A DNA stretch of 64,000 bases from Bacteroidales bacterium (lineage in GTDB: Bacteria > Bacteroidota > Bacteroidia > Bacteroidales > UBA10428), in contig JAFGIP010000034.1 in NCBI GenBank assembly GCA_016929525.1, positions 1 through 64,000 on the forward strand. Reading direction: 5' to 3'. The position numbers and the translations under genes are program-made. The notes under the pieces were generated by a model, which ran no database searches, was not told the origin of the DNA, and was given only the letters and a program-made list of their open reading frames with translations. This document shows, piece by piece, positions 1 through 64,000 of the stretch (position 1 is the first letter of the stretch; every line of letters starts with the position of its first letter).

Positions 1-427
1 AATTTTGTATTTTCTTCTGTTTTCATAATGAGTCAAGTAAATCATTTATCTTTTATACTTGACACACTTTTTTGAACAGTCTCAAATTAATCAGAGAGAA
101 GCGATGCATCGTGTCTTCAACTGACAACAATTAATTAATCAATTCATCAATTAATATAAACAGTTAAACGATTATGCAATTACACATTTATACAACAAAC
201 AACCAATCCAAGACAGGCAAACCTTTATATACGAAGTACTAATTGGCAGTTAAAAACTACCCTTTAGCTACGACTTAGACTTTGTCTACGCCGAGCGGGG
301 TGCACAAGTGTGGACACCTGCCTGAATAGCCGTACGGCAGGCAGGCTTGCGCCATATGGGGATTACAAATCCATCTTCCGATCACGACGCTACGCACGGG
401 GCTATCAGAATCCCCCCTCCGGATAAT
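1..427. other. Gene-free stretch
   Basis: No convincing gene lies here. The left part is AT-rich. From about 260 to 420 the composition turns GC-rich and contains a hairpin (317-345, listed separately). An ATG on the minus strand at 26 stays open to the window edge, but eight codons are too few to call a gene. Confidence 0.6.
317..345. repeat. Palindromic element CCTGCCTG...CAGGCAGG, copy 1
   Basis: Perfect 8-bp arms (CCTGCCTG and CAGGCAGG) flank a 13-nt loop that itself holds the palindrome CCGTACGG. The preceding bases, GGACACCTGCCTG, recur at 35760-35772, where a second element with the same arms sits inside a broken tRNA copy. It behaves like a REP-type intergenic palindrome. Its function is unknown. 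Confidence 0.6.
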
Positions 428-455
428 AAAAAAACCGGGCAGAACTACCCGGTTT
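428..455 (-). terminator. Rho-independent terminator of the SprB-repeat gene
   Basis: An inverted repeat, AAACCGGG (432-439) and CCCGGTTT (448-455), has an 8-nt loop. On the minus strand it is followed by a run of T (plus-strand A run at 428-434). It lies about 25 bp past the stop codon of the minus-strand gene ending at 481. Confidence 0.85.
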
Positions 456-480
456 GAATTCTCTAAGAATAGTTATTCGG

Positions 481-3400
481 TTATTGGATGATCAGTTTAT
501 AATCCAGTGCAACGCCGTTCAGTTTTATCATGTATATTCCTGTACCAACATCACCAAGGTCAATGATTAATACCTGGTTGCTGCCCTCCCGGATATACAC
601 TTCCTCGTTATAAACACGTGCGCCTGTCATGCTGAATATTTCAACCAGGAATTCACTTTCAATCATCGATTCGAAGCTGATATTAAAAGTTCCGTTCGAT
701 GGATTCGGATATATATTCAGCTGAACCTGGCTTAAGTCATGAATTGCCGTTCCAACTATTAGAGGGTTAGTCTCAACAGGGCCGCATCCTTCAGCATCAG
801 TTACTTCTACAATATGTTCTCCGTCAGGAACGTCGTTGAATTGTCCGGTAGAATTAGATGTTTCTCCATCCAATGTGAATGTGTAAGGAGGCGTACCACC
901 GGTTGCTGAAATCAATATAGAATTGCCAATGACAAACTGTGAACTAATAATTAATTCGTCCGGTTCCTCTATTTCTATTATTGTATTTGCTATACAACCG
1001 CCGGCATCGCGAACTCTTGCTACATAATTATTCGCAATAAGATTTTCAAATAGAACTGTTGGAAGCCATTCTACTACATCTATTGAGTATTCATAGCCAC
1101 CCCAACCACCGTCTGCTTCTAATTCAAACTCTCCATCATTTCCTTCAAAGCAAATATTGTCGACATGTGAAGCTATTAATTCTGCAACCGCAAGCTCCGT
1201 TGTTGGTCTTTTTACAGTATATGTAAAGTAAGGATTCTGACATAGACCGGTATTATCGGTAACAGTTAAATTATAGGTAAATGCCGGCAGGTCACTGATC
1301 TGGTTAGTATCAGGGAATGAAGGATTCCAGGAATATGAGTACGGAGGTGTCCCTCCAATTACAGTTACTGATATACTACCATCGGAAGAGCTGTAGCAAC
1401 TAACATCTTGTGTATCGATAACTGAAAATTCTATAGGATCAGGTTCTACCAGGTTAAATGTATTGAAGTTTGTACATTCAAGATTGTCGGTTATATCAAT
1501 TCTGTAAACTCCCGCGGTTAAATTCACTGCCAGTGAACTTGTTTGTTCGCCTTCATCATCCCACTGATAAGAATAACCTCCTGCTCCGCCTGTTACAACT
1601 GCCTGCAATGCACCATCGTCAAAACCAAAGCAGGTTATTTCGTTTATAACGCTTATAACAATTTCAATAGAATCGTTTTGTGTTATTTCTGCGGCATCTT
1701 CAGTAGTACAAAGATTGGCATCCGTAACAGTTAAACTATACATTCCTGCCGGAACCAATGTAATACTTTCAGAGGTTTGTCCACTACTCCAGTCATAAGT
1801 ATAATCGGGTGTACCACCATCCACGGTGACGGTAATTGCACCTTTCGATTCGCCATAGCAATCGACTGATGTAGGGACCATTGATACTATTTCAAGCGGA
1901 TCGGGTTCTGTTACAGTCAGGCTGTCGTTCAGAGTACGCCCCAGGCCACCGATTTCATTTATGGTAATATAATATTTTGCTGCGGGAACATTAACAATAT
2001 TGGTATCGGAGCCTCCCGTACTCCAGTTGTAAGTGTAGGATGCTACAGGATCTTTATTCACGACCTGAACTGCCGCACCACCGTCTGAATACGCTGAACA
2101 CGATACAGGAGTAATATACTTATTGATCTGAAGTAAACTTATATCTGTCACCACAAAATTTGTATCTGCTTCACAGGTGTTGGCATCAGTAACAGTAACT
2201 TCATAAGTAGCTCCCTGAAGATTTAACAGTGTATCATTTACCCTGCCGGGCATAGGAATTCCATTCTTTGCCCATGCATAAGCAAATCCCGGAGTTCCGC
2301 CTGTTAAATTAACATCGATAGATCCGTCTGAACCTCCTGAACTTGCATTTGTAACTACCGATGTACCAAAAAGAATTTTATCCGGCTGGAGTAATTCCAC
2401 AGATCCGGTTACCACACATAAATTATCATCGGTAACGGTTAAATAATACCATCCGGCGGAAAGTGTATCCTGGTCTCCTTCAACAGGTTTCAGTCCTGTT
2501 CCTCCCGACCAGTTATAATCGTAATCACCTGCCACAGTTCCTCCTGTCACGGTAATATCAATTTCACCATCCTGCGACTGGTAGCAAGACAGATCCGTTT
2601 TATCAAAAGTGACTTCCAAGGCATCTGCTTCAGTAACGGAAGTACTGATTACTGTTGTTGAATCGCGGTTGTCGGTTACAGTTACCGAATAAAAATCGGC
2701 AGCCAGGTTATAGGCACTGTCATTTACAAAGTCAGTTACGTTCGGGCTCCATTCATAAGAATAAGGACCAATGCCAAAATAGGGAGTTACCTGCAGTTCC
2801 CCGTCTGAACCGCCATTACATGAAACATTCCTGATATTGGAGAATGTTGCCGAGAAAGGGTTATGGTATTTGGCTACAAATCCATCCTGGCCATTTGCTG
2901 TGAAAACACTATCTCCCACAGTTAGATCTGAAGAGCTGAAAAATCCTGCAATATAAGTATTACCATCCGAATCATATTCAACAGATTCACCACGATCATC
3001 ATCATCACCGGGGATATCCCTTGCAGTAATTGGATTACCGTCTGTATCATAAACAAAGAAACCGGTATTGTTATTAGAGGTACTACCACTATTCAGCGTA
3101 GTATTATTAAATGTTACAGTTCCGGAATAATATCCAGAAAACATTACGATATTTTCAGAAATAAATGCTCCATAACCAATATCAGGTCCTGTGTCACCAT
3201 TTTTTCTTTTCCACCTAAGTGTCCCGTTTCGGTTATATTTTGCTACAAACATATCGAATCCTCCTGCTGATATAATAGGGCTTGAATTCTGCGACATAGC
3301 AGCTGTACTATCAAATATTGCAGTATTCTGTATATAACCTGTTATGAAAATATTGCCGTTAGGTCCTGTAGATACACCATTAAATCTGTCATGTGCATCA

Positions 3401-4269
3401 GTTGATCCTCCCATACGGGCCCATACAACATTTCCACTTCCATCAAGTTTTAGCAGTAATCCGTTTTCAAAAGAGGTTGTGCTAAGTGAAAAGGATCCTG
3501 CATCAACTGATTCATTAAAGAATCCTGCAGCATAAATCTCAGAAGAACTGGCAGCACTTATTTCAACAAATTTGTTTCTGTTTGTATTTGTTGAGGAATA
3601 TGTAACAGGAGTTGCCCAAATGAAATTACCTGAAGCATCAAATTTAGCGATGAAATTTATGACTTGTCCTGTGACGTGGTAAATTGAATCGGTTGCAGTA
3701 AAATGTACAACATCGGTGCTCAGACCTGTAACATAAATATTACCTGAAGGATCTGTTGTTACGTGCTGCGGATTAACATTTGCCGGACCCCATGCAATTC
3801 TTTTTTGAAATATTGGACTGGAGCCGTTTGCAGGATATTTAATCAATAAGCCGTCTTCGGTGCTGTTTTGCGACTGGGGAATTAATGCATCATTGGTTAC
3901 CTGGCCGTTATAAAAAGCAGTAATGATCACATTACCCGATTGGTCTGTTGCGATCATACCTCTTTTGACAGTTGTACCTGAAGCTACGCTTCCTGCCAGA
4001 TGTTTATGCCAAAGATAATTTCCATCTGAATCGTACTTTGCCAGATATGTATTAGCAGCTCCTGAATCAGTTAATGGTGATGGAGCTCCGATATCAATAA
4101 CGTCCGTAAAGTTACCACTGGTATAAACATTGTCGCTATTATCGAGGGTCATACTCCAAACCCTAGTATTCCCGGCACTCTCGGCATGTCTCGACCAAAT
4201 CCAGTCTTGTCCGTTTGCTAAATAAAAAGTAAGTGTAAACAATATAATGGAAGTAAAAAACTTTTTCAT
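481..4269 (-). CDS. Large secreted SprB-repeat protein with T9SS sorting domain
   Basis: A 1262-aa extracellular protein. The start at 4269 gives MKKFFTSIILFTLTFYLANG, a clean Sec signal peptide; a TTG further upstream is less likely. Residues about 25-480 hold SBBP-like beta-propeller repeats with recurring 'AKYDsdGNxxW' motifs. About 490-1170 hold eight to nine SprB-type repeats, each beginning 'V(S/T)C..gsDGsI.v.v.GGTpPYsYsW'. The C-terminus carries 'IYPNPSNGTFNI' and a final beta-rich segment, the type A sorting signal read by the type IX secretion system. SprB repeats are known from gliding adhesins, so cell-surface attachment or adhesion is a family-based guess; no catalytic motif is visible. 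Monocistronic, with its own terminator at 428-455. Confidence 0.9.
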   Translation of the reverse strand: MKKFFTSIILFTLTFYLANGQDWIWSRHAESAGNTRVWSMTLDNSDNVYTSGNFTDVIDIGAPSPLTDSGAANTYLAKYDSDGNYLWHKHLAGSVASGTTVKRGMIATDQSGNVIITAFYNGQVTNDALIPQSQNSTEDGLLIKYPANGSSPIFQKRIAWGPANVNPQHVTTDPSGNIYVTGLSTDVVHFTATDSIYHVTGQVINFIAKFDASGNFIWATPVTYSSTNTNRNKFVEISAASSSEIYAAGFFNESVDAGSFSLSTTSFENGLLLKLDGSGNVVWARMGGSTDAHDRFNGVSTGPNGNIFITGYIQNTAIFDSTAAMSQNSSPIISAGGFDMFVAKYNRNGTLRWKRKNGDTGPDIGYGAFISENIVMFSGYYSGTVTFNNTTLNSGSTSNNNTGFFVYDTDGNPITARDIPGDDDDRGESVEYDSDGNTYIAGFFSSSDLTVGDSVFTANGQDGFVAKYHNPFSATFSNIRNVSCNGGSDGELQVTPYFGIGPYSYEWSPNVTDFVNDSAYNLAADFYSVTVTDNRDSTTVISTSVTEADALEVTFDKTDLSCYQSQDGEIDITVTGGTVAGDYDYNWSGGTGLKPVEGDQDTLSAGWYYLTVTDDNLCVVTGSVELLQPDKILFGTSVVTNASSGGSDGSIDVNLTGGTPGFAYAWAKNGIPMPGRVNDTLLNLQGATYEVTVTDANTCEADTNFVVTDISLLQINKYITPVSCSAYSDGGAAVQVVNKDPVASYTYNWSTGGSDTNIVNVPAAKYYITINEIGGLGRTLNDSLTVTEPDPLEIVSMVPTSVDCYGESKGAITVTVDGGTPDYTYDWSSGQTSESITLVPAGMYSLTVTDANLCTTEDAAEITQNDSIEIVISVINEITCFGFDDGALQAVVTGGAGGYSYQWDDEGEQTSSLAVNLTAGVYRIDITDNLECTNFNTFNLVEPDPIEFSVIDTQDVSCYSSSDGSISVTVIGGTPPYSYSWNPSFPDTNQISDLPAFTYNLTVTDNTGLCQNPYFTYTVKRPTTELAVAELIASHVDNICFEGNDGEFELEADGGWGGYEYSIDVVEWLPTVLFENLIANNYVARVRDAGGCIANTIIEIEEPDELIISSQFVIGNSILISATGGTPPYTFTLDGETSNSTGQFNDVPDGEHIVEVTDAEGCGPVETNPLIVGTAIHDLSQVQLNIYPNPSNGTFNISFESMIESEFLVEIFSMTGARVYNEEVYIREGSNQVLIIDLGDVGTGIYMIKLNGVALDYKLIIQ

Positions 4270-4514
4270 GGCACACAAATTTTAATTCTAATTAACATTT
4301 ACGCAAAAGAGAATAAGAGAGTTACACATATTGAGTTTAATTATTGTGTTGATTATTAGCTAATTTACAATATGTTTTGTCAATATAAACATAGTAGTCT
4401 CTTAAATTTTACACAGAATGAATTGAAGCATGAAAATTTTTCTTTTTAAAACTACCGATAAACATTAGCACACATAAAGATTATTAATTTTAAATGCATA
4501 TTTACATATTAAAA

Positions 4515-4548
4515 TACCCTGTCAGGGTAAAGGTACCCTGACAGGGTA
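4515..4548. repeat. Double palindrome 16 bp before a TTG start
   Basis: Two 15-bp arms, TACCCTGTCAGGGTA (4515-4529) and TACCCTGACAGGGTA (4534-4548), are perfect reverse complements separated by AAGG. Each arm is itself a palindrome around one central base. The DNA can therefore form one long hairpin or two small ones. It sits just before the TTG start of the sulfotransferase-like gene and has no T-run. It could be an operator, a REP-type repeat or a translation-control hairpin. Confidence 0.75.
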
Positions 4549-4564
4549 TGCTAACATAATAAAA

Positions 4565-5485
4565 TTGTCAACAATACTCCACATAGGATACCCGAAAACA
4601 GCCACGTCGTGGTTGCAGGAGAAGTATTACCCAAAAATTACCAACAGGTTCCTGGTACCGCGTAAAACGTTACAGAAATACTTTCTTGAACCGGGGGCTT
4701 TTGAATTTGATGTTGAAAATACCGGGAAGATTTTTAATGAATTCTCAGATAAACCTTTATTGCTCTCCGATGAGTTGTTACTTGGAAGGCTCCGCCCCGG
4801 TGGCGTAAAAGGATTTGTTACCAAGGAAGTAGCCAACAGGTTGCACAAAGTGTTCCCTGATGCAAGAGTAGTACTTTTTATCAGGAATCAGATAGATATG
4901 GTTGCTTCAAGTTATCTGCAGTATGTGAGAAGTGGGGGGAATTACAGCATTCGGCGGTTTATGTTCCCGGAAGATTATGAAGGCAGCAGATCGAACCGGA
5001 CTGTTTTACTGGGGCTCGATTATTTTTTATATCACCAAGTAATTGATTATTACAAACAGTTATTTGGTGACGATCAGGTAGATATATATCTGTATGAAGA
5101 CTTTGACTCCGATCCGAAATCTTTTATTCAGAACTTTAATGATAAGTACAGCTTTGATTGTGATATTTCAAAGATTGACTTTACAAGGGTGAACCCGGGT
5201 TACAGGAAATTTCTGATTCATACACGTCGTTTTTCAAGTATTTTTTCAAGGATGGGACCATTGAATAAGTATTATCTGTTTCATATTAAAAACTTCGATT
5301 ATATAAGCAGGTATTTCCATTATATCGCTAATAATTATAAAATTTTTGGTGGCAGACCTGATTCAAAAAAGCTGATCGGGAGGAAAAATCTTAAACGGGT
5401 TGAAGATTATTACCGTGAATCAAACCGGATGTTGACAGATAAATACAACTTAAATCAAATAGAAAAATATAACTACCCACTTTAG
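4565..5485 (+). CDS. Sulfotransferase-like protein
   Basis: A 306-aa soluble protein. The N-terminal motif 'GYPKTATSWLQ' (8-18) matches the 5'-phosphosulfate (PAPS) loop of the sulfotransferase fold. 'VVLFIRNQIDMVASSYLQ' (102-119), with Arg107 and Ser115, matches the 3'-phosphate motif. The family transfers sulfate from PAPS to glycans or other acceptors; the acceptor here cannot be read. The start is TTG at 4565, because no in-frame ATG precedes the sulfotransferase loop and an upstream ATG at 4548 runs into a stop. A double palindrome lies immediately upstream. The glycosyltransferase follows 4 bp later, so the two are probably co-transcribed and modify one surface glycan. Confidence 0.8.
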   Translation: MSTILHIGYPKTATSWLQEKYYPKITNRFLVPRKTLQKYFLEPGAFEFDVENTGKIFNEFSDKPLLLSDELLLGRLRPGGVKGFVTKEVANRLHKVFPDARVVLFIRNQIDMVASSYLQYVRSGGNYSIRRFMFPEDYEGSRSNRTVLLGLDYFLYHQVIDYYKQLFGDDQVDIYLYEDFDSDPKSFIQNFNDKYSFDCDISKIDFTRVNPGYRKFLIHTRRFSSIFSRMGPLNKYYLFHIKNFDYISRYFHYIANNYKIFGGRPDSKKLIGRKNLKRVEDYYRESNRMLTDKYNLNQIEKYNYPL

Positions 5486-5489
5486 GAAT

Positions 5490-6452
5490 ATGACAGCAAT
5501 AGTAGTGGTAAGTCATGGTGGTGAGATAGAGATCAAATCTGCTTTTCTGGTTTATACTCTGATCGATCAGCTTAGAGGATCATACAAGATTTATATTGGA
5601 GTACCTGCAGAAGAATATAATTTGCCGGAGTTATCTGATATTTCTCGAAGTTTTTATAAAGAGAATAATATCGGTTTTTTTCGCTTTAAAAATCCTGTTC
5701 TTGAGATAAAAAATAATTATAGCAGGGGGGAACTGGTAAGTAACAAGATTTATGCGATGATGCATAATTTCAGTGAGGAGAATATAGTCTTCCTCGATAG
5801 CGATATTGCTGCACTGATGTCATTTGAGACAGATCAGCTGGTACCTGAAAGTAAAGATTTAAAACTTAAACCTGCCAACAGGGCAAATGTGACCGACTGG
5901 CAGAATATTTATAAGAAAGCAGGACAGGAATACCCTTCAGAAAGCGTTATTACAGGTATCGATAAAAAACAGCTGCCACCCTATTTCAATTCAGGAGTAA
6001 TAGGATTAAAAAATAAAACAAGACAGGATTTTATTGAGATGTGGGCATATTATTTCAGCTGGCTTAGTTCTATTAATGAATTGAATTATCCGACTTTTCA
6101 CAGAGACCAGGTAGCTCTCAGCCTGGCTGTAAATAAACTGGGAAATGAATTCGAATTACTTGATGAGAAATATAATTTTCCGGTCAGGGGAAAGAAGCTG
6201 TCCGGCAAAGAGGCACTACCGGCGATGGCACATTATCATAAGCCCTATACACTATATCATTATAAAGTATTAAGGCGATTATTTAATTCATTTCTGACCC
6301 GGAATGAGAAGTTTAAAATTTTAATAAATAAATATCCCGAATGGGAAAGATTTTTTTCCGGAATTAAGTTAAGAGCTTCTTTTTATTCGGGAATTGAAAA
6401 ATTGAGGTATAAAAAATTTCTGATCAGGAAGAAAGTATCACTAAATCGTTAA
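5490..6452 (+). CDS. GT-A fold glycosyltransferase-like protein
   Basis: A 320-aa protein with features of a nucleotide-diphospho-sugar transferase. 'IVFLDSDIA' (near residue 100) contains the DxD metal/nucleotide-binding motif after a hydrophobic strand. 'YFNSGVIGL' and 'HRDQVALSLAV' follow in the order seen in GT8-like and related GT-A enzymes, and a late 'HYHKP' could supply another metal ligand. No signal peptide or membrane segment, so it is cytosolic or peripheral. It starts 4 bp after the sulfotransferase-like gene. Its last 12 bp overlap the end of the convergent gene at 6441. The donor and acceptor sugars are unknown. Confidence 0.7.
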   Translation: MTAIVVVSHGGEIEIKSAFLVYTLIDQLRGSYKIYIGVPAEEYNLPELSDISRSFYKENNIGFFRFKNPVLEIKNNYSRGELVSNKIYAMMHNFSEENIVFLDSDIAALMSFETDQLVPESKDLKLKPANRANVTDWQNIYKKAGQEYPSESVITGIDKKQLPPYFNSGVIGLKNKTRQDFIEMWAYYFSWLSSINELNYPTFHRDQVALSLAVNKLGNEFELLDEKYNFPVRGKKLSGKEALPAMAHYHKPYTLYHYKVLRRLFNSFLTRNEKFKILINKYPEWERFFSGIKLRASFYSGIEKLRYKKFLIRKKVSLNR

Positions 6453-7373
6453 TCGAAAATAATGCAGCTTTTGTCGGGTGACATGAACTGCATGAGCAAT
6501 CTTATTCAGTAAAAGCCTTATCCGAAAATTAAAAACAGGTTTTATTTGAGAATCAGGAACAGGATATATATTATTCGTTAAAGTCAGGTATCTACTAAAT
6601 AAATATTGTTCATAAACAATAAGTTTTGGCCATACATCTTCTGATTTTGTAATATCAGGAGGGTTAATAATGTTATTATGAACAGCTCTGTATTCAGTAT
6701 TTAGCGACTTATAAACAGAACCTATTCGGGATGCTGTATCAGAAAAATTATCGCTTATTCCCAGGAAATATAGGAGTTCCTGCATTTCATTGTTGAGATT
6801 ATTAATAAGTTTTTCAAATATTAGTCTGTAGGTATCAGGGGATTGTTTTTGCCATACGTTGCAATAAAATTGATTAAACTGTCTGCAAAAAGTATATGGA
6901 TTTTTACACATAGGATTTAGTGTATTAGGGGATATCGTATTCTTTTGTGAAAGGTAAGTATTAGCCGGGTTGCGCAGCAGAGTAATATGAAATACATTCT
7001 TTCTTTGCTGCTCTGTCAGGTAGTTGAATATAACGTTAATATGGTTGTGCTTGAATAAGATAAATACAGCTTTATTATTTTCTTTTTCCCGGTAGAGGCT
7101 GAGCACATTAAAAAAGACTTTATATCCCTCAAGTTTTTCATTCAGCAATTTTTCAAGAAGATCGCGATCCAGTTTCCACATTTTTATTTTTGGATCGTTA
7201 AGAATATGCTTTATGATTCTTTTGTTTCTGTTCTTTTGCAAAGGATGTCTTAGCAAAATATCGAAAAGAATATCTGCTTCGGGGCAAACGCAGCAAAAGG
7301 ATGATTTACTGATCTGATTGGCCAGGTACGTTGAACCGGAGCGATTGATATATGAAATAAATATATATTTCAT
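6441..7373 (-). CDS. Sulfotransferase-family protein (second in locus)
   Basis: A 310-aa protein. 'NRSGSTYLANQ' (10-20) is the phosphosulfate-binding loop in the RSGST form, typical of Stf0/heparan-type and other bacterial sulfotransferases. 'HITLLRNPANTYLSQ' in the middle corresponds to the 3'-phosphate motif with Arg and Ser. Cys-rich 'FCCVCPEAD' follows the loop. It is the last gene of a minus-strand run (9656 down to 6441) and overlaps the preceding glycosyltransferase by 4 bp (ATGA), implying translational coupling. It shares little visible sequence with the sulfotransferase at 4565, so it is probably not a recent duplicate. Confidence 0.75.
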   Translation of the reverse strand: MKYIFISYINRSGSTYLANQISKSSFCCVCPEADILFDILLRHPLQKNRNKRIIKHILNDPKIKMWKLDRDLLEKLLNEKLEGYKVFFNVLSLYREKENNKAVFILFKHNHINVIFNYLTEQQRKNVFHITLLRNPANTYLSQKNTISPNTLNPMCKNPYTFCRQFNQFYCNVWQKQSPDTYRLIFEKLINNLNNEMQELLYFLGISDNFSDTASRIGSVYKSLNTEYRAVHNNIINPPDITKSEDVWPKLIVYEQYLFSRYLTLTNNIYPVPDSQIKPVFNFRIRLLLNKIAHAVHVTRQKLHYFRLTI

Positions 7374-8476
7374 GACCGATCAGATTTCATTAACTCTATA
7401 ATATCCTCGGGCTTCGATAAACTATTCAGTTTTTCCTTTCCGTTTTTCAGTATTTTCTCAGTCTCCGGGGTATGATTACTGTATTTTATAATTTGATCTG
7501 TAAGATTGTCCGCATCGAACGGATCAAAATAAACTGCAGCATCATTGCATATATGTCTTGCATAAGGCAGATCGGCAATAAAAAGCGGTTTTGAAAAATA
7601 CCAGGCCTCAATGCAATTCAACCCGAAGGTTTCAACCAGTGATGGTAATATAAATGCATCAACTTTATTAATAACTGCAGATAAATGTTCTCTTTTTATT
7701 TCTCCTATATTAATGATCCTCTTGCCAAAGTCATTCTTCTTAATTTTTTGTAACAGTTGTCTTGCCTTTCTTCCCTGACTGGTATCAACGGTTATAATAA
7801 ACTGAACTGGTAACAGCTTATTATAGCATAACTCTGCTGCCTCGTATAAAATCTCAATGTTCTTATGCCTGTAATATCTCGACAGACATAATATTTTTTG
7901 AAAACCACTGTTAACGTGTGAATATTCTTTAATCGGAGTTTTTATAAGTAAGTGGGAAGGGAGCATTGGGGGGATTACTTTAACAACAGGCAGATCTGAA
8001 AATGATATTTCCAGATTTTGCTTTTCCAGTTGTGTCTGTACAATTATTTTATCGACATATTTTAATCTGCTATTAAAAATTCTCCTACGAATTTTCTGGA
8101 TAAGACCTAATTTAATCAGGTTTTTATAATTGCCGGAAATAAAGGCATTATCATGAAAAAAAATCTGATAAAAGCGGGAGACAGCGGGAAGATTACCAAG
8201 ACTTATAATTTTGTCCGGGTTGAATTTGTTAATGTATTTTCTAATCCGGATGAAATCAAGAATCGGTCGGAATAAATAAAAATAAAAAAATTCAGGAACG
8301 TACCTTATTGTGACTAACTTTTCAAATTCTTTATAAGCAGGAATCCGGGGACAAACCAGCATTATTTTGAATTCCCTGCATTCAATTAATGTTCGAATGA
8401 TGTCGAGACCAATATACAGTCCCCCCGAGTATTTAACCGTTGAGGCGTTGATAAAGATCTTTTTGCATTCAGGCAT
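7370..8476 (-). CDS. Glycosyltransferase family 4 protein
   Basis: A 368-aa GT-B fold retaining glycosyltransferase. The C-terminal donor-binding half shows 'ILCLSRYYRHKNIEIL' near the domain start and the EX7E-type motif 'ETFGLNCIEAWYFSKP', followed by 'AVYFDPFDADNLTDQI'. The N-terminal half starts 'KIFINASTVKYSGGLYIGL', with the glycine-rich acceptor loop. It is cytosolic and uses a nucleotide sugar on a lipid-linked or growing glycan. It overlaps its neighbours by 8 bp upstream and 4 bp downstream, a tight operon. Confidence 0.88.
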   Translation of the reverse strand: MPECKKIFINASTVKYSGGLYIGLDIIRTLIECREFKIMLVCPRIPAYKEFEKLVTIRYVPEFFYFYLFRPILDFIRIRKYINKFNPDKIISLGNLPAVSRFYQIFFHDNAFISGNYKNLIKLGLIQKIRRRIFNSRLKYVDKIIVQTQLEKQNLEISFSDLPVVKVIPPMLPSHLLIKTPIKEYSHVNSGFQKILCLSRYYRHKNIEILYEAAELCYNKLLPVQFIITVDTSQGRKARQLLQKIKKNDFGKRIINIGEIKREHLSAVINKVDAFILPSLVETFGLNCIEAWYFSKPLFIADLPYARHICNDAAVYFDPFDADNLTDQIIKYSNHTPETEKILKNGKEKLNSLSKPEDIIELMKSDRS

Positions 8477-9656
8477 AAAGTATTCCCATCAGTTTTGATG
8501 CTACTTTTTCAAAGGTATAATTTTCTGTAATGGTTTTACTGCCTGCTTTACCAAGTTCTGACCGGAGTTGTTTGTTATTAAAGAGTTCTTCCAGTATATG
8601 TGGGAGTTCATCAAAATTCTCAAATTCCACAGCATTTTCTCTGTTATGGATCAGTTGCCTTGAAAGTCCGGGAAGTCTCCTAATGATGACAGGGATACCA
8701 CATGATAATGCTTCAAGAACAACATTTGGAGTTCCCTCACCCAGGGAACCGTGAATAAAAATATCTGCTGCCAGCAGATAATCTTCAATATTGTTTGCTG
8801 TGCCTGCAAAAATAACTTTGTTGCCTAAAAGAAGTTTACCCTGCTTTACAACGCTTTCCATTTCGGCAATCTCATCATCTGTTGTTCGGTGAAAATGATT
8901 TTTTAAAAACTCGCCAAGAATAATATACCGAAAGCTGAAAGGCAGATTTGAAAGTTGCGGGAATATGAACTGATATCCTTTACGTCGAAGAACAAAACCT
9001 ACAGACACAATAATGAATTCTTCCGGGTCTATTGAGAGTTTCTCCCTGATTTGTTTCTTTTTTTCCGATGATACAGGTTTGAATCTATTGATATTGACTC
9101 CCTGGAATGATTCAAAAACAGGTATATTATTGGTTATGGAATTCCGGAACCTCCGTGTAAACTCAGCATTTATTGCAAAATATACGGAGATGCGCTTTAT
9201 CACATATTTATTTATCCATCGCAGTAAGGCAGGTTTTTTAAGTAGTGTAGCAACATCATCTCCCATAAGTAATGTCGACCTGAAAATAATTTTCTTTTTT
9301 AAGAGGAATGCGGCATAAATAATGAACTGAAAACCGATTAAGTAGGCACTGTATATAAATATAATATCATTTTTCTTCACAAGTTTAAAATAGCGGAAAA
9401 GAAGGGGGATAAAAGATATAATTTTCGTCAGGATATTTTTATTGAAATAATTTAGTCGGTGGATTTTTAATTTGCCGTCAACAGCTTCATTTGGAAGTAT
9501 TCCATTGTAATTCAAATGGCAGAGTGATGTTTCCTGAGCATAATTTGATAAGAAGCGCGCAAATTCAAGTGCCTTTAACCCTGCACCGGCAAATGAAGGG
9601 GGAGACTCAACGGTAAAAAAAATAATTTTCTTTTTTTGAAGTTCTTTAGGCTTCAT
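8469..9656 (-). CDS. Glycosyltransferase family 4 protein
   Basis: A 395-aa GT-B glycosyltransferase. 'GAGLKALEFARFLS' near residue 24 is the N-terminal glycine loop with its helix. 'IIVSVGFVLRRKGYQFI' opens the C-terminal Rossmann domain, and 'GEGTPNVVLEALSCGIPVI' is the conserved donor-binding E-x7-E element. A hydrophobic patch near 85-120 may attach it to the inner membrane. Its product is probably extended by the next gene (overlap 8 bp). The NodB-type deacetylase gene stops 3 bp upstream of this start. Confidence 0.9.
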   Translation of the reverse strand: MKPKELQKKKIIFFTVESPPSFAGAGLKALEFARFLSNYAQETSLCHLNYNGILPNEAVDGKLKIHRLNYFNKNILTKIISFIPLLFRYFKLVKKNDIIFIYSAYLIGFQFIIYAAFLLKKKIIFRSTLLMGDDVATLLKKPALLRWINKYVIKRISVYFAINAEFTRRFRNSITNNIPVFESFQGVNINRFKPVSSEKKKQIREKLSIDPEEFIIVSVGFVLRRKGYQFIFPQLSNLPFSFRYIILGEFLKNHFHRTTDDEIAEMESVVKQGKLLLGNKVIFAGTANNIEDYLLAADIFIHGSLGEGTPNVVLEALSCGIPVIIRRLPGLSRQLIHNRENAVEFENFDELPHILEELFNNKQLRSELGKAGSKTITENYTFEKVASKLMGILYA

Positions 9657-9659
9657 CTA

Positions 9660-10277
9660 TTAATTCTCTGGAATAGCTTCAAAGGTAAATCCTTTTTCAG
9701 CAAATTTTGCCATGAGTTTTGGTAACACATAAAGAACCTTGCCGGAGGCTTTTAATGAATCATGGAATACAAGAATGGAACCTTCACGTGAAAAACGGAG
9801 AACTGCTTTCAGACATATTTTTTCGGATAATCTTGGTTCATAATCATGGCTCATTATTTCCCATAATATTATTTTGTATTTAGCCTGTAATATTTTTATC
9901 TGCGACTTTTTTATCCTGCCATATGGTGGTCTGAAAAGACGTGATCCGATGATGTGATCAGCAAGCTCTGTATCATCATAATAAGTTTCATCATCTGTAT
10001 TCCAGCCTTTAAGATGGCTGTAAGTATGATTACCAACAGTATGTCCACGTTTTTTTATTTCTTCAAAAAGATCAGGATGTCTTTCCGCATTTCTTCCCAG
10101 ACAGAAGAAAGTTGCTTTGGCATTGAACTCGTCGAGTAAATCCAGTACTTTTTCAGTAACACCAGGGGTAGGGCCATCATCAAAAGTGATATATAATTTT
10201 TTCCCGTCGGCTCTTCTATCCCAAATTACCGTTGGATATAATTTTTTCATCCACTTGGAAACATACCAGTATGCCAT
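9660..10277 (-). CDS. Polysaccharide deacetylase (NodB/CE4 family)
   Basis: A 205-aa carbohydrate esterase family 4 domain. Motif 1 is 'YITFDDGPTPGV' (Asp33-Asp34, the catalytic base and a metal ligand). Motif 2 is 'GNHTYSH' (His84 and His88, metal ligands). Motif 3 is 'RPPYGR', and 'LVFHDS' is the late catalytic histidine motif. The family removes N- or O-acetyl groups from glycans. No signal peptide is evident, but the N-terminal 'WYVSKWMKKLYP' resembles the short amphipathic start common in Bacteroidota homologues. It sits 2 bp after the DUF2723 gene and 3 bp before a GT4 gene, so glycan tailoring is the likely job. Confidence 0.92.
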   Translation of the reverse strand: MAYWYVSKWMKKLYPTVIWDRRADGKKLYITFDDGPTPGVTEKVLDLLDEFNAKATFFCLGRNAERHPDLFEEIKKRGHTVGNHTYSHLKGWNTDDETYYDDTELADHIIGSRLFRPPYGRIKKSQIKILQAKYKIILWEIMSHDYEPRLSEKICLKAVLRFSREGSILVFHDSLKASGKVLYVLPKLMAKFAEKGFTFEAIPEN

Positions 10278-10279
10278 AC

Positions 10280-13200
10280 CTATTTAAACAGAAATGTTAT
10301 TGCGTCACCATAGTTTTCCAGCTGCTGTTGTATTTTAGCACTGTAAAATTTATCATTATAAGAAGTACTGTATCGTAATAATTCTTTAATAACATACTGT
10401 GCTACCTGACGTTCAAACTGCAAATTCTGCCATTGATCCATTCTCAGGCTAAGAAGATAATCTACATCCTGCAGTGTATTTTCAAGTATAATATCGGCGA
10501 TTTCCTGTGCTTGCTTTTGTTGATTGAGTGCATAATAATTTTCTACAATACCCAACATGTAAAAGTCGAATGGTACAATTTCATTAGGGATAATTTCCAT
10601 ACATCTGTTTTGGGCCAATATTGCCGAATCTTTCTTACCTTCTTCAATAAGTGCCGAGGCAAGAGCGATAAAGTTATGTCTGAAGTTGGCAAGCATACGC
10701 AAAGAGTTTTCTTCAAGGTAAAGGTCTTTTTCTTCTATCCCCCCCCATTTGAATTTATTCATCATATTATCGAAGACAACATCGGTATTCATTTCACCCA
10801 TTGATCCAAATCCCGGGTCGACATACGCAGGAATTATTCGATAAGCAAGCCCGTGTGATTCAAAGAAATTATCAAGATCAAGATAATTTTCGTTACCTAC
10901 TGTAATGGCATAATAAATTGGTCTTTCCCAGTCGTTTGTTGCAAGAAAGTCAAGAACCATAAGATGATTTTTAGTAAGATATCCCTGCTTTATTTCCCAT
11001 CGTATAGGGTTTTGATATTTATCTGCCATATTGGGCTTAATGGTTCCGTTATTGAAGACTTTAACAGAATCAGCATTTAACCTGAATTTATGTTGCGGAA
11101 TAAAATATATCCCCTCGGGAATACCCGGAATTGATTTTAGAAGTGCTTCATCATGAGTAATAAAATCAATAGCTTCTTTCAGATCGATATAACCTTTAAC
11201 ACGATCCTGCAGGTATACAATGTCCCGTTCAACCTGGATATAGTCTTCTTTTTTCAATGTCATTTTTATAGGGTCAGAATCGTAAGCTTTTCGTTCCATC
11301 TGTTCAATATACCAGTCGGCTGAAAGATAACTGAGGTTTATAACCCTTACATCAGTTCTTATTCCTTCTACTTCCTGTGCATACCATAAAGGGAAAGTAT
11401 CGTTGTCGCCATTGGTAAAAAGTATAGCATTTTTTTCGCAGGAATTCAGGTAATTCGAAGCAAAGTCACGGGCAAGGTATCTTCCTGACCGGTCATGATC
11501 ATCCCAATTTTCGACAGCCATTAATATTGGTACCAGAACTGTAATTAATAATGCAATTACAGCGATTACCTGTTTATCCCTGACTGTTCCTCCAATAATC
11601 TTCATAAGTGCCAGCAGCAATGATATTATGAGCATTACATATATAGCCGAAATTGTAAATGTGAGTGTTCCATTTGATATAAAATCGAGCAGTGCAATAA
11701 CAGCTAGCGATATCAAACCTCTGGTGATAAACCGGGATAAAGATTTCATATCGCTGTTTTTTGCCGATTGGTAAAGTCCTGCGACTGACATTCCTATCCA
11801 TATTGCGAATGCATAAAACGATCCCGCATATGCATAATCTCTCTCACGGGGTTGAATGGGGTATTGATTAAGATATACCACAATTGCGATCCCTGTAAAA
11901 AAGAACAACGATAATACAACCCAGAAATTCTTTTTATCCTTCCGATACTGGAAGAACATACCCAGTAAACCAAGAATCAGGGGGAGCATATAATATTTAT
12001 TATGTGCTTTATTGTTTTTTAATTTATCTGGTAATTTTTCCTGATTTCCTATTCGTGCTGCATCAAGAAAATTGATACCTGAAATCCAGTTCCCTTTATT
12101 TATTTCCTCTTTGTAATGGCTTTGGATATCGTTTTGTCTGCCTGAGTAATTCCACATAAAATATCTGAAGTACATATGGCCAAGTTGGTACCTGATAAAA
12201 AAGCGTATATTTTTATTAAAACCCGGAGGATTTTTTGGTGAAGAATAATCATAAACTATATCACCATACCTGTCACGTACCGGTTCCCCTTCCCGATTCA
12301 GACGAACTTCAAACAAATCACTCTCATCCAATCCTGTCCAACGGGTATATGCTTCAATATGTTCAGGTTGCTGGCTGTACATCCTCGGGAAGAACGTGTT
12401 ATACTTGCTATCGTATTTATAAACAGGTTTATAATTGATGATTTTGTATTTGCCATCAACCGGGGCATAAACCGGTTTGCCTTTTCCTGCATTTCTTCCC
12501 GGGGCATTTAAATATTGTCCATAGATTAAAGGCCGATCACCATATTGTTCCCTGTTTAAATAAGATAATAGGCTGAACAAATGTTCAGGGTTGTTCTGAT
12601 CCATTGGAGGATTGGCTTGTGAGCGAATAACAATCAGTGCGTAGGATGAATATCCTATTAATATTACAGTAACCGCCAGAATAATTGTATTTGCAATATA
12701 TTTTTTAAGCTTATGAGTATAACTAATCCCGAAAATGAGTAATCCTGTTAAAATTATTAAATAGATAAATACTCCTGAGAAGTATGGCAGTCCGGTACTG
12801 TTAACAATTACCCGTTCAAAAACGGAAGCAAATTTCACGGTTCCGGGAATTATAACATACATTAATCCACCCAATATGATAGCCATGATAACTATTACTG
12901 ATATTATACCAGTTCTTGTAGGTTGGAATTTTTTAAAGAAATATATAAGAACTATAGCCGGGATAGCCAGTAAATTCAACAAATGAACACCAATTGAAAG
13001 TCCCATCAGGTAAGCGATAAGAATGAGCCACCTGTTAGCATATTTTTCATCGGCAATATTTTCCCATTTTAAAATGGCCCAGAACACTACTGCAGTGAAC
13101 AGTGATGAACTTGCATATACCTCGCCTTCAACCGCTGAAAACCAGAATGTATCACTAAAAGTATATGCCAACGCACCAACGATACCGGATCCGATAATAA

Positions 13201-13555
13201 CTATTCTCTGTGCAAAATCCGGTTCATCTTCCTGCGCAAAAGATTTTCGGATAAGATGTGTTATGGTCCAAAATAAAAACAGGATTGTGAATGCACTGGC
13301 AAGGCCCGAAAGTGCATTTATTGCTAATGCTACACTTTGTGTATCATCGCCAACAAAAAGGGAAAATAACCTGCCTACCAGGAGGAATAACGGTGCTCCG
13401 GGCGGATGACCTACTTCAAGCTTATAGGATGCTGCAATAAACTCACCGCAATCCCAAAAACTTGCAGTTGATTCTATAGTTGTAAGATAAGTATAACCAG
13501 CAATTAGAAAAACGATCCAACCAACAAGGTTGTTAAGGGAGGAATATTTTTTCAC
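10280..13555 (-). CDS. DUF2723 membrane protein (GT117 / TMEM260-like)
   Basis: A 1091-aa polytopic membrane protein. The N-terminus 'TTIESTASFWDCGEFIAAS' followed by 'GHPPGAPLF' is the hallmark first loop of DUF2723. About ten or more hydrophobic segments follow up to residue ~690. A soluble C-terminal part includes 'TNGDNDTFPLWYAQE', also typical of the family. DUF2723 proteins are classed as GT117, related to eukaryotic TMEM260 O-mannosyltransferases, so protein O-glycosylation is plausible but not proven here. The start codon is GTG at 13555. The first gene of a tight five-gene minus-strand operon that ends with the sulfotransferase-like gene at 6441. Confidence 0.93.
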   Translation of the reverse strand: MKKYSSLNNLVGWIVFLIAGYTYLTTIESTASFWDCGEFIAASYKLEVGHPPGAPLFLLVGRLFSLFVGDDTQSVALAINALSGLASAFTILFLFWTITHLIRKSFAQEDEPDFAQRIVIIGSGIVGALAYTFSDTFWFSAVEGEVYASSSLFTAVVFWAILKWENIADEKYANRWLILIAYLMGLSIGVHLLNLLAIPAIVLIYFFKKFQPTRTGIISVIVIMAIILGGLMYVIIPGTVKFASVFERVIVNSTGLPYFSGVFIYLIILTGLLIFGISYTHKLKKYIANTIILAVTVILIGYSSYALIVIRSQANPPMDQNNPEHLFSLLSYLNREQYGDRPLIYGQYLNAPGRNAGKGKPVYAPVDGKYKIINYKPVYKYDSKYNTFFPRMYSQQPEHIEAYTRWTGLDESDLFEVRLNREGEPVRDRYGDIVYDYSSPKNPPGFNKNIRFFIRYQLGHMYFRYFMWNYSGRQNDIQSHYKEEINKGNWISGINFLDAARIGNQEKLPDKLKNNKAHNKYYMLPLILGLLGMFFQYRKDKKNFWVVLSLFFFTGIAIVVYLNQYPIQPRERDYAYAGSFYAFAIWIGMSVAGLYQSAKNSDMKSLSRFITRGLISLAVIALLDFISNGTLTFTISAIYVMLIISLLLALMKIIGGTVRDKQVIAVIALLITVLVPILMAVENWDDHDRSGRYLARDFASNYLNSCEKNAILFTNGDNDTFPLWYAQEVEGIRTDVRVINLSYLSADWYIEQMERKAYDSDPIKMTLKKEDYIQVERDIVYLQDRVKGYIDLKEAIDFITHDEALLKSIPGIPEGIYFIPQHKFRLNADSVKVFNNGTIKPNMADKYQNPIRWEIKQGYLTKNHLMVLDFLATNDWERPIYYAITVGNENYLDLDNFFESHGLAYRIIPAYVDPGFGSMGEMNTDVVFDNMMNKFKWGGIEEKDLYLEENSLRMLANFRHNFIALASALIEEGKKDSAILAQNRCMEIIPNEIVPFDFYMLGIVENYYALNQQKQAQEIADIILENTLQDVDYLLSLRMDQWQNLQFERQVAQYVIKELLRYSTSYNDKFYSAKIQQQLENYGDAITFLFK

Positions 13556-13730
13556 TTGATTTGTTCTAAGTTAGACATAGACATTAAAAAGTGTGATTTC
13601 GCGGAATTTTATAATGTGACAAAGAACGCTAATTTCCGATTAAATTAAAACAGAATTAGTGCACAGGTTAAGTAATCTTAACACTTTTTAAAATAGAGAC
13701 AGTTAATATAAGTTAAAAGTGATTGTCGGG

Positions 13731-14552
13731 TTATTCTTTCACTGCCGTAAAATTTAGGCCAAAAAAGAAATATTCTTTCAGAAAAGATATTTTTCTACAA
13801 AGAAACTGTTCATTTTTGATTATTCTGTCAGAACTGAAAAATCTATAGAAAATCGGGAAGTACAATCGAATAAATTGAACTGAATCATGGTCGATAATTA
13901 ATCCTTCATTCTTCATCAATTTTGTCCACGTTCTTAGTGAACGTATATTTTCATTTCCAAGTAAAAATGTTTTATCCAGTTTTTCATCATAGAGTTCAAT
14001 TATTTTTTTATTACCGCGTCGTAAAAAGTATTGCAACTGCTGGATTATACTATTTCCATTTACTTCGGTGGATATTAATTTTCCTTTTGAAATAAGTGAA
14101 TCGTGTATAATTTTTAATGCTTTATCATTGGGCTCGAGATGATGTAAAGTATCCTGGGCAATAACATAATTGAATTGCTGTTTGAAATTTAAATCAAAAA
14201 TATCTTCATAATTAAGTGACAGGTTCTTAAGATCACCAAAATTATTCCAGTATTTTAATCGTTGATTGATAAGTTCAAAATAATGCTCTAATGTATTCCC
14301 GTATACTTTATGGCCATTCAAAGCGAGAAAGATAGCTACAGATCCGTATCCACATCCACAGTCCCAGATATAAGAATCAGATTTTTCAACATTTTCATAG
14401 ATGTAATTAAGCCGTTGTAGAAAATATTTCGTTCTGAAATTATACACTGCCTTGTTTCTGCTGGCAAGAAATTTATAATACCCCCAAAGGTTCTTATTGT
14501 TTTCCAGTTCTTTAAGAAATAACTTGAAGAAATTTTCAACGGAAATATTCAT
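13731..14552 (-). CDS. Class I SAM-dependent methyltransferase
   Basis: A 273-aa protein with a Rossmann-type methyltransferase core. Motif I is 'YIWDCGCGYGSVAIF' (61-75) and 'HKVYGNTLE' follows as motif II. 'NYVIAQDTLHHLEPNDKAL' corresponds to motif IV and its helix, as in UbiE-like enzymes. The substrate is unknown. It stands alone, 175 bp upstream of the DUF2723 gene and in the same direction. Its location in the glycan block makes a sugar or lipid methylation role possible, but this is inference only. Confidence 0.8.
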   Translation of the reverse strand: MNISVENFFKLFLKELENNKNLWGYYKFLASRNKAVYNFRTKYFLQRLNYIYENVEKSDSYIWDCGCGYGSVAIFLALNGHKVYGNTLEHYFELINQRLKYWNNFGDLKNLSLNYEDIFDLNFKQQFNYVIAQDTLHHLEPNDKALKIIHDSLISKGKLISTEVNGNSIIQQLQYFLRRGNKKIIELYDEKLDKTFLLGNENIRSLRTWTKLMKNEGLIIDHDSVQFIRLYFPIFYRFFSSDRIIKNEQFLCRKISFLKEYFFFGLNFTAVKE

Positions 14553-14625
14553 TCTTTGTTAAAATTTGGCATTTATTAAATAGTGGTAAAAATAAAACAA
14601 TAATAAAAAGCTCTGATTATTAAAA

Positions 14626-15144
14626 TTATTTCGGATCATTTCTAATTACGTAACGCCACAAATTACTTGCCCATGGTTCTCCGGCATATTCGATACCAAT
14701 TCTTTGGGTGATTGTAATAGGATGAAAAATATTGTTATCTCTGATTTCAATTCGGGAGGAGTTACAAATATCTTCGCCATAATATGAGCCGTCGAGGCCC
14801 AGATATTTAGTGAGTTTTCCTGGTCCTTTGATACCTTCTATTCCTCTTATCAGAACTGCTTGCGGGTCATCTTCTTTTCCTGTAACAATATTAAACATCC
14901 AGTACATTCCGTAAATCAGATAAACATAAATATGTCCCCCTCTTGTGTACATTATTTCTGTTCTGCTTGTTCGTCCTTTGCTTGCATGACAGGCAAGATC
15001 TTCTTCTCCACGATAGGCTTCGACTTCTGTAATCATATATAAATGATCGACATTATCCTTCTTTAAAAAAAGATATTTTCCAATAAGTTCCGGCGCTACT
15101 TCAAGTACATCGCGAATAAAAAAATCATACTCAAGTTTAATCAT
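14626..15144 (-). CDS. 3-methyladenine DNA glycosylase (AAG/MPG family)
   Basis: A 172-aa base-excision repair enzyme of the alkyladenine glycosylase family (PF02245). It shows 'ITEVEAYRGEEDLACHA', with the catalytic glutamate, then 'RTEIMYTRGGHIYVYLIYGM' and 'FNIVTG', all diagnostic. 'DPQAVLIRGIEG' and 'GPGKLTKYLGL' complete the fold. It removes alkylated purines such as 3-methyladenine and hypoxanthine. The length is slightly short of the typical 190-200 aa. The start overlaps the O-antigen ligase stop by 8 bp, so the two are transcribed together, though no functional link is obvious. Confidence 0.94.
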   Translation of the reverse strand: MIKLEYDFFIRDVLEVAPELIGKYLFLKKDNVDHLYMITEVEAYRGEEDLACHASKGRTSRTEIMYTRGGHIYVYLIYGMYWMFNIVTGKEDDPQAVLIRGIEGIKGPGKLTKYLGLDGSYYGEDICNSSRIEIRDNNIFHPITITQRIGIEYAGEPWASNLWRYVIRNDPK

Positions 15145-16714
15145 TTACCTCTTCTTTATCAGGCATTGAAAATAAAAGAAATGAATAGAAAAATGCAAAA
15201 AACGAAACGCCAACATGTGTCTCCAGCGTATCTTCATTCATCATAGATAACGCAGCAATAAGAAAGAAAATCAAAAAAAGCAGATTACGATATTTTTTTT
15301 CCAATAAGGGTGGTGTAAACAGGGCAAAAAGAAACCAAAGGAAACCAAATATCCCGAAAGTCAGAAAAAATGTAATAAACTGATTATGTGTTCGGTGCTG
15401 TAATTCTTTTTTTAATATTGAACCATCAAGTTCATATTGTTCAGTAAATTCATCTGCAACATCGCCGGTTCCTGTGCCAAGCCAAAATTTTCTCTTTACT
15501 ATGTTTATCCCCGTTTTTAAATACTCTATTCGTTGAGCAAGAGACTGCCCGTTAGGATTACCGGTTTTTTTATATCGTTCAATTTCCCACAGCAATTCAT
15601 ATATTCTCGGATATAATGAGAATTTATTTTTTTGAAGATAATTTGTATAGCCTTTTTCAATCATATCAACATCTGTCTTACTTAATGCTGCCAACCCTGA
15701 AGAATCTTTCCGATAACCCAATGATGTTAGATATCGGATCATTGTGACTTTTATTTTCTGTCTTTTTCGATCAAGTGAGTCAAATGGAAATTCACTGATT
15801 CTTTTCCACTCGTTTTCAAGTTCTTCCAGAGAAATGTATATCCATATCTGATAGCCATTTTCATATTCATCACAATCTTTCTGGTTTATATATGAATTTC
15901 CGTTCGCAGTATATTTATCAAGATTTTCAAATTCGATGTTATATCTCTTATTAAATCGTTGCCATGAGTAAAAACCGTAATATACTACTCCAATCAATAG
16001 AATAAAACTTATTAAGTAACTTAAAATCTCATAACTTATCTTATTTTGCTGATATGACCACCAAATAATAGATAAAGGAGTAAGTGCAATAAATATTATT
16101 ATGCCGGTAAACGAACGGAGTAAAACAAGAAAGGCAATTAACCATAACATTATAGCTATGAATACTATTTTTTCATTTAACGTATAAGACGTGAACTGAA
16201 AGAATACGGTATACAATATAGTATAAATTGTAAGTACGACGATCAAAGCAAATCGGATATGCGAAATAAATAACGAAGCATAACGCGAATCAACCGGATC
16301 GATTCTTGAAAATCCCAATATAATATATGACGTAATTAACGAACTGACAAAAACGGTTGCTATGAAAAACCGGATTATGATATTAAATTCTTTTTTAGTA
16401 AATGGATCAGAAGTGCCATAAATTATTGGAAGTGCAAATAATGGCAGCTTGATACGAATGTCATGTAAAGCATATGTCAAATCAATTGTATTGAATAACC
16501 ATATAATATGAATAATATAAATTGAGAGTAATAACAGGATTGATTTCCGCTGTGCAATAATTTTCAGTTTTCTTTTAAAATTACCTTCCAATAACCAGTT
16601 GACTGATAACAAAATTTGAGCTGAGCTTAACAGGAAATAAGATACAGGTAAACCAATTACCAACAATATGGTTGCTATAAGAAAAATATATCGATGTACT
16701 TTAACTGGAAGCAT
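15137..16714 (-). CDS. O-antigen ligase/polymerase family membrane protein
   Basis: A 525-aa polytopic inner-membrane protein with about ten hydrophobic segments and one large soluble loop (about 245-405). The loop ends 'QSLAQRIEYLKTG', and the conserved 'LGTGTGDVADEF' and 'RTHNQFITFFLTFGIFG' follow. These are signatures of the WaaL/Wzy family (PF04932), which joins or polymerises glycan repeat units on the periplasmic face. It cannot be told from sequence whether it is a ligase, a polymerase or a protein glycan transferase. The loop is longer than in the second family member at 31143. The 3-methyladenine glycosylase gene overlaps its end. Confidence 0.85.
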   Translation of the reverse strand: MLPVKVHRYIFLIATILLVIGLPVSYFLLSSAQILLSVNWLLEGNFKRKLKIIAQRKSILLLLSIYIIHIIWLFNTIDLTYALHDIRIKLPLFALPIIYGTSDPFTKKEFNIIIRFFIATVFVSSLITSYIILGFSRIDPVDSRYASLFISHIRFALIVVLTIYTILYTVFFQFTSYTLNEKIVFIAIMLWLIAFLVLLRSFTGIIIFIALTPLSIIWWSYQQNKISYEILSYLISFILLIGVVYYGFYSWQRFNKRYNIEFENLDKYTANGNSYINQKDCDEYENGYQIWIYISLEELENEWKRISEFPFDSLDRKRQKIKVTMIRYLTSLGYRKDSSGLAALSKTDVDMIEKGYTNYLQKNKFSLYPRIYELLWEIERYKKTGNPNGQSLAQRIEYLKTGINIVKRKFWLGTGTGDVADEFTEQYELDGSILKKELQHRTHNQFITFFLTFGIFGFLWFLFALFTPPLLEKKYRNLLFLIFFLIAALSMMNEDTLETHVGVSFFAFFYSFLLFSMPDKEEVND

Positions 16715-16865
16715 TCTTCAGGTATTACTTTACAAATAAAGTCAATATAGCAATAGAAATCTGAAATAAAGTTAAAAATTATGAATCAAACACACTGGGG
16801 AAATATTAAAGCCTGAAACCCTTATTAATTATTACAATGCTGCACATTAAATAAATTACATTTCA

Positions 16866-16898
16866 TTTGTTTATTTCATAAAATTAATTGTATTTTTG
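16866..16898 (+). promoter_or_regulatory. Bacteroidota promoter for rplM-rpsI
   Basis: A -33 element TTTG (16866-16869) and a -7 element TATTTTTG (16891-16898) are separated by 21 bp, matching the Bacteroidota sigma-ABfr consensus TTTG-N19-21-TAnnTTTG. Transcription would begin near 16905, giving a leader of about 60 nt before the GTG start of rplM. Confidence 0.75.
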
Positions 16899-16963
16899 CA
16901 CTCCACATTTTCAGGGTAGTTGAAAAAAGTAGTTCTAAGATATTAATTTTAAAGTAGATAAAA

Positions 16964-17410
16964 GTGGATACGCTAAGTTATAAGACCATATCGGCTAACA
17001 AAGGGACGGTAAATAAAGAATGGTATATTGTAGATGCTACAAATGAAATTCTGGGAAGACTTTCCACAAAAGTTGCAATGACTTTAAGAGGGAAAAATAA
17101 ATCAGATTTCACACCTCATGTCGATTGTGGAGATAATGTAATTATAATCAATGCAGAAAAGGTAAGACTTACAGGTAACAAGGTTGTTGATAAGAAATAT
17201 ATACGTCATACCGGGTATCCTGGCGGACAAAGATCAGAAACCGTTGAGCAGGTTTTGAAAAAGAACCCCATTAAAGTTATTGAACATGCAGTAAAAGGTA
17301 TGTTACCCAAAAGCAGATTAGGTAATGCAATATTTAAAAACCTGTATGTTTATGCCGGTGATAAACATCCACATGAAGCTCAGCAACCAAAAGAATTAAA
17401 AATTAATTAA
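16964..17410 (+). CDS. rplM: 50S ribosomal protein L13
   Basis: A 148-aa early-assembly protein of the large ribosomal subunit. The start is GTG at 16964, giving 'MDTLSYKTISANK', the conserved Bacteroidota N-terminus. 'HVDCGDNVIIINAEKVRLTG' and 'RHTGYPGG' are diagnostic of L13, and 'GMLPKSRLGNAIFKNLYVYA' closes the fold. It is followed after 19 bp by rpsI, the near-universal L13-S9 pair. It is driven by the promoter at 16866-16898. Confidence 0.98.
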   Translation: MDTLSYKTISANKGTVNKEWYIVDATNEILGRLSTKVAMTLRGKNKSDFTPHVDCGDNVIIINAEKVRLTGNKVVDKKYIRHTGYPGGQRSETVEQVLKKNPIKVIEHAVKGMLPKSRLGNAIFKNLYVYAGDKHPHEAQQPKELKIN

Positions 17411-17429
17411 TCAAATAATAATTTTTACT

Positions 17430-17816
17430 ATGGAAATAGTAAATGCGCTTGGTAGAAGAAAATCAGCAATTGCCAGAATATATTTGAATAGCGGTAAAGG
17501 CAGCATTAAGGTAAATAACAGGGAACTTGAAGATTATTTTCCTTTTGAGCAGCTGCAATATATTGTTAAACAGCCATTGGCACTTACTGAATCTGAAGGC
17601 AAATATGATATTAAGGTAAATCTTATCGGAGGAGGAGTAAAAGGACAGGCAGAGGCATTGCGCCTTGCTATTACCAGAGCTTTAATAAAAGCAGATCCTG
17701 AGAATAAAGAAATTCTCAAATCAAATAAATTACTTACAAGAGATCCCCGCCGGGTTGAAAGAAAGAAACCCGGTCGTCCAAAAGCTAGGAAAAGATTCCA
17801 GTTTAGTAAACGTTAG
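17430..17816 (+). CDS. rpsI: 30S ribosomal protein S9
   Basis: A 128-aa small-subunit protein. It begins 'MEIVNALGRRKSAIARIYL' and ends in the basic tail 'RKRFQFSKR', whose last arginine reaches the P-site tRNA in ribosomes. 'GGGVKGQAEALRLAITRAL' is the conserved core. Co-transcribed with rplM. A 99-bp gap separates it from rpsB. Confidence 0.98.
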   Translation: MEIVNALGRRKSAIARIYLNSGKGSIKVNNRELEDYFPFEQLQYIVKQPLALTESEGKYDIKVNLIGGGVKGQAEALRLAITRALIKADPENKEILKSNKLLTRDPRRVERKKPGRPKARKRFQFSKR

Positions 17817-17915
17817 TAATTTATTATTTTGTTTAGTATCTAAATTGTGGAGACTCCTGTCTTGTATAGGGCTACTTCATGATTGACAAGTATAAGAATG
17901 TAAACAAGTTATAAA

Positions 17916-18806
17916 ATGTCAAGAACAAATTTTAATGAATTATTGGATGCAGGTGTGCATTTTGGACACCTGAAGAGAAAATGGAACCCTCATATGGCTC
18001 CCTATATATTTATGGAGCGTAATGGGATTCACATTATCGATTTACAGAAAACAGCTGCTAAAATTGATGAAGCATGTGCTGCCGTTAAACAAATTGCTAA
18101 ATCAGGAAGAAAAATCCTGTTTGTAGCGACAAAAAAACAAGCAAAAGATCTGGTAGCAGAAAGAGTGAACCGAGTTAATATGCCTTATGCTACAGAACGT
18201 TGGCCAGGAGGCATGCTTACTAACTTTCCGACTATCAGGAAAGCAGTTAAGAAAATGGCTTCAATCGATAAAATGGCTGCCGATGGCACTTTTGAAAATA
18301 TGTCAAAGAGAGAACGTTTGCAAGTTACCCGTCAAAGGGCAAAACTGGAAAAAAACTTTGGCAGTATTGCCGACCTTACTCGTTTACCAGCTGCAATGTT
18401 TGTAGTAGACATTTCAAAAGAATATATAGCAGTTCGGGAAGCAAGAAGATTGAATATCCCTGTATTTGCAATGGTTGATACCAATTCTGACCCGAATATG
18501 GTTGATTTTCCTATCCCGGCAAATGACGATGCTTCTAAATCGATAGCTCTTATAATCGATAAGATTTGCGAGGCAGTTCAGGAAGGACTCGATGAAAGAA
18601 AAATGGAAAAAGAGAAAGAAGCCGCAAGTAGTGATCCGAAAAAGGAAAATGATATAAAAGGAAATAAAAATGATGCAAAGAAATCACCTGTTAAGAAAGC
18701 AGTTGTTGCTGAAGCTGATGAAGAACTTGATGATGAGATTAGCGATAACGAACTTGACGATGACGATGATTTTGACATTGATGTAGATGTTGATGACGAT
18801 GAATAA
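17916..18806 (+). CDS. rpsB: 30S ribosomal protein S2 with long acidic tail
   Basis: A 296-aa protein. The S2 core covers about 1-228: 'ELLDAGVHFGHLKRKWNPHM' at the start, then 'ERWPGGMLTNF' and 'VDTNSDPNMVDFPIPANDDA'. After the core comes a charged extension of about 65 residues, first Lys-rich, then a run of Asp/Glu ending 'DDDDDFDIDVDVDDDE'. S2 from model bacteria is about 230-260 aa, so the tail is an add-on of unknown role. The rpsB-tsf pair is universally linked; tsf starts 32 bp downstream. Confidence 0.98.
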   Translation: MSRTNFNELLDAGVHFGHLKRKWNPHMAPYIFMERNGIHIIDLQKTAAKIDEACAAVKQIAKSGRKILFVATKKQAKDLVAERVNRVNMPYATERWPGGMLTNFPTIRKAVKKMASIDKMAADGTFENMSKRERLQVTRQRAKLEKNFGSIADLTRLPAAMFVVDISKEYIAVREARRLNIPVFAMVDTNSDPNMVDFPIPANDDASKSIALIIDKICEAVQEGLDERKMEKEKEAASSDPKKENDIKGNKNDAKKSPVKKAVVAEADEELDDEISDNELDDDDDFDIDVDVDDDE

Positions 18807-18838
18807 AATTTATATATAAACCGAAAAAATTAAATGCT

Positions 18839-19666
18839 ATGACTCAAATATCAGCATCAGATGTTATTAAATTAAGAAAAACAACGGGCGCTGGAATGAT
18901 GGATTGTAAAAAAGCGCTTCAGGAATCGGGGGGAGATTTTGAAAAAGCAATTGAAATAATTCGAAAAAAAGGGCAAGCTGTTGCTAATAAGCGTGCCGAC
19001 AGAGAGGCAAGTGAAGGTGTTGTGCTCGCAAAAGTGAGCGATGATAAGACACAAGGAGCAATGATTGTATTGAATTGCGAAACAGATTTTGTAGCTAAAA
19101 ATGAAGATTTTGTCAGGTTTGCTGATAAAATCCTAAATATTGCTTTAAAAGAAAAACCGGCAAATCTGGAAGAATTAAAGCAGCGTAATTTAGATGGAAC
19201 ATCAATTGAAAGTTCTGTGGTTGAGCAGATAGGAATCATTGGCGAAAAAATAGAACTGGCTTATTTAGATAATATCAGTGCTCCGATGGTGATTTCATAT
19301 ATTCATCCTGGTAATAAACTGGCAACGTTGGTTGGGTTTAATCAGGGTACTTCCGTTGAGGTTGCAAAGGACATAGCAATGCAGGTTGCAGCGATGAGTC
19401 CTATTGCTATCGATAAAGACAATGTTTCTGAAAAAATCATTGAAAAAGAAAAAGAAATTGGTCGAGAACAGGCACTGCGTGAAGGAAAACCGGAAAATAT
19501 CGTTGATAGAATTGCTGAAGGGAAAGTTGCTAAATTCTTAAAAGAGAATACACTGCTGAATCAGGAATTTACAAAAGACAGCAAGAAAACTGTCAGACAG
19601 TACCTGCAGGAGACAGATAAAAATCTAAAAGTTGTCGATTTCAAGAGATATTCATTATCGAATTAA
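18839..19666 (+). CDS. tsf: Elongation factor Ts
   Basis: A 275-aa guanine-nucleotide exchange factor for EF-Tu. The N-terminal UBA-like domain carries 'LRKTTGAGMMDCKKAL', the family signature. 'NCETDFVAKNEDF' is the TDFV motif that inserts beside the EF-Tu nucleotide site. The core ends with 'LLNQEFTKDSKKTVRQYL'. It follows rpsB directly, as in most bacteria. It is terminated by a hairpin at 19686-19725 that also forms one end of a MITE-like element. Confidence 0.98.
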   Translation: MTQISASDVIKLRKTTGAGMMDCKKALQESGGDFEKAIEIIRKKGQAVANKRADREASEGVVLAKVSDDKTQGAMIVLNCETDFVAKNEDFVRFADKILNIALKEKPANLEELKQRNLDGTSIESSVVEQIGIIGEKIELAYLDNISAPMVISYIHPGNKLATLVGFNQGTSVEVAKDIAMQVAAMSPIAIDKDNVSEKIIEKEKEIGREQALREGKPENIVDRIAEGKVAKFLKENTLLNQEFTKDSKKTVRQYLQETDKNLKVVDFKRYSLSN

Positions 19667-19685
19667 TGTATAAAATCATTTTATT

Positions 19686-19725
19686 AAAGGGGCTGTCTCA
19701 AAAGGCTGAGACACCCCTTTTTTAT
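19686..19725 (+). terminator. Terminator after tsf, made from a MITE end
   Basis: AAAGGGG-c-TGTCTC (19686-19699) pairs with GAGACACCCCTTT (19708-19720), with one bulged C and an 8-nt loop, followed by TTTATTT. It lies 19 bp after the tsf stop. The left arm can pair alternatively, and perfectly, with the far inverted repeat at 19782-19800. Confidence 0.8.
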
Positions 19726-19800
19726 TTGTATACCTATTCGAGGTTTTTTTTAAATATTAAAATCTCAGAGATTAAATTTGACTTTTGAGACAGCCCCTTT
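19686..19800. mobile_element. MITE-like element, 115 bp
   Basis: Perfect 19-bp terminal inverted repeats, AAAGGGGCTGTCTCAAAAG at 19686-19704 and its reverse complement at 19782-19800, bound a 77-bp AT-rich interior with no reading frame. The interior holds a smaller palindrome, AATCTC-A-GAGATT (19761-19773). No target-site duplication is visible. The structure fits a non-autonomous transposon derivative (MITE); the parent transposase is not in this window. It lies between tsf and pyrH. Confidence 0.65.
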
Positions 19801-19853
19801 TTTTGCCCTGTCATTAAAAACATATAAATTCGTCTGAATCAAATAAAATCGAT

Positions 19854-20564
19854 ATGCTGGCATATAAAAGAATTTTACTTAAACTGAGTGGCGAAGCGCT
19901 TATGGGTGATAAATCATCAGGGATTGATGAGAAGCGTTTAATGTCTTATGCGAAACAGGTAAAAGAAATTTCAGATCAGGGTGCTGAAATAGGAATAGTC
20001 ATTGGAGGTGGCAATATTTTTAGAGGAATATCGGGAGAAAAGGCAGGTTTTGACAGGGTAAAAGGTGACTATATAGGTATGCTGGCAACAGTAATTAACG
20101 GACTGGCAATTCAGTCGGCACTTGAATCCATTAAACAAAAATGTATTCTTATTACAGCAATAGAGATGCAACCGGTTGGGTTCAGGTATTCAAAAGAAAG
20201 GGTTAAAAGGGCTTTTGATAATAACGAAGTCGTTATATTTTCGTTTGGAACGGGGAATCCTTATTTTACAACAGATACAGCAGCTGCATTAAGAGCTGTA
20301 GAAATAGAAGCCCAGGCATTATTGAAAGGTACACGTGTCGATGGAGTATATTCTGCCGACCCTGAAAAGGATCCAAAAGCTACCAGATTCGATAGAATAA
20401 CTTTCAGTGAGGCATATTCCAAAGGACTTAAGATTATGGACCTTACTGCTATCACTATGTGCTCAGAGAATAATATGCCGGTTATCGTATTTGATATGAA
20501 TAAAGAAGGTAATCTGGCAAAAATACTTCGGGGAGAGGATATTGGAACACTCGTAAAAAATTAA
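19854..20564 (+). CDS. pyrH: Uridylate kinase (UMP kinase)
   Basis: A 236-aa amino-acid-kinase-fold enzyme that phosphorylates UMP to UDP in pyrimidine nucleotide synthesis. 'RILLKLSGEALMG' is the N-terminal phosphate-binding strand. 'GIVIGGGNIFRG' and 'GDYIGMLATVINGLA' form the nucleotide site. 'TGNPYFTTDTAAALRA' and 'DGVYSADPEKDP' are characteristic of bacterial PyrH. The tsf-pyrH-frr order is widely conserved, but a MITE-like element separates it from tsf here. Confidence 0.98.
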   Translation: MLAYKRILLKLSGEALMGDKSSGIDEKRLMSYAKQVKEISDQGAEIGIVIGGGNIFRGISGEKAGFDRVKGDYIGMLATVINGLAIQSALESIKQKCILITAIEMQPVGFRYSKERVKRAFDNNEVVIFSFGTGNPYFTTDTAAALRAVEIEAQALLKGTRVDGVYSADPEKDPKATRFDRITFSEAYSKGLKIMDLTAITMCSENNMPVIVFDMNKEGNLAKILRGEDIGTLVKN

Positions 20565-20655
20565 ACTTCTGAAATTAAAATTTTAGATCAAAGATTACTG
20601 GCATAATTGAATTAATCTAACCTATCTAATATCATATCGTTTATATAATATTTTT

Positions 20656-20663
20656 TATTTTTG
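20656..20663 (+). promoter_or_regulatory. -7 box of an frr promoter
   Basis: TATTTTTG matches the Bacteroidota -7 consensus TAnnTTTG, 30 bp before the frr start. No good -33 TTTG is seen at the right distance, so the call is moderate. Confidence 0.5.
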
Positions 20664-20692
20664 TTTCATTACAGTCGAAAAACCAGTTTCTT

Positions 20693-21256
20693 ATGGAAGA
20701 AGAAATTAAACTTCAGTTAGAAGATACTACAGAAAAAATGGAGAAAGCTGTTCAGCATCTTGAGGATGAGCTTGTCAGAGTAAGAGCGGGTAAAGCAACA
20801 CCAAATATCCTCGATGGCATTACGGTTGATTATTATGGGTCGATAACCCCTTTAAACCAGGTTTCAAATATCAGTACTCCCGATGCTAAGACTATTGCAA
20901 TTCAGCCATGGGAAAAAACGATGGTGGAACCTATTGAGAAAGCAATATTGGCTGCCAATATTGGTTTAACTCCAATTAATAATGGAGATCTGATCAGAAT
21001 TAATATTCCTCCACTTACCGAAGAACGCCGTATAAACTTGGTAAAGCAAATTAAAACCATGGGCGAAAATACACGTGTTAGTATTCGCAATACCCGTCGT
21101 GAAGCCAACGATGCTTTTAAACAAATGAAAAAAGAAGGTCTCTCGGAAGATCTTGAGAAAGATGCGGAAGCAGAAGTACAGGAAATTACAAATAAATTTA
21201 CAGAAAAGGTTGATAAGCTAATTGATGCAAAAGAATTAGATATTATGACAATTTAA
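20693..21256 (+). CDS. frr: Ribosome recycling factor
   Basis: A 187-aa protein, standard length, that splits the post-termination ribosome with EF-G. The three-helix bundle shows 'ELVRVRAGKATPNILDGI' and 'DYYGSITPLNQVSNI'. 'RINIPPLTEERR' lies in the second domain, and 'NTRREANDAFKQMKKEGLSE' is the C-terminal signature. It follows pyrH after 128 bp and has its own -7 box. It converges on the OmpA-like gene through a shared terminator at 21285-21312. Confidence 0.98.
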   Translation: MEEEIKLQLEDTTEKMEKAVQHLEDELVRVRAGKATPNILDGITVDYYGSITPLNQVSNISTPDAKTIAIQPWEKTMVEPIEKAILAANIGLTPINNGDLIRINIPPLTEERRINLVKQIKTMGENTRVSIRNTRREANDAFKQMKKEGLSEDLEKDAEAEVQEITNKFTEKVDKLIDAKELDIMTI

Positions 21257-21284
21257 ATCGAACTAATTAAATAAATTGCAAATA

Positions 21285-21312
21285 AGGCCGCCTGTGAATG
21301 GGCGGTCTTTTA
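21285..21312. terminator. Shared terminator between frr and the OmpA-like gene
   Basis: GGCCGCC (21286-21292) pairs with GGCGGTC (21301-21307) with one G-U pair and an 8-nt loop, followed by TTTTAATTTT. It stops frr on the plus strand. It lies directly at the stop codon of the convergent minus-strand gene, so it may act both ways. Confidence 0.8.
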
Positions 21313-22320
21313 ATTTTCAATTATCTTAAGAATCTCATCCAGGTTAGGTGTAAGTATAATCTCTGTTCGGCGATTAGCTTGTCGTGCCTCTTCAGTATTT
21401 CGCCTGTCAACAGGCATAAACTCACCTCGTCCGGAAGCTGTAAGCCTGCTGGGATTTATTGTAGAGTTTTCCAGTAAGATGCGAATAATAACTGTTGCCC
21501 TGTTTACACTTAAATCCCAGTTATCGGCGTATTTTGAACCCGGAATGACAGGAACATTATCAGTATGTCCTTCAATGGTAATATTGATATCGGTATTTTG
21601 TTCGAGAACTTTTGCAAGTTTTTTAAGTGCAGCTTTACCTTGTGCATCAACTTCAGTGCTTCCACTTTTAAATAACAACTTCTCATCAAGTGAGACATAT
21701 ACTTTCCCGTTTTTTTTGGTAACGGTGAGCCCTTTATTTTCAAAACCCATGAGGGCAGTGGCAACTTTACTTCTAAGTTGTTCAGTTTCGGCACTGGTGC
21801 GGTTTAATATTTCTTCTAATTCAATAAGTCTGGCATTACGGGTTTCAAGTTCTTTTTTAAGACGATCAAGTTCTGTGCGATCATGATCGAGTTTAAGCTG
21901 CAACTGGGTTAACTGGTCTTCTTTCTGGTAAAGATCTTTCTGTGTATTATCCAGCCTCGACATTAATTCACGTGCCTCTGAATCGCTTCCGTTGACAACT
22001 GTATGATACGTATTTTGTAATTCATCATACCTTTCATTAAGTAGTTTATATCGATCTTTCAGTAATTTAAATTCTTCTGTATTCCGGAGATATTGTTCTT
22101 CTGCTCTTTTGCCGGCTTCGGCAGCAAGGTCTAACTGTGATTTAAGCTCAGTGTTTTTAACTGTAAGCTGCTCATTCTCGGTCCAGAGCTCAGTACTTTC
22201 ATCTTTACATTTATTTCTTTCGGCTTCTAATTCGCTGTATAACTTAGGGGGAACGCAACTCAAAAACATCCAGCTTGCAAGGGATATTTTAAATATATCG
22301 AATATTATGTTACTCATCAT
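21310..22320 (-). CDS. OmpA/MotB-domain outer-membrane lipoprotein with coiled coil
   Basis: A 336-aa protein from the ATG at 22320; an ATG one codon later is equally possible. The N-terminus has a hydrophobic stretch ending 'FLSC' (Cys22), a plausible lipobox. Residues about 25-190 are highly charged with heptad-like leucines, a long coiled coil. The C-terminal 130 residues are an OmpA/MotB peptidoglycan-binding domain: 'ITIEGHTDNVPVIPGSKYA', 'NWDLSVNRATVI' and 'GRGEFMPV' with 'RRTEI'. It probably tethers the outer membrane to peptidoglycan. Transcribed alone, divergent from dxs. Confidence 0.88.
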   Translation of the reverse strand: MMSNIIFDIFKISLASWMFLSCVPPKLYSELEAERNKCKDESTELWTENEQLTVKNTELKSQLDLAAEAGKRAEEQYLRNTEEFKLLKDRYKLLNERYDELQNTYHTVVNGSDSEARELMSRLDNTQKDLYQKEDQLTQLQLKLDHDRTELDRLKKELETRNARLIELEEILNRTSAETEQLRSKVATALMGFENKGLTVTKKNGKVYVSLDEKLLFKSGSTEVDAQGKAALKKLAKVLEQNTDINITIEGHTDNVPVIPGSKYADNWDLSVNRATVIIRILLENSTINPSRLTASGRGEFMPVDRRNTEEARQANRRTEIILTPNLDEILKIIEN

Positions 22321-22391
22321 AGTTTCATTTTTTAAGACAGTTAATTTACAACAAGCACACTGTCTGCTCAAACTATCTCGTTAAGAATTAT

Positions 22392-22399
22392 TAACTTTG
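22392..22399 (+). promoter_or_regulatory. -7 box of the dxs promoter
   Basis: TAACTTTG fits TAnnTTTG exactly. Transcription would start near 22405, so the GTG at 22399 cannot be the dxs start and the ATG at 22423 is favoured. Confidence 0.6.
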
Positions 22400-22422
22400 T
22401 GAGCTTATTTATAATTGAATTT

Positions 22423-24342
22423 ATGTCTTCACCGTATCCTTTGTTAGAGAAGATTGATTATCCGTCGGATCTCAAGAAACTTAAGATCGAAGAATTGGTA
22501 CAGGTGTGCAGGGAACTCAGAGAGTTTATTATCGATGAGGTATCACTCAATCCGGGACATTTGGGGGCAAGCCTGGGTGTTGTTGAACTTACAGTTGCAT
22601 TACATTATGCTTATGATACACCTCATGATAAGATAATCTGGGATGTAGGCCATCAGGCATATGGTCATAAAATACTTACCGGCAGGCGTGAAGTATTTCA
22701 TACCAACAGGAAATATAAAGGGATTAGTGGTTTTCCCAAGATGGAAGAAAGTGAATATGACTCTTTTGGCGTTGGGCACTCATCGACTTCAATTTCTGCA
22801 GCTCTTGGTATAGCAATCGCTGACAAACAAAAGGGCATTAAAAGAAATGTAGCAGCGGTAATAGGTGATGGATCATTAACGGGGGGGCTTGCATTCGAAG
22901 GTCTTAATAATGCAGGGACCGAAAATACTGATATTGTAGTAATACTTAACGACAATAATATTGCTATTGACCCGAGTGTGGGAGCTTTAAAAGAATACCT
23001 TGTTGATATTACTACTTCAAAAACATATAACAGGTTAAAAAATGACATGTGGAATCTTCTGGGGAAAATAAGCAAGATCGCACCACATGCACGTGAATAT
23101 GCACAGAAACTCGAAAATGGTCTGAAATCTGCTCTGTTCAGACAGAGCAACCTGTTTGGAGCACTTAACTTTCGCTACTTTGGTCCAATTGACGGACATG
23201 ATGTTCTCCATGTTGCCCGGATTCTTGAAGATCTTAAAAATATTCCCGGTCCTAAATTGTTGCACATTCTTACTAAGAAGGGTAAAGGATTTAAACATGC
23301 AGAAATAGATCAAACCAAATTTCACGCACCAGGTAAATTTAACAGGAATACCGGAGAGATTATAAAAAGCAGTCCTGATCAGAAACAGCCTCCGCTTTAT
23401 CAGGATGTTTTTGGACAAACATTGCTTGAACTTGCCAGAACCAATGAGAAAATTGTTGGTATTACTCCTGCTATGCCAACAGGTTGTTCACTTAAGTTAA
23501 TGATGGACGAATTACCTGAAAGGACATTTGATGTAGGTATAGCTGAACAGCATGCTGTTACATTTTCTGCAGGTTTGGCTTCCCAGGGAATTATTCCATT
23601 CTGTAACATATATTCATCATTTATACAGAGAGCTTATGATCAGATAATACACGATGTTTCTATCCAAAAACTCGACGTAGTTTTTTGTCTTGATCGTGGT
23701 GGGCTGGTTGGCGCTGACGGAGCTACTCATCATGGAGTTTTCGATCTGGCTTTTATGCGTTCCATACCTAATATGGTTGTTGCAGCTCCGATGGATGTTG
23801 TAGAGCTTCGAAATATGATGTATACGGCTCAGTTACAAAAATATGGAGCTTTTTCAATCCGATATCCAAAAGGGAGAGGTAAAATTATTGACTGGAAACA
23901 GCCATTCAAAGAATTAATTCCCGGTAAGGCCCGTCAATTAAATGAAGGCAGCGATCTGGCAATTTTATCTATTGGCAATACCGGCAATTTTGTGAAAGAA
24001 GCGCTGGAGAAAATAAAGTCTTCTCATATTAGTGTTGATCATTTCGATATGCGTTATGTAAAGCCGATAGATAAAGACACTTTGCATAAGGTATTCAAGA
24101 AACACGATAAAATAATTACTATTGAGGACGGTATACTTGCAGGAGGCTTTGGAACTGCAGTTCTGGAATTTATGTGTGACAATGCATACAATACCCAGGT
24201 AGTCCGGTTAGGTATCCCTGACAGGTTTATCGATCATGGCACTCAACAGGAGTTATATCATGAATGCGGTTACGATGTTGACGGAATAATTACCGGTGTA
24301 AGAAAACTCATGAAACCTGGGGTGTTGTTTAATGTAGGATAA
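22423..24342 (+). CDS. dxs: 1-deoxy-D-xylulose-5-phosphate synthase
   Basis: A 639-aa thiamine-diphosphate enzyme that condenses pyruvate and glyceraldehyde 3-phosphate, the first step of the non-mevalonate isoprenoid pathway. It also feeds thiamine and pyridoxal synthesis. 'VGHQAYGHKILTGRR' carries the N-terminal catalytic histidine. 'VIGDGSLTGGLAFEGLNN' is the thiamine/Mg motif, 'DGHDV' follows, and 'DVGIAEQHAVTFSAGLA' is the C-terminal glutamate motif. 'DRGGLVGADGATHHG' is also typical. The ATG at 22423 gives 'MSSPYPLLEKIDYPSDLKKL', matching family N-termini. Confidence 0.98.
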   Translation: MSSPYPLLEKIDYPSDLKKLKIEELVQVCRELREFIIDEVSLNPGHLGASLGVVELTVALHYAYDTPHDKIIWDVGHQAYGHKILTGRREVFHTNRKYKGISGFPKMEESEYDSFGVGHSSTSISAALGIAIADKQKGIKRNVAAVIGDGSLTGGLAFEGLNNAGTENTDIVVILNDNNIAIDPSVGALKEYLVDITTSKTYNRLKNDMWNLLGKISKIAPHAREYAQKLENGLKSALFRQSNLFGALNFRYFGPIDGHDVLHVARILEDLKNIPGPKLLHILTKKGKGFKHAEIDQTKFHAPGKFNRNTGEIIKSSPDQKQPPLYQDVFGQTLLELARTNEKIVGITPAMPTGCSLKLMMDELPERTFDVGIAEQHAVTFSAGLASQGIIPFCNIYSSFIQRAYDQIIHDVSIQKLDVVFCLDRGGLVGADGATHHGVFDLAFMRSIPNMVVAAPMDVVELRNMMYTAQLQKYGAFSIRYPKGRGKIIDWKQPFKELIPGKARQLNEGSDLAILSIGNTGNFVKEALEKIKSSHISVDHFDMRYVKPIDKDTLHKVFKKHDKIITIEDGILAGGFGTAVLEFMCDNAYNTQVVRLGIPDRFIDHGTQQELYHECGYDVDGIITGVRKLMKPGVLFNVG

Positions 24343-24394
24343 TTGTCCGGTTAAAACTCCAAGCAGGGTACTTATTTTTAACAGAATACCAGAT

Positions 24395-26728
24395 TTACCG
24401 GGTAATAAAAAAGAAAGTCCCCTGTTTATCTTCAAGGCCCAAAATACGTCCGAATTCTGGTTTTTGAGAAGATGTGTTTTGTAATACTATTGAAACTCTT
24501 TTAGCGATATCATCAATTGTTACACAATCATCCTCATTATTAAGGAGAGCATTTGCGAATGTACGTGTAAACAGTGAATTATCATAAGCATATCCTTGTC
24601 CAGCAGAGGTAAATACCTGTGCCGATTTTAGAAGACTTAACTGCGTTTCGGAACATGCAATGCCTTCTATGGGGCCTCTCATTACAATTGTAAAACCGTC
24701 ACCGGTTTTACATGCGTCACTTACTACAAGCAGGTGTGTCAATGATGTATATGAATAGAGCGATGCCTTCAGAGCGTTAATATTGAAGTAACTAAATTCG
24801 ACATCCATTGTTGCGTCAGAAGGAATCCAGTATCCGGTACCGTTAATGAATTCGCCGTGTCCGGCATACCATATAAGTAAGGAATTAACATTATTGATAC
24901 GCACAAGATCACGCAGGTCAATTGAGAAAAATCTTTCCAGTTCACGTTTTGTCAAGTTTCTTTTAATAATAACCTTGTTAATTTTATATCTGGAAAGAGC
25001 TTGTTGCATCATATTTACATCTTTCGAAGGTGAATAAAGATTTGAGAAATCTTTATATTCTGAATTTTCAATTAACACAACCCAGGTTTTCCCCATCGGG
25101 CTATCATCACTTAACAACCTTCCATCACGTCGAAAAAGATATTCCCGTACTGTTTTATTTTCATATGTATCTGTGGCTATAACATGTATTCGATTCTTTT
25201 TCGTGATATCTACCGCTGCCGTAAATCGTGGATTGATATCTCCGGGAACATAACTTGCATAAACCTCATCAATTTTAATTGATTTAATGAGACTCTCATC
25301 TTCAATTCTTCCTTCAATATAGAGAAACTTATCGTCACTATTAAGACCAATAATTCCATCATCGCCAACAACAGGATTGTAAAGTGTAATTTGCGGCGAC
25401 TGGATTTCAATGCGATCTACAGAATAGCTGACAGTATTTGCGTTATCATATATATCGATTGCTGTAATAGTAAGAAATTCCAAATCTGATACATCAACTG
25501 TTAATGAAAATTTATCTTGCTTTGACCCTGAAATGGAGTTAAGTATTGTATCATTGTTTATACGGATTAATTTCAATTTACTTTTATCAATAATATTACC
25601 TGAAATGGTAATCTCTTCTTCATCTTCAGGAATTGAAATTTCATAATCATCATTTGCCAGAGGGTTTGTAAGTGATATGACGGGCTTTTGATTTTCTCTG
25701 TTCAGGTCAAATATTTTTTCTTCAAGATCTGCTATTTTAGCTGTTTCTGATTTATCTGTCAGTGTGAGCATTAAAGAATAATCCGAGATCGCTTTTTCTT
25801 TCATATTAATTTTCTCATAGGCTATAGCTCTGTTTTTAATTGCTTCAGAATTAATCATATCATAATTCAGAGCCACAGTATAATCATTAATTGCATTCTG
25901 ATATTGAGCAATTGTGTAATAATAATTACCACGTATCATATAATATTCAACATTGGTTGAATCAAGGGAAATTGCTACTGAGACATCTGAAATAGCATTT
26001 TTATAGCCATTTAGAGCAGAATATCCTTTACTGCGTATTATATATGCCTTCTTATAATTTCTGTCATTTGCAATAACAAAGGAGCTATTTTTTAAGGAAT
26101 AATTTACTTTATTGGTATTAAGTTGTAATTCGGCAAGTGTGAGATATGCTTCTAGCAGGAGTTTATCTTTAATTATTGCTTTTTCCAGATTTTGTTCAGC
26201 TTCAGTAAAGTTACCAAGCCTAAATTCGGACAGACCTTTAAGATAGAGTGCGTAGGGTGTATTCTTTGCTGAGATTGCATTGTCAGCTGCATCACGGGCA
26301 GCAGAATAATTTTCTTGTTCAATAAAGATCTGACACTGCAGCAAATAAGCCTCGTGAAATTTTTGTTTTTCCCTAAGGGCCTTGTTAATTGCATTCGAGG
26401 CATCGTCTGTCATGCCCAGTTGAAAAAACAGTTCTGCTGCCCGAAAATAATTTTCTGCAGGATTTGATCCTAAGACAGCAGCATTTCTGAAATCCTGGGC
26501 AGCATCATTATTATTTCCGATTTGGTCATTTGCTCTGGCACGCTCTTCATAAGCTTTACCATTTCCAGGATCAAACTCAATAGCTTTGGTATATTGTTGA
26601 ATGGCCTCCTCGTAATATCCATTGGTAATGAATTGTTCAGCGGCTTTAATGTAGCCCCGTGACGACTGCCCGTATACCAGAGAACAGGAAAGCACAGATA
26701 ATATTATTATGTAAAATTGCTTTATCAT
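24395..26728 (-). CDS. Secreted TPR protein with C-terminal caspase-like (C14) domain
   Basis: A 777-aa protein from the ATG at 26728, which opens a signal peptide (MIKQFYIIILSVLSCSLVYG). Residues ~25-340 are about nine TPR repeats, for example 'YEEAIQQYTKAIEFDPGN' and 'AISDVSVAISLDSTN'. The middle (~345-530) has two Ig-like segments each centred on 'ISGNIIDKSKLK' or 'IEGRIEDESLIK'. The last ~220 residues are a caspase-fold peptidase: 'LLIWYAGHGEF' supplies His624 and 'LLVVSDACKTGDG' supplies Cys673. Both catalytic residues are present, so activity is plausible. It is probably periplasmic or surface-exposed. The partners and substrate are unknown. Confidence 0.88.
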   Translation of the reverse strand: MIKQFYIIILSVLSCSLVYGQSSRGYIKAAEQFITNGYYEEAIQQYTKAIEFDPGNGKAYEERARANDQIGNNNDAAQDFRNAAVLGSNPAENYFRAAELFFQLGMTDDASNAINKALREKQKFHEAYLLQCQIFIEQENYSAARDAADNAISAKNTPYALYLKGLSEFRLGNFTEAEQNLEKAIIKDKLLLEAYLTLAELQLNTNKVNYSLKNSSFVIANDRNYKKAYIIRSKGYSALNGYKNAISDVSVAISLDSTNVEYYMIRGNYYYTIAQYQNAINDYTVALNYDMINSEAIKNRAIAYEKINMKEKAISDYSLMLTLTDKSETAKIADLEEKIFDLNRENQKPVISLTNPLANDDYEISIPEDEEEITISGNIIDKSKLKLIRINNDTILNSISGSKQDKFSLTVDVSDLEFLTITAIDIYDNANTVSYSVDRIEIQSPQITLYNPVVGDDGIIGLNSDDKFLYIEGRIEDESLIKSIKIDEVYASYVPGDINPRFTAAVDITKKNRIHVIATDTYENKTVREYLFRRDGRLLSDDSPMGKTWVVLIENSEYKDFSNLYSPSKDVNMMQQALSRYKINKVIIKRNLTKRELERFFSIDLRDLVRINNVNSLLIWYAGHGEFINGTGYWIPSDATMDVEFSYFNINALKASLYSYTSLTHLLVVSDACKTGDGFTIVMRGPIEGIACSETQLSLLKSAQVFTSAGQGYAYDNSLFTRTFANALLNNEDDCVTIDDIAKRVSIVLQNTSSQKPEFGRILGLEDKQGTFFFITR

Positions 26729-26864
26729 TTTTTCAACAGAAGTGCTTTTCTTCTTTATAAAATTTTGCAAGTGAACAAAAACATTGCCACAATTATTCAG
26801 CAACCTTGAAATTCAATGGATTTAAGCACATTATTTTAATAAGAGAATTGAAGGGAGGATTCGT

Positions 26865-27590
26865 CTACCAGATTTTTAAGTGATATTTGTTCAATTCTTT
26901 ATCGAGTTTACGTGCTTCGGGCAGAACAGTTTCAAGTTGTTTCCAGAAGCCTGATTGATGATTTTTCTGCACCGTATGGACAAGTTCATGTAATAATATA
27001 TAATCAATTAACTTGTCAGGCAAACGCATTATTTCAAGGTTAAGGTTAATATTATTTGAAGCAGAACAACTTCCCCATCGTGTTTTAGCATTTTTTATTG
27101 TCAGTTTATTAAAGTTCATATTATGAATCGTTGCAAGTTCTTTTATACGCATTGGTAAGTATCTTTTAGCTTCAACACGCCAGGCTTCCTCAATAGCTCT
27201 TCGAATTACAATCTGAATTCGGGGATCTTTAACATCAGCGTAAGAAGGATAATAAACAACGATTTTATTCAGAGATACTATGGATTTAATAGTTTTTAAG
27301 CCATGTTTACGGATAGTTAAACTATGATCACGAGTTTTGAAAATTGTGTCATCAGTAAAAACAGAGTTACTAAGGTTCTTATTTTTTTGCTTAATTAATG
27401 AACGTCGTATCCATTTTTTTTTTGTTTCTGCAAACTGTAGTGCAGCCTTTTCTGTTGCACCAGGAGGCATAACAACCTGTACTCCGCCATCAGGATCTAC
27501 TTTAATTTTTATATAACGTGCTTTTGTACTTTTACGTAACTGAATATAACCAACACTATCGAGATATGTCTTTTTATCTTTTGTTTGCAA
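26865..27590 (-). CDS. YgjP/DUF45-type zinc metallopeptidase
   Basis: A 241-aa cytosolic protein. 'RWGSCS' (171-176) and 'LHELVHTVQKNHQSGFW' (200-216) carry the DUF45 (YgjP, M48-like) signature: His201, Glu202, His205 and downstream His211. The N-terminal half is beta-rich, starting 'IQLRKSTKARYIKIKVDPDG', as expected. The family is a predicted gluzincin peptidase whose cellular substrate is poorly known. Monocistronic, divergent from tsaB. Confidence 0.88.
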   Translation of the reverse strand: MQTKDKKTYLDSVGYIQLRKSTKARYIKIKVDPDGGVQVVMPPGATEKAALQFAETKKKWIRRSLIKQKNKNLSNSVFTDDTIFKTRDHSLTIRKHGLKTIKSIVSLNKIVVYYPSYADVKDPRIQIVIRRAIEEAWRVEAKRYLPMRIKELATIHNMNFNKLTIKNAKTRWGSCSASNNINLNLEIMRLPDKLIDYILLHELVHTVQKNHQSGFWKQLETVLPEARKLDKELNKYHLKIW

Positions 27591-27688
27591 TGGAATGAAA
27601 GATTAACAAGCGATATGAAATGTAAAAATAAAAGAGTCTGGTAAATATTGATGAATAAATTTTGAACCGAATTCATAATTTTACCAAC

Positions 27689-28381
27689 ATGATAAAAATT
27701 TTACAGATAGAAACAGCAACAGATGTATGCTCGGTATCTGTTGCTATCAACGGCAGGGTTGAAACGATCATAGAAACAGGAGAAACAAGAACTCATTCAG
27801 CTTCTTTAGTACCATTCATAGAAAAAATCTATTCCTGTGGCAAACATAACGATATTGATGCAGTGGCCGTCAGTATGGGGCCCGGATCATATACAGGATT
27901 ACGTATAGGAGTTTCTGTTGCCAAAGGTATTTGCTATGGAGGAGGAATACCTCTCATTGCTATTTCTACATTGGAATCTATGGTGAATGGGTATATTCAA
28001 CAACTGGAAAATAATCCTCCTGAGAATTCACTTTTTCTGCCAATGATTGATGCAAGGAGAATGGAGGTTTATACTGCGATATACAATAAAGAGAAAGTAA
28101 GTATTGAAGAAACAAGGGCACTCATCGTTGAACCGGATACTTTTAATTCATACCTGATGAAATATAAACTGTATTTATTTGGACCGGGAGCTGCAAAGAT
28201 TAAATCCGTAATACAGCACAGGAATTTATATATATCTGATGATTTTAAAATGTCCTCAGAATATATGTCGGAGTTGGTTTATAAAAAGTATAAGATGAAG
28301 AACTTTGAAGACACAGCATATTTCGAACCTTTTTATCTTAAAGATTTCATTACGACAATTTCTAAAAAGAAAGTAATTTAG
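27689..28381 (+). CDS. tsaB: tRNA threonylcarbamoyladenosine biosynthesis protein TsaB
   Basis: A 230-aa protein from the ATG at 27689, 'MIKILQIETATDVCSVSVA'; an upstream TTG is rejected because the ASKHA fold begins right here. 'VAVSMGPGSYTGLRIGVSVA' is the TsaB signature loop. TsaB is a non-catalytic scaffold that binds TsaD and TsaE to put the t6A modification on ANN-decoding tRNAs. 'PMIDARRMEVYTA' is also conserved. It is followed after 57 bp by the DUF3108 gene. Confidence 0.95.
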   Translation: MIKILQIETATDVCSVSVAINGRVETIIETGETRTHSASLVPFIEKIYSCGKHNDIDAVAVSMGPGSYTGLRIGVSVAKGICYGGGIPLIAISTLESMVNGYIQQLENNPPENSLFLPMIDARRMEVYTAIYNKEKVSIEETRALIVEPDTFNSYLMKYKLYLFGPGAAKIKSVIQHRNLYISDDFKMSSEYMSELVYKKYKMKNFEDTAYFEPFYLKDFITTISKKKVI

Positions 28382-28438
28382 TATACTGAGAAATAGTGTA
28401 AAAAGCTAAACTGGATTGATATTATGAGGGAAAGAGAA

Positions 28439-29221
28439 ATGAAAAAAATACTATCATTTTTATTAGTGATTTCATTAATTGGATTGGGGGCATATAAAAA
28501 ACCTAAGCAAGGGGGTAAGGAAAATATTAAAGAACGTTTTGCACATGGTGAGGAACTTAAGTATTCTTTAAAATATGGACCTATTCATGGAGGTGATGCA
28601 AAGCTGACACTGCATTTAATTGAGTACGAGAAAAGAAAAGCTTTCCATGCGAGAGTGCATGCAAAATCTGTTGGAATAACCGACAAGCTGTTCAAAGTTG
28701 AAGACATTTACGAAAGTTTTTTCGATCCGGAAACCTGTTTACCATACAAAGCGATACGAAATATAAGCGAAGGGGGATATAAGTTTTATAATGAAGTATT
28801 CTTCTACCATACTGATAGTATTCTGTACAGTCAAAAAAGCGGAGAATATGAGATACCTCCGGATATACTTGATGTAGTTTCTTCTCTGTATTATTTAAGG
28901 AGAATGAATTTAGATACCCTAGTAAAAGGCGATGTTATTCCAATTATTACTTTTTTCGGAGATGAGATTTTCCCATTTCCTTTACGATATAAGGGTAAAG
29001 AAATTGTAAAAACAAAACTCGGGAAATTTTCCTGCTACCGTTTTGATCCTGTCGTTGAGGTGGGCAGAATATTTGAATCGGAAGATGACATGACAATGTG
29101 GATAAGTGCCGACCAGAATATGATACCTATCAGAGTTCGATTTGATATGATTGTAGGAGCAGTGTTATGTGATCTTTCTGAATATAAAGGGCTTTCCTCA
29201 GAGTTAAAAAGTCAGGAATAA
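28439..29221 (+). CDS. DUF3108 domain secreted/periplasmic protein
   Basis: A 260-aa protein from the ATG at 28439; an ATG at 28424 would add five charged residues before the signal sequence. Residues 1-20 (MKKILSFLLVISLIGLGAYK) look like a signal peptide. The rest matches DUF3108: 'HGEELKYSLKYGPIHGGDAKL' at the start of the barrel, 'KVEDIYESFFDPETCLPYK' in the middle, and 'MTMWISADQNMIPIRV' near the end. Homologues sit in the periplasm of Gram-negative bacteria. The function is not established. Confidence 0.88.
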   Translation: MKKILSFLLVISLIGLGAYKKPKQGGKENIKERFAHGEELKYSLKYGPIHGGDAKLTLHLIEYEKRKAFHARVHAKSVGITDKLFKVEDIYESFFDPETCLPYKAIRNISEGGYKFYNEVFFYHTDSILYSQKSGEYEIPPDILDVVSSLYYLRRMNLDTLVKGDVIPIITFFGDEIFPFPLRYKGKEIVKTKLGKFSCYRFDPVVEVGRIFESEDDMTMWISADQNMIPIRVRFDMIVGAVLCDLSEYKGLSSELKSQE

Positions 29222-29281
29222 TTGTTAAAACTGCAACAGGCAAAAAAAAACTTTACATTTAGTTAATTAATCGATTTCCTT

Positions 29282-29289
29282 TATTTTTG
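29282..29289 (+). promoter_or_regulatory. -7 box of the efp promoter
   Basis: TATTTTTG matches TAnnTTTG exactly, 22 bp before the efp ATG. TTTA at 29258-29261 may stand in for the -33 TTTG. Confidence 0.6.
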
Positions 29290-29311
29290 TAGCCACTAAT
29301 AAAAATTATTT

Positions 29312-29881
29312 ATGGCTACCACTGCAGATATAAGAAACGGTTTGTGTATTGAATTCAATAATGAGTTATATACAATAACAGAATTTCAGCATGTTAAGCC
29401 TGGCAAAGGACCGGCTTTTGTTCGAACAAAATTGAAAAATTTAAAAACGGGAAAGGTCATTGATAATACGTTTTCAGCCGGGCATAAAATTATTGTGCAA
29501 CGTGTGGAGCGCAGACCTTATCAATATCTTTATAAAGATGATATGGGATATACATTTATGCATAGCGAAACTTTTGAACAGATTCATATTGAAGAGTCGT
29601 TGATAGATGCGCCTGAACTATATAAAGAAGGGCAGGAAGTTGAAATTATATACCATGCGGATACCGAAACACCTTTATCATGTGAATTGCCACCATTTAT
29701 TGTATTGGAAGTAACATACACAGAACCTGGTGTACGCGGTGATACTTCATCTGCCTCGTCATTAAAACCGGCAACTGTTGAAACAGGTGCGACTATTAAT
29801 GTACCTTTGTTTATTAATACGGGAGAGAAAATAAAAATAGATACTAGAACCAAGTCTTATTCAGAAAGGGTAAAAGACTAA
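29312..29881 (+). CDS. efp: Translation elongation factor P
   Basis: A 189-aa factor, normal length, that rescues ribosomes stalled at polyproline. The KOW-like domain has '[19 protein letters not shown]', where the loop lysine in PGKGPAF would be the modification site. '[19 protein letters not shown]' and '[20 protein letters not shown]' are conserved, and '[14 protein letters not shown]' is the canonical C-terminus. It is 27 bp upstream of the SpoIIE phosphatase gene. Confidence 0.97.
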
Positions 29882-29908
29882 TAATATTATTTATTTTGGA
29901 GAAACTTT

Positions 29909-31138
29909 ATGTCGGATAAAGCTTCTATAAAAAGATTAAAATTAACGACGTTCAAATTAAGAGCGTTACTTAATATTACGCAGGCTATCAATGAAAATCT
30001 GACGCAGGACGAATTATTGTCAAGGTATAAGACAATTTTAGCTGATGATTTGAATATTGGTAAACTCATGTTGTTTAAGCTTGAAGAAAAATGGGATTGT
30101 ATTCTGAGTTTTGGGATAACCGATGAGAATCAAAAGAACATTGATGTAGAGAAAGATCTTCTTGGATATGAAGAAATAACATTTGTTTCGGTTTCAAAAT
30201 CAGCAGCATTATCAAATTACGATATAATAGTTCCGGTTATTCACAATGGGAAGCACATTGCATTTGTGATCATTGGTGATATTGACGAAGAAGTTGAGGG
30301 AATGAGCCCCGCAATTAAACACCTCAATTTTATTCAGACAATTTCCAATATTATTATTGTTGCCATTGAGAATATCAGACTGTTTAATGAAAGCCTTAAG
30401 CAAGAGGCCATAAAAAAAGAGTTAGAGCTGGCCTCAAAAATGCAGAATATGCTTATTCCGCATTCTTCTGAGCTTCCAAAGACAGACAAGATCAAAATGA
30501 CTGCTTTTTATCATCCTCATCTGGAAGTCGGGGGTGATTACTACGATTATTTGGAACTGAGTAAGGATGAAATAGGTTTTTGTATCTCAGATGTCTCGGG
30601 GAAAGGCATGTCTGCAGCATTATTAATGTCGAATTTTCAGGCTAATCTAAGAGCTTTATTTACGCATGAAATATCATTACTTGCTCTGGTTGAAAAACTA
30701 AACGAGAGAGTATTGCATGCAGCTAACGGGGAGAAATTCATAACCCTGTTTTTAGCCAAATATAATTTCAAAACTCGTGAACTGGAGTATATCAATGCAG
30801 GCCATAACCAACCTATCTTATATCAGAAAAATCATGACAAACTGGTATACCTTGATAAAGGATGTGTTGGCATAGGAATGCTTGATGAAATTCCTCTTAT
30901 CAGAAAGGGGTCAATGGTTATTGAAGAACCTTCAAAGATATTATGCTATACCGATGGACTTGTTGAGTTAATGGACGGATTGGGGATATCTACCGAAACT
31001 TCTGAAATTGAAGGCTGCATGCGTAATCCTGATTCCATTGAAAATAATATTAACGATATTATTAAAAAACAAAAAGTACTTGAAGGGAGTACAGCAATCT
31101 TTGACGATATTTCAATTCTTGGTGTTGAAATATTTTGA
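29909..31138 (+). CDS. GAF-domain SpoIIE-type serine phosphatase
   Basis: A 409-aa cytosolic signalling protein. Residues about 20-165 fit a GAF sensor domain. A helix, 'ELELASKMQNMLIPHSSEL', links to the PP2C/SpoIIE catalytic domain: 'GGDYYDYLEL' and 'CISDVSGKGMSAALLMSNFQ' bind the metals, and 'YINAGHNQPILY' and 'LCYTDGLVELMDG' complete the motifs. The organisation is that of RsbU-like phosphatases that act on anti-sigma-factor antagonists. No partner kinase or antagonist gene is adjacent, so its target is unknown. It ends 4 bp from the convergent O-antigen ligase gene. Confidence 0.92.
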   Translation: MSDKASIKRLKLTTFKLRALLNITQAINENLTQDELLSRYKTILADDLNIGKLMLFKLEEKWDCILSFGITDENQKNIDVEKDLLGYEEITFVSVSKSAALSNYDIIVPVIHNGKHIAFVIIGDIDEEVEGMSPAIKHLNFIQTISNIIIVAIENIRLFNESLKQEAIKKELELASKMQNMLIPHSSELPKTDKIKMTAFYHPHLEVGGDYYDYLELSKDEIGFCISDVSGKGMSAALLMSNFQANLRALFTHEISLLALVEKLNERVLHAANGEKFITLFLAKYNFKTRELEYINAGHNQPILYQKNHDKLVYLDKGCVGIGMLDEIPLIRKGSMVIEEPSKILCYTDGLVELMDGLGISTETSEIEGCMRNPDSIENNINDIIKKQKVLEGSTAIFDDISILGVEIF

Positions 31139-31142
31139 TTTA

Positions 31143-32627
31143 TTACTTCTTAACAGATTCTCCTAATTCTGATTTCTTTTGCTGCTTATATTGAGTTGGT
31201 AAATAATAAATATCCAACGAAACGAATATTGCAATAAAACCCCAAAATAATGCCGAGGCTTTGTCTGTATCAAGAAAATTGTTAAGGGTGCCATGCACCA
31301 AATATGTAATTAAGCCAAGTATAAAAGCTAAAACCATTTGCTTAAGATGTTTATCTTCTGTTTTACGATAAACTCTATAACCAGTAAGAAGGCTTGTTAT
31401 AACAATTAGAATAAAAGATAAAGATCCCAGTACTCCAGATTCAGCTAAGGGTCCAATGTATTCACTATGAGCATTTCCCCTGTCCCCAAAATCTGTACTT
31501 ACCAAAGTTTTATTTCTTGCTAACTGAAACGGGGCATATTTAAACATGTATGTTCCTGGACCCCAGCCAAAAACAGGTCGTTCCTTAAACATTCTGAAAG
31601 CAGAATTCCATCGGTTGAGCCTTTCGAGGTTCGATTCATCAGTTGTAATATTTGACATCGACTGAACATGTTCCTGCAGATCGGCTGAAGAATCCTGCCT
31701 GTTTTTCTCAAGTTTATGGATAATTTCAGTCTTTTGTCCAAGGATATACATAAATGCCAGGAAACCAAATATTAACAAATAACGAAATTTAATTTTTAAG
31801 ACAGTTACTATAAGGATTGCCATCGAGCAAAATACACTGATCCAAGCAGCCCGGGTATATGAAAGAATAAGTCCGGTAATGATAAGTATTGTTATTACAA
31901 TAAATAAAATACGAAATAATATATTTTTCCCTGACTGGTAAGTAATACCAACAAAACCAAATAAAAGCATTGAAAGTATTGCTCCATATGAAGTATGATC
32001 GCGAAAGAATGGTTCCATAACAAAATGGGCTGCATCGCTATCATAAAGGCCGTAACCAAAGTGTCGGGTAATGGCATAAATAATAACAAACAGCATTGAG
32101 ATGACATATAACCAAATGAATTTTGAAATATTTTTAATATCACGAAATACAAAAATGGCAAGCAGATAGAATGTTATTATAAACCATAAACGAGCAAGTA
32201 AAAACTTGAATGAAACCACTGGCATGCTACTGGTAACAGATGTTATAAAAAGCCAAAATAAGCTGAACAGTATTGCATAACTTACAGGATGATTAATGAC
32301 TCTTCGATCGAATTCATTTCTCAGAACCAGCTTATATATAAATATTATCAGAACCCCAAAAAGCATGGGTTCTGTGGGGATATAAAAATCAATGGGTGAT
32401 GAGGGAATATATTCAATCAAGGGTATGGATATAGGAACTATTAGAATTATTATAAAATACAATATTTCGAGACGGGCAATAGCCATATATACAATGAACA
32501 GTATTACCGGTATCAGGTTAAAAAAATAGATCTCCTTATAACATAATGCAACATCAATTGCAATGTAAACTAATACAATGGCAATAACACCCCAGTATTT
32601 CTTCAGTTGACTAAGCAGTAAAGGCAT
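31143..32627 (-). CDS. O-antigen ligase/polymerase family membrane protein
   Basis: A 494-aa protein with about eleven hydrophobic helices. The C-terminal periplasmic loop shows 'MFKERPVFGWGPGTYMF' and 'GNAHSEYIGPLAESGVLG', the conserved WaaL/Wzy (PF04932) motifs with the key histidine. It sits 3 bp downstream of a Wzz-type chain-length protein, so a glycan polymerase regulated by Wzz is the most natural reading. It differs clearly from the family member at 15137. Confidence 0.85.
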   Translation of the reverse strand: MPLLLSQLKKYWGVIAIVLVYIAIDVALCYKEIYFFNLIPVILFIVYMAIARLEILYFIIILIVPISIPLIEYIPSSPIDFYIPTEPMLFGVLIIFIYKLVLRNEFDRRVINHPVSYAILFSLFWLFITSVTSSMPVVSFKFLLARLWFIITFYLLAIFVFRDIKNISKFIWLYVISMLFVIIYAITRHFGYGLYDSDAAHFVMEPFFRDHTSYGAILSMLLFGFVGITYQSGKNILFRILFIVITILIITGLILSYTRAAWISVFCSMAILIVTVLKIKFRYLLIFGFLAFMYILGQKTEIIHKLEKNRQDSSADLQEHVQSMSNITTDESNLERLNRWNSAFRMFKERPVFGWGPGTYMFKYAPFQLARNKTLVSTDFGDRGNAHSEYIGPLAESGVLGSLSFILIVITSLLTGYRVYRKTEDKHLKQMVLAFILGLITYLVHGTLNNFLDTDKASALFWGFIAIFVSLDIYYLPTQYKQQKKSELGESVKK

Positions 32628-32630
32628 GCT

Positions 32631-33653
32631 TTAGGAACGGGCTTTTATATTGTCGATAATTATCATTAAAAGCAATGCAAGGGCAAATGTAGAGAAGGTT
32701 GCTATCATTGTAATGACAGAACGTTTTGGAACGGCTTTTCTTTCAGCGACTGTAGCGTGGTCAACAATAAATACATTGGTGACATTTGATTCAAGGTTCA
32801 CTTTTGCTGCAGCATATTTTGAATTCAAAGAAGACAATCGTCTTACTTCCCAATGCAACTTGCTTGTAAGCTCAACGAGTACACTGCCATACTTATTCAA
32901 AATGTTAAGTTGATTTTTGATTTTTTTAGCTGCAGATTCGTTATTTCTAATAAGGGCTTCTGCATAAGCTGAGTTCAAAGCGTCAGACTGTGATTCAAAA
33001 TCAGATATTCCATAGCTGCGAATTATATTCAACGAATCTGTAATCTGATCGACCCTTTTTTTTGTGTCATTATATTCTTTTTCAACAATAAAAAATGCTT
33101 CTCTCGCCCTGTCAACGCGCATATCATAATATGCTGTATTCACATAATCGGCTATTTCGTTTGCTATATCGGCTGCAAGTTGTGGTTCTTCATCGAGAAC
33201 TTCGATTTCGATAGAAGTAAATTCAGTCCGTCTGAAGCTTACATTACCCTTGTATTTGTTAAATAGCATTGTGCGCGGATATCTCACTTCTGTTGAATCA
33301 ATCCCATAATGCTCCATAAGATTGAATTTTTTACAGATATATTTCCGCACTTTGTCGGAATTAAGAATCTGTAAAAGACGTTCTGCTTCTTCATCTTCAC
33401 CAAACGTAAGAAGGTCTTTTGTATCGGAAGTTGTGATATCTGTCTCAACCAGATTTTTTGAAATGGATACCGAAGCTGTAGGGAACATAATCACAGTCGA
33501 TTTAAATCGCGGAGGTATAAAAGATGAAGCAATGGCTGATACTATAAATGCAACAACCGAAATAATAATCAAAAACCATTTATGGTCCCACGCGTATTTT
33601 ATTAAATCGAAGGTATCGTGTACAAAACCTTTGTTTTCTGTTTCTTTTGTCAT
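32631..33653 (-). CDS. Wzz/chain-length determinant protein
   Basis: A 340-aa inner-membrane protein. One transmembrane segment lies at 31-52 ('FLIIISVVAFIVSAIASSFI'), followed by 'PPRFKSTVIMFP'. A long helical periplasmic domain follows, and a second transmembrane segment lies near 318-335, after the Pro-rich 'AVPKRSVIT' motif. This is the PCP topology of polysaccharide co-polymerases without a tyrosine-kinase domain. It sets glycan chain length together with the adjacent Wzy-like protein. It begins 9 bp after the stop of tyrS and reads the same way, so it may share its transcript. Confidence 0.88.
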   Translation of the reverse strand: MTKETENKGFVHDTFDLIKYAWDHKWFLIIISVVAFIVSAIASSFIPPRFKSTVIMFPTASVSISKNLVETDITTSDTKDLLTFGEDEEAERLLQILNSDKVRKYICKKFNLMEHYGIDSTEVRYPRTMLFNKYKGNVSFRRTEFTSIEIEVLDEEPQLAADIANEIADYVNTAYYDMRVDRAREAFFIVEKEYNDTKKRVDQITDSLNIIRSYGISDFESQSDALNSAYAEALIRNNESAAKKIKNQLNILNKYGSVLVELTSKLHWEVRRLSSLNSKYAAAKVNLESNVTNVFIVDHATVAERKAVPKRSVITMIATFSTFALALLLMIIIDNIKARS

Positions 33654-33662
33654 ATTATATAA

Positions 33663-34943
33663 TTATTTAACTGTTATCAGGAAATTGTTTTTTTTACCTT
33701 TCTGAATTAGAAGATATTTATTATTTAAAAGATTTGTAAAATTAATTTCTGTTTCAGCACTGGATATCTTTTTCTTATTAATACTTACTCCCCCTCCCTG
33801 TATCATTCTTCTCAGTTCTCCCTTTGAAGCAAAAACTTTTGTTTTATCAGCCAGGAGATCGAGAATGTTCATACCATTCTTAAGAACGGACTTCTCGATA
33901 CTGAATTGTGGAACACCATCAAAGATGGATAAAAAAGTACGTTCATCCAAACGGGATAAACTTTCAGTTGTGCCTTTACCAAAGAGTATTTGTGAAGCTT
34001 CCACAGCGTTATCAAGCTCATTTTTACTGTGCACGGAAATTGTAAGTTCTTCAGCAAGTTTTTTCTGTAATAAATGCTGATGTGGCGCCTCCTGATGTTT
34101 TTCAGTCAGTGATTCAATTTCTTCCGGTTTCAGCAATGTAAAAATTTTCATGTATCGGGCTGCGTCTTCATCGGATGTATTTAACCAGAACTGATAAAAT
34201 TCATAAGGACTCGTACGATCAGGATCGAGCCATATACTTCCTTTTTCTGTTTTCCCGAATTTACCGCCATCTGCTTTAGTTATTAATGGGCAAGTCAGGG
34301 CAAATGCATTACCTCCTTCTTTCCTTCTGATAAGTTCCGTACCGGTAACAATGTTTCCCCACTGATCGGATCCCCCCATTTGCAGCTTACAGTTTTTTTC
34401 TTTATACAAATAAAGAAAATCATAACCCTGAACCAACTGGTAAGTAAATTCGGTAAAAGAAATGCCGGTTTCAAGGCGCTTCTGCACAGAATCTTTTGCC
34501 ATCATATAGCTTACTGAAATATGTTTACCAACATTTCGAATAAAATCGAGGAAGCTGAATTCCTTCATCCAGTCATAATTATTTACAAGTTCAGCCTTAT
34601 TGGGAGTATCTGATTCAAAATCGAGAAATTTACTCAACTGTTTCTTTATACAGTTTTCATTATGTCGAAGAGTTTCTTCACTCATCAGGTTTCTTTCCTC
34701 TGATTTACCTGAAGGATCTCCAATCATACCTGTAGCACCTCCAACCAGGGCAATCGGTTTATGTCCGGCTTCCTGTAAATGCCGGAGTAACATGACGCCA
34801 ACCAGATGACCTATATGCAATGAATCAGCAGTTGGATCAATCCCAACATATGCCGTAGTCATTTCTTTTTCAAGCTGTTCCTCAGTTCCTGGCATGATAT
34901 CATGTATCATACCTCTCCATTTCAATTCTTCAATAAGATTCAT
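33663..34943 (-). CDS. tyrS: Tyrosyl-tRNA synthetase
   Basis: A 426-aa class I synthetase of the TyrRS bacterial type. 'HIGH' (43-46) sits within '[14 protein letters not shown]'. The second nucleotide-binding signature is KFGKT, the usual variant of KMSKS in TyrS. '[13 protein letters not shown]' binds tyrosine and ATP. The C-terminal S4 domain carries '[16 protein letters not shown]'. It charges tRNA-Tyr. The -7 box at 34960-34967 would give a short leader. Confidence 0.98.
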
Positions 34944-34959
34944 TCATGAAAAATTTCTG

Positions 34960-34967
34960 CAAATATA
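34960..34967 (-). promoter_or_regulatory. -7 box of the tyrS promoter
   Basis: On the minus strand this reads TATATTTG, an exact TAnnTTTG match 17 bp before the tyrS ATG. No clear -33 box was found. Confidence 0.5.
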
Positions 34968-35002
34968 ATATTTGCATTATAAGATTCCGGATATTTCACT
35001 GA

Positions 35003-35533
35003 TTATACAAATTTTTCTTCTCTGTAGGATGGAGGTATATTTATGGGCTCACTAATATCAAATGGAAGGTGAGGGAAAACGAGAGGAACTAATGCGGATA
35101 AAGGTTTATAAAGAATTGAGCTGTCAATTTTATCCTGAGGTAAAAAATGTACCTTCCTGTCAACAGTATTAATAACAACTAATAAAGCACTTATTATAAA
35201 TGCATATTTTATGATATTAAAGAGAGCTCCAAGAATTCTGTTAAGAAAATTTAAAGAAATGGCTTCAAGAAGTTTTTCCGCCATGCGGGCAAGAAAATGG
35301 ATAGCTACAACGATACCAATAAATGTTAATGCATAAGCAATTAGCGATAGATATTCGCCGGTATATTCAGTTTTTTCTGTGATTAGTTTTGCAGTAAAAG
35401 ATGAAAATTTAATGGAGCCGTAAATTCCTAAAATTAGAGCTGCCAGCGTTGCTGCCTGCAGAATCAGGCCTTTGTTATACCCTTTGATGAATGCCCAGAT
35501 AAATGCAATAATAAAAACAATATCAAAAAACAT
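35003..35533 (-). CDS. CvpA family membrane protein
   Basis: A 176-aa protein from the ATG at 35533. 'MFFDIVFIIAFIWAFIKGYN' is the conserved CvpA N-terminus; a longer frame adds an unrelated leader and is rejected. Four hydrophobic helices follow, with 'GYNKGLILQAATLAALILG' and 'NRILGALFNIIKYAFIISAL', both typical of the family. CvpA homologues affect colicin V export and envelope stress tolerance in enterobacteria; the molecular role is unclear. Monocistronic. Confidence 0.88.
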   Translation of the reverse strand: MFFDIVFIIAFIWAFIKGYNKGLILQAATLAALILGIYGSIKFSSFTAKLITEKTEYTGEYLSLIAYALTFIGIVVAIHFLARMAEKLLEAISLNFLNRILGALFNIIKYAFIISALLVVINTVDRKVHFLPQDKIDSSILYKPLSALVPLVFPHLPFDISEPINIPPSYREEKFV

Positions 35534-35655
35534 ATTTTGAAATTTGTGTAAAAGTAACCAAAGCCATGAAGTAATTACATCTATTTTTTCACAATGCTGA
35601 CAATGACCGGCATGAATGATTTGATACATTGAATGTTTTTCAATATTTTTACAAC

Positions 35656-35716
35656 GCCCTCCGTCCGCGTGTCGCTGAAGCTATAGCGGAGACACAAACT
35701 TTATGCGAAGGAGGGC
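35656..35716. repeat. GC-rich structured intergenic element
   Basis: The outer arms GCCCTCC (35656-35662) and GGAGGGC (35710-35716) enclose an inner stem, GTGTCGCT with AGC-gga-GACAC. The region is much richer in GC than its surroundings. It is non-coding and resembles a mobile palindromic element. Confidence 0.5.
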
Positions 35717-35743
35717 ATTGCCTATTAAATAGGGATGCGATTT

Positions 35744-35830
35744 GGCCCCATAGTTCAAGGGACACCTGCCTGCCGGTAAACTGTCAGCAAGGATAGTCAG
35801 GCAGGGAATAGCAGTTTCCTGAACTGATGG
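35744..35830 (+). pseudogene. Broken 5' copy of tRNA-Arg(CCU), interrupted in the D-loop
   Basis: GGCCCCATAGTTCAAGGG at 35744-35761 is identical to the first 18 nt of the intact tRNA at 35848. A palindrome-bearing insert (about 35763-35805) follows. Then GAATAGCAGTTTCCTgAACTG continues the D-stem and anticodon arm with one change in the loop. Homology stops after the anticodon stem; no T-arm or acceptor 3' strand follows. It cannot fold as a tRNA. Confidence 0.75.
35765..35805. repeat. Palindromic element CCTGCCTG...CAGGCAGG, copy 2
   Basis: Perfect 8-bp arms CCTGCCTG (35765-35772) and CAGGCAGG (35798-35805) surround a 25-nt loop. They are the same arms as at 317-345. This copy lies within the D-loop of the partial tRNA-Arg copy, which shows that the element, or its spread, post-dates the tRNA duplication. 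Confidence 0.65.
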
Positions 35831-35847
35831 AAAATAAGAATAATAAT

Positions 35848-35919
35848 GGCCCCATAGTTCAAGGGAAAGAATAGCAGTTTCCTAAACTGTAGATCCTGGT
35901 TCGAGTCCAGGTGGGGCTA
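35848..35919 (+). tRNA. trnR: tRNA-Arg (anticodon CCU)
   Basis: A 72-nt cloverleaf. The acceptor GGCCCCA pairs with TGGGGCT (35912-35918; G1-U72 wobble), with discriminator A at 35919. The D-stem is GTTC with GAAT. The anticodon stem is GCAGT with ACTGT around the loop TTCCTAA, anticodon CCT at 35881-35883, which reads AGG. The T-stem is CCTGG with CCAGG and the loop is TTCGAGT. CC follows the discriminator but not A, so CCA is completed after transcription. A terminator follows. Confidence 0.93.
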
Positions 35920-35924
35920 CCGCG

Positions 35925-35955
35925 AAGCAACATTCAAAACCGGATGTTGCTTTTT
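35925..35955 (+). terminator. Terminator of the tRNA-Arg gene
   Basis: AAGCAACAT (35925-35933) pairs perfectly with ATGTTGCTT (35944-35952), and the T-run continues to 35955. It starts 6 nt after the tRNA discriminator base. Confidence 0.85.
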
Positions 35956-36019
35956 ACTTTAAACTTATATAAAAAATGGAAAGAATGGACGAGAAGTTTA
36001 TGCCGATGCATTTTTCGAA

Positions 36020-36036
36020 GTCCCGATTTTCGGGAC
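36020..36036. repeat. Small hairpin GTCCCGA-TTT-TCGGGAC
   Basis: A perfect 7-bp inverted repeat with a 3-nt loop. It lies between the tRNA terminator and a 14-nt fragment of the tRNA 3' end. No T-run follows, so it is not a terminator. Confidence 0.6.
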
Positions 36037-36055
36037 CCGGAAAAAGCAATCGGTA

Positions 36056-36069
36056 AGTCCAGGTGGGGC
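36056..36069 (+). pseudogene. 3' fragment of tRNA-Arg
   Basis: AGTCCAGGTGGGGC is identical to 35904-35917, the T-loop end, T-stem 3' strand and acceptor of the intact tRNA. The preceding bases are unrelated. Together with the 5' copy at 35744 it could be the other end of a split or duplicated tRNA. Confidence 0.55.
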
Positions 36070-36203
36070 AACTAAATAATTCCTGTAATTATTGGAAGAG
36101 TGTGAGAGTAGTGACACTCACTCTGTTCCTGTCTCAAGACTCACTCCCAATTAGTATTCACTAAATATCGTTAAAATCCTGAGCGTAAATTTCTGCCGGG
36201 AAA

Positions 36204-36881
36204 TCATCCTTTAGTGCTTATCATTAAAAGGGACTCTCTTTTTTTTATTTCAATATTACGTCCTCTAATCTTGATTATTCCATCTTTTTCAAATTCTGTC
36301 AGTACCCTGCTTACACTTTCCCTGGTAACATCTACAAGATTACCAATTTCTTCCTGCGTAAGGGGCATATTAAAATATTTTGTGTTAAATATTTTATCTG
36401 AGAATTCCAGTAATACATCAGCGATTTTACCCCTCATCTGTTTTTGTGTCCTGTTTGCACAACGATAAAAAACTTCCAGCTCTGTTCGGCATAGTTCCAT
36501 CATTATCTCATGTGTGAAATCTGTATTTGATTTGAGTAAGTATCTGAAAGCAGAAATATCAATAAAGCATACTTCAGCTGTATCTACTGCTGTAACGGAA
36601 TACTGATTGATCTTATCTCCAAAAGTGGTAGGCAGGCCAAGATAGCAAGGAGCTTTTACAATACGCACAAGTTGCTCATGATATGGTCCTGTTATATGTA
36701 TTTTTGCCAGACCGTTTCTCAAATATGCAACGTTGGTTGAAAATGCACCCTGTTTGATAATAGCATCTCCTTTAACAAATTTTACCATGGTGCAGTTGAA
36801 CGACAGCCTCTCAATTTCTTCATCTTTGAGTTTTGCAGCTGCCTTCGACTTTATATTGCACAGTTTACAAACATTATTCAT
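36204..36881 (-). CDS. Crp/Fnr-family transcriptional regulator
   Basis: A 225-aa regulator. The N-terminal cyclic-nucleotide-binding-like beta barrel covers ~20-140. The C-terminal winged helix is 'LTQEEIGNLVDVTRESVSRV' (174-193). Its recognition helix has Arg187-Glu188 and Arg192, the spacing of E. coli CRP Arg180-Glu181-Arg185, which read TGTGA. Cys5, Cys8 and Cys30 near the N-terminus (CKLC...C) suggest a possible metal or Fe-S site, as in Fnr, but the spacing is not that of E. coli Fnr. The gene is divergent from the sulfur/electron-transfer operon, with a TGTGAT-N4-ATCACA palindrome between. It is the likely controller of that operon and of itself. Confidence 0.92.
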   Translation of the reverse strand: MNNVCKLCNIKSKAAAKLKDEEIERLSFNCTMVKFVKGDAIIKQGAFSTNVAYLRNGLAKIHITGPYHEQLVRIVKAPCYLGLPTTFGDKINQYSVTAVDTAEVCFIDISAFRYLLKSNTDFTHEIMMELCRTELEVFYRCANRTQKQMRGKIADVLLEFSDKIFNTKYFNMPLTQEEIGNLVDVTRESVSRVLTEFEKDGIIKIRGRNIEIKKRESLLMISTKG

Positions 36882-36899
36882 AATATAAAGATAACAATA

Positions 36900-36917
36900 T
36901 TGTGATACACATCACAT
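36900..36917. promoter_or_regulatory. Predicted Crp/Fnr-family operator
   Basis: TGTGAT ACAC ATCACA (36901-36916) has perfect 6-bp arms, the CRP-type spacing TGTGA-N6-TCACA. With T36900 it reads TTGTGA-N6-TCACAT, one base from the TTGTGA-N6-TCACAA site described for HcpR regulators of anaerobic and sulfur genes. It lies 19 bp upstream of the regulator start and about 90 bp before the DsrE-like start, a position that allows self-control and control of the operon. A weak -7 box, TTTATTTG (36971-36978), may serve the operon. Confidence 0.7.
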
Positions 36918-37003
36918 TTAGATTTAATCAGCTTCACATTAAAAATTACAACCTGTATCTGAATGTAACGTTTATTTGTGAAAAAAATAACATCTAAAAA
37001 TTC

Positions 37004-37435
37004 ATGGCTATGGAAAATAAAAAAATGTGTCTCGGTTTATACACAGGAAGTGTTGATAAACTAACTGCTGCTGGTGTAATCTTAAGCGGTGCTGCAGCAA
37101 ATGATATGGAAGTAGATATTTATGTTCTGTTACAGGCAGCACGTGCTTTTAAAAAGGATATCGGAGATGATGCCAGTAAACTGAATATGGCCGAGAATGC
37201 TGAATTTAAAGATGAGTTTATGGCTTCGCTTAACAATTTAAATGTAAAAACCTGGGTTGAATTTTTTAAAGAAGCAAAAGAAATAACAAATGTGAAAATT
37301 CATATCTGTGGTCTTGCGGGAAAAGTTTGGGGTGGTGAAAAGTTAGAAGATTTTATTGACCTCGCCGATGATATTTGCGGTATAGGAGCTTATATCGAAT
37401 CAGCAGAAGAAGCTGATATTAATCTTTTTATCTGA
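37004..37435 (+). CDS. DsrE-like sulfur-relay family protein
   Basis: A 143-aa soluble protein, first gene of the operon. It begins MAMENKKM (the ATG at 37010 is an alternative start). The pattern 'CLGLYTGSVDKLTAAGVIL' followed by 'NDMEVDIYVLLQAARAF' is that of the DsrE/DsrF-like fold. 'VKIHICGLAGKVWGG' holds the conserved cysteine region. Members carry persulfide sulfur or act in redox sensing, often beside TusA and HdrABC-like genes. A 51-bp gap leads to the TusA-like gene. The role of this paralogue is inferred from its neighbours. Confidence 0.82.
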   Translation: MAMENKKMCLGLYTGSVDKLTAAGVILSGAAANDMEVDIYVLLQAARAFKKDIGDDASKLNMAENAEFKDEFMASLNNLNVKTWVEFFKEAKEITNVKIHICGLAGKVWGGEKLEDFIDLADDICGIGAYIESAEEADINLFI

Positions 37436-37486
37436 TCAGAGTTTGGCACGTTTTATAATTGATTTTGATGATTAAAAACTTTAAAA

Positions 37487-37738
37487 ATGAATACAGAAGA
37501 ATTAAAAACACTGGAACCAACAAAAACTGTTGATGCAAGAGGAACTGCTTGTCCAGGTCCTTTATTGGAAGCTAAAAAAGCTATTGGAACCATAAATCCT
37601 GGTGATATTATGGAAGTTTGGTCTGCGGATGAAGGTACTAAAGCGGATATTCCGAAATGGTGTAAAAAGCAGGGGCATGAGTATCTGGGAACAATTGATG
37701 AGCCCGGTTATTTTAGGATATTTCTGCAGAAAAAATAA
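37487..37738 (+). CDS. TusA-family sulfur carrier
   Basis: An 83-aa protein with 'VDARGTACPGPLLEAKKAI' (15-33); Cys22 in the CPxP motif is the persulfide-bearing cysteine of TusA. Small TusA proteins move sulfane sulfur between enzymes, for example from rhodanese or DsrE to a downstream enzyme. It lies between DsrE-like and FlpD-like genes, with only 5 bp to the latter. The context argues for sulfur delivery to or from the electron-transfer complex rather than tRNA thiolation alone. Confidence 0.92.
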   Translation: MNTEELKTLEPTKTVDARGTACPGPLLEAKKAIGTINPGDIMEVWSADEGTKADIPKWCKKQGHEYLGTIDEPGYFRIFLQKK

Positions 37739-37743
37739 CTTTC

Positions 37744-38145
37744 ATGAACGAGTTTGGCAGAAAACAAGCAAAAATCCTCGTTTTTTCAACAGAAAAGATA
37801 TCAGATCCTGCCATTGATATGGCAGGACTGTTAAAGCAGTATTATCCTGCGGGAGTATATGTTATTTCATTACCATGCTCTTCTGCAGTAAAACCGAGAT
37901 GGATATTGCATGCGTATGAGAAAGGATTTGACGGGGTATTCATTGCTGCCGATGGCAGTGATTGTCCCCATGATGAATCGTGTACTGAAAAAACAGGACG
38001 CATAGTTATGCAGACTCATGAAAAAATGAAAGAAATGAACTTGGATCCCGCAAGATTAAGAATGGCAGCTATATGTTCGGTTTGCAGCGAAGCATTTGTA
38101 AAGCAGATGAAGAGTTTTAATGATTATCTGGGGAATGAATCATGA
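37744..38145 (+). CDS. FlpD/MvhD-like hydrogenase Fe-S subunit
   Basis: A 133-aa protein of the MvhD/FlpD family (PF02662). 'YVISLPCSSAVKPRWILHAY' and 'GFDGVFIAADGSDCPHD' are the family motifs, with Cys45, Cys74, Cys80, Cys111 and Cys114 as possible [2Fe-2S] ligands. In methanogens MvhD passes electrons from hydrogenase or dehydrogenase to HdrA, and in QmoB the same domain is fused at the C-terminus. Here it is a separate protein. It overlaps the HdrA/QmoA-like gene by 4 bp (ATGA). No hydrogenase subunits are adjacent, so the electron donor is unknown. Confidence 0.88.
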   Translation: MNEFGRKQAKILVFSTEKISDPAIDMAGLLKQYYPAGVYVISLPCSSAVKPRWILHAYEKGFDGVFIAADGSDCPHDESCTEKTGRIVMQTHEKMKEMNLDPARLRMAAICSVCSEAFVKQMKSFNDYLGNES

Positions 38146-39449
38146 TAATGCAGCAAGAAATGGGGAAAGTGACATACGATGCAATAGTTGTTGGAGGAGG
38201 TATAGCCGGATGTGAGGCAGCACTTAATATCGCTAACAATGATTTCAATGTTCTTTTAATTGAAAAGGATCTTTCTGTCGGAGGAAAGATGATTTTATTG
38301 AGTAAAGTATTTCCTACACTCGATTGTTCTGCCTGCATCACTACTCCGAAAATTTCTGAAATGGCACGTCATCCGAATATTACAATATTTACGGGTAGTG
38401 AACTACAAAAAGTATCAAAATACGGGGATAATCTATTTGAAGTAAGTATAGTAAAAAATCCACGATATGTAAATATTGAAGATTGTACCGGATGTCAACT
38501 CTGTGAGCAAGCATGCCCTGTTACTGTACCTGATCAGTACCAGTTAGATATGGTAGGTAGGAAAGCTGCGTATATACCATTCAGCATTGCAAATCCAAGG
38601 GTTGCCGCAATTGACATCGATAATTGTACTTTATGCGGAGCTTGCGAAAAGGTCTGTCCGACTAAATGTATCGACTTCACTCAGGAAAAAGAAGAATGGA
38701 TAATTCATGTTAAAACCGTCATACTGGCAACGGGATTTAATCTTTTCAATCCGGAGATGATACCCAGATATGGTTTCGGGTTATACAAAAATGTGGTTAC
38801 TTCAATGCAAATGGAAAGACAACTGGCCCCGACACGTCCTTTTCATACTGTTTTAAGACCAGGTGACGGTAAAGTTCCAGACAGGATTGCTTATATCTTG
38901 TGCACGGGGAGCAGGGATGCAAGTGTTGGGAATACAATGTGTTCTCAGATTTGTTGCATGTATTCGATTAAACAGGCACAACTTCTAATGGGAGCTCTTC
39001 CCATGGCTGATGTAACAATTTATTATATCGATATAAGAGCTTTTGGCAAGGGATTTAATGAGTTTTATGAGCAGGCTCTGGGTATGGGGGTGAATTTTGT
39101 AAAAGGGAAAATTGGTAAAATATCCGAGAAAAAAAATGGTGACCTGGTGCTTCGTTATGAGGATGTCTGTAGCGGGAAGCTACAGGAAGCTGAACACGAT
39201 ATGGTTGTACTTTCTGTCGGAGTGGTTGCAAATCAGGATGCCCAAAAGTATTTTACGGATCTGACTCTTAAAAAAGATCGTCATCATTTTGTCCAACAGG
39301 TTGATCCTTTATTAAATCCTTCTAAAACCAGTATTGAGGGAGTATTTGTTGCCGGTTCTGTTTCAGGACCCATGGATATTCCGGATTCAATTCTTTCTGC
39401 AGGGGCAGCATCTGTTGAAGCTATCAATCATATTATTCAGTTTTCATGA
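38142..39449 (+). CDS. HdrA/QmoA-like flavin Fe-S protein
   Basis: A 435-aa protein. 'AIVVGGGIAGCEAALNI' (14-30) binds FAD. 'TLDCSACITTPKISEMARHP' (Cys62, Cys65) is a conserved HdrA element. Two ferredoxin-type [4Fe-4S] sites follow: C115-C118-C121-C125 and C162-C165-C168-C172. The length near 400 aa and the absence of the N-terminal HdrA iron-sulfur insertion fit QmoA rather than full HdrA. It is coupled by 4-bp overlaps to its neighbours on both sides. It is expected to form a heterodimer with the next protein and hand electrons to or from the membrane subunit. Confidence 0.88.
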   Translation: MIMQQEMGKVTYDAIVVGGGIAGCEAALNIANNDFNVLLIEKDLSVGGKMILLSKVFPTLDCSACITTPKISEMARHPNITIFTGSELQKVSKYGDNLFEVSIVKNPRYVNIEDCTGCQLCEQACPVTVPDQYQLDMVGRKAAYIPFSIANPRVAAIDIDNCTLCGACEKVCPTKCIDFTQEKEEWIIHVKTVILATGFNLFNPEMIPRYGFGLYKNVVTSMQMERQLAPTRPFHTVLRPGDGKVPDRIAYILCTGSRDASVGNTMCSQICCMYSIKQAQLLMGALPMADVTIYYIDIRAFGKGFNEFYEQALGMGVNFVKGKIGKISEKKNGDLVLRYEDVCSGKLQEAEHDMVVLSVGVVANQDAQKYFTDLTLKKDRHHFVQQVDPLLNPSKTSIEGVFVAGSVSGPMDIPDSILSAGAASVEAINHIIQFS

Positions 39450-41377
39450 AGAAGAAAATAGGGGTTTATATATGTCATTGCGGCGGGAATATCTCAGATT
39501 ATGTAGATGTTGAGAAAGTATATGCTGAAGTAAGAAATGAAAAAGGAGTTGCATTGGCAAAAATAACCATGTTTGCCTGTGCCGATGCAAACCAGAAGGA
39601 AATGGAAGCAGACATACCGGAAAAAGATTTGGATGGAGTTGTAGTTGCTTCCTGTTCTCCTCAGCTTCACCTGACCACATTCAGAGCGGTTGTGGAAAGA
39701 GCCGGATTAAATAAGTATGACTATGTTCATGCAAATATACGTGAACAGGGTTCCTGGGCTCATTCTGATAATAAATCAGGGGCAACTGAAAATGCAATTC
39801 ATGTTGTTAAAGCAGCTATTGCTAAAGTACGAAATGCAGAATCACTGGAACCGATAAAAATTTCATCTGTAAAAGCAGTAGCTGTTATCGGCGCTGGTGT
39901 TTCGGGAATGAGATCGGCGATTGCACTCGCAAAGGCAGGATGTAAGGTTTACATTATTGAAAGAGATCATTTCGTTGGTGGCAGGGTTGCACAGTGGGAA
40001 AATCTTTTTTCGACCAATGAGACAGGAGAAGAGATAATTAAGCGATTATACAATGACACTATTAACAACGATAATATTACTCTTTATACAGGGGCTCAGG
40101 TTTTGTCTCAGTCAGGGAATATTGGTAGTTACAGACTAAAAGTACAGATAAATCCGGGATTTGTCAGAAATTCTGTGTATTCCTATGAAATGGATGAAGC
40201 AATAAGTGTATGTCCGATTAAAATTCCTGACTTGTTCAATTTTGGTTTTACACAACGAAAAGCAATTTACCGGAATCATTCGGGGCAGTTACCCATAATG
40301 GCAGTTATAGATGATGAAAATTGCACCAGATGCGGCGATTGTGAAAAAGTTTGTAAAGACATTGATTTCTCTCAGCAAAAGAAAGAAATTAATATTGAAG
40401 TCGGTTCTGTATTAGTTGCATCAGGTTTTGATACATATACTCCTAAAAACAATGAATTTGGATACTGTGTAATAGACAATGTAATAACACTGCCTCAGCT
40501 CAAAAGACTGGTGGCAATGAGTGACAGACATTTGGAATACAAAGGGAATAGAATAAAAAATATTGCATATATCTATTGTGTTGGCAGTCGACAACTTGAC
40601 GGAGAAAATAAATATTGCTCACGTTATTGTTGCACGGCAGCGATACATACAGCAACTGAAATAAGGCGGAAATATAAAGAGATTAATAATTATCATTTTA
40701 CCAGGGGAGTAAGAACTTATGGTAAGCAGGAAATTTATTATAGCGAGGCGCTTAAAATGGGTGATGTGTTTATGCAATCATTCGATAATGAGCTTCCCGA
40801 AGTATTACAGAAAGGCAATAAGACATTTGTCAAAATAAAAGATATTCTTACAGAACAAAAAGAACTGAAACTGCAGGCAGACCTTGTTGTACTTGTAACT
40901 TCCATGGTACCTCGTGATGGGATATCAGTCAATGATTTGTTTAAATTACCTAAAGGAAGGGATGGTTTCCTGAAAGAAATTCATTTAAAACTCCGGCCGG
41001 TGGAAACTGTAATTGATGGAATTACCATTGCAGGGTGTTGCCAGGGTCCAATGAATCTTACAGAATCAGTAAATTCTGCACTTTCTGCTGCAACAAAATC
41101 ATATTCATATGTCAGCAAGGGTGAGCTTGAACTGGAACCAATCATTGCAAAGGTTGATAAAGAAGCTTGTACCTGGTGTGATGCCTGTTTCAAAGCTTGT
41201 CCTTTTGATGCTATTATTAAGGTGGAAGAAGGTTTCAAAGTATTTGCCAGGGTTAGTGATTCGATTTGCAAAGGATGTGGAATGTGTCTTCCGGTATGTC
41301 CTAAGGATGCAATTGAATTAAATTCTTACACAAATCGTGAAATTGAGGAAATGATTGATATGTTGGCATCAGATTAA
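39446..41377 (+). CDS. HdrA/QmoB-like flavin Fe-S protein
   Basis: A 643-aa protein. The N-terminal ~140 residues carry the HdrA iron-sulfur domain (Cys10, Cys12, Cys45, Cys70). 'VIGAGVSGMRSAIALAKAG' (147-165) binds FAD. A central ferredoxin site is C293-C296-C299-C303. Two C-terminal [4Fe-4S] sites are C575-C578-C581-C585 and C608-C611-C614-C618. It resembles full-length HdrA and QmoB, but lacks a fused MvhD domain, which is supplied in trans by the gene at 37744. A flavin-based electron-bifurcating role is possible; the sequence alone does not prove it. Confidence 0.88.
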   Translation: MKKKIGVYICHCGGNISDYVDVEKVYAEVRNEKGVALAKITMFACADANQKEMEADIPEKDLDGVVVASCSPQLHLTTFRAVVERAGLNKYDYVHANIREQGSWAHSDNKSGATENAIHVVKAAIAKVRNAESLEPIKISSVKAVAVIGAGVSGMRSAIALAKAGCKVYIIERDHFVGGRVAQWENLFSTNETGEEIIKRLYNDTINNDNITLYTGAQVLSQSGNIGSYRLKVQINPGFVRNSVYSYEMDEAISVCPIKIPDLFNFGFTQRKAIYRNHSGQLPIMAVIDDENCTRCGDCEKVCKDIDFSQQKKEINIEVGSVLVASGFDTYTPKNNEFGYCVIDNVITLPQLKRLVAMSDRHLEYKGNRIKNIAYIYCVGSRQLDGENKYCSRYCCTAAIHTATEIRRKYKEINNYHFTRGVRTYGKQEIYYSEALKMGDVFMQSFDNELPEVLQKGNKTFVKIKDILTEQKELKLQADLVVLVTSMVPRDGISVNDLFKLPKGRDGFLKEIHLKLRPVETVIDGITIAGCCQGPMNLTESVNSALSAATKSYSYVSKGELELEPIIAKVDKEACTWCDACFKACPFDAIIKVEEGFKVFARVSDSICKGCGMCLPVCPKDAIELNSYTNREIEEMIDMLASD

Positions 41378-41391
41378 TAAAAATTATTGAA

Positions 41392-41670
41392 ATGGATACG
41401 GAAAAGGGGAATACTGTAAAATTATTAAAAGAAAAACGTAAAGTATCAACGGAGGCTAAAGAGAAGCTCAAAGAATTTACGCGTACTAAAAAAGCTATCA
41501 TGAATGCATTAAACGGTGAAGATCTAACGATAGCACAGTTGTCGGAAAAGCTTTCTTTGCCTTATAACGAAGTGGTTTATTATCTCATGTCGCTTCTGAA
41601 ATTTGGATTGGTTCAGGTTGGGGAGATTGATGATATGGATGAATATTTTACTTATAAGGTGGTGAAATAA
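41392..41670 (+). CDS. Small winged-helix-like protein in the Hdr/Qmo operon
   Basis: A 92-aa protein with a basic N-terminus and a helix-turn-helix pattern, 'NGEDLTIAQLSEKLSLPYNE', followed by 'VVYYLMSLLKFGLVQVG', typical of a winged helix. It has no cysteine, so no metal site. It starts 14 bp after the QmoB-like gene and its stop overlaps the next ATG, so it is made in fixed proportion to the complex. It might be a DNA-binding regulator or a structural assembly partner; the sequence does not decide. Confidence 0.75.
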   Translation: MDTEKGNTVKLLKEKRKVSTEAKEKLKEFTRTKKAIMNALNGEDLTIAQLSEKLSLPYNEVVYYLMSLLKFGLVQVGEIDDMDEYFTYKVVK

Positions 41671-42725
41671 TGGGAACATTAAATGCAAAATTTGGGAAAA
41701 AATTGGCAAAATATGGCACATTTGATTTCAGTGCCTGTTATAACTGCGGTAACTGTACAGCAGTTTGCTCTTTGACTGACCAGGAAGAATCTTTCCCAAG
41801 AAATATGGTTCGTTATAGTGTTCTTGGTCTCGAAGATGAAATTAAATCGTCACTGAAGCCATGGTTATGTTATTATTGCGGTGATTGCTCTGCTTATTGT
41901 CCACAGGAAGCCTTCCCCGGGGAATTGATGATGTCACTCAGACGATGGCTTACTTCCCGTTACGACTGGACCAGGCTCGCGGGATTATTTTATAGGTCTG
42001 TTATATGGAATATTATTGCATTCTTGCTTATAGCTGCAGGTGTGATAACCTATGCATTTCATGTTAATTTCTCTCTGGAACATGTTATGCATGTAGGGCA
42101 TTTATTCGAAATAGTAGCGATAGCAGCTGTATTCGCCATTATTCTGATGCCGAATATTGTTCGTATGTGGTGGTTTACTATTGCAAAATCCGGGGAAAAG
42201 ATACCTGTTAAAGCTTATTTAATATCGTTGAGGGAATTATTCCTGCACATGTTTACACAGAAAAGAACCCTCGACTGCGAAAAGCACACTTTCAGATGGC
42301 TTGAGCACCTGATACTTGTTATTGGATATCTGACATTGCTTTTTACTACTGTTTTTCTTGATTGGTTCTCAGCCCGGAATAAAATTGTTATAGTATTTGG
42401 CTATATCGTTAGCGGATTAGTATTTATTGTGACTTTTCATTTTGTATTTAATAGGATAATAAAGTCGAAAGAAGTTAGCAGGTTTTCACATCATTCCGAC
42501 TGGTTTTTTGTGATCTGGTTATTCTTCATGGGAATAACAGCCTTTGTAGTTCGCTTATACATTGATATCAACATTATTGAAGATAATCTTTGGTTATATC
42601 TGGTTCATTTAATTATTCTTGTACAGTGGGCTGTTATAATCGTACCATTTGGTAAATGGACCCATTTCCTGTACCGTTCTTTTGCAATGTATTTTAAAAA
42701 AGTGTTAACCTCAGCAAATCAGTAA
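41670..42725 (+). CDS. QmoC-like HdrC-cytochrome b fusion
   Basis: A 351-aa protein. The N-terminal HdrC-like part has two [4Fe-4S] sites: C23-C26-C29-C33 and C67-C70-C73-C77. The C-terminal ~240 residues form about six membrane helices resembling HdrE/NarI cytochrome b, with candidate haem histidines at 206, 213, 257 and 312. The same fusion defines QmoC, which connects the Qmo complex to menaquinone. It is the last gene of the operon. No HdrB (CCG-domain) gene is adjacent, so it is not a classical heterodisulfide reductase. A terminator follows at 42812-42836. Confidence 0.88.
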   Translation: MGTLNAKFGKKLAKYGTFDFSACYNCGNCTAVCSLTDQEESFPRNMVRYSVLGLEDEIKSSLKPWLCYYCGDCSAYCPQEAFPGELMMSLRRWLTSRYDWTRLAGLFYRSVIWNIIAFLLIAAGVITYAFHVNFSLEHVMHVGHLFEIVAIAAVFAIILMPNIVRMWWFTIAKSGEKIPVKAYLISLRELFLHMFTQKRTLDCEKHTFRWLEHLILVIGYLTLLFTTVFLDWFSARNKIVIVFGYIVSGLVFIVTFHFVFNRIIKSKEVSRFSHHSDWFFVIWLFFMGITAFVVRLYIDINIIEDNLWLYLVHLIILVQWAVIIVPFGKWTHFLYRSFAMYFKKVLTSANQ

Positions 42726-42811
42726 AATATTTATTTAATTGGATATCTCAACTCTTTGATAGTTTCACTGTCTTTATTTTATCAGAGCGGGTATGCATTA
42801 AAGAGAAAAAA

Positions 42812-42836
42812 GCCGCATATTAGCGGCCTCATTTTT
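42812..42836 (+). terminator. Terminator of the Hdr/Qmo-like operon
   Basis: GCCGC (42812-42816) and GCGGC (42823-42827) with the loop ATATTA are followed by C-TC-ATTTTT. It lies 87 bp after the QmoC-like stop codon. Confidence 0.65.
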
Positions 42837-42886
42837 AAATAAATATTAAAAAGTAGTCAGGGACAAATTAAAGAATATCATCCGTT

Positions 42887-43198
42887 TTATTTGAATTCTT
42901 CCAAAGGATGATAAACTACCGCTTCCTGTAAAGTATTCAGGCGTATTTTCACCTTTTTATTCTCTTCAATTTTAAAACTTCCAATATCTTTATCCCAGGT
43001 AAACGGGTGCAGATCAAGAGTTACGTAATCGGGCAATACATGGAAGAAATGACGGCAACCAAATTTAGCCTGAATAATGTGTAATTTTTTTAGCTCAAGC
43101 TTATCCAACCCGTAGAATTCATCATCGTTATTTGAGCTTTGCAAAACGATCTGATATTTATTCCTGGAGTATTCCAGTCTTACATTATGTTTTGTCAT
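42887..43198 (-). CDS. Hypothetical protein, 103 aa
   Basis: A small cytosolic protein from the ATG at 43198; a TTG at 43207 is less likely. It is beta-rich, with charged and aromatic segments such as 'FGCRHFFHVLPDYVTLDLHP' and 'KVKIRLNTLQEAVVYHP'. No signal peptide, membrane segment or known motif is recognised. It converges on the Hdr/Qmo-like operon and is preceded by a 400-bp gap. Codon use looks normal and the frame is clean, so it is probably real, but its function is unknown. Confidence 0.55.
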   Translation of the reverse strand: MTKHNVRLEYSRNKYQIVLQSSNNDDEFYGLDKLELKKLHIIQAKFGCRHFFHVLPDYVTLDLHPFTWDKDIGSFKIEENKKVKIRLNTLQEAVVYHPLEEFK

Positions 43199-43207
43199 AA
43201 TACCCAA

Positions 43208-43503
43208 TGTATTATTGAGGTATGAGATTGAAAATGCTATGAGATAATTGCAGTATCCTGCAACAATAGAGACTTAATAATCAGGAACCAATAAATATAC
43301 AAAAAATAGAGAAGAAAATGAAATAACAGAGACCTGACTTAAACACTGTAAATACCTGAATCTTGTTATAAGAATCAGAATTTTAATAATGTAAGGTTTA
43401 ACTTTTTAATCCATACAAAATGGATTGTTATGTTGCCTGTTATTGAATTATATGCAATAAATAAAATGAATTATATGTCAGGTATATTTTATTAATGCAG
43501 ACC
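43208..43503. other. Gene-free AT-rich stretch
   Basis: No gene was seen. It contains the small hairpin AATCCAT-ACAAA-ATGGATT (43408-43426) and lies upstream of the hypothetical gene. The terminator of the beta-helix gene follows at 43504. Confidence 0.5.
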
Positions 43504-43535
43504 AAAAAAAAGCTCAGGCAATATGCCTGAGCTTT
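43504..43535 (-). terminator. Terminator of the beta-helix T9SS gene
   Basis: AAAGCTCAGGCA (43509-43520) and TGCCTGAGCTTT (43524-43535) form a perfect 12-bp stem with a 3-nt loop. On the minus strand it is followed by a run of T (43504-43511). It lies about 75 bp past the gene end. Confidence 0.88.
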
Positions 43536-43608
43536 ATGAAAGTTATTGTTGACAGGGGGTTGAAACTAATGAAGCCATCAACCTCTGCCATAGCTAAACA
43601 GCTAACAG

Positions 43609-45417
43609 TTATTCTTTCACTATTTTAGTTGTAAATACTTCTCTATCGGTATAAATGCTAATAATATATATACCATTATTAATCGTTGACAGATCGATCT
43701 CTATGTTGTTTTGTTCTGTTTCAGTTATATTAAGAACTGTTTTTCCTGTTATATCGGAGATCTTTATATGCTGAATATTTTTTCCGACAGATTCAAAGTA
43801 CATTTTACCATTTGTCGGGTTTGGATAAACTGAAATTTCATTTTGAGATACATCTTCAATTCCAACGCAGGTGATTACAGTGACAGAAATCTCATCGGTG
43901 CTTTCGCATTGGTATTCATTTGTAACAGTAACAGAATAAGTTCCTTCTGCTGCAACTTCAATAGTCTGGGTTTCTTCAGTGGTGCTCCACAGATAAGTTT
44001 CGTAACCAGCTCCTGCATCCAGAACAGCAGAAGAGCCATCACAAATTTCAAGATCTTCTCCTAAATCTGCCTGAGCTGCAGGTTGTGTTTCGAAAGCACC
44101 TAAATCATAGGTTTCACCAGCCATCCTTGGAACACCTGCCAGGTCAAGTTCGGGGAAATAATCCAATGTATCTTTCCCGGCATCGATACAGGGTGAAGAA
44201 CATGCAAGTCTGAAATCACCACTTGAGGAATTGAGCCATTCAGGATCAACATCTAAATTATTAGCATGAGTTACTATGGTATCATAATCACCTAGGCCGC
44301 CTTCAATATCATTATTATAAAATTTCATGAGTGAGTCCGGCGAATCAATATAAATTTGCTCGTAATCATGGTCTAAGTCCGTATTCGTGCCGATTATATT
44401 GTTGGCAAAGTAAACACTGTCGTTATCACATCCTATGGAGTATGCTCCGCCGTTATTCCCGGAATAATTGTTAACGACAGTATTATTTATATGATAACCA
44501 CCGGCATAGTATTTAATTGCTACAGCGCCACCATTACCTTCAGCAACATTATTGATAAACAAGTTATTAACAATATAAGGCTGACAGTGGCCACTTACAA
44601 TCATAGCTCCCCCCGTAAAATTACAATAGTTTTCGTCAAATACATTGTTATATACATAAGCGTCGGAATATCCGGAGATTTTTACAGCACCACCGCCTCC
44701 ATAAGATTCATCATACCAGGATTTGTTTTTCTTAAAATAGCAATTAGAAATAATTGTCTGATCAAAATATTCCTCATCTTCATAACATCCTATATCAATT
44801 GCACCGCCTCCGGTATCCTCGGTATCAAAGTTTACTGCATTATTATCAATAAAAGTACAGTGATCGATTAAAGCGGTAGCATCATAGGAGATTCCTATTG
44901 CTCCACCATGATAATAACAGCTGTTATGCATGAATAAAGAATTTTCAATTATTGCATATGAATAATACGTAAGGCTGAAAACCCCTCCTCCATAGTAATT
45001 GTCAAATTCACGGGCATAATAGAATGCGCAGTATGAAAAGTGAGATGTGTCATTGTCATCCATACTTCCGTCTGAGTTGTCAAGTTCGATTCCATCCCAT
45101 GCGACATGAGAAAAATTATAATAACCTGTGGTATCGGCCACTGTATAGACAATGGTATCACCAACAGCACCTTCAGATATTAAGGTTCCCTGAACGGTAA
45201 TTTTATGAAAACCGTTGAACATAATTACAGCTCCCCGCTCTATGGTGAGAGTTATATCGTCCAAAATTGTCAGAGATGCATCGACAAATACCGTATCGTA
45301 GCTCCAGGTCGTATTTGCATCGATAGTGTCATTTGTTTCATTCACAACATAATTTTGAGAATGAACTAAGTAGCTAGTTGTTAACAAGCATGTTAAGAGT
45401 AAAATAATCTTTCTCAT
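43609..45417 (-). CDS. Secreted beta-helix protein with T9SS sorting domain
   Basis: A 602-aa protein. The signal peptide is 'MRKIILLLTCLLTTSYLVHS'. Residues ~95-385 have repeated 'GGGAIxI', 'xxNNxFxxN' and 'GGAxxxxxD' units of a right-handed parallel beta-helix, as in polysaccharide lyases and adhesins. About 440-510 form an Ig-like segment with 'ICDGSSAVLDAGAGYETYLW'. The C-terminus shows 'ISVYPNPTNGKMYFES' and ends 'TKIVKE', the type A sorting signal. No catalytic residues can be assigned. It is probably attached to the cell surface or released after T9SS export. Confidence 0.88.
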   Translation of the reverse strand: MRKIILLLTCLLTTSYLVHSQNYVVNETNDTIDANTTWSYDTVFVDASLTILDDITLTIERGAVIMFNGFHKITVQGTLISEGAVGDTIVYTVADTTGYYNFSHVAWDGIELDNSDGSMDDNDTSHFSYCAFYYAREFDNYYGGGVFSLTYYSYAIIENSLFMHNSCYYHGGAIGISYDATALIDHCTFIDNNAVNFDTEDTGGGAIDIGCYEDEEYFDQTIISNCYFKKNKSWYDESYGGGGAVKISGYSDAYVYNNVFDENYCNFTGGAMIVSGHCQPYIVNNLFINNVAEGNGGAVAIKYYAGGYHINNTVVNNYSGNNGGAYSIGCDNDSVYFANNIIGTNTDLDHDYEQIYIDSPDSLMKFYNNDIEGGLGDYDTIVTHANNLDVDPEWLNSSSGDFRLACSSPCIDAGKDTLDYFPELDLAGVPRMAGETYDLGAFETQPAAQADLGEDLEICDGSSAVLDAGAGYETYLWSTTEETQTIEVAAEGTYSVTVTNEYQCESTDEISVTVITCVGIEDVSQNEISVYPNPTNGKMYFESVGKNIQHIKISDITGKTVLNITETEQNNIEIDLSTINNGIYIISIYTDREVFTTKIVKE

Positions 45418-46250
45418 AATTCGATTTTTTAATTTTTAATTATTATTTAATACAAAGATTCATTTATAAATAATTCTTAAAGCAAAGTACTACAAGAGTA
45501 TTTTGAATGAAAGGTATCGTAACCGATAAGCCGACTTTTAAAATAGTAACAGCTGTATTCATTTCTAGTAAAAACAAAGATCCATCTAGAATTATGAAAA
45601 GAAATACTATTATGGATAACCTTACTAACTTTAGTTTCAGAAACTACTTTGCCATCCCGACACATTTTTGTATCAGGTTTGATACAATTCTGATTTTCAG
45701 CTATGGTCCGACTATTATATATCTTCCAGTTAACTTCTTTTCTTAAACTTACCATTCCGACTTTATAATAAAATTCCAGTTTAAATGTTAAATGCTTTAC
45801 TTATTATGGGAGAGGCGTTTTGTTTAGGTAGGAATAGCAATATTTATTATTCTGTTAATTAGAGATTACAATTGATGAAATATTGTAAGGTTTTATTCCT
45901 TATATATATTATTGACTATAAATAAATTTAAGAAGAATTTGAGATGAGTTGGGATAAAAAGCGATGATTAATATCACTTTTAAATGTGATTATTTCCTTT
46001 AAGAATGGAACCTTTCAAGATTTTTTTGAGCAAATCCAAATAATAGTTGAAATATTAGTAAAAGATCTAATTAATATATAAAATAGGCTGTACTTAAAGC
46101 ACGTTAGAGAAATCAGGGTGAGGAGTAACTAAATGATAATATTTCAGTTTATAATGAAATTCGATAGTCTTCCTTATGAATATCGGAATTACAATGATTA
46201 TAATAGTGCTATTAAGACAGCCGGTTATTTTTATTTCTGAGATTAGGTTT
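45418..46250. other. Longest gene-free stretch (833 bp)
   Basis: AT-rich with no convincing gene. Short open frames exist on both strands near 45480-45755, but they overlap each other and show no recognisable motif. A 35-codon frame at 46133-46240 is preceded by AGGAG (46111-46115). The region separates the T9SS protein from the glycoside hydrolase block. Confidence 0.5.
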
Positions 46251-47291
46251 CTATTTAATTACACTCCCTTTATAATAAGTATCGTCCATAGCATCCTGAA
46301 AAGCTTTTAGTGCTTCAGGACTAGAGTTAACCCTCCAGTCGAGTTCCTTTTTAATGTGAAACCAGGTGAATATTTTAATACGGGGGTATTCAGTCTTTAT
46401 CTTATTAAAAGCATCAGTAATCCAAGCAGCTTTATCGATACCATCGTATTCAAATTCGCAGGATGCAAATTCGGCAATCATCATGGGCTGGTCTCCAAGA
46501 ATAGCGCAATCGTCATAAAGTTTTCTGAAACAGTTGTCAAAATCTCTATATGGGCGGTTACCACCCCAGGGATCCTTGGGATACCAGTTATAAGCATCCA
46601 AACCAATCCAGTCGACATATTCATCACCAGGCCAATAATTGGCGACAGCATTCCATTCTTCTTCTTTTAAATCGATTGATGGTCCGTGAGGTACCCATAA
46701 CCATTTAACATTATCTGCACCAATTGCTTTAAAACGGTCAACAACATATTTCCAGACCGCAACAACTCTTTCCGGTCCATCATTCTCAGCTCCGTTTTTA
46801 TTTCCACTCCATACATACCAGTTTCCGTTAAATTCATGCATAAACCTGATCAGTACAATTTTGCCATACTCTTTTGCCGCGGTAGCGAAACTATCGATGT
46901 AAGCATCGTGTTCACCATTCAAAACTTCTTCAAAGCCATGGAACCCGGTTGAATCAACCGGCGCAGTATTATAATTCTCAGATGGCCAGAAAAGTTCCCA
47001 GGTGATATGCGGGATGATTCCATTTTTATATGCTTCTTTACAAGCTTCTGTTGGGAATGGTTCTTCCCATGTAGGGAACCAGACGACCGATCCTACTTCG
47101 TGGTCAATAAGTTCTTCAAATCCTTTAATAGCAGAAATGCCATCACCGGGGAAATATCCGTTTTCGGCTGCTGTGAACATACCTATTACACAACCATCCC
47201 AGGTACCGTCAATTTCTTTTTTCTGACAGCTGGTAGAAAACAATAAACCTGTTAAGCAGAAAATTAGTATTGCCTTCGCTGATTTTTTCAT
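46251..47291 (-). CDS. Glycoside hydrolase family 26 (beta-mannanase-like) lipoprotein
   Basis: A 346-aa lipoprotein; the signal peptide ends near Cys22 (SCQKK). The GH26 barrel has 'LIRFMHEFNGNWYVW' with acid/base Glu153 and 'MIAEFASCEF' with nucleophile Glu274, both at the expected places. 'WIGLDAYNW' is also typical. GH26 enzymes are mainly beta-1,4-mannanases, with some beta-1,3-xylanases and lichenases, so the substrate is probable but not certain. It is probably on the periplasmic or outer surface. It sits near a GH-A lipoprotein and GH3 in the same direction, suggesting stepwise breakdown of a plant or algal glycan. Confidence 0.9.
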   Translation of the reverse strand: MKKSAKAILIFCLTGLLFSTSCQKKEIDGTWDGCVIGMFTAAENGYFPGDGISAIKGFEELIDHEVGSVVWFPTWEEPFPTEACKEAYKNGIIPHITWELFWPSENYNTAPVDSTGFHGFEEVLNGEHDAYIDSFATAAKEYGKIVLIRFMHEFNGNWYVWSGNKNGAENDGPERVVAVWKYVVDRFKAIGADNVKWLWVPHGPSIDLKEEEWNAVANYWPGDEYVDWIGLDAYNWYPKDPWGGNRPYRDFDNCFRKLYDDCAILGDQPMMIAEFASCEFEYDGIDKAAWITDAFNKIKTEYPRIKIFTWFHIKKELDWRVNSSPEALKAFQDAMDDTYYKGSVIK

Positions 47292-47442
47292 AAGGGTTAA
47301 TTTAAGTTATAATGATTTATTATGGATTATAAACATTGATGATTCGAAATATATAGCATTTAAATTGTCATGCGTAGTAATAAACTGCCAAAGTCAAAAA
47401 AGCCAAATTTCTTTCATTTTCCATGCGGCAATATTACAGCTA

Positions 47443-48732
47443 TTATTCTTTTATAAAGAAAGGCACATTACCTGTTGCTGCATTATCATTACCATCTAAT
47501 ATGAAAGCAAAAATACGGTATGGGCCTTCTTTATTTGGTGTCTTAAATATGTATTCCGGCGAATAATCGATAGTATCAGAAAAAACAGGTTCCGGACGTT
47601 CTTCATAATCTCCACCACTTCGATATGAGGCAGGGTCATCAGGTAAAATATTTACCACCATTTGAAGCGTATCATTCTCTTTGTCATGAGCATAAACCTG
47701 AAATTTATATTCACTGCCTTTTTTCAGATATACATTTTGATATCTTGATTGACCATCGATGAATATTGAATCGATACTAGGTGATCTGTTGTCAGGCCAC
47801 TTTTCGTTCCATACATAATAAAGAACATCTGTCATTTCAGTTTCTTCACCACTTTCTAAAAGTAATCCGTACCATGTAGGGGTTCTTTCCTGCTTATATC
47901 CCCAAACGAAAGCGAATGATCCCAGGTTTTGCTTCCTGTTTCTTGAAACGGCTTTTTCCCAACGCTGAAGAATGGTTTTGGCCTTTTCTGTGCTGGTTTG
48001 TTCTATCGCAATATCCCATTCAGTTCTACTGACTTCCCAATGACCGGTTGCTCCCCATTCAGTTATAGCATAAGGGCCAGACCATTCAGCTCTTTTGATT
48101 TGTTCCGGGAGTGTAATAATACTGCCATATTCTTGAATTGAAATAAAATCGAGATCAGGACAACGGTTTTTAACTTCTTTAACTACATCGGGATTAAATC
48201 CTGCCAGTGTAGTTGTTGTCGGATGGTTTTTATCCAGTTCATGTATCATTAAGGATATTTCATTCGCAGCATCAAACACTTTAGGATTTGTATAACCAAG
48301 GTTCAATTCATTCCCTATAGCCCAGGCAAGCAGTGCCGGATGGTCTTTGTATTTTAAGATCTTTTCTTTGATTTTTGTTTTTTGCTCATTAACTGCAGCA
48401 GTATCATTATAGTCAAAACCGTGTCTTTCTCTTTGCACATCAAGCCCGAGCATCACAAGAAGCCCATTTTTTTGTGCCTCATCCAATACATTCCGGGCAT
48501 TATCTGTTCTCCAGACTCTGAGCGAATTTGCCCCAAACTCTGCCAGTTTTTCTATACTTCCTTTGTCAATGCCTGCTCCTTTAATAAAAAATGGTTTATT
48601 ATTAACAAGCAATTCATAGTTGCCATTTACATTGATAACTACTACTTTTTTTGGCCCGTATTCATCTTTTGGCTGGCAGGAAATCAGGGCAAGTATTATT
48701 AATAAAGATAATTTATAAAACCACTTCATCAT
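47443..48732 (-). CDS. Clan GH-A glycoside hydrolase-like lipoprotein
   Basis: A 429-aa protein. The lipobox is 'ALISC' with Cys19. A TIM barrel like the catalytic half of GH2/GH5 enzymes spans ~40-315. 'LLAWAIGNELNLG' holds the acid/base candidate Glu142 and 'YAITEWGATGHWE' holds the nucleophile candidate Glu225, with strands around them as in clan GH-A. The C-terminal 100 residues are an Ig-like domain. I cannot pick the family with confidence; GH2 TIM-barrel-like or GH5-like are the options. It is 152 bp upstream of the GH26 gene in the same direction. Confidence 0.8.
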   Translation of the reverse strand: MMKWFYKLSLLIILALISCQPKDEYGPKKVVVINVNGNYELLVNNKPFFIKGAGIDKGSIEKLAEFGANSLRVWRTDNARNVLDEAQKNGLLVMLGLDVQRERHGFDYNDTAAVNEQKTKIKEKILKYKDHPALLAWAIGNELNLGYTNPKVFDAANEISLMIHELDKNHPTTTTLAGFNPDVVKEVKNRCPDLDFISIQEYGSIITLPEQIKRAEWSGPYAITEWGATGHWEVSRTEWDIAIEQTSTEKAKTILQRWEKAVSRNRKQNLGSFAFVWGYKQERTPTWYGLLLESGEETEMTDVLYYVWNEKWPDNRSPSIDSIFIDGQSRYQNVYLKKGSEYKFQVYAHDKENDTLQMVVNILPDDPASYRSGGDYEERPEPVFSDTIDYSPEYIFKTPNKEGPYRIFAFILDGNDNAATGNVPFFIKE

Positions 48733-48855
48733 CTGGTTAAAATTTAATTATTACTCAAATTTAACCAATTCATTCATAATAATCATTCAGTTTAATCTGC
48801 ATTTATAAAACGAATTAAAAGGCTTTAAATTATAATTAATGTACAATAAAAGTAT

Positions 48856-48880
48856 GGGTATTACCATCTCGGAAATACCC
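48856..48880 (-). terminator. Possible terminator of the GH3 gene
   Basis: GGGTATT (48856-48862) and AATACCC (48874-48880) form a 7-bp stem. On the minus strand it is followed by ATACTTTTATT, 26 bp beyond the GH3 stop. The T-run is weak. Confidence 0.45.
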
Positions 48881-48905
48881 TTACGAATATTAAATAATAT
48901 GCAGT

Positions 48906-51242
48906 TTACCTGTGGATTTTTATATCCTTTGCTTGTTCAACTACAGACAAAACTTCCTCTTCGGTAATTCTGCCTCCTGAAATATACGGATACTTTATAA
49001 TTGGCATATGTAACAAAAATGGATTACCTATAATTTCTTCAGGATTATCAAATCCCTTTTTCATTAATGGGTCAACCAGATGTTTTGTTTCAGGAGTATT
49101 CATAAAGGTAGCCATAAAAGTAAGCTTGTCGAAACCGAGTGGATACAGTTTTGAATTGTATAGATTCACTTTAATCTTTTGACGAATATCGGCAGATGAG
49201 GCTCCGATAAGAATTTCAAAATCACCCGACTCAGCAACCCACTGATGAATTGAAGGATCGTAGAATGATAAATCCCTCAGATCTAATTCAAAAGATATTT
49301 CTTTTGACTCCCCTGTTTCCAGTTCAACTTTACTAAAAGCTTTTAATTCTTTTGGAGGTCTGTCATACCCTGAATTAAGATCATGAATATAGAGCTGAAT
49401 AACTTCTTTGCCTTTAATATCACCTGAATTGGTTATATTAACTTTCACTTCAAGAATATCTTCGTCAGTAAGGGTGTCTTTATTAACCTTTATATCTGAA
49501 TATGCAAAACTGGTATAAGATAAACCATGTCCAAACGGGAACAGAGGTTCTATATTTTTAGACTCATACCATCTGTAACCAACATAAATTCCTTCACCAT
49601 AAATAACCTTACGGTTTTCACCGGGGAAGTTGAGATGCGATGGAGTGTCTTCCAACCGAACCGGAAATGTTTCGGCAAGTTTGCCTGAAGGATTTACAAT
49701 GCCAAAAAGTATATCTGCAGTAGCACCGGCACCTGCCTGCCCTCCAAGCCATGTTTCAAGAATAGCAGGAACATCATTCACCCAGTTCATTGCAATTGCT
49801 GATCCGTTTATAAGAACAGCCACGGTGTTTGGCTGGACTTTTAGTACTTCTTCAATTAATATGTTTTGTGACGGAGGGATATTAATATGCGATCTGTCAA
49901 AACCTTCAGATTCATATGACTGAGGCAAACCGATAAAAACAAGTGCTATATCCGTTTTTTCTGCCAAAGCTTTTGCTTCTTCAATTAATGACAGATCATT
50001 ATCATCCGACAGACTATAACCCGGAGCATAGCTTACTTTCATTTGTTTGCCTGCTCGCGCGGTTATTTCAATAAGTGCAGTATCAACCTTAGTAGGGTTG
50101 ACCTCGGAACTGCCATTACCCTGAAAACGCGGAGCTTTAGCAAATTCACCAATAACTGCAATTTTTTTGTATTTGTCTTTTGATAGCGGGAGTAGGTTAT
50201 TATCATTTTTTAATAAAACAATTGATTCGGTTTCAACCTGTTTAGCAAAAGCATGGTGTTCGTCAACTGAAAATGTAACATTTTCTTTCTGGAGTTCTTT
50301 GGCTTTTAATGTCACCGTAAGAATTTCTTTTACCAGTTCGTCAAGCACTGCTTCATCGAGTTCTCCGGTTTTAACTGCTTCTACTATCAAGGTATCAGTG
50401 ACACCTTCACAGCCAGGCATCTGGATGTGCATCCCTGCTTTAACTCCTGCAACACGATCAATTACCGATACCCAGTCGGAAATTACAATACCTTCCGATC
50501 CCCACTGGTCTTTTAAAACATCGGTAAGAAGATATTTGTGTTCAGTACCGTAAATCCCGTTAATTCTATTATAGGAAGCCATCACTGTCCAGGGTTGGCC
50601 TTCTTTTACTGCAATTTCAAAGTTTGGAAGATATATCTCATGCATAGCTCGTTCTTCAACCTCGGAACTCATAACCATTCTCATAAACTCTTCGTTGTTC
50701 AATGCATAATGCTTAAGTGATGTACCAACGCCCTGTTCCTGCATACCTTTAATATATGCAGCTGCTATTTTTCCTCCAAGTATCGGGTCTTCCGAAAAGA
50801 ATTCGAAATTACGGCCACCCAAAGGGGAACGTTTAATATTTACACCTGGGCCTAGAAGTACATTAACATCAAGGCTTTGACATTCAATAGCAATTGCCTT
50901 ACCAACCTTATAAATAAGATCAGTATCCCATGATGCTGCAAGAGCAGAAGCTGTAGGGAAGCATGTTGCAGGATGCTGATCACCATATCCTCCTACGTCG
51001 CTTGTTGGTGCTTTTCGCAATCCATGAGGACCATCGGCAAGCCATATAGAAGGAATTCCAAGTCGCTCAATAGGCTTGGTTGTCCAGGAATCTCTGCCTG
51101 AACACAGGGATGCTTTTTCTTCCAAAGTCATCTGGGAAATTAGATCGTCAACTGTATCTGATATCATTTCTGATGTCATTTGCGCTTTAAGTGAAGTGGC
51201 AATCACAGTAACTGCAACAGAAAGTAATAGTTTTTTTATCAT
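48906..51242 (-). CDS. Glycoside hydrolase family 3 (beta-glucosidase-like)
   Basis: A 778-aa exported enzyme; the signal peptide is 'MIKKLLLSVAVTVIATSLKA'. The GH3 N-terminal barrel shows 'GIVISDWVSV' with nucleophile Asp256, 'LADGPHGLRK' and 'SLKHYALNNEE'. The C-terminal alpha/beta sandwich shows 'SIVLLKNDNNLLPL', and a fibronectin type III-like domain ends the protein. GH3 enzymes release terminal beta-glucose, beta-xylose or related sugars. It is probably the exo-acting partner of the GH26 enzyme. A -7 box lies at 51279. Confidence 0.95.
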   Translation of the reverse strand: MIKKLLLSVAVTVIATSLKAQMTSEMISDTVDDLISQMTLEEKASLCSGRDSWTTKPIERLGIPSIWLADGPHGLRKAPTSDVGGYGDQHPATCFPTASALAASWDTDLIYKVGKAIAIECQSLDVNVLLGPGVNIKRSPLGGRNFEFFSEDPILGGKIAAAYIKGMQEQGVGTSLKHYALNNEEFMRMVMSSEVEERAMHEIYLPNFEIAVKEGQPWTVMASYNRINGIYGTEHKYLLTDVLKDQWGSEGIVISDWVSVIDRVAGVKAGMHIQMPGCEGVTDTLIVEAVKTGELDEAVLDELVKEILTVTLKAKELQKENVTFSVDEHHAFAKQVETESIVLLKNDNNLLPLSKDKYKKIAVIGEFAKAPRFQGNGSSEVNPTKVDTALIEITARAGKQMKVSYAPGYSLSDDNDLSLIEEAKALAEKTDIALVFIGLPQSYESEGFDRSHINIPPSQNILIEEVLKVQPNTVAVLINGSAIAMNWVNDVPAILETWLGGQAGAGATADILFGIVNPSGKLAETFPVRLEDTPSHLNFPGENRKVIYGEGIYVGYRWYESKNIEPLFPFGHGLSYTSFAYSDIKVNKDTLTDEDILEVKVNITNSGDIKGKEVIQLYIHDLNSGYDRPPKELKAFSKVELETGESKEISFELDLRDLSFYDPSIHQWVAESGDFEILIGASSADIRQKIKVNLYNSKLYPLGFDKLTFMATFMNTPETKHLVDPLMKKGFDNPEEIIGNPFLLHMPIIKYPYISGGRITEEEVLSVVEQAKDIKIHR

Positions 51243-51278
51243 CTCCGTACTTTAATAATTATCCGTTTGTTATACTGT

Positions 51279-51286
51279 CAAAGATA
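51279..51286 (-). promoter_or_regulatory. -7 box of the GH3 promoter
   Basis: On the minus strand this reads TATCTTTG, a TAnnTTTG match 37 bp before the GH3 ATG. A -33 box is not clear. Confidence 0.5.
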
Positions 51287-51498
51287 AGTCAAAGCAGATG
51301 ACTATTAAAGCTAATTAATTCTATTTCAATAGGACAAGGCTATGACAAAAACAGCATACTTACTATTTCTTATTTGAATTTCCTGATATTGATGTAATGC
51401 ATTTTCTCAGGAATAACATTTATTTTAAATTCAAAAAGAGATAAAATGATCTGATAAAATATAATTTGTGAAAGGTTTATTTTAAGTCTTTAATATTA

Positions 51499-53664
51499 TC
51501 ATACTTCAATATCGTGGTGTGTTTCCAATAAGATTTTAAGCATTTTGATGGCAGCAATAGTAACTGAAGTACCAGGGCCAAAAATAGCGACTACTCCTGA
51601 ATTATAAAGAAACTCATAATCCTGTGCAGGGATTACACCACCTGCTATGACCATAATATCATCTCGTCCTAATTTTTTTAATTCCTCTATGACCTGAGGG
51701 ATCAATGTTTTATGTCCGGCAGCAAGACTGGATACACCCAAAATATGCACATCATTTTCTACAGCCTGGCGGGCTGCTTCAGCCGGTGTTTGAAAAAGTG
51801 GTCCTACGTCAACATCAAAGCCTACGTCTGCATAGCCTGTTGATACAACCTTTGCACCACGATCATGACCATCCTGTCCCATTTTAGCTACCATAATTCT
51901 TGGTTGGCGTCCTTCTTTTTTAGCGAATTGTTCACAAAGTTCCCGTGCCTTTTTAAAGTTAGGATTTTCGGAAGTCTCGGCAGAATATACACCGGAGACT
52001 GAGCGAATAACCGCTTTGTATCTTCCAGCAATTTCTTCAATGGCATAAGAAATTTCTCCCAGAGTTGCCCTTGCTTTGGCTGCTTCAACTGACAGTTCAA
52101 GAAGATTACCTTTTCCTGATCGGGCTGCTTCGGTAATTTTATATAAGGTGTTTTTAACAATATCATTATCGCGTGATTCTTTAAGTTCTTTTAAACGACG
52201 TATTTGAGCTTCACGCACTGCTGTATTATCTACTTCAAGAATATCAATTGGATCTTCCTGTTCAAGACGGAACTTGTTTACACCAATAATGCTATCCTTA
52301 TTGGCATCAATACGGGCCTGTTTTCTTGCGGCAGCTTCTTCAATTCTCATTTTAGGCACCCCGGTTTCGATAGCTTTTGCCATACCTCCAAGTTTTTCTA
52401 TTTCCTGAATATGCTTCCATGCTTTATGAGCCAGTTCATGAGTAAGTGATTCAACATAGTACGAACCTGCCCATGGATCAACACTTCTGCATATTTGGGT
52501 TTCTTCCTGTATGTATATCTGGGTATTTCTGGCAATTCGGGCAGAAAAATCAGTAGGTAATGCTATTGCCTCATCAAGTGCATTGGTATGCAAAGACTGG
52601 GTATGTCCCAGCGCGGCAGCCATTGCTTCAACACATGTTCGGGCAATATTATTAAAGGGATCCTGTTCTGTGAGACTCCAGCCTGACGTCTGCGAATGGG
52701 TGCGCAACGCTAGCGATTTAGGATTCTTCGGATTGAATTGTTTCACGAGTTTTGCCCATAGCATACGGGCTGCGCGCATTTTTGCTATCTCCATAAAATG
52801 ATTCATTCCCACAGCCCAGAAAAATGACAACCGGGGAGCAAAAGAATCGATATCCATACCAGAATTTACTCCTGTTCGAAGGTATTCCAAACCGTCGGCA
52901 AGAGTGTAGGCCAATTCAATATCGGCAGTAGCCCCGGCTTCCTGCATATGGTAACCGGAAATGCTGATGGAATTGAATTTAGGCATATTCTTCGATGTAT
53001 ATTCAAATATATCCGCTATAATACGCATCGACATTTCAGGCGGATAGATGTAAGTATTACGAACCATAAATTCCTTTAAGATATCGTTCTGGATTGTACC
53101 ACTCAGTTCTTCCAGACTGGCTCCCTGTTCAAGGCCTGCAACAATGTAAAAAGCCATTACCGGCAATACAGCACCATTCATAGTCATTGAAACCGACATT
53201 TTATTTAAAGGGATCTGATCAAAAAGAATTTTCATATCGAGTATGGAATCTATGGCTACACCGGCTTTACCGACATCACCAACTACTCTCTCATGATCAG
53301 AATCGTAGCCCCGATGTGTTGCAAGATCGAAAGCAACTGATAAACCTTTTTGACCGGCAGCAAGGTTTCTCCTGTAAAAAGCATTTGATTCTTCTGCAGT
53401 AGAAAATCCGGCATACTGTCTGATAGTCCAGGGGCGCATCACATACATGGTGGAATAGGGGCCTCTGAGGTAAGGACTAATACCGGCAGCATAATCGAGA
53501 TGCTCCAAATGCAACAGATCTTCCTTTGTATAAACCTGCTTAACAGGGATCTGTTCTGCCGTAATCCAATCCGCAGATATATGATTTTTCCTATCCCAAT
53601 CGGCAATATTTAGCTTCTTTCCCTCGGTTTTTTTAATGTTTATCTTACTAAAGTCTGGCTTCAT
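51499..53664 (-). CDS. mutB: Methylmalonyl-CoA mutase, large (catalytic) subunit
   Basis: A 721-aa adenosylcobalamin enzyme that interconverts succinyl-CoA and methylmalonyl-CoA. The N-terminal TIM barrel has '[20 protein letters not shown]' and '[17 protein letters not shown]'. The C-terminal cobalamin domain carries '[11 protein letters not shown]', whose His is the lower axial cobalt ligand, and '[12 protein letters not shown]'. It pairs with the small subunit (57653-55767), but a GH2 gene is interposed. It serves the propionate route of Bacteroidota fermenters. 202 bp separate it from the GH2 gene, and a palindromic element lies in that gap. Confidence 0.97.
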
Positions 53665-53796
53665 AAATGACCTTTTTTATCTTATTTGAATAGATTCGAT
53701 ATTATGTCTAATTTCTTATAGTTATAAATGGGGAATATATCTGTTTAATATTTTGTGAGATTTTGTGCTTTGTGTATTAGTGGCTGATAAAATTTT

Positions 53797-53824
53797 GCCA
53801 CAATTCCGATAACTATCGGAACAC
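53797..53824. repeat. Palindromic element TTCCGATA..TATCGGAA, copy 1
   Basis: Perfect arms TTCCGATA (53804-53811) and TATCGGAA (53814-53821) around AC. Read on the minus strand, the flanks GTG and TTGTG match the second copy at 63786-63813, so about 26 of 28 bases agree. It lies between the GH2 and mutB genes. Confidence 0.65.
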
Positions 53825-53866
53825 TAAATCGCAAATAAACACCAAAGCTCACACCCGAATTATATT

Positions 53867-55699
53867 TTACTTCTTATCATTATAATATTTCTGTAATATG
53901 AAATAAGCTTTCTTTTTTTCTCCCTTTTCTGAAAGGAGACCTTTACGGTTAAAATCTTCCTGGATCTCTGCCAATGGACGCCGTGGTGATCTGAAATCAA
54001 CCAGTATCCAGGGTGACATTCCGCACAAACCATCAATTTTGTCTAACATTTCAAGGTTTCGTATGTACAGATCTTCCTGGAATTCTTCGGTCCAGCGAGT
54101 ATCAGCATCACCATGATAACCATATTTGGCACCGCCGCCAAATTCACTTATAAAAACTGGTTTCTCATATGCGATTTCCCATTCAGTAGTGTCGCATTTG
54201 GCAGGAAGGCCATCATACCAACCAATGTACTGGTTATAACTAACAATGTCAACAATTTCTGCCAGCGGATCCTCAACAACTGCTACAGAAGGATCATCTT
54301 TTTTATAGTGTTTTTCCATGGCAGTACTTACTAACCTGGTATCATCAAGCGAATGAACGTGTTCAACAAGTTTTGTCAAAAATGATGTTCGATCGGGTCT
54401 TACGGGAGTTTCATTTGATACTGACCAAATGATCACCGAAGCACGGTTTCTGTCGCGCAGGATGTTCTCAGTTAACTGGTTCCTTGCATTAGCAAACGTT
54501 TCCCTGTTTGTCCAGTCAATAGTCCAATAAACGGGGATCTCAGACCAGACCAAGATACCTTTATTATCTGCTAATCTTATCATATCTTCATTGTGCGGAT
54601 AATGTGCTAATCGGACAAAATTACAACCCAGTTCAAGCGCCCAGTCAAGTAACTGCTCTGCTTTTCTTTTTTCATTAACACGCCCTCCTCCTTCGGCAGC
54701 GAATTCTTCATGGATAGAAATGCCTTTCAGGAAAATGGGTTTATCATTTAATAAAAGCTGTTTTCCTTTTACACTTATTGTCCTGAAACCTACAAGATCT
54801 GACAGATTATCTTCACCCGCAATTATATTTATTTCATATAATTTGGGGTTATCAGGACTCCACAAATCAAGATTTTTAGCCGTAAAAGAGAAATTTGCTT
54901 TACCGTTCTGAGCTGCATTTAATTTCAGTTTGATCTTAAGTTCAGGGACAGAGAAGACAATTTCCTGACCTTCGCTGCAGTTTTCAAGCAGAATACTACC
55001 ACTGACCTTTTTGTTCTCAGCAGATTCAAGTTTAATGGAATAGTCCCTGATAAATACCTCCGGAAGAACAACCAGCTTAACATCCCGGGTAATCCCTCCG
55101 TAATTCCACCAATCGGTATTTAAAGTTGGGACACCTTCTTTTGATCTTTTATTATCAACTTTTAGTACTAAGGAGTTATTGTTAGTTTTTAGCAAATCAG
55201 AAATTTCAAAGTGAAATGGAGTGAACCCCCCAATGTGAACTCCAAGTTTAACACCATTAAGATAAACGTCGGCACGATAATTTACTGCGCCAAAGTACAG
55301 ATAAACTTTATCTGTTTCTTTTTTTCCCGGAGCATCAAATTTTTTCCTGTACCAGATTGAACCCTCATAATAATAGAACCTGGGATCCTGTGTATTCCAA
55401 TCACCGGGAACAAATAAAGTTTCAGCTTTATCGAAATTATATTCTATCAGATCGGTTGAAGTTTGCATCCGGGCATCCATAAAAAATGCAGATAACCAGG
55501 GATTTTCCATCTGATCGAACGGTTCCCAACGGTAGTTATAAAAACCATTTTCATAAGGATCGACAATAATATTCCAATTGCCGCTGAGAGAAACAGTTTC
55601 ACGCGTGTAGACCTGTAATGATTCATTTCCCATCAATGCTGTGAAAAATAAAACATTGAGCAGTAATACTGTGATTGAATTTTTGGTGTAGTTTTTCAT
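53867..55699 (-). CDS. Glycoside hydrolase family 2 (beta-glucuronidase/galactosidase-like)
   Basis: A 610-aa exported enzyme with an N-terminal signal peptide. The sugar-binding domain contains 'GSIWYRKKFDAPG' and 'NYRADVYLNGVKLGVHIGGF'. An Ig-like domain and then the TIM barrel follow: 'FVRLAHYPHNEDMIRLADNK', 'IIWSVSNETPVRPD' with acid/base Glu430, and 'VFISEFGGGAKYGYHGD' with nucleophile Glu519. The pattern resembles UidA-type enzymes, but beta-galactosidase or beta-mannosidase activity cannot be excluded. It lies between mutA and mutB in the same direction, which is unusual. Confidence 0.92.
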   Translation of the reverse strand: MKNYTKNSITVLLLNVLFFTALMGNESLQVYTRETVSLSGNWNIIVDPYENGFYNYRWEPFDQMENPWLSAFFMDARMQTSTDLIEYNFDKAETLFVPGDWNTQDPRFYYYEGSIWYRKKFDAPGKKETDKVYLYFGAVNYRADVYLNGVKLGVHIGGFTPFHFEISDLLKTNNNSLVLKVDNKRSKEGVPTLNTDWWNYGGITRDVKLVVLPEVFIRDYSIKLESAENKKVSGSILLENCSEGQEIVFSVPELKIKLKLNAAQNGKANFSFTAKNLDLWSPDNPKLYEINIIAGEDNLSDLVGFRTISVKGKQLLLNDKPIFLKGISIHEEFAAEGGGRVNEKRKAEQLLDWALELGCNFVRLAHYPHNEDMIRLADNKGILVWSEIPVYWTIDWTNRETFANARNQLTENILRDRNRASVIIWSVSNETPVRPDRTSFLTKLVEHVHSLDDTRLVSTAMEKHYKKDDPSVAVVEDPLAEIVDIVSYNQYIGWYDGLPAKCDTTEWEIAYEKPVFISEFGGGAKYGYHGDADTRWTEEFQEDLYIRNLEMLDKIDGLCGMSPWILVDFRSPRRPLAEIQEDFNRKGLLSEKGEKKKAYFILQKYYNDKK

Positions 55700-55766
55700 T
55701 CTGATAATTCATTTAAATGTATTAACTCTTTTGGATGTCATGCATTAATGGTGGAGGAGGGTACTT

Positions 55767-57653
55767 TTATATTCCTAATAATTTGTTATAGTTTTTAAGT
55801 TCATTGAGTATATTAGATTTTATGTGAATAAAGTTTGTAATCCCAATAGCTTTTAATTCTTCCATACATGCAGGAGCACCTGCAACCGCAACAATAGCTT
55901 TCCTGTCAATCAATTTATAGACTTTTGGCGCAATATCGGCATATTCATCATCACTACTACATATAACTACAATATCAGCCTTTCTTTCAAGAGCTTCTTT
56001 CACACCATCTTCGATGGTATCAAATCCGTTATTATCAATAATTTCATAACCTGCACATGCAAAGAAACCTGATGAAAATCCGGCACGTGCTTTCCTCATT
56101 AATGGATTTCCATAGGTAAGCAGGAATACTACAGGTTTTTTGCCTTTATGTTTTTCAACAGCAAGGCGAAGTTTTTCAAACTCGGTAGCACCTCTTGATT
56201 GTTTTATGGGTTCAATTAAAGTATTGGACAACTTTTCTGTTGGAAATGCAATTTCTTCAACAATAGAGTCTTTTACTTCTTCCTGTATATTTGGATACTG
56301 ATTGGTTCCAAGCAACACTTCTTTTCTGGTTGATAAACGTTCTTTTCTTTTTGAAACTGTTAAACCAAGTTCTTTCTGGATATTTCCCTTTTTTAAAGAT
56401 TCAAGATAACCTCCGTCACTGTCTATATTCAGGAAAAGTTTCCAGGTTTCTTCAATTATGCTATCTGTTAAATTCTCGATATAATAAGAACCTGCACCGG
56501 GATCTACAATTTTATTGAAATATGATTCTTCTTTTAAGATAATCTGAATATTACGCGCAAGGCGACCGGAAAATTTAGAAGTCTCTTTATAAGAAAAGTC
56601 AAAAGGGCGTACGGTTAAAGAATCAGTACCACCAAGTACAGCTGCCATTGATTCAGTTGTTGTACGTAATATGTTTACATACGGATCGTAAATTGTTTTA
56701 TTCCAGTCGGATGTAAAAGACTGTATATATGCTTTTTTTGACTCTTCTTTTTCAGGATGATATGATTCGACGATTTTAGACCATAAATACCTTGCAGCTC
56801 TTATTTTGGCAATTTCCATGAAATAGTTCGATCCTACACCAAAATTAAATTGCAGATGATGACAGATTTTGTCGATATTGTGCCCGTCAGATGTTAATCT
56901 TGAAAGATATTCAACGGCCATAGCAAAACTAAATGCAAGTTCCTGAACAACAGTTGCCCCGGCATTATTAAAGAAATATCCATTAATTCCAAGAATTCTA
57001 TAATTAGGAAGATGATCGATAGTAAAACTGAGTAACTGATTGAGCTGATAAAAATCGGTTTCTTCGCTTTGTCCGAAATTTCCGCTGATACTGAGATAAC
57101 CCAAAGGATCAAAATCTACTGAGCCATGAATCTTTTCAGGGTCAATATTTTTGTTTTCAACTTCTTTTTGAAGGTATCCGACTATTACAGGAGAATTATT
57201 TCCGCATACAAAGTTCAGGTAAATACAATCTATGTAGATGCCATTCAGTAATCGGCTGAAATCGTCCTGAGTTTTAAGAATACAGTTATCAGAAAGCCTT
57301 CCCATCCTAAATCCCAATGAAGAAATTCCTCTTTCCAGAATAAAAAGAGATTTCTGGTTTGCAATATCAATATCTTCAAGTTTTATATCCTGTCTTATTT
57401 CCCAGTCATTCGAGAATATTTTGGTTCCCCGGTTATAAGGGGGCATTCCGGGAAGAGTTTCCAGGTATTTCTTATCTTCAAGATGCTCTCTTCTGTAATA
57501 TGGGGCGACTTTAAATCCTTCGGGTGTATTCCAGATAAGTTTTTTATCATAATCAGCCCCTTTCAAATCGGCTTTAATCTGTTCTTCCCACTTATGCGTT
57601 GATACCGGTGGAAATTCACCAAAGAGTTTTTCTTTTTTAGGTTGCTCGGTCAT
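55767..57653 (-). CDS. mutA: Methylmalonyl-CoA mutase, small subunit
   Basis: A 628-aa partner of MutB. It keeps the barrel ('YKETSKFSGRLARNIQIILK', 'IVDPGAGSYYIENLTDSIIE') and a C-terminal cobalamin-like domain that lacks the DGHDRG histidine motif, as expected for the non-catalytic subunit. 'GTDSLTVRPFDFSY' is conserved. It follows the beta-barrel gene by 18 bp, and the GH2 gene begins 67 bp after its stop. In most Bacteroidota mutA and mutB are adjacent. Confidence 0.95.
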   Translation of the reverse strand: MTEQPKKEKLFGEFPPVSTHKWEEQIKADLKGADYDKKLIWNTPEGFKVAPYYRREHLEDKKYLETLPGMPPYNRGTKIFSNDWEIRQDIKLEDIDIANQKSLFILERGISSLGFRMGRLSDNCILKTQDDFSRLLNGIYIDCIYLNFVCGNNSPVIVGYLQKEVENKNIDPEKIHGSVDFDPLGYLSISGNFGQSEETDFYQLNQLLSFTIDHLPNYRILGINGYFFNNAGATVVQELAFSFAMAVEYLSRLTSDGHNIDKICHHLQFNFGVGSNYFMEIAKIRAARYLWSKIVESYHPEKEESKKAYIQSFTSDWNKTIYDPYVNILRTTTESMAAVLGGTDSLTVRPFDFSYKETSKFSGRLARNIQIILKEESYFNKIVDPGAGSYYIENLTDSIIEETWKLFLNIDSDGGYLESLKKGNIQKELGLTVSKRKERLSTRKEVLLGTNQYPNIQEEVKDSIVEEIAFPTEKLSNTLIEPIKQSRGATEFEKLRLAVEKHKGKKPVVFLLTYGNPLMRKARAGFSSGFFACAGYEIIDNNGFDTIEDGVKEALERKADIVVICSSDDEYADIAPKVYKLIDRKAIVAVAGAPACMEELKAIGITNFIHIKSNILNELKNYNKLLGI

Positions 57654-57671
57654 TTTAGTAAATATCTCAGT

Positions 57672-58382
57672 TTATAATCTGTACACAATACCAATACCGA
57701 TGTTTAAAGATTGTATCGGTAAAGAAAAATTAGTTTTTTCAACTACCGGAAGTTCCTCATTTTCTTCAAGAGTTTCCTTAATTATTTCTCCCTTAGCTTT
57801 CGATATAAAATAACTGGAATATATACGGACAGAATAAAGTTCACTTAAATGGTATCTTATGCCAATTCCCAAATCGACACCAAAACTAACATCCTGACTC
57901 AATAATCTTCTGTTAAATTCAGTTTCATCTACTTGTGCATTAATTTCAAAATCTGGTGTCATTACGAAATTTGGACCAGCTAATGCATAAATATCTAAAG
58001 TTAAATTATCAGACGGAATTGTTAACTGAGGGCCAACGAGCAAAGCAACCTGCTTCCATATACCGAGGGTATATGTGTATTCAAGATCACCTGAAAACTC
58101 TGGAGGGAGCTGTTCGTCAAGCCTATCCTTTAATTTAGTTTCGTTTAATGTATTTGACGTGAATTTTATGTCTCCTCCGATTCCGAAGTAATCTGTAAGA
58201 AAATAAGCACCTGAATAATCTCCTGCAAAACCGCTCAGAGCAAAGCCTTTGCTATCAGGATCAGAGCTCCCTCCAAAATTTGCCAATGGCTTGGTAAGAC
58301 CAAATGTCAATGATATATAATGATCCTGGCCGAAAGAATTCATAGAGATAATAGTAAGAAGAATTATTATATTCTTTTTCAT
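57672..58382 (-). CDS. Outer-membrane beta-barrel protein
   Basis: A 236-aa exported protein. The signal peptide is 'MKKNIIILLTIISMNSFG'. Alternating hydrophobic strands and an ending 'SLNIGIGIVYRL', with an aromatic or hydrophobic terminal strand, point to a small porin-like barrel. 'FGIGGDIKFTSNTL' and 'GVDLGIGIRYHLSELYSVR' are also strand-like. It lies between fumC and mutA with 18-19 bp gaps, so it may be part of the same transcript. The function is unknown. Confidence 0.78.
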   Translation of the reverse strand: MKKNIIILLTIISMNSFGQDHYISLTFGLTKPLANFGGSSDPDSKGFALSGFAGDYSGAYFLTDYFGIGGDIKFTSNTLNETKLKDRLDEQLPPEFSGDLEYTYTLGIWKQVALLVGPQLTIPSDNLTLDIYALAGPNFVMTPDFEINAQVDETEFNRRLLSQDVSFGVDLGIGIRYHLSELYSVRIYSSYFISKAKGEIIKETLEENEELPVVEKTNFSLPIQSLNIGIGIVYRL

Positions 58383-58401
58383 GTATTTCAGATTATCAGG
58401 T

Positions 58402-59799
58402 TTAATCTAATGATCCGATCATTTTTGAAGGTACTACCCATTCATCGAACTGTTCCGGTGTAACAAGGTTAAGTGCAACTGCGGCTTCTTTTAATGTTGT
58501 ATTTTCTTCATGTGCTTTCTTCGCGATTTTGGCAGCATTTTCATATCCGATATGTGTATTCAGCGCAGTTACAAGCATCAATGAATTTTCAAGATGCGAT
58601 TTTATCCGTGAATAGTCTGCTTCAATTCCAACTGCACAGTTGTCATTAAACGCTTTACAGGCATCTCCGAGAAGATTAGCTGATTGTAACAGATTCGCGA
58701 TCATTATAGGTTTAAAAACGTTAAGTTCGAAATGGCCGTTGCTGCCACCAATTGATATTGCTACATCATTACCCATTACCTGGGCACAAACCATGGTCAG
58801 TGCTTCAACTTGTGTCGGGTTTACTTTTCCCGGCATTATCGATGATCCAGGCTCATTGGCAGGGATGATAATTTCACCTATTCCTGAGCGCGGTCCTGAA
58901 GCCAGCATGCGAATATCATTTGCTATCTTCATAAGGCTGACGGCAAGTTGTTTTAAGGCTCCATGTGTTTCTACGATGGCATCATGAGCAGCAAGCGATT
59001 CAAATTTGTTTTCTGCGCTTATAAAAGGATGGCCTGTTAATTTTGCAATTTGTTTTGCTACTTCTTCTGTGTAACCCTTCGGGGTGTTCAGTCCCGTTCC
59101 AACTGCAGTACCACCAAGTGCCAGTTCTGTCAAATGTGGTAAAGTATTTTTGATTGCTTTAATTGCATGATCTATTTGAGAAACGTAACCTGAGAATTCC
59201 TGACCGAGTGTAAGCGGTGTAGCATCCATCCAATGTGTTCGTCCAATTTTAACGACATTTTTCATTGCTTCTGATTTTGACTGCAGCGTATTTTTCAAAA
59301 GTTCTACCCGTGGAATAGTGTGTTCAACAATTTTTTTATATGCTGCAATATGCATGGCAGTGGGAAAAGTATCATTAGATGACTGCGATTTGTTCACGTC
59401 ATCGTTAGGATGAATAAGATGTTGACCTTCTCCAAGTTTACCGCCGTTCAGAACATGTGCACGGTTTGCGATAACCTCATTGCTATTCATGTTTGATTGG
59501 GTTCCGGAACCGGTTTGCCATATTACAAGAGGAAACTGATCATCGAGATCACCTGCAATAATTTCATCGCATACCTTGCTGATGAGTTCGGTTTTTTCAC
59601 CGGATAGTACACCAAGTTTGTTATTGGTGATTGCTGCAGCCTTTTTCAGATATCCGAAAGCACGAATTATTTCAATCGGCATTGATGAGGCGGGACCAAT
59701 TGGAAAATTCATTACCGAACGCTGGGTTTGTGCACCCCAGTATTTTTCGGCAGGGACCTTAATTTCTCCCATTGTGTCTTTTTCGATTCGGTATTGCAT
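58402..59799 (-). CDS. fumC: Fumarate hydratase, class II
   Basis: A 465-aa iron-independent fumarase that hydrates fumarate to malate. '[13 protein letters not shown]' is the superfamily signature loop. '[19 protein letters not shown]' at the N-terminus and '[12 protein letters not shown]' and '[12 protein letters not shown]' are typical of FumC. It reads in the same direction as the beta-barrel gene and mutA, 19 bp upstream of the former. Fumarase and methylmalonyl-CoA mutase both lie on the route from oxaloacetate through fumarate and succinate to propionate. Confidence 0.97.
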
Positions 59800-59837
59800 A
59801 ATATGTTATTTTAAGTTATGATCTGACAAGTTAGTAT

Positions 59838-60179
59838 CTATTTAAATAAAACATCCAGATTTTCTGCAGGATCGCCCAGGACAGCTTTATGTTTTGTAAC
59901 AACCCACGGACGTTGCAGGAGTTTTGGATTCTCAACGATAATTTCAATCCATTCGTCATTTGTAAAAGATCTTCCTTTTAATTCCTTTTTAAAAATTTCT
60001 TCCTGTTTTCTTACAATTTCAACAGGTTTTGCATTGCTCTTTAAAAGGATTTCTTCCAAATCTTCTTTAGAAAGGCCTGTTTTCAGATAATCGATTATTT
60101 CAAAATCATTAGTTCTTGAACTAAGATAATCCAGTCCGGCCCTGCTTTTTTTGCATCTCGGGTTATAGTATATTTTCAT
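59838..60179 (-). CDS. ArsC-family protein (arsenate reductase/Spx-like)
   Basis: A 113-aa thioredoxin-like protein. 'MKIYYNPRCKKSRAGLDYLS' contains Cys9, the reactive cysteine of the ArsC family. 'LLQRPWVVTKHKAVLGDPAE' is the conserved C-terminal motif. Members include arsenate reductase and the YffB/Spx subfamilies, which sequence alone cannot fully separate. It is 9 bp after prfB and may be cotranscribed. No arsenic resistance genes are near, so a role in arsenate reduction is uncertain. Confidence 0.88.
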   Translation of the reverse strand: MKIYYNPRCKKSRAGLDYLSSRTNDFEIIDYLKTGLSKEDLEEILLKSNAKPVEIVRKQEEIFKKELKGRSFTNDEWIEIIVENPKLLQRPWVVTKHKAVLGDPAENLDVLFK

Positions 60180-60188
60180 AATGGTAAT

Positions 60189-61278
60189 TTATTTTCCTCC
60201 GAATTGCATGAGGTATGCTTTAATAAATTGGTTTATATCTCCGTCAAGGACAGCTTGTGTATTACCTGTTTCTGTATTGGTTCGTAAATCTTTAACCAGT
60301 TTATAGGGATGCAATACATAGTTTCTAATCTGTGATCCCCATTCTATTTTTTTCTTTTGGTCTTCTATTTCAGCTTTTTTTTCCATCCGCTTTCTGAGTT
60401 CAAGTTCATAAAGGTGTGATCGCAGTATCCGCATGGCGTTTTCACGGTTTTTCAGCTGCGAGCGTGTTTCTGTATTTTCTACGGTAATACCTGTTGGAAG
60501 ATGACGAACTCTAACTCCTGTTTCAACTTTATTTACATTTTGACCTCCTGCTCCACCAGACCGGAAAGTATCCCATTCCAGATCTGAAGGATTTATGGTA
60601 ATTTCAATACTGTTGTCTACAACAGGGGATACAAAGACAGAAGCGAAAGAAGTATGCCGGCGGGCATTCGAATCGAAAGGAGAAATGCGTACTAACCTAT
60701 GGACACCATTTTCACTTTTCAGGTAACCATATGCATAGTCACCTTCAAATTCAAGTGTAACAGATTTTACACCGGCTTCATCACCTGCAAGATAGCTTAT
60801 TTCCCTAACCTTATAGCTGTTGCGTTCACCCCAACGTATATACATGCGCATGAGCATTTCCGCCCAATCCTGACTTTCTGTTCCGCCAGCTCCCGGATTA
60901 ATTTTAAGAATAGCACCAAGAACATCTTCTTCTTCGCTCAACATATTCTTAAATTCCAGGTCTTCTATAAGTTCGAGGGTTTTACCATACTGTTCGTCAA
61001 GTTCCTGTTCTGTTGCTTCACCATCTTCAAAAAAATCAAACAACACCTGAAGGTCTTCAATGCTGGATTTTATTTTTTTATAGGATGAGGTCCAGAATTT
61101 AAGCGATGATATTTTTTTTAAATGAATTTCGGCTTCTTTAGGATCATTCCAGAAATCAGGAGCCTGCGTTTTTTTTTCTTCTTCTTCAATGTGTTTTATC
61201 TTTCCGTCGATGTCAAAGATGCCTCCTTAGCGCCAGCTCACGCCCGCTTAGATTTTTCATTTGTTCCGTGGTAATCAT
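60189..61278 (-). CDS. prfB: Peptide chain release factor 2 with programmed +1 frameshift
   Basis: A 362-aa RF2 recognising UGA and UAA, made from two frames. Frame 0 begins at the ATG at 61278 and gives 21 residues ending 'ALRRHL', where an in-frame TGA stop (61215-61213) occurs. A +1 shift at CTT-T continues with '[12 protein letters not shown]' to the end at 60189. The later part has the stop-recognition tripeptide SPF in '[12 protein letters not shown]' and the catalytic '[12 protein letters not shown]' (GGQ). The frameshift lets RF2 level control its own synthesis. The ArsC-like gene follows 9 bp on. Confidence 0.97.
61212..61227 (-). promoter_or_regulatory. prfB programmed frameshift signal
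   Basis: On the minus strand this reads AGGAGG-CAT-CTT-TGA-C: a Shine-Dalgarno-like AGGAGG (61227-61222), three bases, then the slippery CTT before the UGA stop. Spacing and order match the E. coli prfB site (AGGGGG-TAT-CTT-TGA-C). Confidence 0.95.
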
Positions 61279-61297
61279 GCTTTCTGTTTTAGTAGCG

Positions 61298-61305
61298 CAA
61301 AAATA
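61298..61305 (-). promoter_or_regulatory. -7 box of the prfB promoter
   Basis: On the minus strand this reads TATTTTTG, an exact TAnnTTTG match 19 bp before the prfB ATG. No clear -33 box was found. Confidence 0.55.
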
Positions 61306-61343
61306 TAAAACTTAGTTTAAAAATCGGGCGATAACATGTAAGA

Positions 61344-61811
61344 TTAAAATATGTCATTCAGAAACCGATTCACAATATCTGCTTCGTATCCTCGCTGATG
61401 AGCGAATGCGAAAATTTTGCCTTTCAATTTAAAAAGATTTTTTTCTTTCAGGCTATGGCGCTTTTTAATTAACTCATTATAGATCATTTCGATATACTGA
61501 TTCAAATCGACATCGGAAAGTGCTTCTTCAATGGTGCTGTCATCAATATCATGTGCCCGTAACTGGTATTTTACTTTCAGTCTTCCCCACTTATTAAATT
61601 GTATTTTATCGTGAATAAATGCTTTGGCAAATCTGAAACTGTCGATGAATTTTTCATTAATAAGTTCTTTCAGGATTTCATCATAGTACTGGTCCAGCCT
61701 CCATTGAGTAAGCTTATTTTTAACCTCTGCCGGTGATTTTTCTGCATGGCTGCACAATTCTTTTAATCTTAGAACAGCTTCAGTTTTTGAAATTGAATCA
61801 GACTTTTTCAT
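61344..61811 (-). CDS. recX: Regulatory protein RecX
   Basis: A 155-aa three-helix-repeat protein that inhibits RecA filaments. 'AVLRLKELCSHAEKSPAEVK' and 'KELINEKFIDSFRFAKAFIH' are recognisable repeats. 'FNKWGRLKVKYQLRAHDI' is the family signature. 'FAHQRGYEADIVNRFLND' ends it. It overlaps prmC by 4 bp and lies upstream of prfB. No recA is in the window. Confidence 0.9.
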   Translation of the reverse strand: MKKSDSISKTEAVLRLKELCSHAEKSPAEVKNKLTQWRLDQYYDEILKELINEKFIDSFRFAKAFIHDKIQFNKWGRLKVKYQLRAHDIDDSTIEEALSDVDLNQYIEMIYNELIKKRHSLKEKNLFKLKGKIFAFAHQRGYEADIVNRFLNDIF

Positions 61812-62653
61812 TGCTTGGCCTTTATAAAACGATCTTTATTATTAAAGTCTTTATATATTTTAACCAGTTTATAACCGGCAGATCTGAAAAGTTCTTTGAC
61901 TTTTTTTCCAAATACTTCGTTTATCTCAGCATATATTAAACCTCCTTTATTTAAATAAATCTTTCCAAAATAGGAGATTGCACGATAAAATATAAGGGGA
62001 TCGGAATCTTCTACAAATAATGCCTTTTCGGGTTCATAGTCTGTTACATTGCGGTGCATTATATTTTTTTCAGAATTTCTGATATATGGAGGATTGCTTA
62101 CAATAATATCAAATTTTCCATAATGATGTTCCGGGGATAAAATGTCGTCTTTTATGAAGTTAATATGTACCTGATATAAACTGGCATTTTCTTTTGCCAG
62201 TTCAAGAGCACTGTTTGAAATTTCGATTGCAGTCAGAACAGATCCGGTCAAATATTTTGAAACAGCAATAGCTATGCATCCTGAACCTGTACATAGATCT
62301 ATAATGCTGAGCGAGTTCCGGTCTGAATTTTCTTTTATCACGATATCTGTTAATAATTCGGTTTCAGGTCTGGGAATTAATGCCCGCGGGTCGGTCTTTA
62401 TTTTCAATCCATAGAATTCAGTTTCACCTAATATATACTGAACAGGTTCAGACCGGTTTAATCTGCTGAGTATATTCACCAGGATTTTTTCTTTATATGA
62501 TGGAATTTCTTTTTCAGAATTCAGGTGAATATCTATTTTACTGTATTTTAGCACAAAATTAACAGTCAGGAAGAATATATTTTCTACTTCCTGTGAAGGG
62601 TACATAGAAACCAGTTGGTTCCTGAAAAGTGAATTTAATTCAGCAAGGGTCAT
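61808..62653 (-). CDS. prmC: Release factor glutamine methyltransferase PrmC
   Basis: A 281-aa SAM enzyme that methylates the glutamine of the GGQ motif of RF1 and RF2. The start at the ATG 62653 gives 'MTLAELNSLFRNQLVSMYPS', the family N-terminus; a longer frame lacks homology and would run into the divergent ribD gene. 'SIIDLCTGSGCIAIAVSK' is the SAM motif, and 'VSNPPYI' (NPPY, 187-190) is the catalytic and glutamine-binding motif. Its substrate, RF2, is encoded two genes downstream (prfB), with recX between. Confidence 0.95.
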   Translation of the reverse strand: MTLAELNSLFRNQLVSMYPSQEVENIFFLTVNFVLKYSKIDIHLNSEKEIPSYKEKILVNILSRLNRSEPVQYILGETEFYGLKIKTDPRALIPRPETELLTDIVIKENSDRNSLSIIDLCTGSGCIAIAVSKYLTGSVLTAIEISNSALELAKENASLYQVHINFIKDDILSPEHHYGKFDIIVSNPPYIRNSEKNIMHRNVTDYEPEKALFVEDSDPLIFYRAISYFGKIYLNKGGLIYAEINEVFGKKVKELFRSAGYKLVKIYKDFNNKDRFIKAKQ

Positions 62654-62671
62654 AAAAGAGGAAATTAGTAT

Positions 62672-62679
62672 CAAATTTA
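62672..62679 (-). promoter_or_regulatory. -7 box of the prmC promoter
   Basis: On the minus strand this reads TAAATTTG, matching TAnnTTTG. It sits 19 bp before the prmC ATG, in the 27-bp gap between prmC and the divergent ribD. Confidence 0.5.
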
Positions 62680-62680
62680 C

Positions 62681-63760
62681 ATGAAAGAAGACAAAAGCCT
62701 GCAAATACATAAAATATTCATGAGGCGTTGCCTGGAGCTGGCGAAAAACGGACTGGCCAATGTGGCACCAAATCCAATGGTGGGTTCTGTTGTTGTATGT
62801 AAAGGAAAAGTTATTGGTGAAGGCTACCATATGAAATATGGCGGACCACATGCTGAAGTAAATGCGATAAATGCAGTTAGCGATCAAAGCTTATTAAAGG
62901 AAAGTAGTTTATACGTCAGCCTAGAGCCATGCACTCATACCGGAAAAACTCCACCATGCAGCGACCTGATTATTGAGAAAAGAATACCAAGGGTAATTAT
63001 CGGGACCAGTGATCCGAATTCGGTTGTGGCCGGCAAAGGAATTGAACGATTAAGAAAACATGGAATTGAGGTTATTACCGATATATTGAAGGACGAATGT
63101 ATTAATCAGAACACAAGATTTTTTACTTACCATGAAAAAAAGCGGCCCTATATTATTTTAAAGTGGGCACAAACCAGGGATGGATTTATCGATTACGAAA
63201 GAAAACCCGGTGAACCAATTGGGATCAACTGGATCTCATCACCATTATCACAAACAATGGTTCATAAATGGAGAAGTGAAGAACAGTCTATCATGGTTGG
63301 GAAAGGCACTGTCTTATATGATAATCCGAAATTGAATGTAAGACATTGGAATGGACATTCACCTTTGCGTGTAATCCTCGATCGTAAGTTAACAATACCT
63401 GAATCAGCCGCTGTTTATAATAATGAAACCCAGACACTCATACTGAACAAAGTAAAAAACGGATCAAACGACAAAACCGAGTTCGTAAAAATACCTGATG
63501 ACCACGATGATTTTAATTTTGTTCTGGATGAACTCTATCGCAGGCAGATTATATCTGTTCTTGTTGAAGGAGGTAAAACTATCCTCGACTATCTTATAAA
63601 AGCTGATTTATGGGATGAAGCAAGGGTATTTATAGGGGATAAGGAATTTAAAAAAGGTTTGGCTGCCCCGGTAATTCATTCCAATATTGAATCTGAAACG
63701 AATATTTTACAGGACAGGTTAGTTATTTATCGAAATTCCGGTGTAAAAGACCTCTCCTGA
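62681..63760 (+). CDS. ribD: Riboflavin biosynthesis deaminase-reductase RibD
   Basis: A 359-aa bifunctional enzyme. The N-terminal pyrimidine deaminase has 'GGPHAEVNAI' (zinc ligand His57, catalytic Glu59) and 'LEPCTHTGKTPPCSDLI' (Cys84, Cys93). The C-terminal reductase (from ~150) has 'YIILKWAQTRDGFI' and 'VLVEGGKTILDYL', with NADPH-binding motifs. It converts the GTP-cyclohydrolase II product toward the ribityl-pyrimidine of riboflavin. Divergent from prmC with only 27 bp between, and no other rib genes in the window. Confidence 0.97.
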   Translation: MKEDKSLQIHKIFMRRCLELAKNGLANVAPNPMVGSVVVCKGKVIGEGYHMKYGGPHAEVNAINAVSDQSLLKESSLYVSLEPCTHTGKTPPCSDLIIEKRIPRVIIGTSDPNSVVAGKGIERLRKHGIEVITDILKDECINQNTRFFTYHEKKRPYIILKWAQTRDGFIDYERKPGEPIGINWISSPLSQTMVHKWRSEEQSIMVGKGTVLYDNPKLNVRHWNGHSPLRVILDRKLTIPESAAVYNNETQTLILNKVKNGSNDKTEFVKIPDDHDDFNFVLDELYRRQIISVLVEGGKTILDYLIKADLWDEARVFIGDKEFKKGLAAPVIHSNIESETNILQDRLVIYRNSGVKDLS

Positions 63761-63785
63761 TTATTCTATGTTATTTCGTGATTTG

Positions 63786-63813
63786 GTGTTCCGATAATTA
63801 TCGGAATTGTGAC
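63786..63813. repeat. Palindromic element TTCCGATA..TATCGGAA, copy 2
   Basis: Perfect palindrome with arms TTCCGATA (63789-63796) and TATCGGAA (63799-63806) around AT, flanked by GTG and TTGTGAC. It matches the first copy (53797-53824, opposite strand) in about 26 of 28 bases. It lies 25 bp after ribD; no T-run follows. Confidence 0.65.
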
Positions 63814-64000
63814 ATAAAAAATATTAAGTGAATAACGCATTATTACTGAATACGTATTCACAGAATTATGATGAATTAACAGTGGTTATTTTAATTTAGA
63901 ATTTAATTGTTAAAAAGCTTCTGGGAATAATTCGGCTAATGAAGTAATTTTACATAAATAAATTACAGATTTTTAGCGTTTTGCGGAACCCTGAATACAA

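Follow-up and report, generated by a model that had tools for sequence, protein, structure and literature searches.

A cluster of seven co-directed genes (37004-42725, plus strand) in a Bacteroidales genome apparently codes for a membrane-bound electron-transfer machine not described before, which would link protein-bound sulfur atoms to the quinone pool. The cluster lies in a window of 64,000 nucleotides (the whole stretch of DNA analysed; assembly GCA_016929525.1, contig JAFGIP010000034.1), where an ORF check found all seven open reading frames in the order DsrE, TusA, FlpD, opA, opH, winged-helix protein and HdrC-cytochrome b, preceded by a divergent Crp/Fnr gene (Table 1). It is shared by uncultured anaerobes from no fewer than three phyla and offers a tangible genetic marker for what is probably an energy metabolism linked to sulfur in anaerobic lineages. 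No description of this operon was found in open papers by title or by the start of the abstract.

Table 1. Coordinates and evidence for the operon genes and the adjacent regulatory features in the window
Feature	Position	Strand	Evidence
DsrE-type sulfurtransferase, one conserved Cys102	37004..37435	+	Pfam DrsE_2 6e-9; C102 in 62/62 rows
TusA sulfur carrier, C22 in CPGP	37487..37738	+	Pfam TusA 4e-24; C22 in 67/67 rows
FlpD/MvhD homologue, remodelled Cys set C45, C74, C80, C111, C114	37744..38145	+	FlpD 1.5e-26
opA: HdrA core, FAD site, intact 2x[4Fe-4S] insert	38142..39449	+	Profile/PDB matches, alignment
opH: HdrA-like, N-terminal Fe-S domain, C-terminal 2x[4Fe-4S]	39446..41377	+	Profile/PDB matches, alignment
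Small winged-helix subunit, no Cys	41392..41670	+	Weak HTH_5 (Pfam)
QmoC-like HdrC (2x[4Fe-4S]) fused to cytochrome b membrane domain	41670..42725	+	NF038018 136 bits, cut-off 300
Crp/Fnr-family regulator, divergent, N-terminal CxxC	36204..36881	-	Pfam HTH_Crp_2, cNMP_binding
Palindrome TGTGA-N6-TCACA between regulator and operon, putative regulator site	36901..36916		Exact in window

A preliminary description of this DNA had proposed an electron-transfer complex of the Hdr family that has a subunit in the membrane and sulfur carriers of its own, a reading that the present analysis supports. The seven genes and their domain identities were borne out by the ORF check and by Pfam and NCBIfam profiles, and the remark that neither HdrB nor AprAB/DsrAB lies nearby holds for the 18 window proteins that went through a Pfam scan, none of which matched these families. 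Overlaps of 1-4 bp, said to link most genes, do occur, but at only three of the six junctions (4, 4 and 1 bp), the remaining three being gaps of 51, 5 and 14 bp.

Conservation was assessed at the best 80 of 366 relatives (592 pattern matches), all 80 of which are MAG records. All seven genes were found at 57 of these 80 loci, always in the same order; chance is therefore excluded, and the order is not unique to this genome, an outcome that the preliminary description had named as one that would refute its reading had it been so. The linkage of TusA and DsrE to the flavin subunits was also conserved in this gene-neighbourhood survey, and one genome (G277) contains two copies of the operon. Closely similar clusters were detected in two further phyla, those to which Krumholzibacteriota and Aminicenantes MAGs belong, with the order from TusA to QmoC present in 7 of 14 and 6 of 7 stretches, respectively. 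Residue conservation was examined in alignments with length-limited rows, including the window and G277 copies (62 DsrE, 67 TusA, 71 FlpD, 71 opA, 82 opH, 76 winged-helix and 76 QmoC rows). Across 32 loci, FlpD, opA, opH and the winged-helix protein covary (Mantel r 0.74-0.87), and the weakest covariation was shown by DsrE (r 0.30-0.44) and QmoC (r 0.30-0.53).

The active-site cysteine is invariant in both sulfur carriers (67/67 TusA and 62/62 DsrE rows), that of TusA being the catalytic cysteine of the CPxP motif expected of the family; the DsrE rows are a mixture of short orthologues and long DsrE2. Short and/or long DsrE occurred at 57 of the 62 loci with room upstream. DsrE was not called next to TusA in 8 of 14 stretches of the Krumholzibacteriota phylum and 1 of 7 of the Aminicenantes phylum, and three of these nine stretches carry DsrE beyond QmoC. 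At two further loci, DsrE was absent upstream (L084) or TusA was not called (L100). Genes named by likeness as YedE-like (8), rhodanese-like (11) and porin-like (7) were observed near the best 80 of the 366 loci, and a like cassette in G277 contains YedE and rhodanese by Pfam. Genome-wide, YedE shows no enrichment: it was found in 35 of 52 operon genomes, and among relatives in 2 of 9 with the operon and 16 of 30 without it, by which a role as an obligate genome-wide partner was rejected.

Relatives of TusA and DsrE serve tRNA thiolation in other bacteria, and the accessory genes are distributed patchily, so that the carriers and the complex might, through persulfide handling, serve detoxification, Fe-S or tRNA thiolation rather than respiration. 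This sulfur housekeeping role is improbable, given that a membrane cytochrome b and the Hdr pair are conserved alongside the carriers and that the FlpD of the operon went undetected in 30 of 40 relatives (incomplete ones included), a pattern unlike that of a housekeeping set.

The docking subunit FlpD resembles MvhD in its fold (AF2 model versus 5odh_D, TM 0.82), and has lost two of the four cysteines common to MvhD and QmoB tails, with three others present. Its five cysteines are retained in 71/71 rows and in 28/28 loci from subsequent searches, eight of these loci coming from genomes already covered (L111, which is the window, L107, L108, L109, L125, L129, L132 and L149). As previously noted for the MvhD-like protein, FlpD is encoded by its own gene here; the separate QmoB of the same genome, in contrast, has an FlpD fused to its C-terminus, as in type I Qmo.

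The two flavoproteins belong to the HdrA family, with its FAD core and HdrA-type Fe-S motifs, on the basis of matches to PDB HdrA (opA 2e-113, opH 5e-130) and to NF040770 (2.5e-143 and 2.3e-163), the latter well under the whole-protein cut-off of 1100 bits. In HdrA, Cys197 of one protomer is reported to ligate the N-terminal cluster of its partner, with complementarity in tandem HdrA (PMC9012536), and K409 and E356 are described as the bifurcation residues (PMC12054007). The opA protein lacks the N- and C-terminal Fe-S domains and keeps the equivalents of Cys197, E356 and K409 as C65, E225 and K277, which together with C62 are present in 71/71 rows. The opH protein lacks the equivalents of Cys194/197, E356 and K409 and three cysteines of insert motif 1, with Cys at 193 or 196, Glu at 353 and Lys at 401 each found in 0/82 rows; both Glu and Lys are kept in six HdrA/Qmo comparators. 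The two proteins thus seem to complement each other as the halves of an asymmetric HdrA dimer. The loss of Glu and Lys in opH does not define the mechanism, since 15.2% and 21.7% of 401 archaeal HdrA are reported to lack K409 and E356, respectively (PMC12054007). A redox-active disulfide at the CxxC of opA (C62/C65) was also considered and set aside because C65 falls in the alignment at Cys197, which is known to ligate a cluster.

According to PMC10504309, type I QmoABC (of sulfate reducers and Chlorobi) and type II QmoABC also comprise two HdrA-family flavoproteins and an HdrC-cytochrome b subunit, and type II may occur with or without Dsr/Apr; a menaquinone link is probably common to QmoABC and the operon. 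These shared subunits, and the presence of aprBA in the same genome, could suggest that a Qmo complex feeds AprAB while sulfate is reduced or sulfite oxidized, and the preliminary description had indeed noted a resemblance to Qmo of sulfate reducers. However, the operon adds its own TusA, DsrE, separate FlpD and winged helix to the type I set and is not found with AprAB, and its genome contains a separate canonical aprBA-qmoABC on another contig, whose QmoC scores 393 bits against NF038018 (cut-off 300), as against 136 for the operon subunit. Among 52 operon genomes (those of 50 of the 80 loci plus G000 and G277, the two for which completeness is known), aprA exceeded the cut-off in 7, a search confirmed by these seven matches, with none over the cut-off in 14 control genomes. 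Matches to dsrA were found in 0/52 (one search used the same set without G000) and also in none of the 14 controls, so this search has no positive control. Furthermore, sat (TIGR00339) was found in 0/13 genomes, including the seven with aprA. In the trees, from which one row whose terminal branch measured 9.8 and five further rows were left out, opA and opH each form one clade, both outside the type I QmoA+QmoB clade. With only three QmoA and three QmoB comparators, all from operon-bearing genomes, grouping of opA with QmoA (p-AU 0.013) and of opH with QmoB (p-AU 0.0016) was rejected by the AU test. Membership of the HdrA family stood, and closeness to type I QmoA/QmoB did not; a type I Qmo serving AprAB is extremely unlikely and was rejected. 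Because dsrA was not found there, the lineages with the operon would be invisible to dsrAB-based surveys, and mostly so to those based on aprA.

A QmoC-type gene was called at 76 of the best 80 of 366 loci. The eight Fe-S cysteines of this subunit are present in 76/76 rows, and its only two near-invariant histidines are H213 (76/76) and H332 (75/76). In relatives L122, L123 and L124, the winged helix is fused to the C-terminus of opH, making its use mainly as a transcription factor unlikely, and a persulfide sensor is not supported for the window protein, which has no cysteine. Of 1909 fold matches, the 50 listed comprise winged helices of the ArsR/MarR type and of other types, none described as DsrD. 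In opA of the same three relatives, a GltD/NfnB-type NAD(P)H domain is inserted; across this NAD(P)H type, E225 is replaced by Asp in 5 of 6 opA, and Glu occupies the E356 position in 2 of 5 opH. Moreover, QmoC is replaced in L122 by HdrC and a CCG protein (the latter confirmed by Pfam), and the menaquinone link is therefore not universal.

Gene order, residue patterns, fusions and variants together point to a membrane-attached three-port Hdr-family complex connecting sulfane-sulfur carriers, a low-potential soluble carrier and menaquinone, a reading to which we give an even chance. DsrE and TusA would pass sulfane sulfur (Cys-S-SH) to or from FlpD, whose new cysteines would face the carriers, and electrons would move between FlpD and the asymmetric HdrA heterodimer. 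Within this pair, opH would contribute Fe-S wiring at both termini, and opA the only bifurcation-competent FAD and a ferredoxin-type insert, which would exchange electrons with ferredoxin in the window type and with NAD(P)H in relatives with the GltD/NfnB insert. The HdrC-cytochrome b subunit would exchange electrons with menaquinone, and the winged-helix protein may be a structural or regulatory subunit.

The sulfur/sulfide couple lies at -270 mV, and electron transfer from sulfide to menaquinone is downhill. The several cysteine-rich subunits could also serve a simple two-port chain, in which a persulfide:menaquinone oxidoreductase that does not bifurcate, the cytoplasmic equivalent of SQR or polysulfide reductase, would carry electrons in pairs between TusA/DsrE-bound sulfur and menaquinone only. 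Such a chain is consistent with these energetics, with the loss of the Glu/Lys pair from opH in 82/82 rows and with the widespread QmoC-type gene. It is nevertheless unlikely, as opA retains the bifurcation pair in 71/71 rows and its ferredoxin insert, either intact or with an NAD(P)H domain, would be needless in a two-port chain.

In the three-port complex, the mid-potential substrate of bifurcation or confurcation may be sulfane sulfur bound to TusA/DsrE, its two partners being menaquinone and either ferredoxin or NAD(P)H, which we put forward tentatively as a possible mechanism. Potentials of -450 mV for ferredoxin and -74 mV for menaquinone have been reported (PMC10734219); their mean of about -262 mV is near that of the sulfur/sulfide couple, and confurcation onto sulfane sulfur is therefore possible. 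Reduced ferredoxin and menaquinol would be confurcated onto sulfane sulfur to release H2S, or electrons from sulfide would be bifurcated in reverse; we lean towards the reductive direction in fermenting anaerobes. If the three-port reading is true, electron bifurcation would be extended to sulfane sulfur; bifurcation on this substrate would represent a new substrate class and imply a sulfur respiration that has gone unrecognised in uncultured Bacteroidales and in further phyla. With the fusions and swaps described here, specific biochemical tests have become possible.

Several other known systems share parts with the operon. The parts of sHdr include HdrB1/B2 and LbpA, all absent from the seven window genes by Pfam. 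The placement of TusA/DsrE beside Hdr subunits, as reported in Metallosphaera (PMC4175335), would suit an sHdr-like complex oxidizing sulfane sulfur to sulfite, yet the seven window proteins include neither an HdrB-type CCG protein nor a lipoate carrier (Pfam), the Pfam-confirmed CCG protein being that of the L122 variant, and this alternative is very unlikely. The electron-bifurcating complexes HdrABC-MvhAGD and Elp-Hdr (PMC12350162) match the operon in the flavin/Fe-S architecture of HdrA and in having a docking subunit like MvhD; in contrast to them, the window type lacks HdrB with CCG domains, splits HdrA into an asymmetric pair, and has sulfur carriers in place of a hydrogenase or formate dehydrogenase. 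Tandem HdrA of ANME archaea, as described in PMC9012536 and PMC12054007, show a like complementary loss of the N-terminal domain and Cys197, some members having GltD/NfnB in the ferredoxin insert as in opA of L122-L124, whereas the operon is bacterial, is coupled to TusA/DsrE and cytochrome b, and has lost K409 and E356 in opH. The own-genome Hdr-[NiFe]-hydrogenase operon (L010) likewise contains two HdrA, MvhD and an HdrC-cytochrome b, the last with 55% identity to the QmoC-like subunit of one G277 copy, but MvhA/MvhG hydrogenase replaces the sulfur carriers, both HdrA keep Glu/Lys, and the MvhD cysteines are canonical. TusA and DsrE also occur together in the YTD cluster of sulfur disproportionators, and YedE-like genes lie near some operon loci; unlike YTD, the seven genes lack YedE and include Hdr/cytochrome b subunits instead. 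PMC12998232 reports YTD DsrE, along with CHP1-3, only for Desulfobacterota, Nitrospirota and Acidobacteriota.

The palindrome upstream of the operon is the probable site of the divergent Crp/Fnr-family regulator. Among 43 regulator rows including the window (more than 200 aa and more than 38% identity, minus strand), C5, C8 and C105 occur in 43/43, with C30 (34/43) or C141 (41/43) as candidates for the fourth of the cysteines that would hold an FNR-type [4Fe-4S] cluster. The palindrome was found with at most one mismatch at 35 of the 43 loci, compared with none of the 43 after each had been shuffled once by single nucleotides.

The seven-gene complex encoded in the window is real and widely conserved, apparently unnamed, and adds a new variant to the Hdr/Qmo superfamily; searches of an open-access library returned no description of it. 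The seven open reading frames were located where the preliminary description had placed them, and domain searches bore out its assignments (DsrE, TusA, FlpD, two HdrA-family flavoproteins here called opA and opH, a small winged-helix protein, and a QmoC-like HdrC-cytochrome b protein). Gene overlaps (4, 4, and 1 bp) were also seen, at three of the six junctions only and not at most of them, as had been stated. The palindrome upstream of the operon recurred with at most one mismatch at 35 of 43 loci, and at 0 of 43 in mononucleotide shuffles (one per locus).

Coordinates of the features discussed (own genome, the Bacteroidales genome of the window; L, loci; C, contigs of the own genome)
Feature	Source	Positions	Remarks
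Seven-gene operon	window, + strand	37004-42725	
Crp/Fnr gene	window	36204-36881	upstream of operon; divergent
Palindrome TGTGA-N6-TCACA	window	36901-36916	between Crp/Fnr gene and operon
aprBA-qmoABC	L009, own genome, C9	6426-13870	
23S_rRNA_IVP-type protein gene	L103	9462-9833	Pfam match
23S_rRNA_IVP-type protein gene	L105	9326-9694	assigned by sequence likeness
Short HdrC and CCG protein genes	L122, genome of same genus	1953-3244	substitute for QmoC
Molybdoenzyme cluster	L101, own genome, C78	5953-11562	
Hydrogenase cluster	L010, own genome, C113	7630-15782	
tRNA-Arg (CCT)	window	35848-35921	
tRNA-Arg together with an imperfect copy of its first half, with inserted stretch	window	35742-35921	copy precedes tRNA
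Family 2 glycoside hydrolase region	window	51499-59799	

The opH alignment was used to scan a genome collection described as covering 84,980 species. At least 366 relatives were confirmed, and the proposed gene-neighbourhood survey of the best 80 of these returned all seven genes at 57 loci without any violation of order. Gene calls at these best 80 loci comprised opH (80), opA (77), the winged-helix and QmoC-type genes (76 each), FlpD (68), TusA (66), and DsrE (62). Among the 23 incomplete loci, 16 are interrupted by a contig end, three have the long DsrE2 type in place of DsrE, one (L049) was dropped through a position filter, and three have the space with one gene uncalled (QmoC in L069, DsrE in L084, and TusA in L100). 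Under length filters, the 62 loci with upstream space showed short DsrE in 39, long DsrE2-like in 24, both in six, and neither in five; four of these five have a DsrE match in a longer ORF than the filter admits, leaving L084. An extra DsrE-fold protein (122-130 aa) was found at six loci and confirmed by Pfam at L055.

The residue patterns of opA and opH are those of a putative asymmetric HdrA pair. According to structural work summarised in PMC9012536, the N-terminal cluster of an HdrA takes Cys197 of the partner HdrA as a ligand, and heterodimers were inferred there for tandem HdrA genes with complementary loss; K409 and E356 are linked to bifurcation in PMC12054007. The N-terminal domain is absent from opA, and its C65, aligned with Cys197, is present in 71/71 rows; opH has its N-terminal cysteines in 82/82 and cysteine at positions 193 and 196 in 0/82. 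Likewise, K277 and E225 of opA (equivalent to K409 and E356) are each found in 71/71, their opH equivalents each in 0/82, and six other HdrA/Qmo proteins used as comparators possess both. In the opH insert, C256, C293, C296, and C299 are conserved at 98-100% and C303 at 93%, as would be expected with the loss of one of two clusters.

A separate contig of the own genome (L009) carries aprB, aprA, qmoA, qmoB with fused FlpD, and qmoC, and searches of this genome for dsrA and for sat (with TIGR00339) gave no match. Among the 52 operon genomes, aprA exceeded the cut-off in seven and dsrA in none, these being mostly MAGs of untold completeness and control genomes likewise lacking dsrA over the cut-off. 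In the trees, opA and opH each formed one clade (support 100/100), and QmoA and QmoB grouped together (100/99). Topology tests rejected opA with QmoA (p-AU 0.013) and opH with QmoB (p-AU 0.0016), based on three QmoA and three QmoB comparators and with some long branches. The closeness to Qmo of sulfate reducers claimed earlier was thus not supported, since the phylogeny sets opA and opH apart from type I QmoA and QmoB, and a type I Qmo reading of the operon was rejected on the separate aprBA-qmoABC, the rare aprA, the dsrA result, and the p-AU values. This rejection concerns type I; the operon may still fall with type II Qmo, which is described in PMC10504309.

The aprBA-qmoABC arrangement was also observed in the Bacteroidota genomes of L103 and L105; as in L009, APS reductase occurs there without its usual partners (dsrA and sat by TIGR00339 were searched and not found). 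In L103 and L105, a 23S_rRNA_IVP-type four-helix protein is encoded between aprB and aprA, unlike in the own genome.

Natural fusions and swaps identify TusA-FlpD-opA-opH-winged helix, usually with DsrE, as a constant core whose soluble port and output are exchangeable. In L122, L123, and L124, opH and the winged helix form a single protein (profile E-values 2e-26, 1e-21, and 2e-20), so that the winged helix is most likely a subunit. The same three loci carry a GltD/NfnB-type NAD(P)H domain within the opA ferredoxin insert (Pfam 3/3, NCBIfam 2/3); checks for this domain covered L122-L124, and the opA of 892-932 aa in L138, L139, L143, and six of seven Aminicenantes-phylum loci are alike by size alone. 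The NAD(P)H-type variants have lost the opH insert or its cysteines. Their opA has K277 in 6/6 and Asp at the E225 position in 5/6, and their opH has His at the K409 position in 5/5 and Glu at the E356 position in 2/5. At the output, a substitution for QmoC was found in L122.

The best 80 loci derive mostly from Bacteroidales, Bacteroidetes, or Bacteroidota MAGs, the others including Krumholzibacteriota (3), Aminicenantes (1), and Chlorobiota (1). When 295 genomes of the class were searched with opH, four had matches at E <= 1e-60: the own genome, G277 (another family, operon in two copies), and G275 and G170, whose matches are different Hdr clusters. The FlpD profile was positive in 10/40 relatives (3/9 within the genus), 1/395 genomes of an evenly drawn phylum sample (the own genome), 16/80 genomes from the phylum to which the Krumholzibacteriota MAG L085 belongs, and 13/247 from that of the Aminicenantes MAG L057. 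Five of 14 Krumholzibacteriota-phylum stretches run from DsrE to QmoC in window order (L135, L136, L141, L142, and L144), two (L139 and L143) run from TusA to QmoC with DsrE past QmoC, and seven are interrupted by contig ends; DsrE was uncalled next to TusA in eight. TusA to QmoC is complete in six of seven Aminicenantes-phylum stretches (L163 is cut), with DsrE preceding TusA in five of the six and lying past QmoC in L161. The operon is thus an accessory module with representatives in three phyla. The HdrA-like gene at the opH position of several Krumholzibacteriota- and Aminicenantes-phylum loci had mvhH2 of the own genome as best single BLAST segment, so opH orthology there rests on position, and in L123 and L143 also on residues.

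The predicted FlpD model has the MvhD fold (TM 0.82 to 5odh_D). FlpD lacks two of the four cysteines common to the compared MvhD and QmoB tails and has C80, C111, and C114 in their stead, with C111-x-x-C114 at the beginning of the model's final helix and a cysteine of the own MvhD one column from C80. Its five cysteines were present in 71/71 rows and in 28/28 loci from later searches (20 of them new), TusA C22 in 67/67, and DsrE C102 in 62/62. Three ports may be proposed: FlpD would serve the sulfur carriers, the opA insert ferredoxin or NAD(P)H, and QmoC menaquinone. Together with a single flavin bearing the bifurcation pair, these suggest bifurcation or confurcation; a simpler two-port version may apply instead. 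Electrons could move either way. The sulfur/sulfide couple lies at roughly the average of the ferredoxin and menaquinone potentials. Values for the latter two appear in the abstract of PMC10734219.

Near the best 80 operons, YedE-like (8 loci), rhodanese-like lipoprotein (11), and porin-like (7) genes were recognized by likeness, and G277 (L104) has all three as a cassette, with YedE and rhodanese assigned by Pfam. A molybdopterin oxidoreductase lies downstream at four loci (L042 by Pfam), and L101 encodes a PhsA-like molybdoenzyme, Fe-S and NrfD-type subunits, two half-size YedE, and a rhodanese-like gene. Genome-wide YedE enrichment with the operon was not seen, which counts against a sulfur context.

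Elsewhere in the own genome, L010 is an operon of two HdrA-type genes, HdrC-cytochrome b, MvhD, MvhG, MvhA, and a maturation protease; it includes a QmoC-like paralogue and forms the hydrogenase counterpart to the operon in the window. In the window, a tRNA-Arg gene is preceded by an imperfect partial copy, and a family 2 glycoside hydrolase gene lies between two methylmalonyl-CoA mutase-type genes, with a fumarase-type gene further on.
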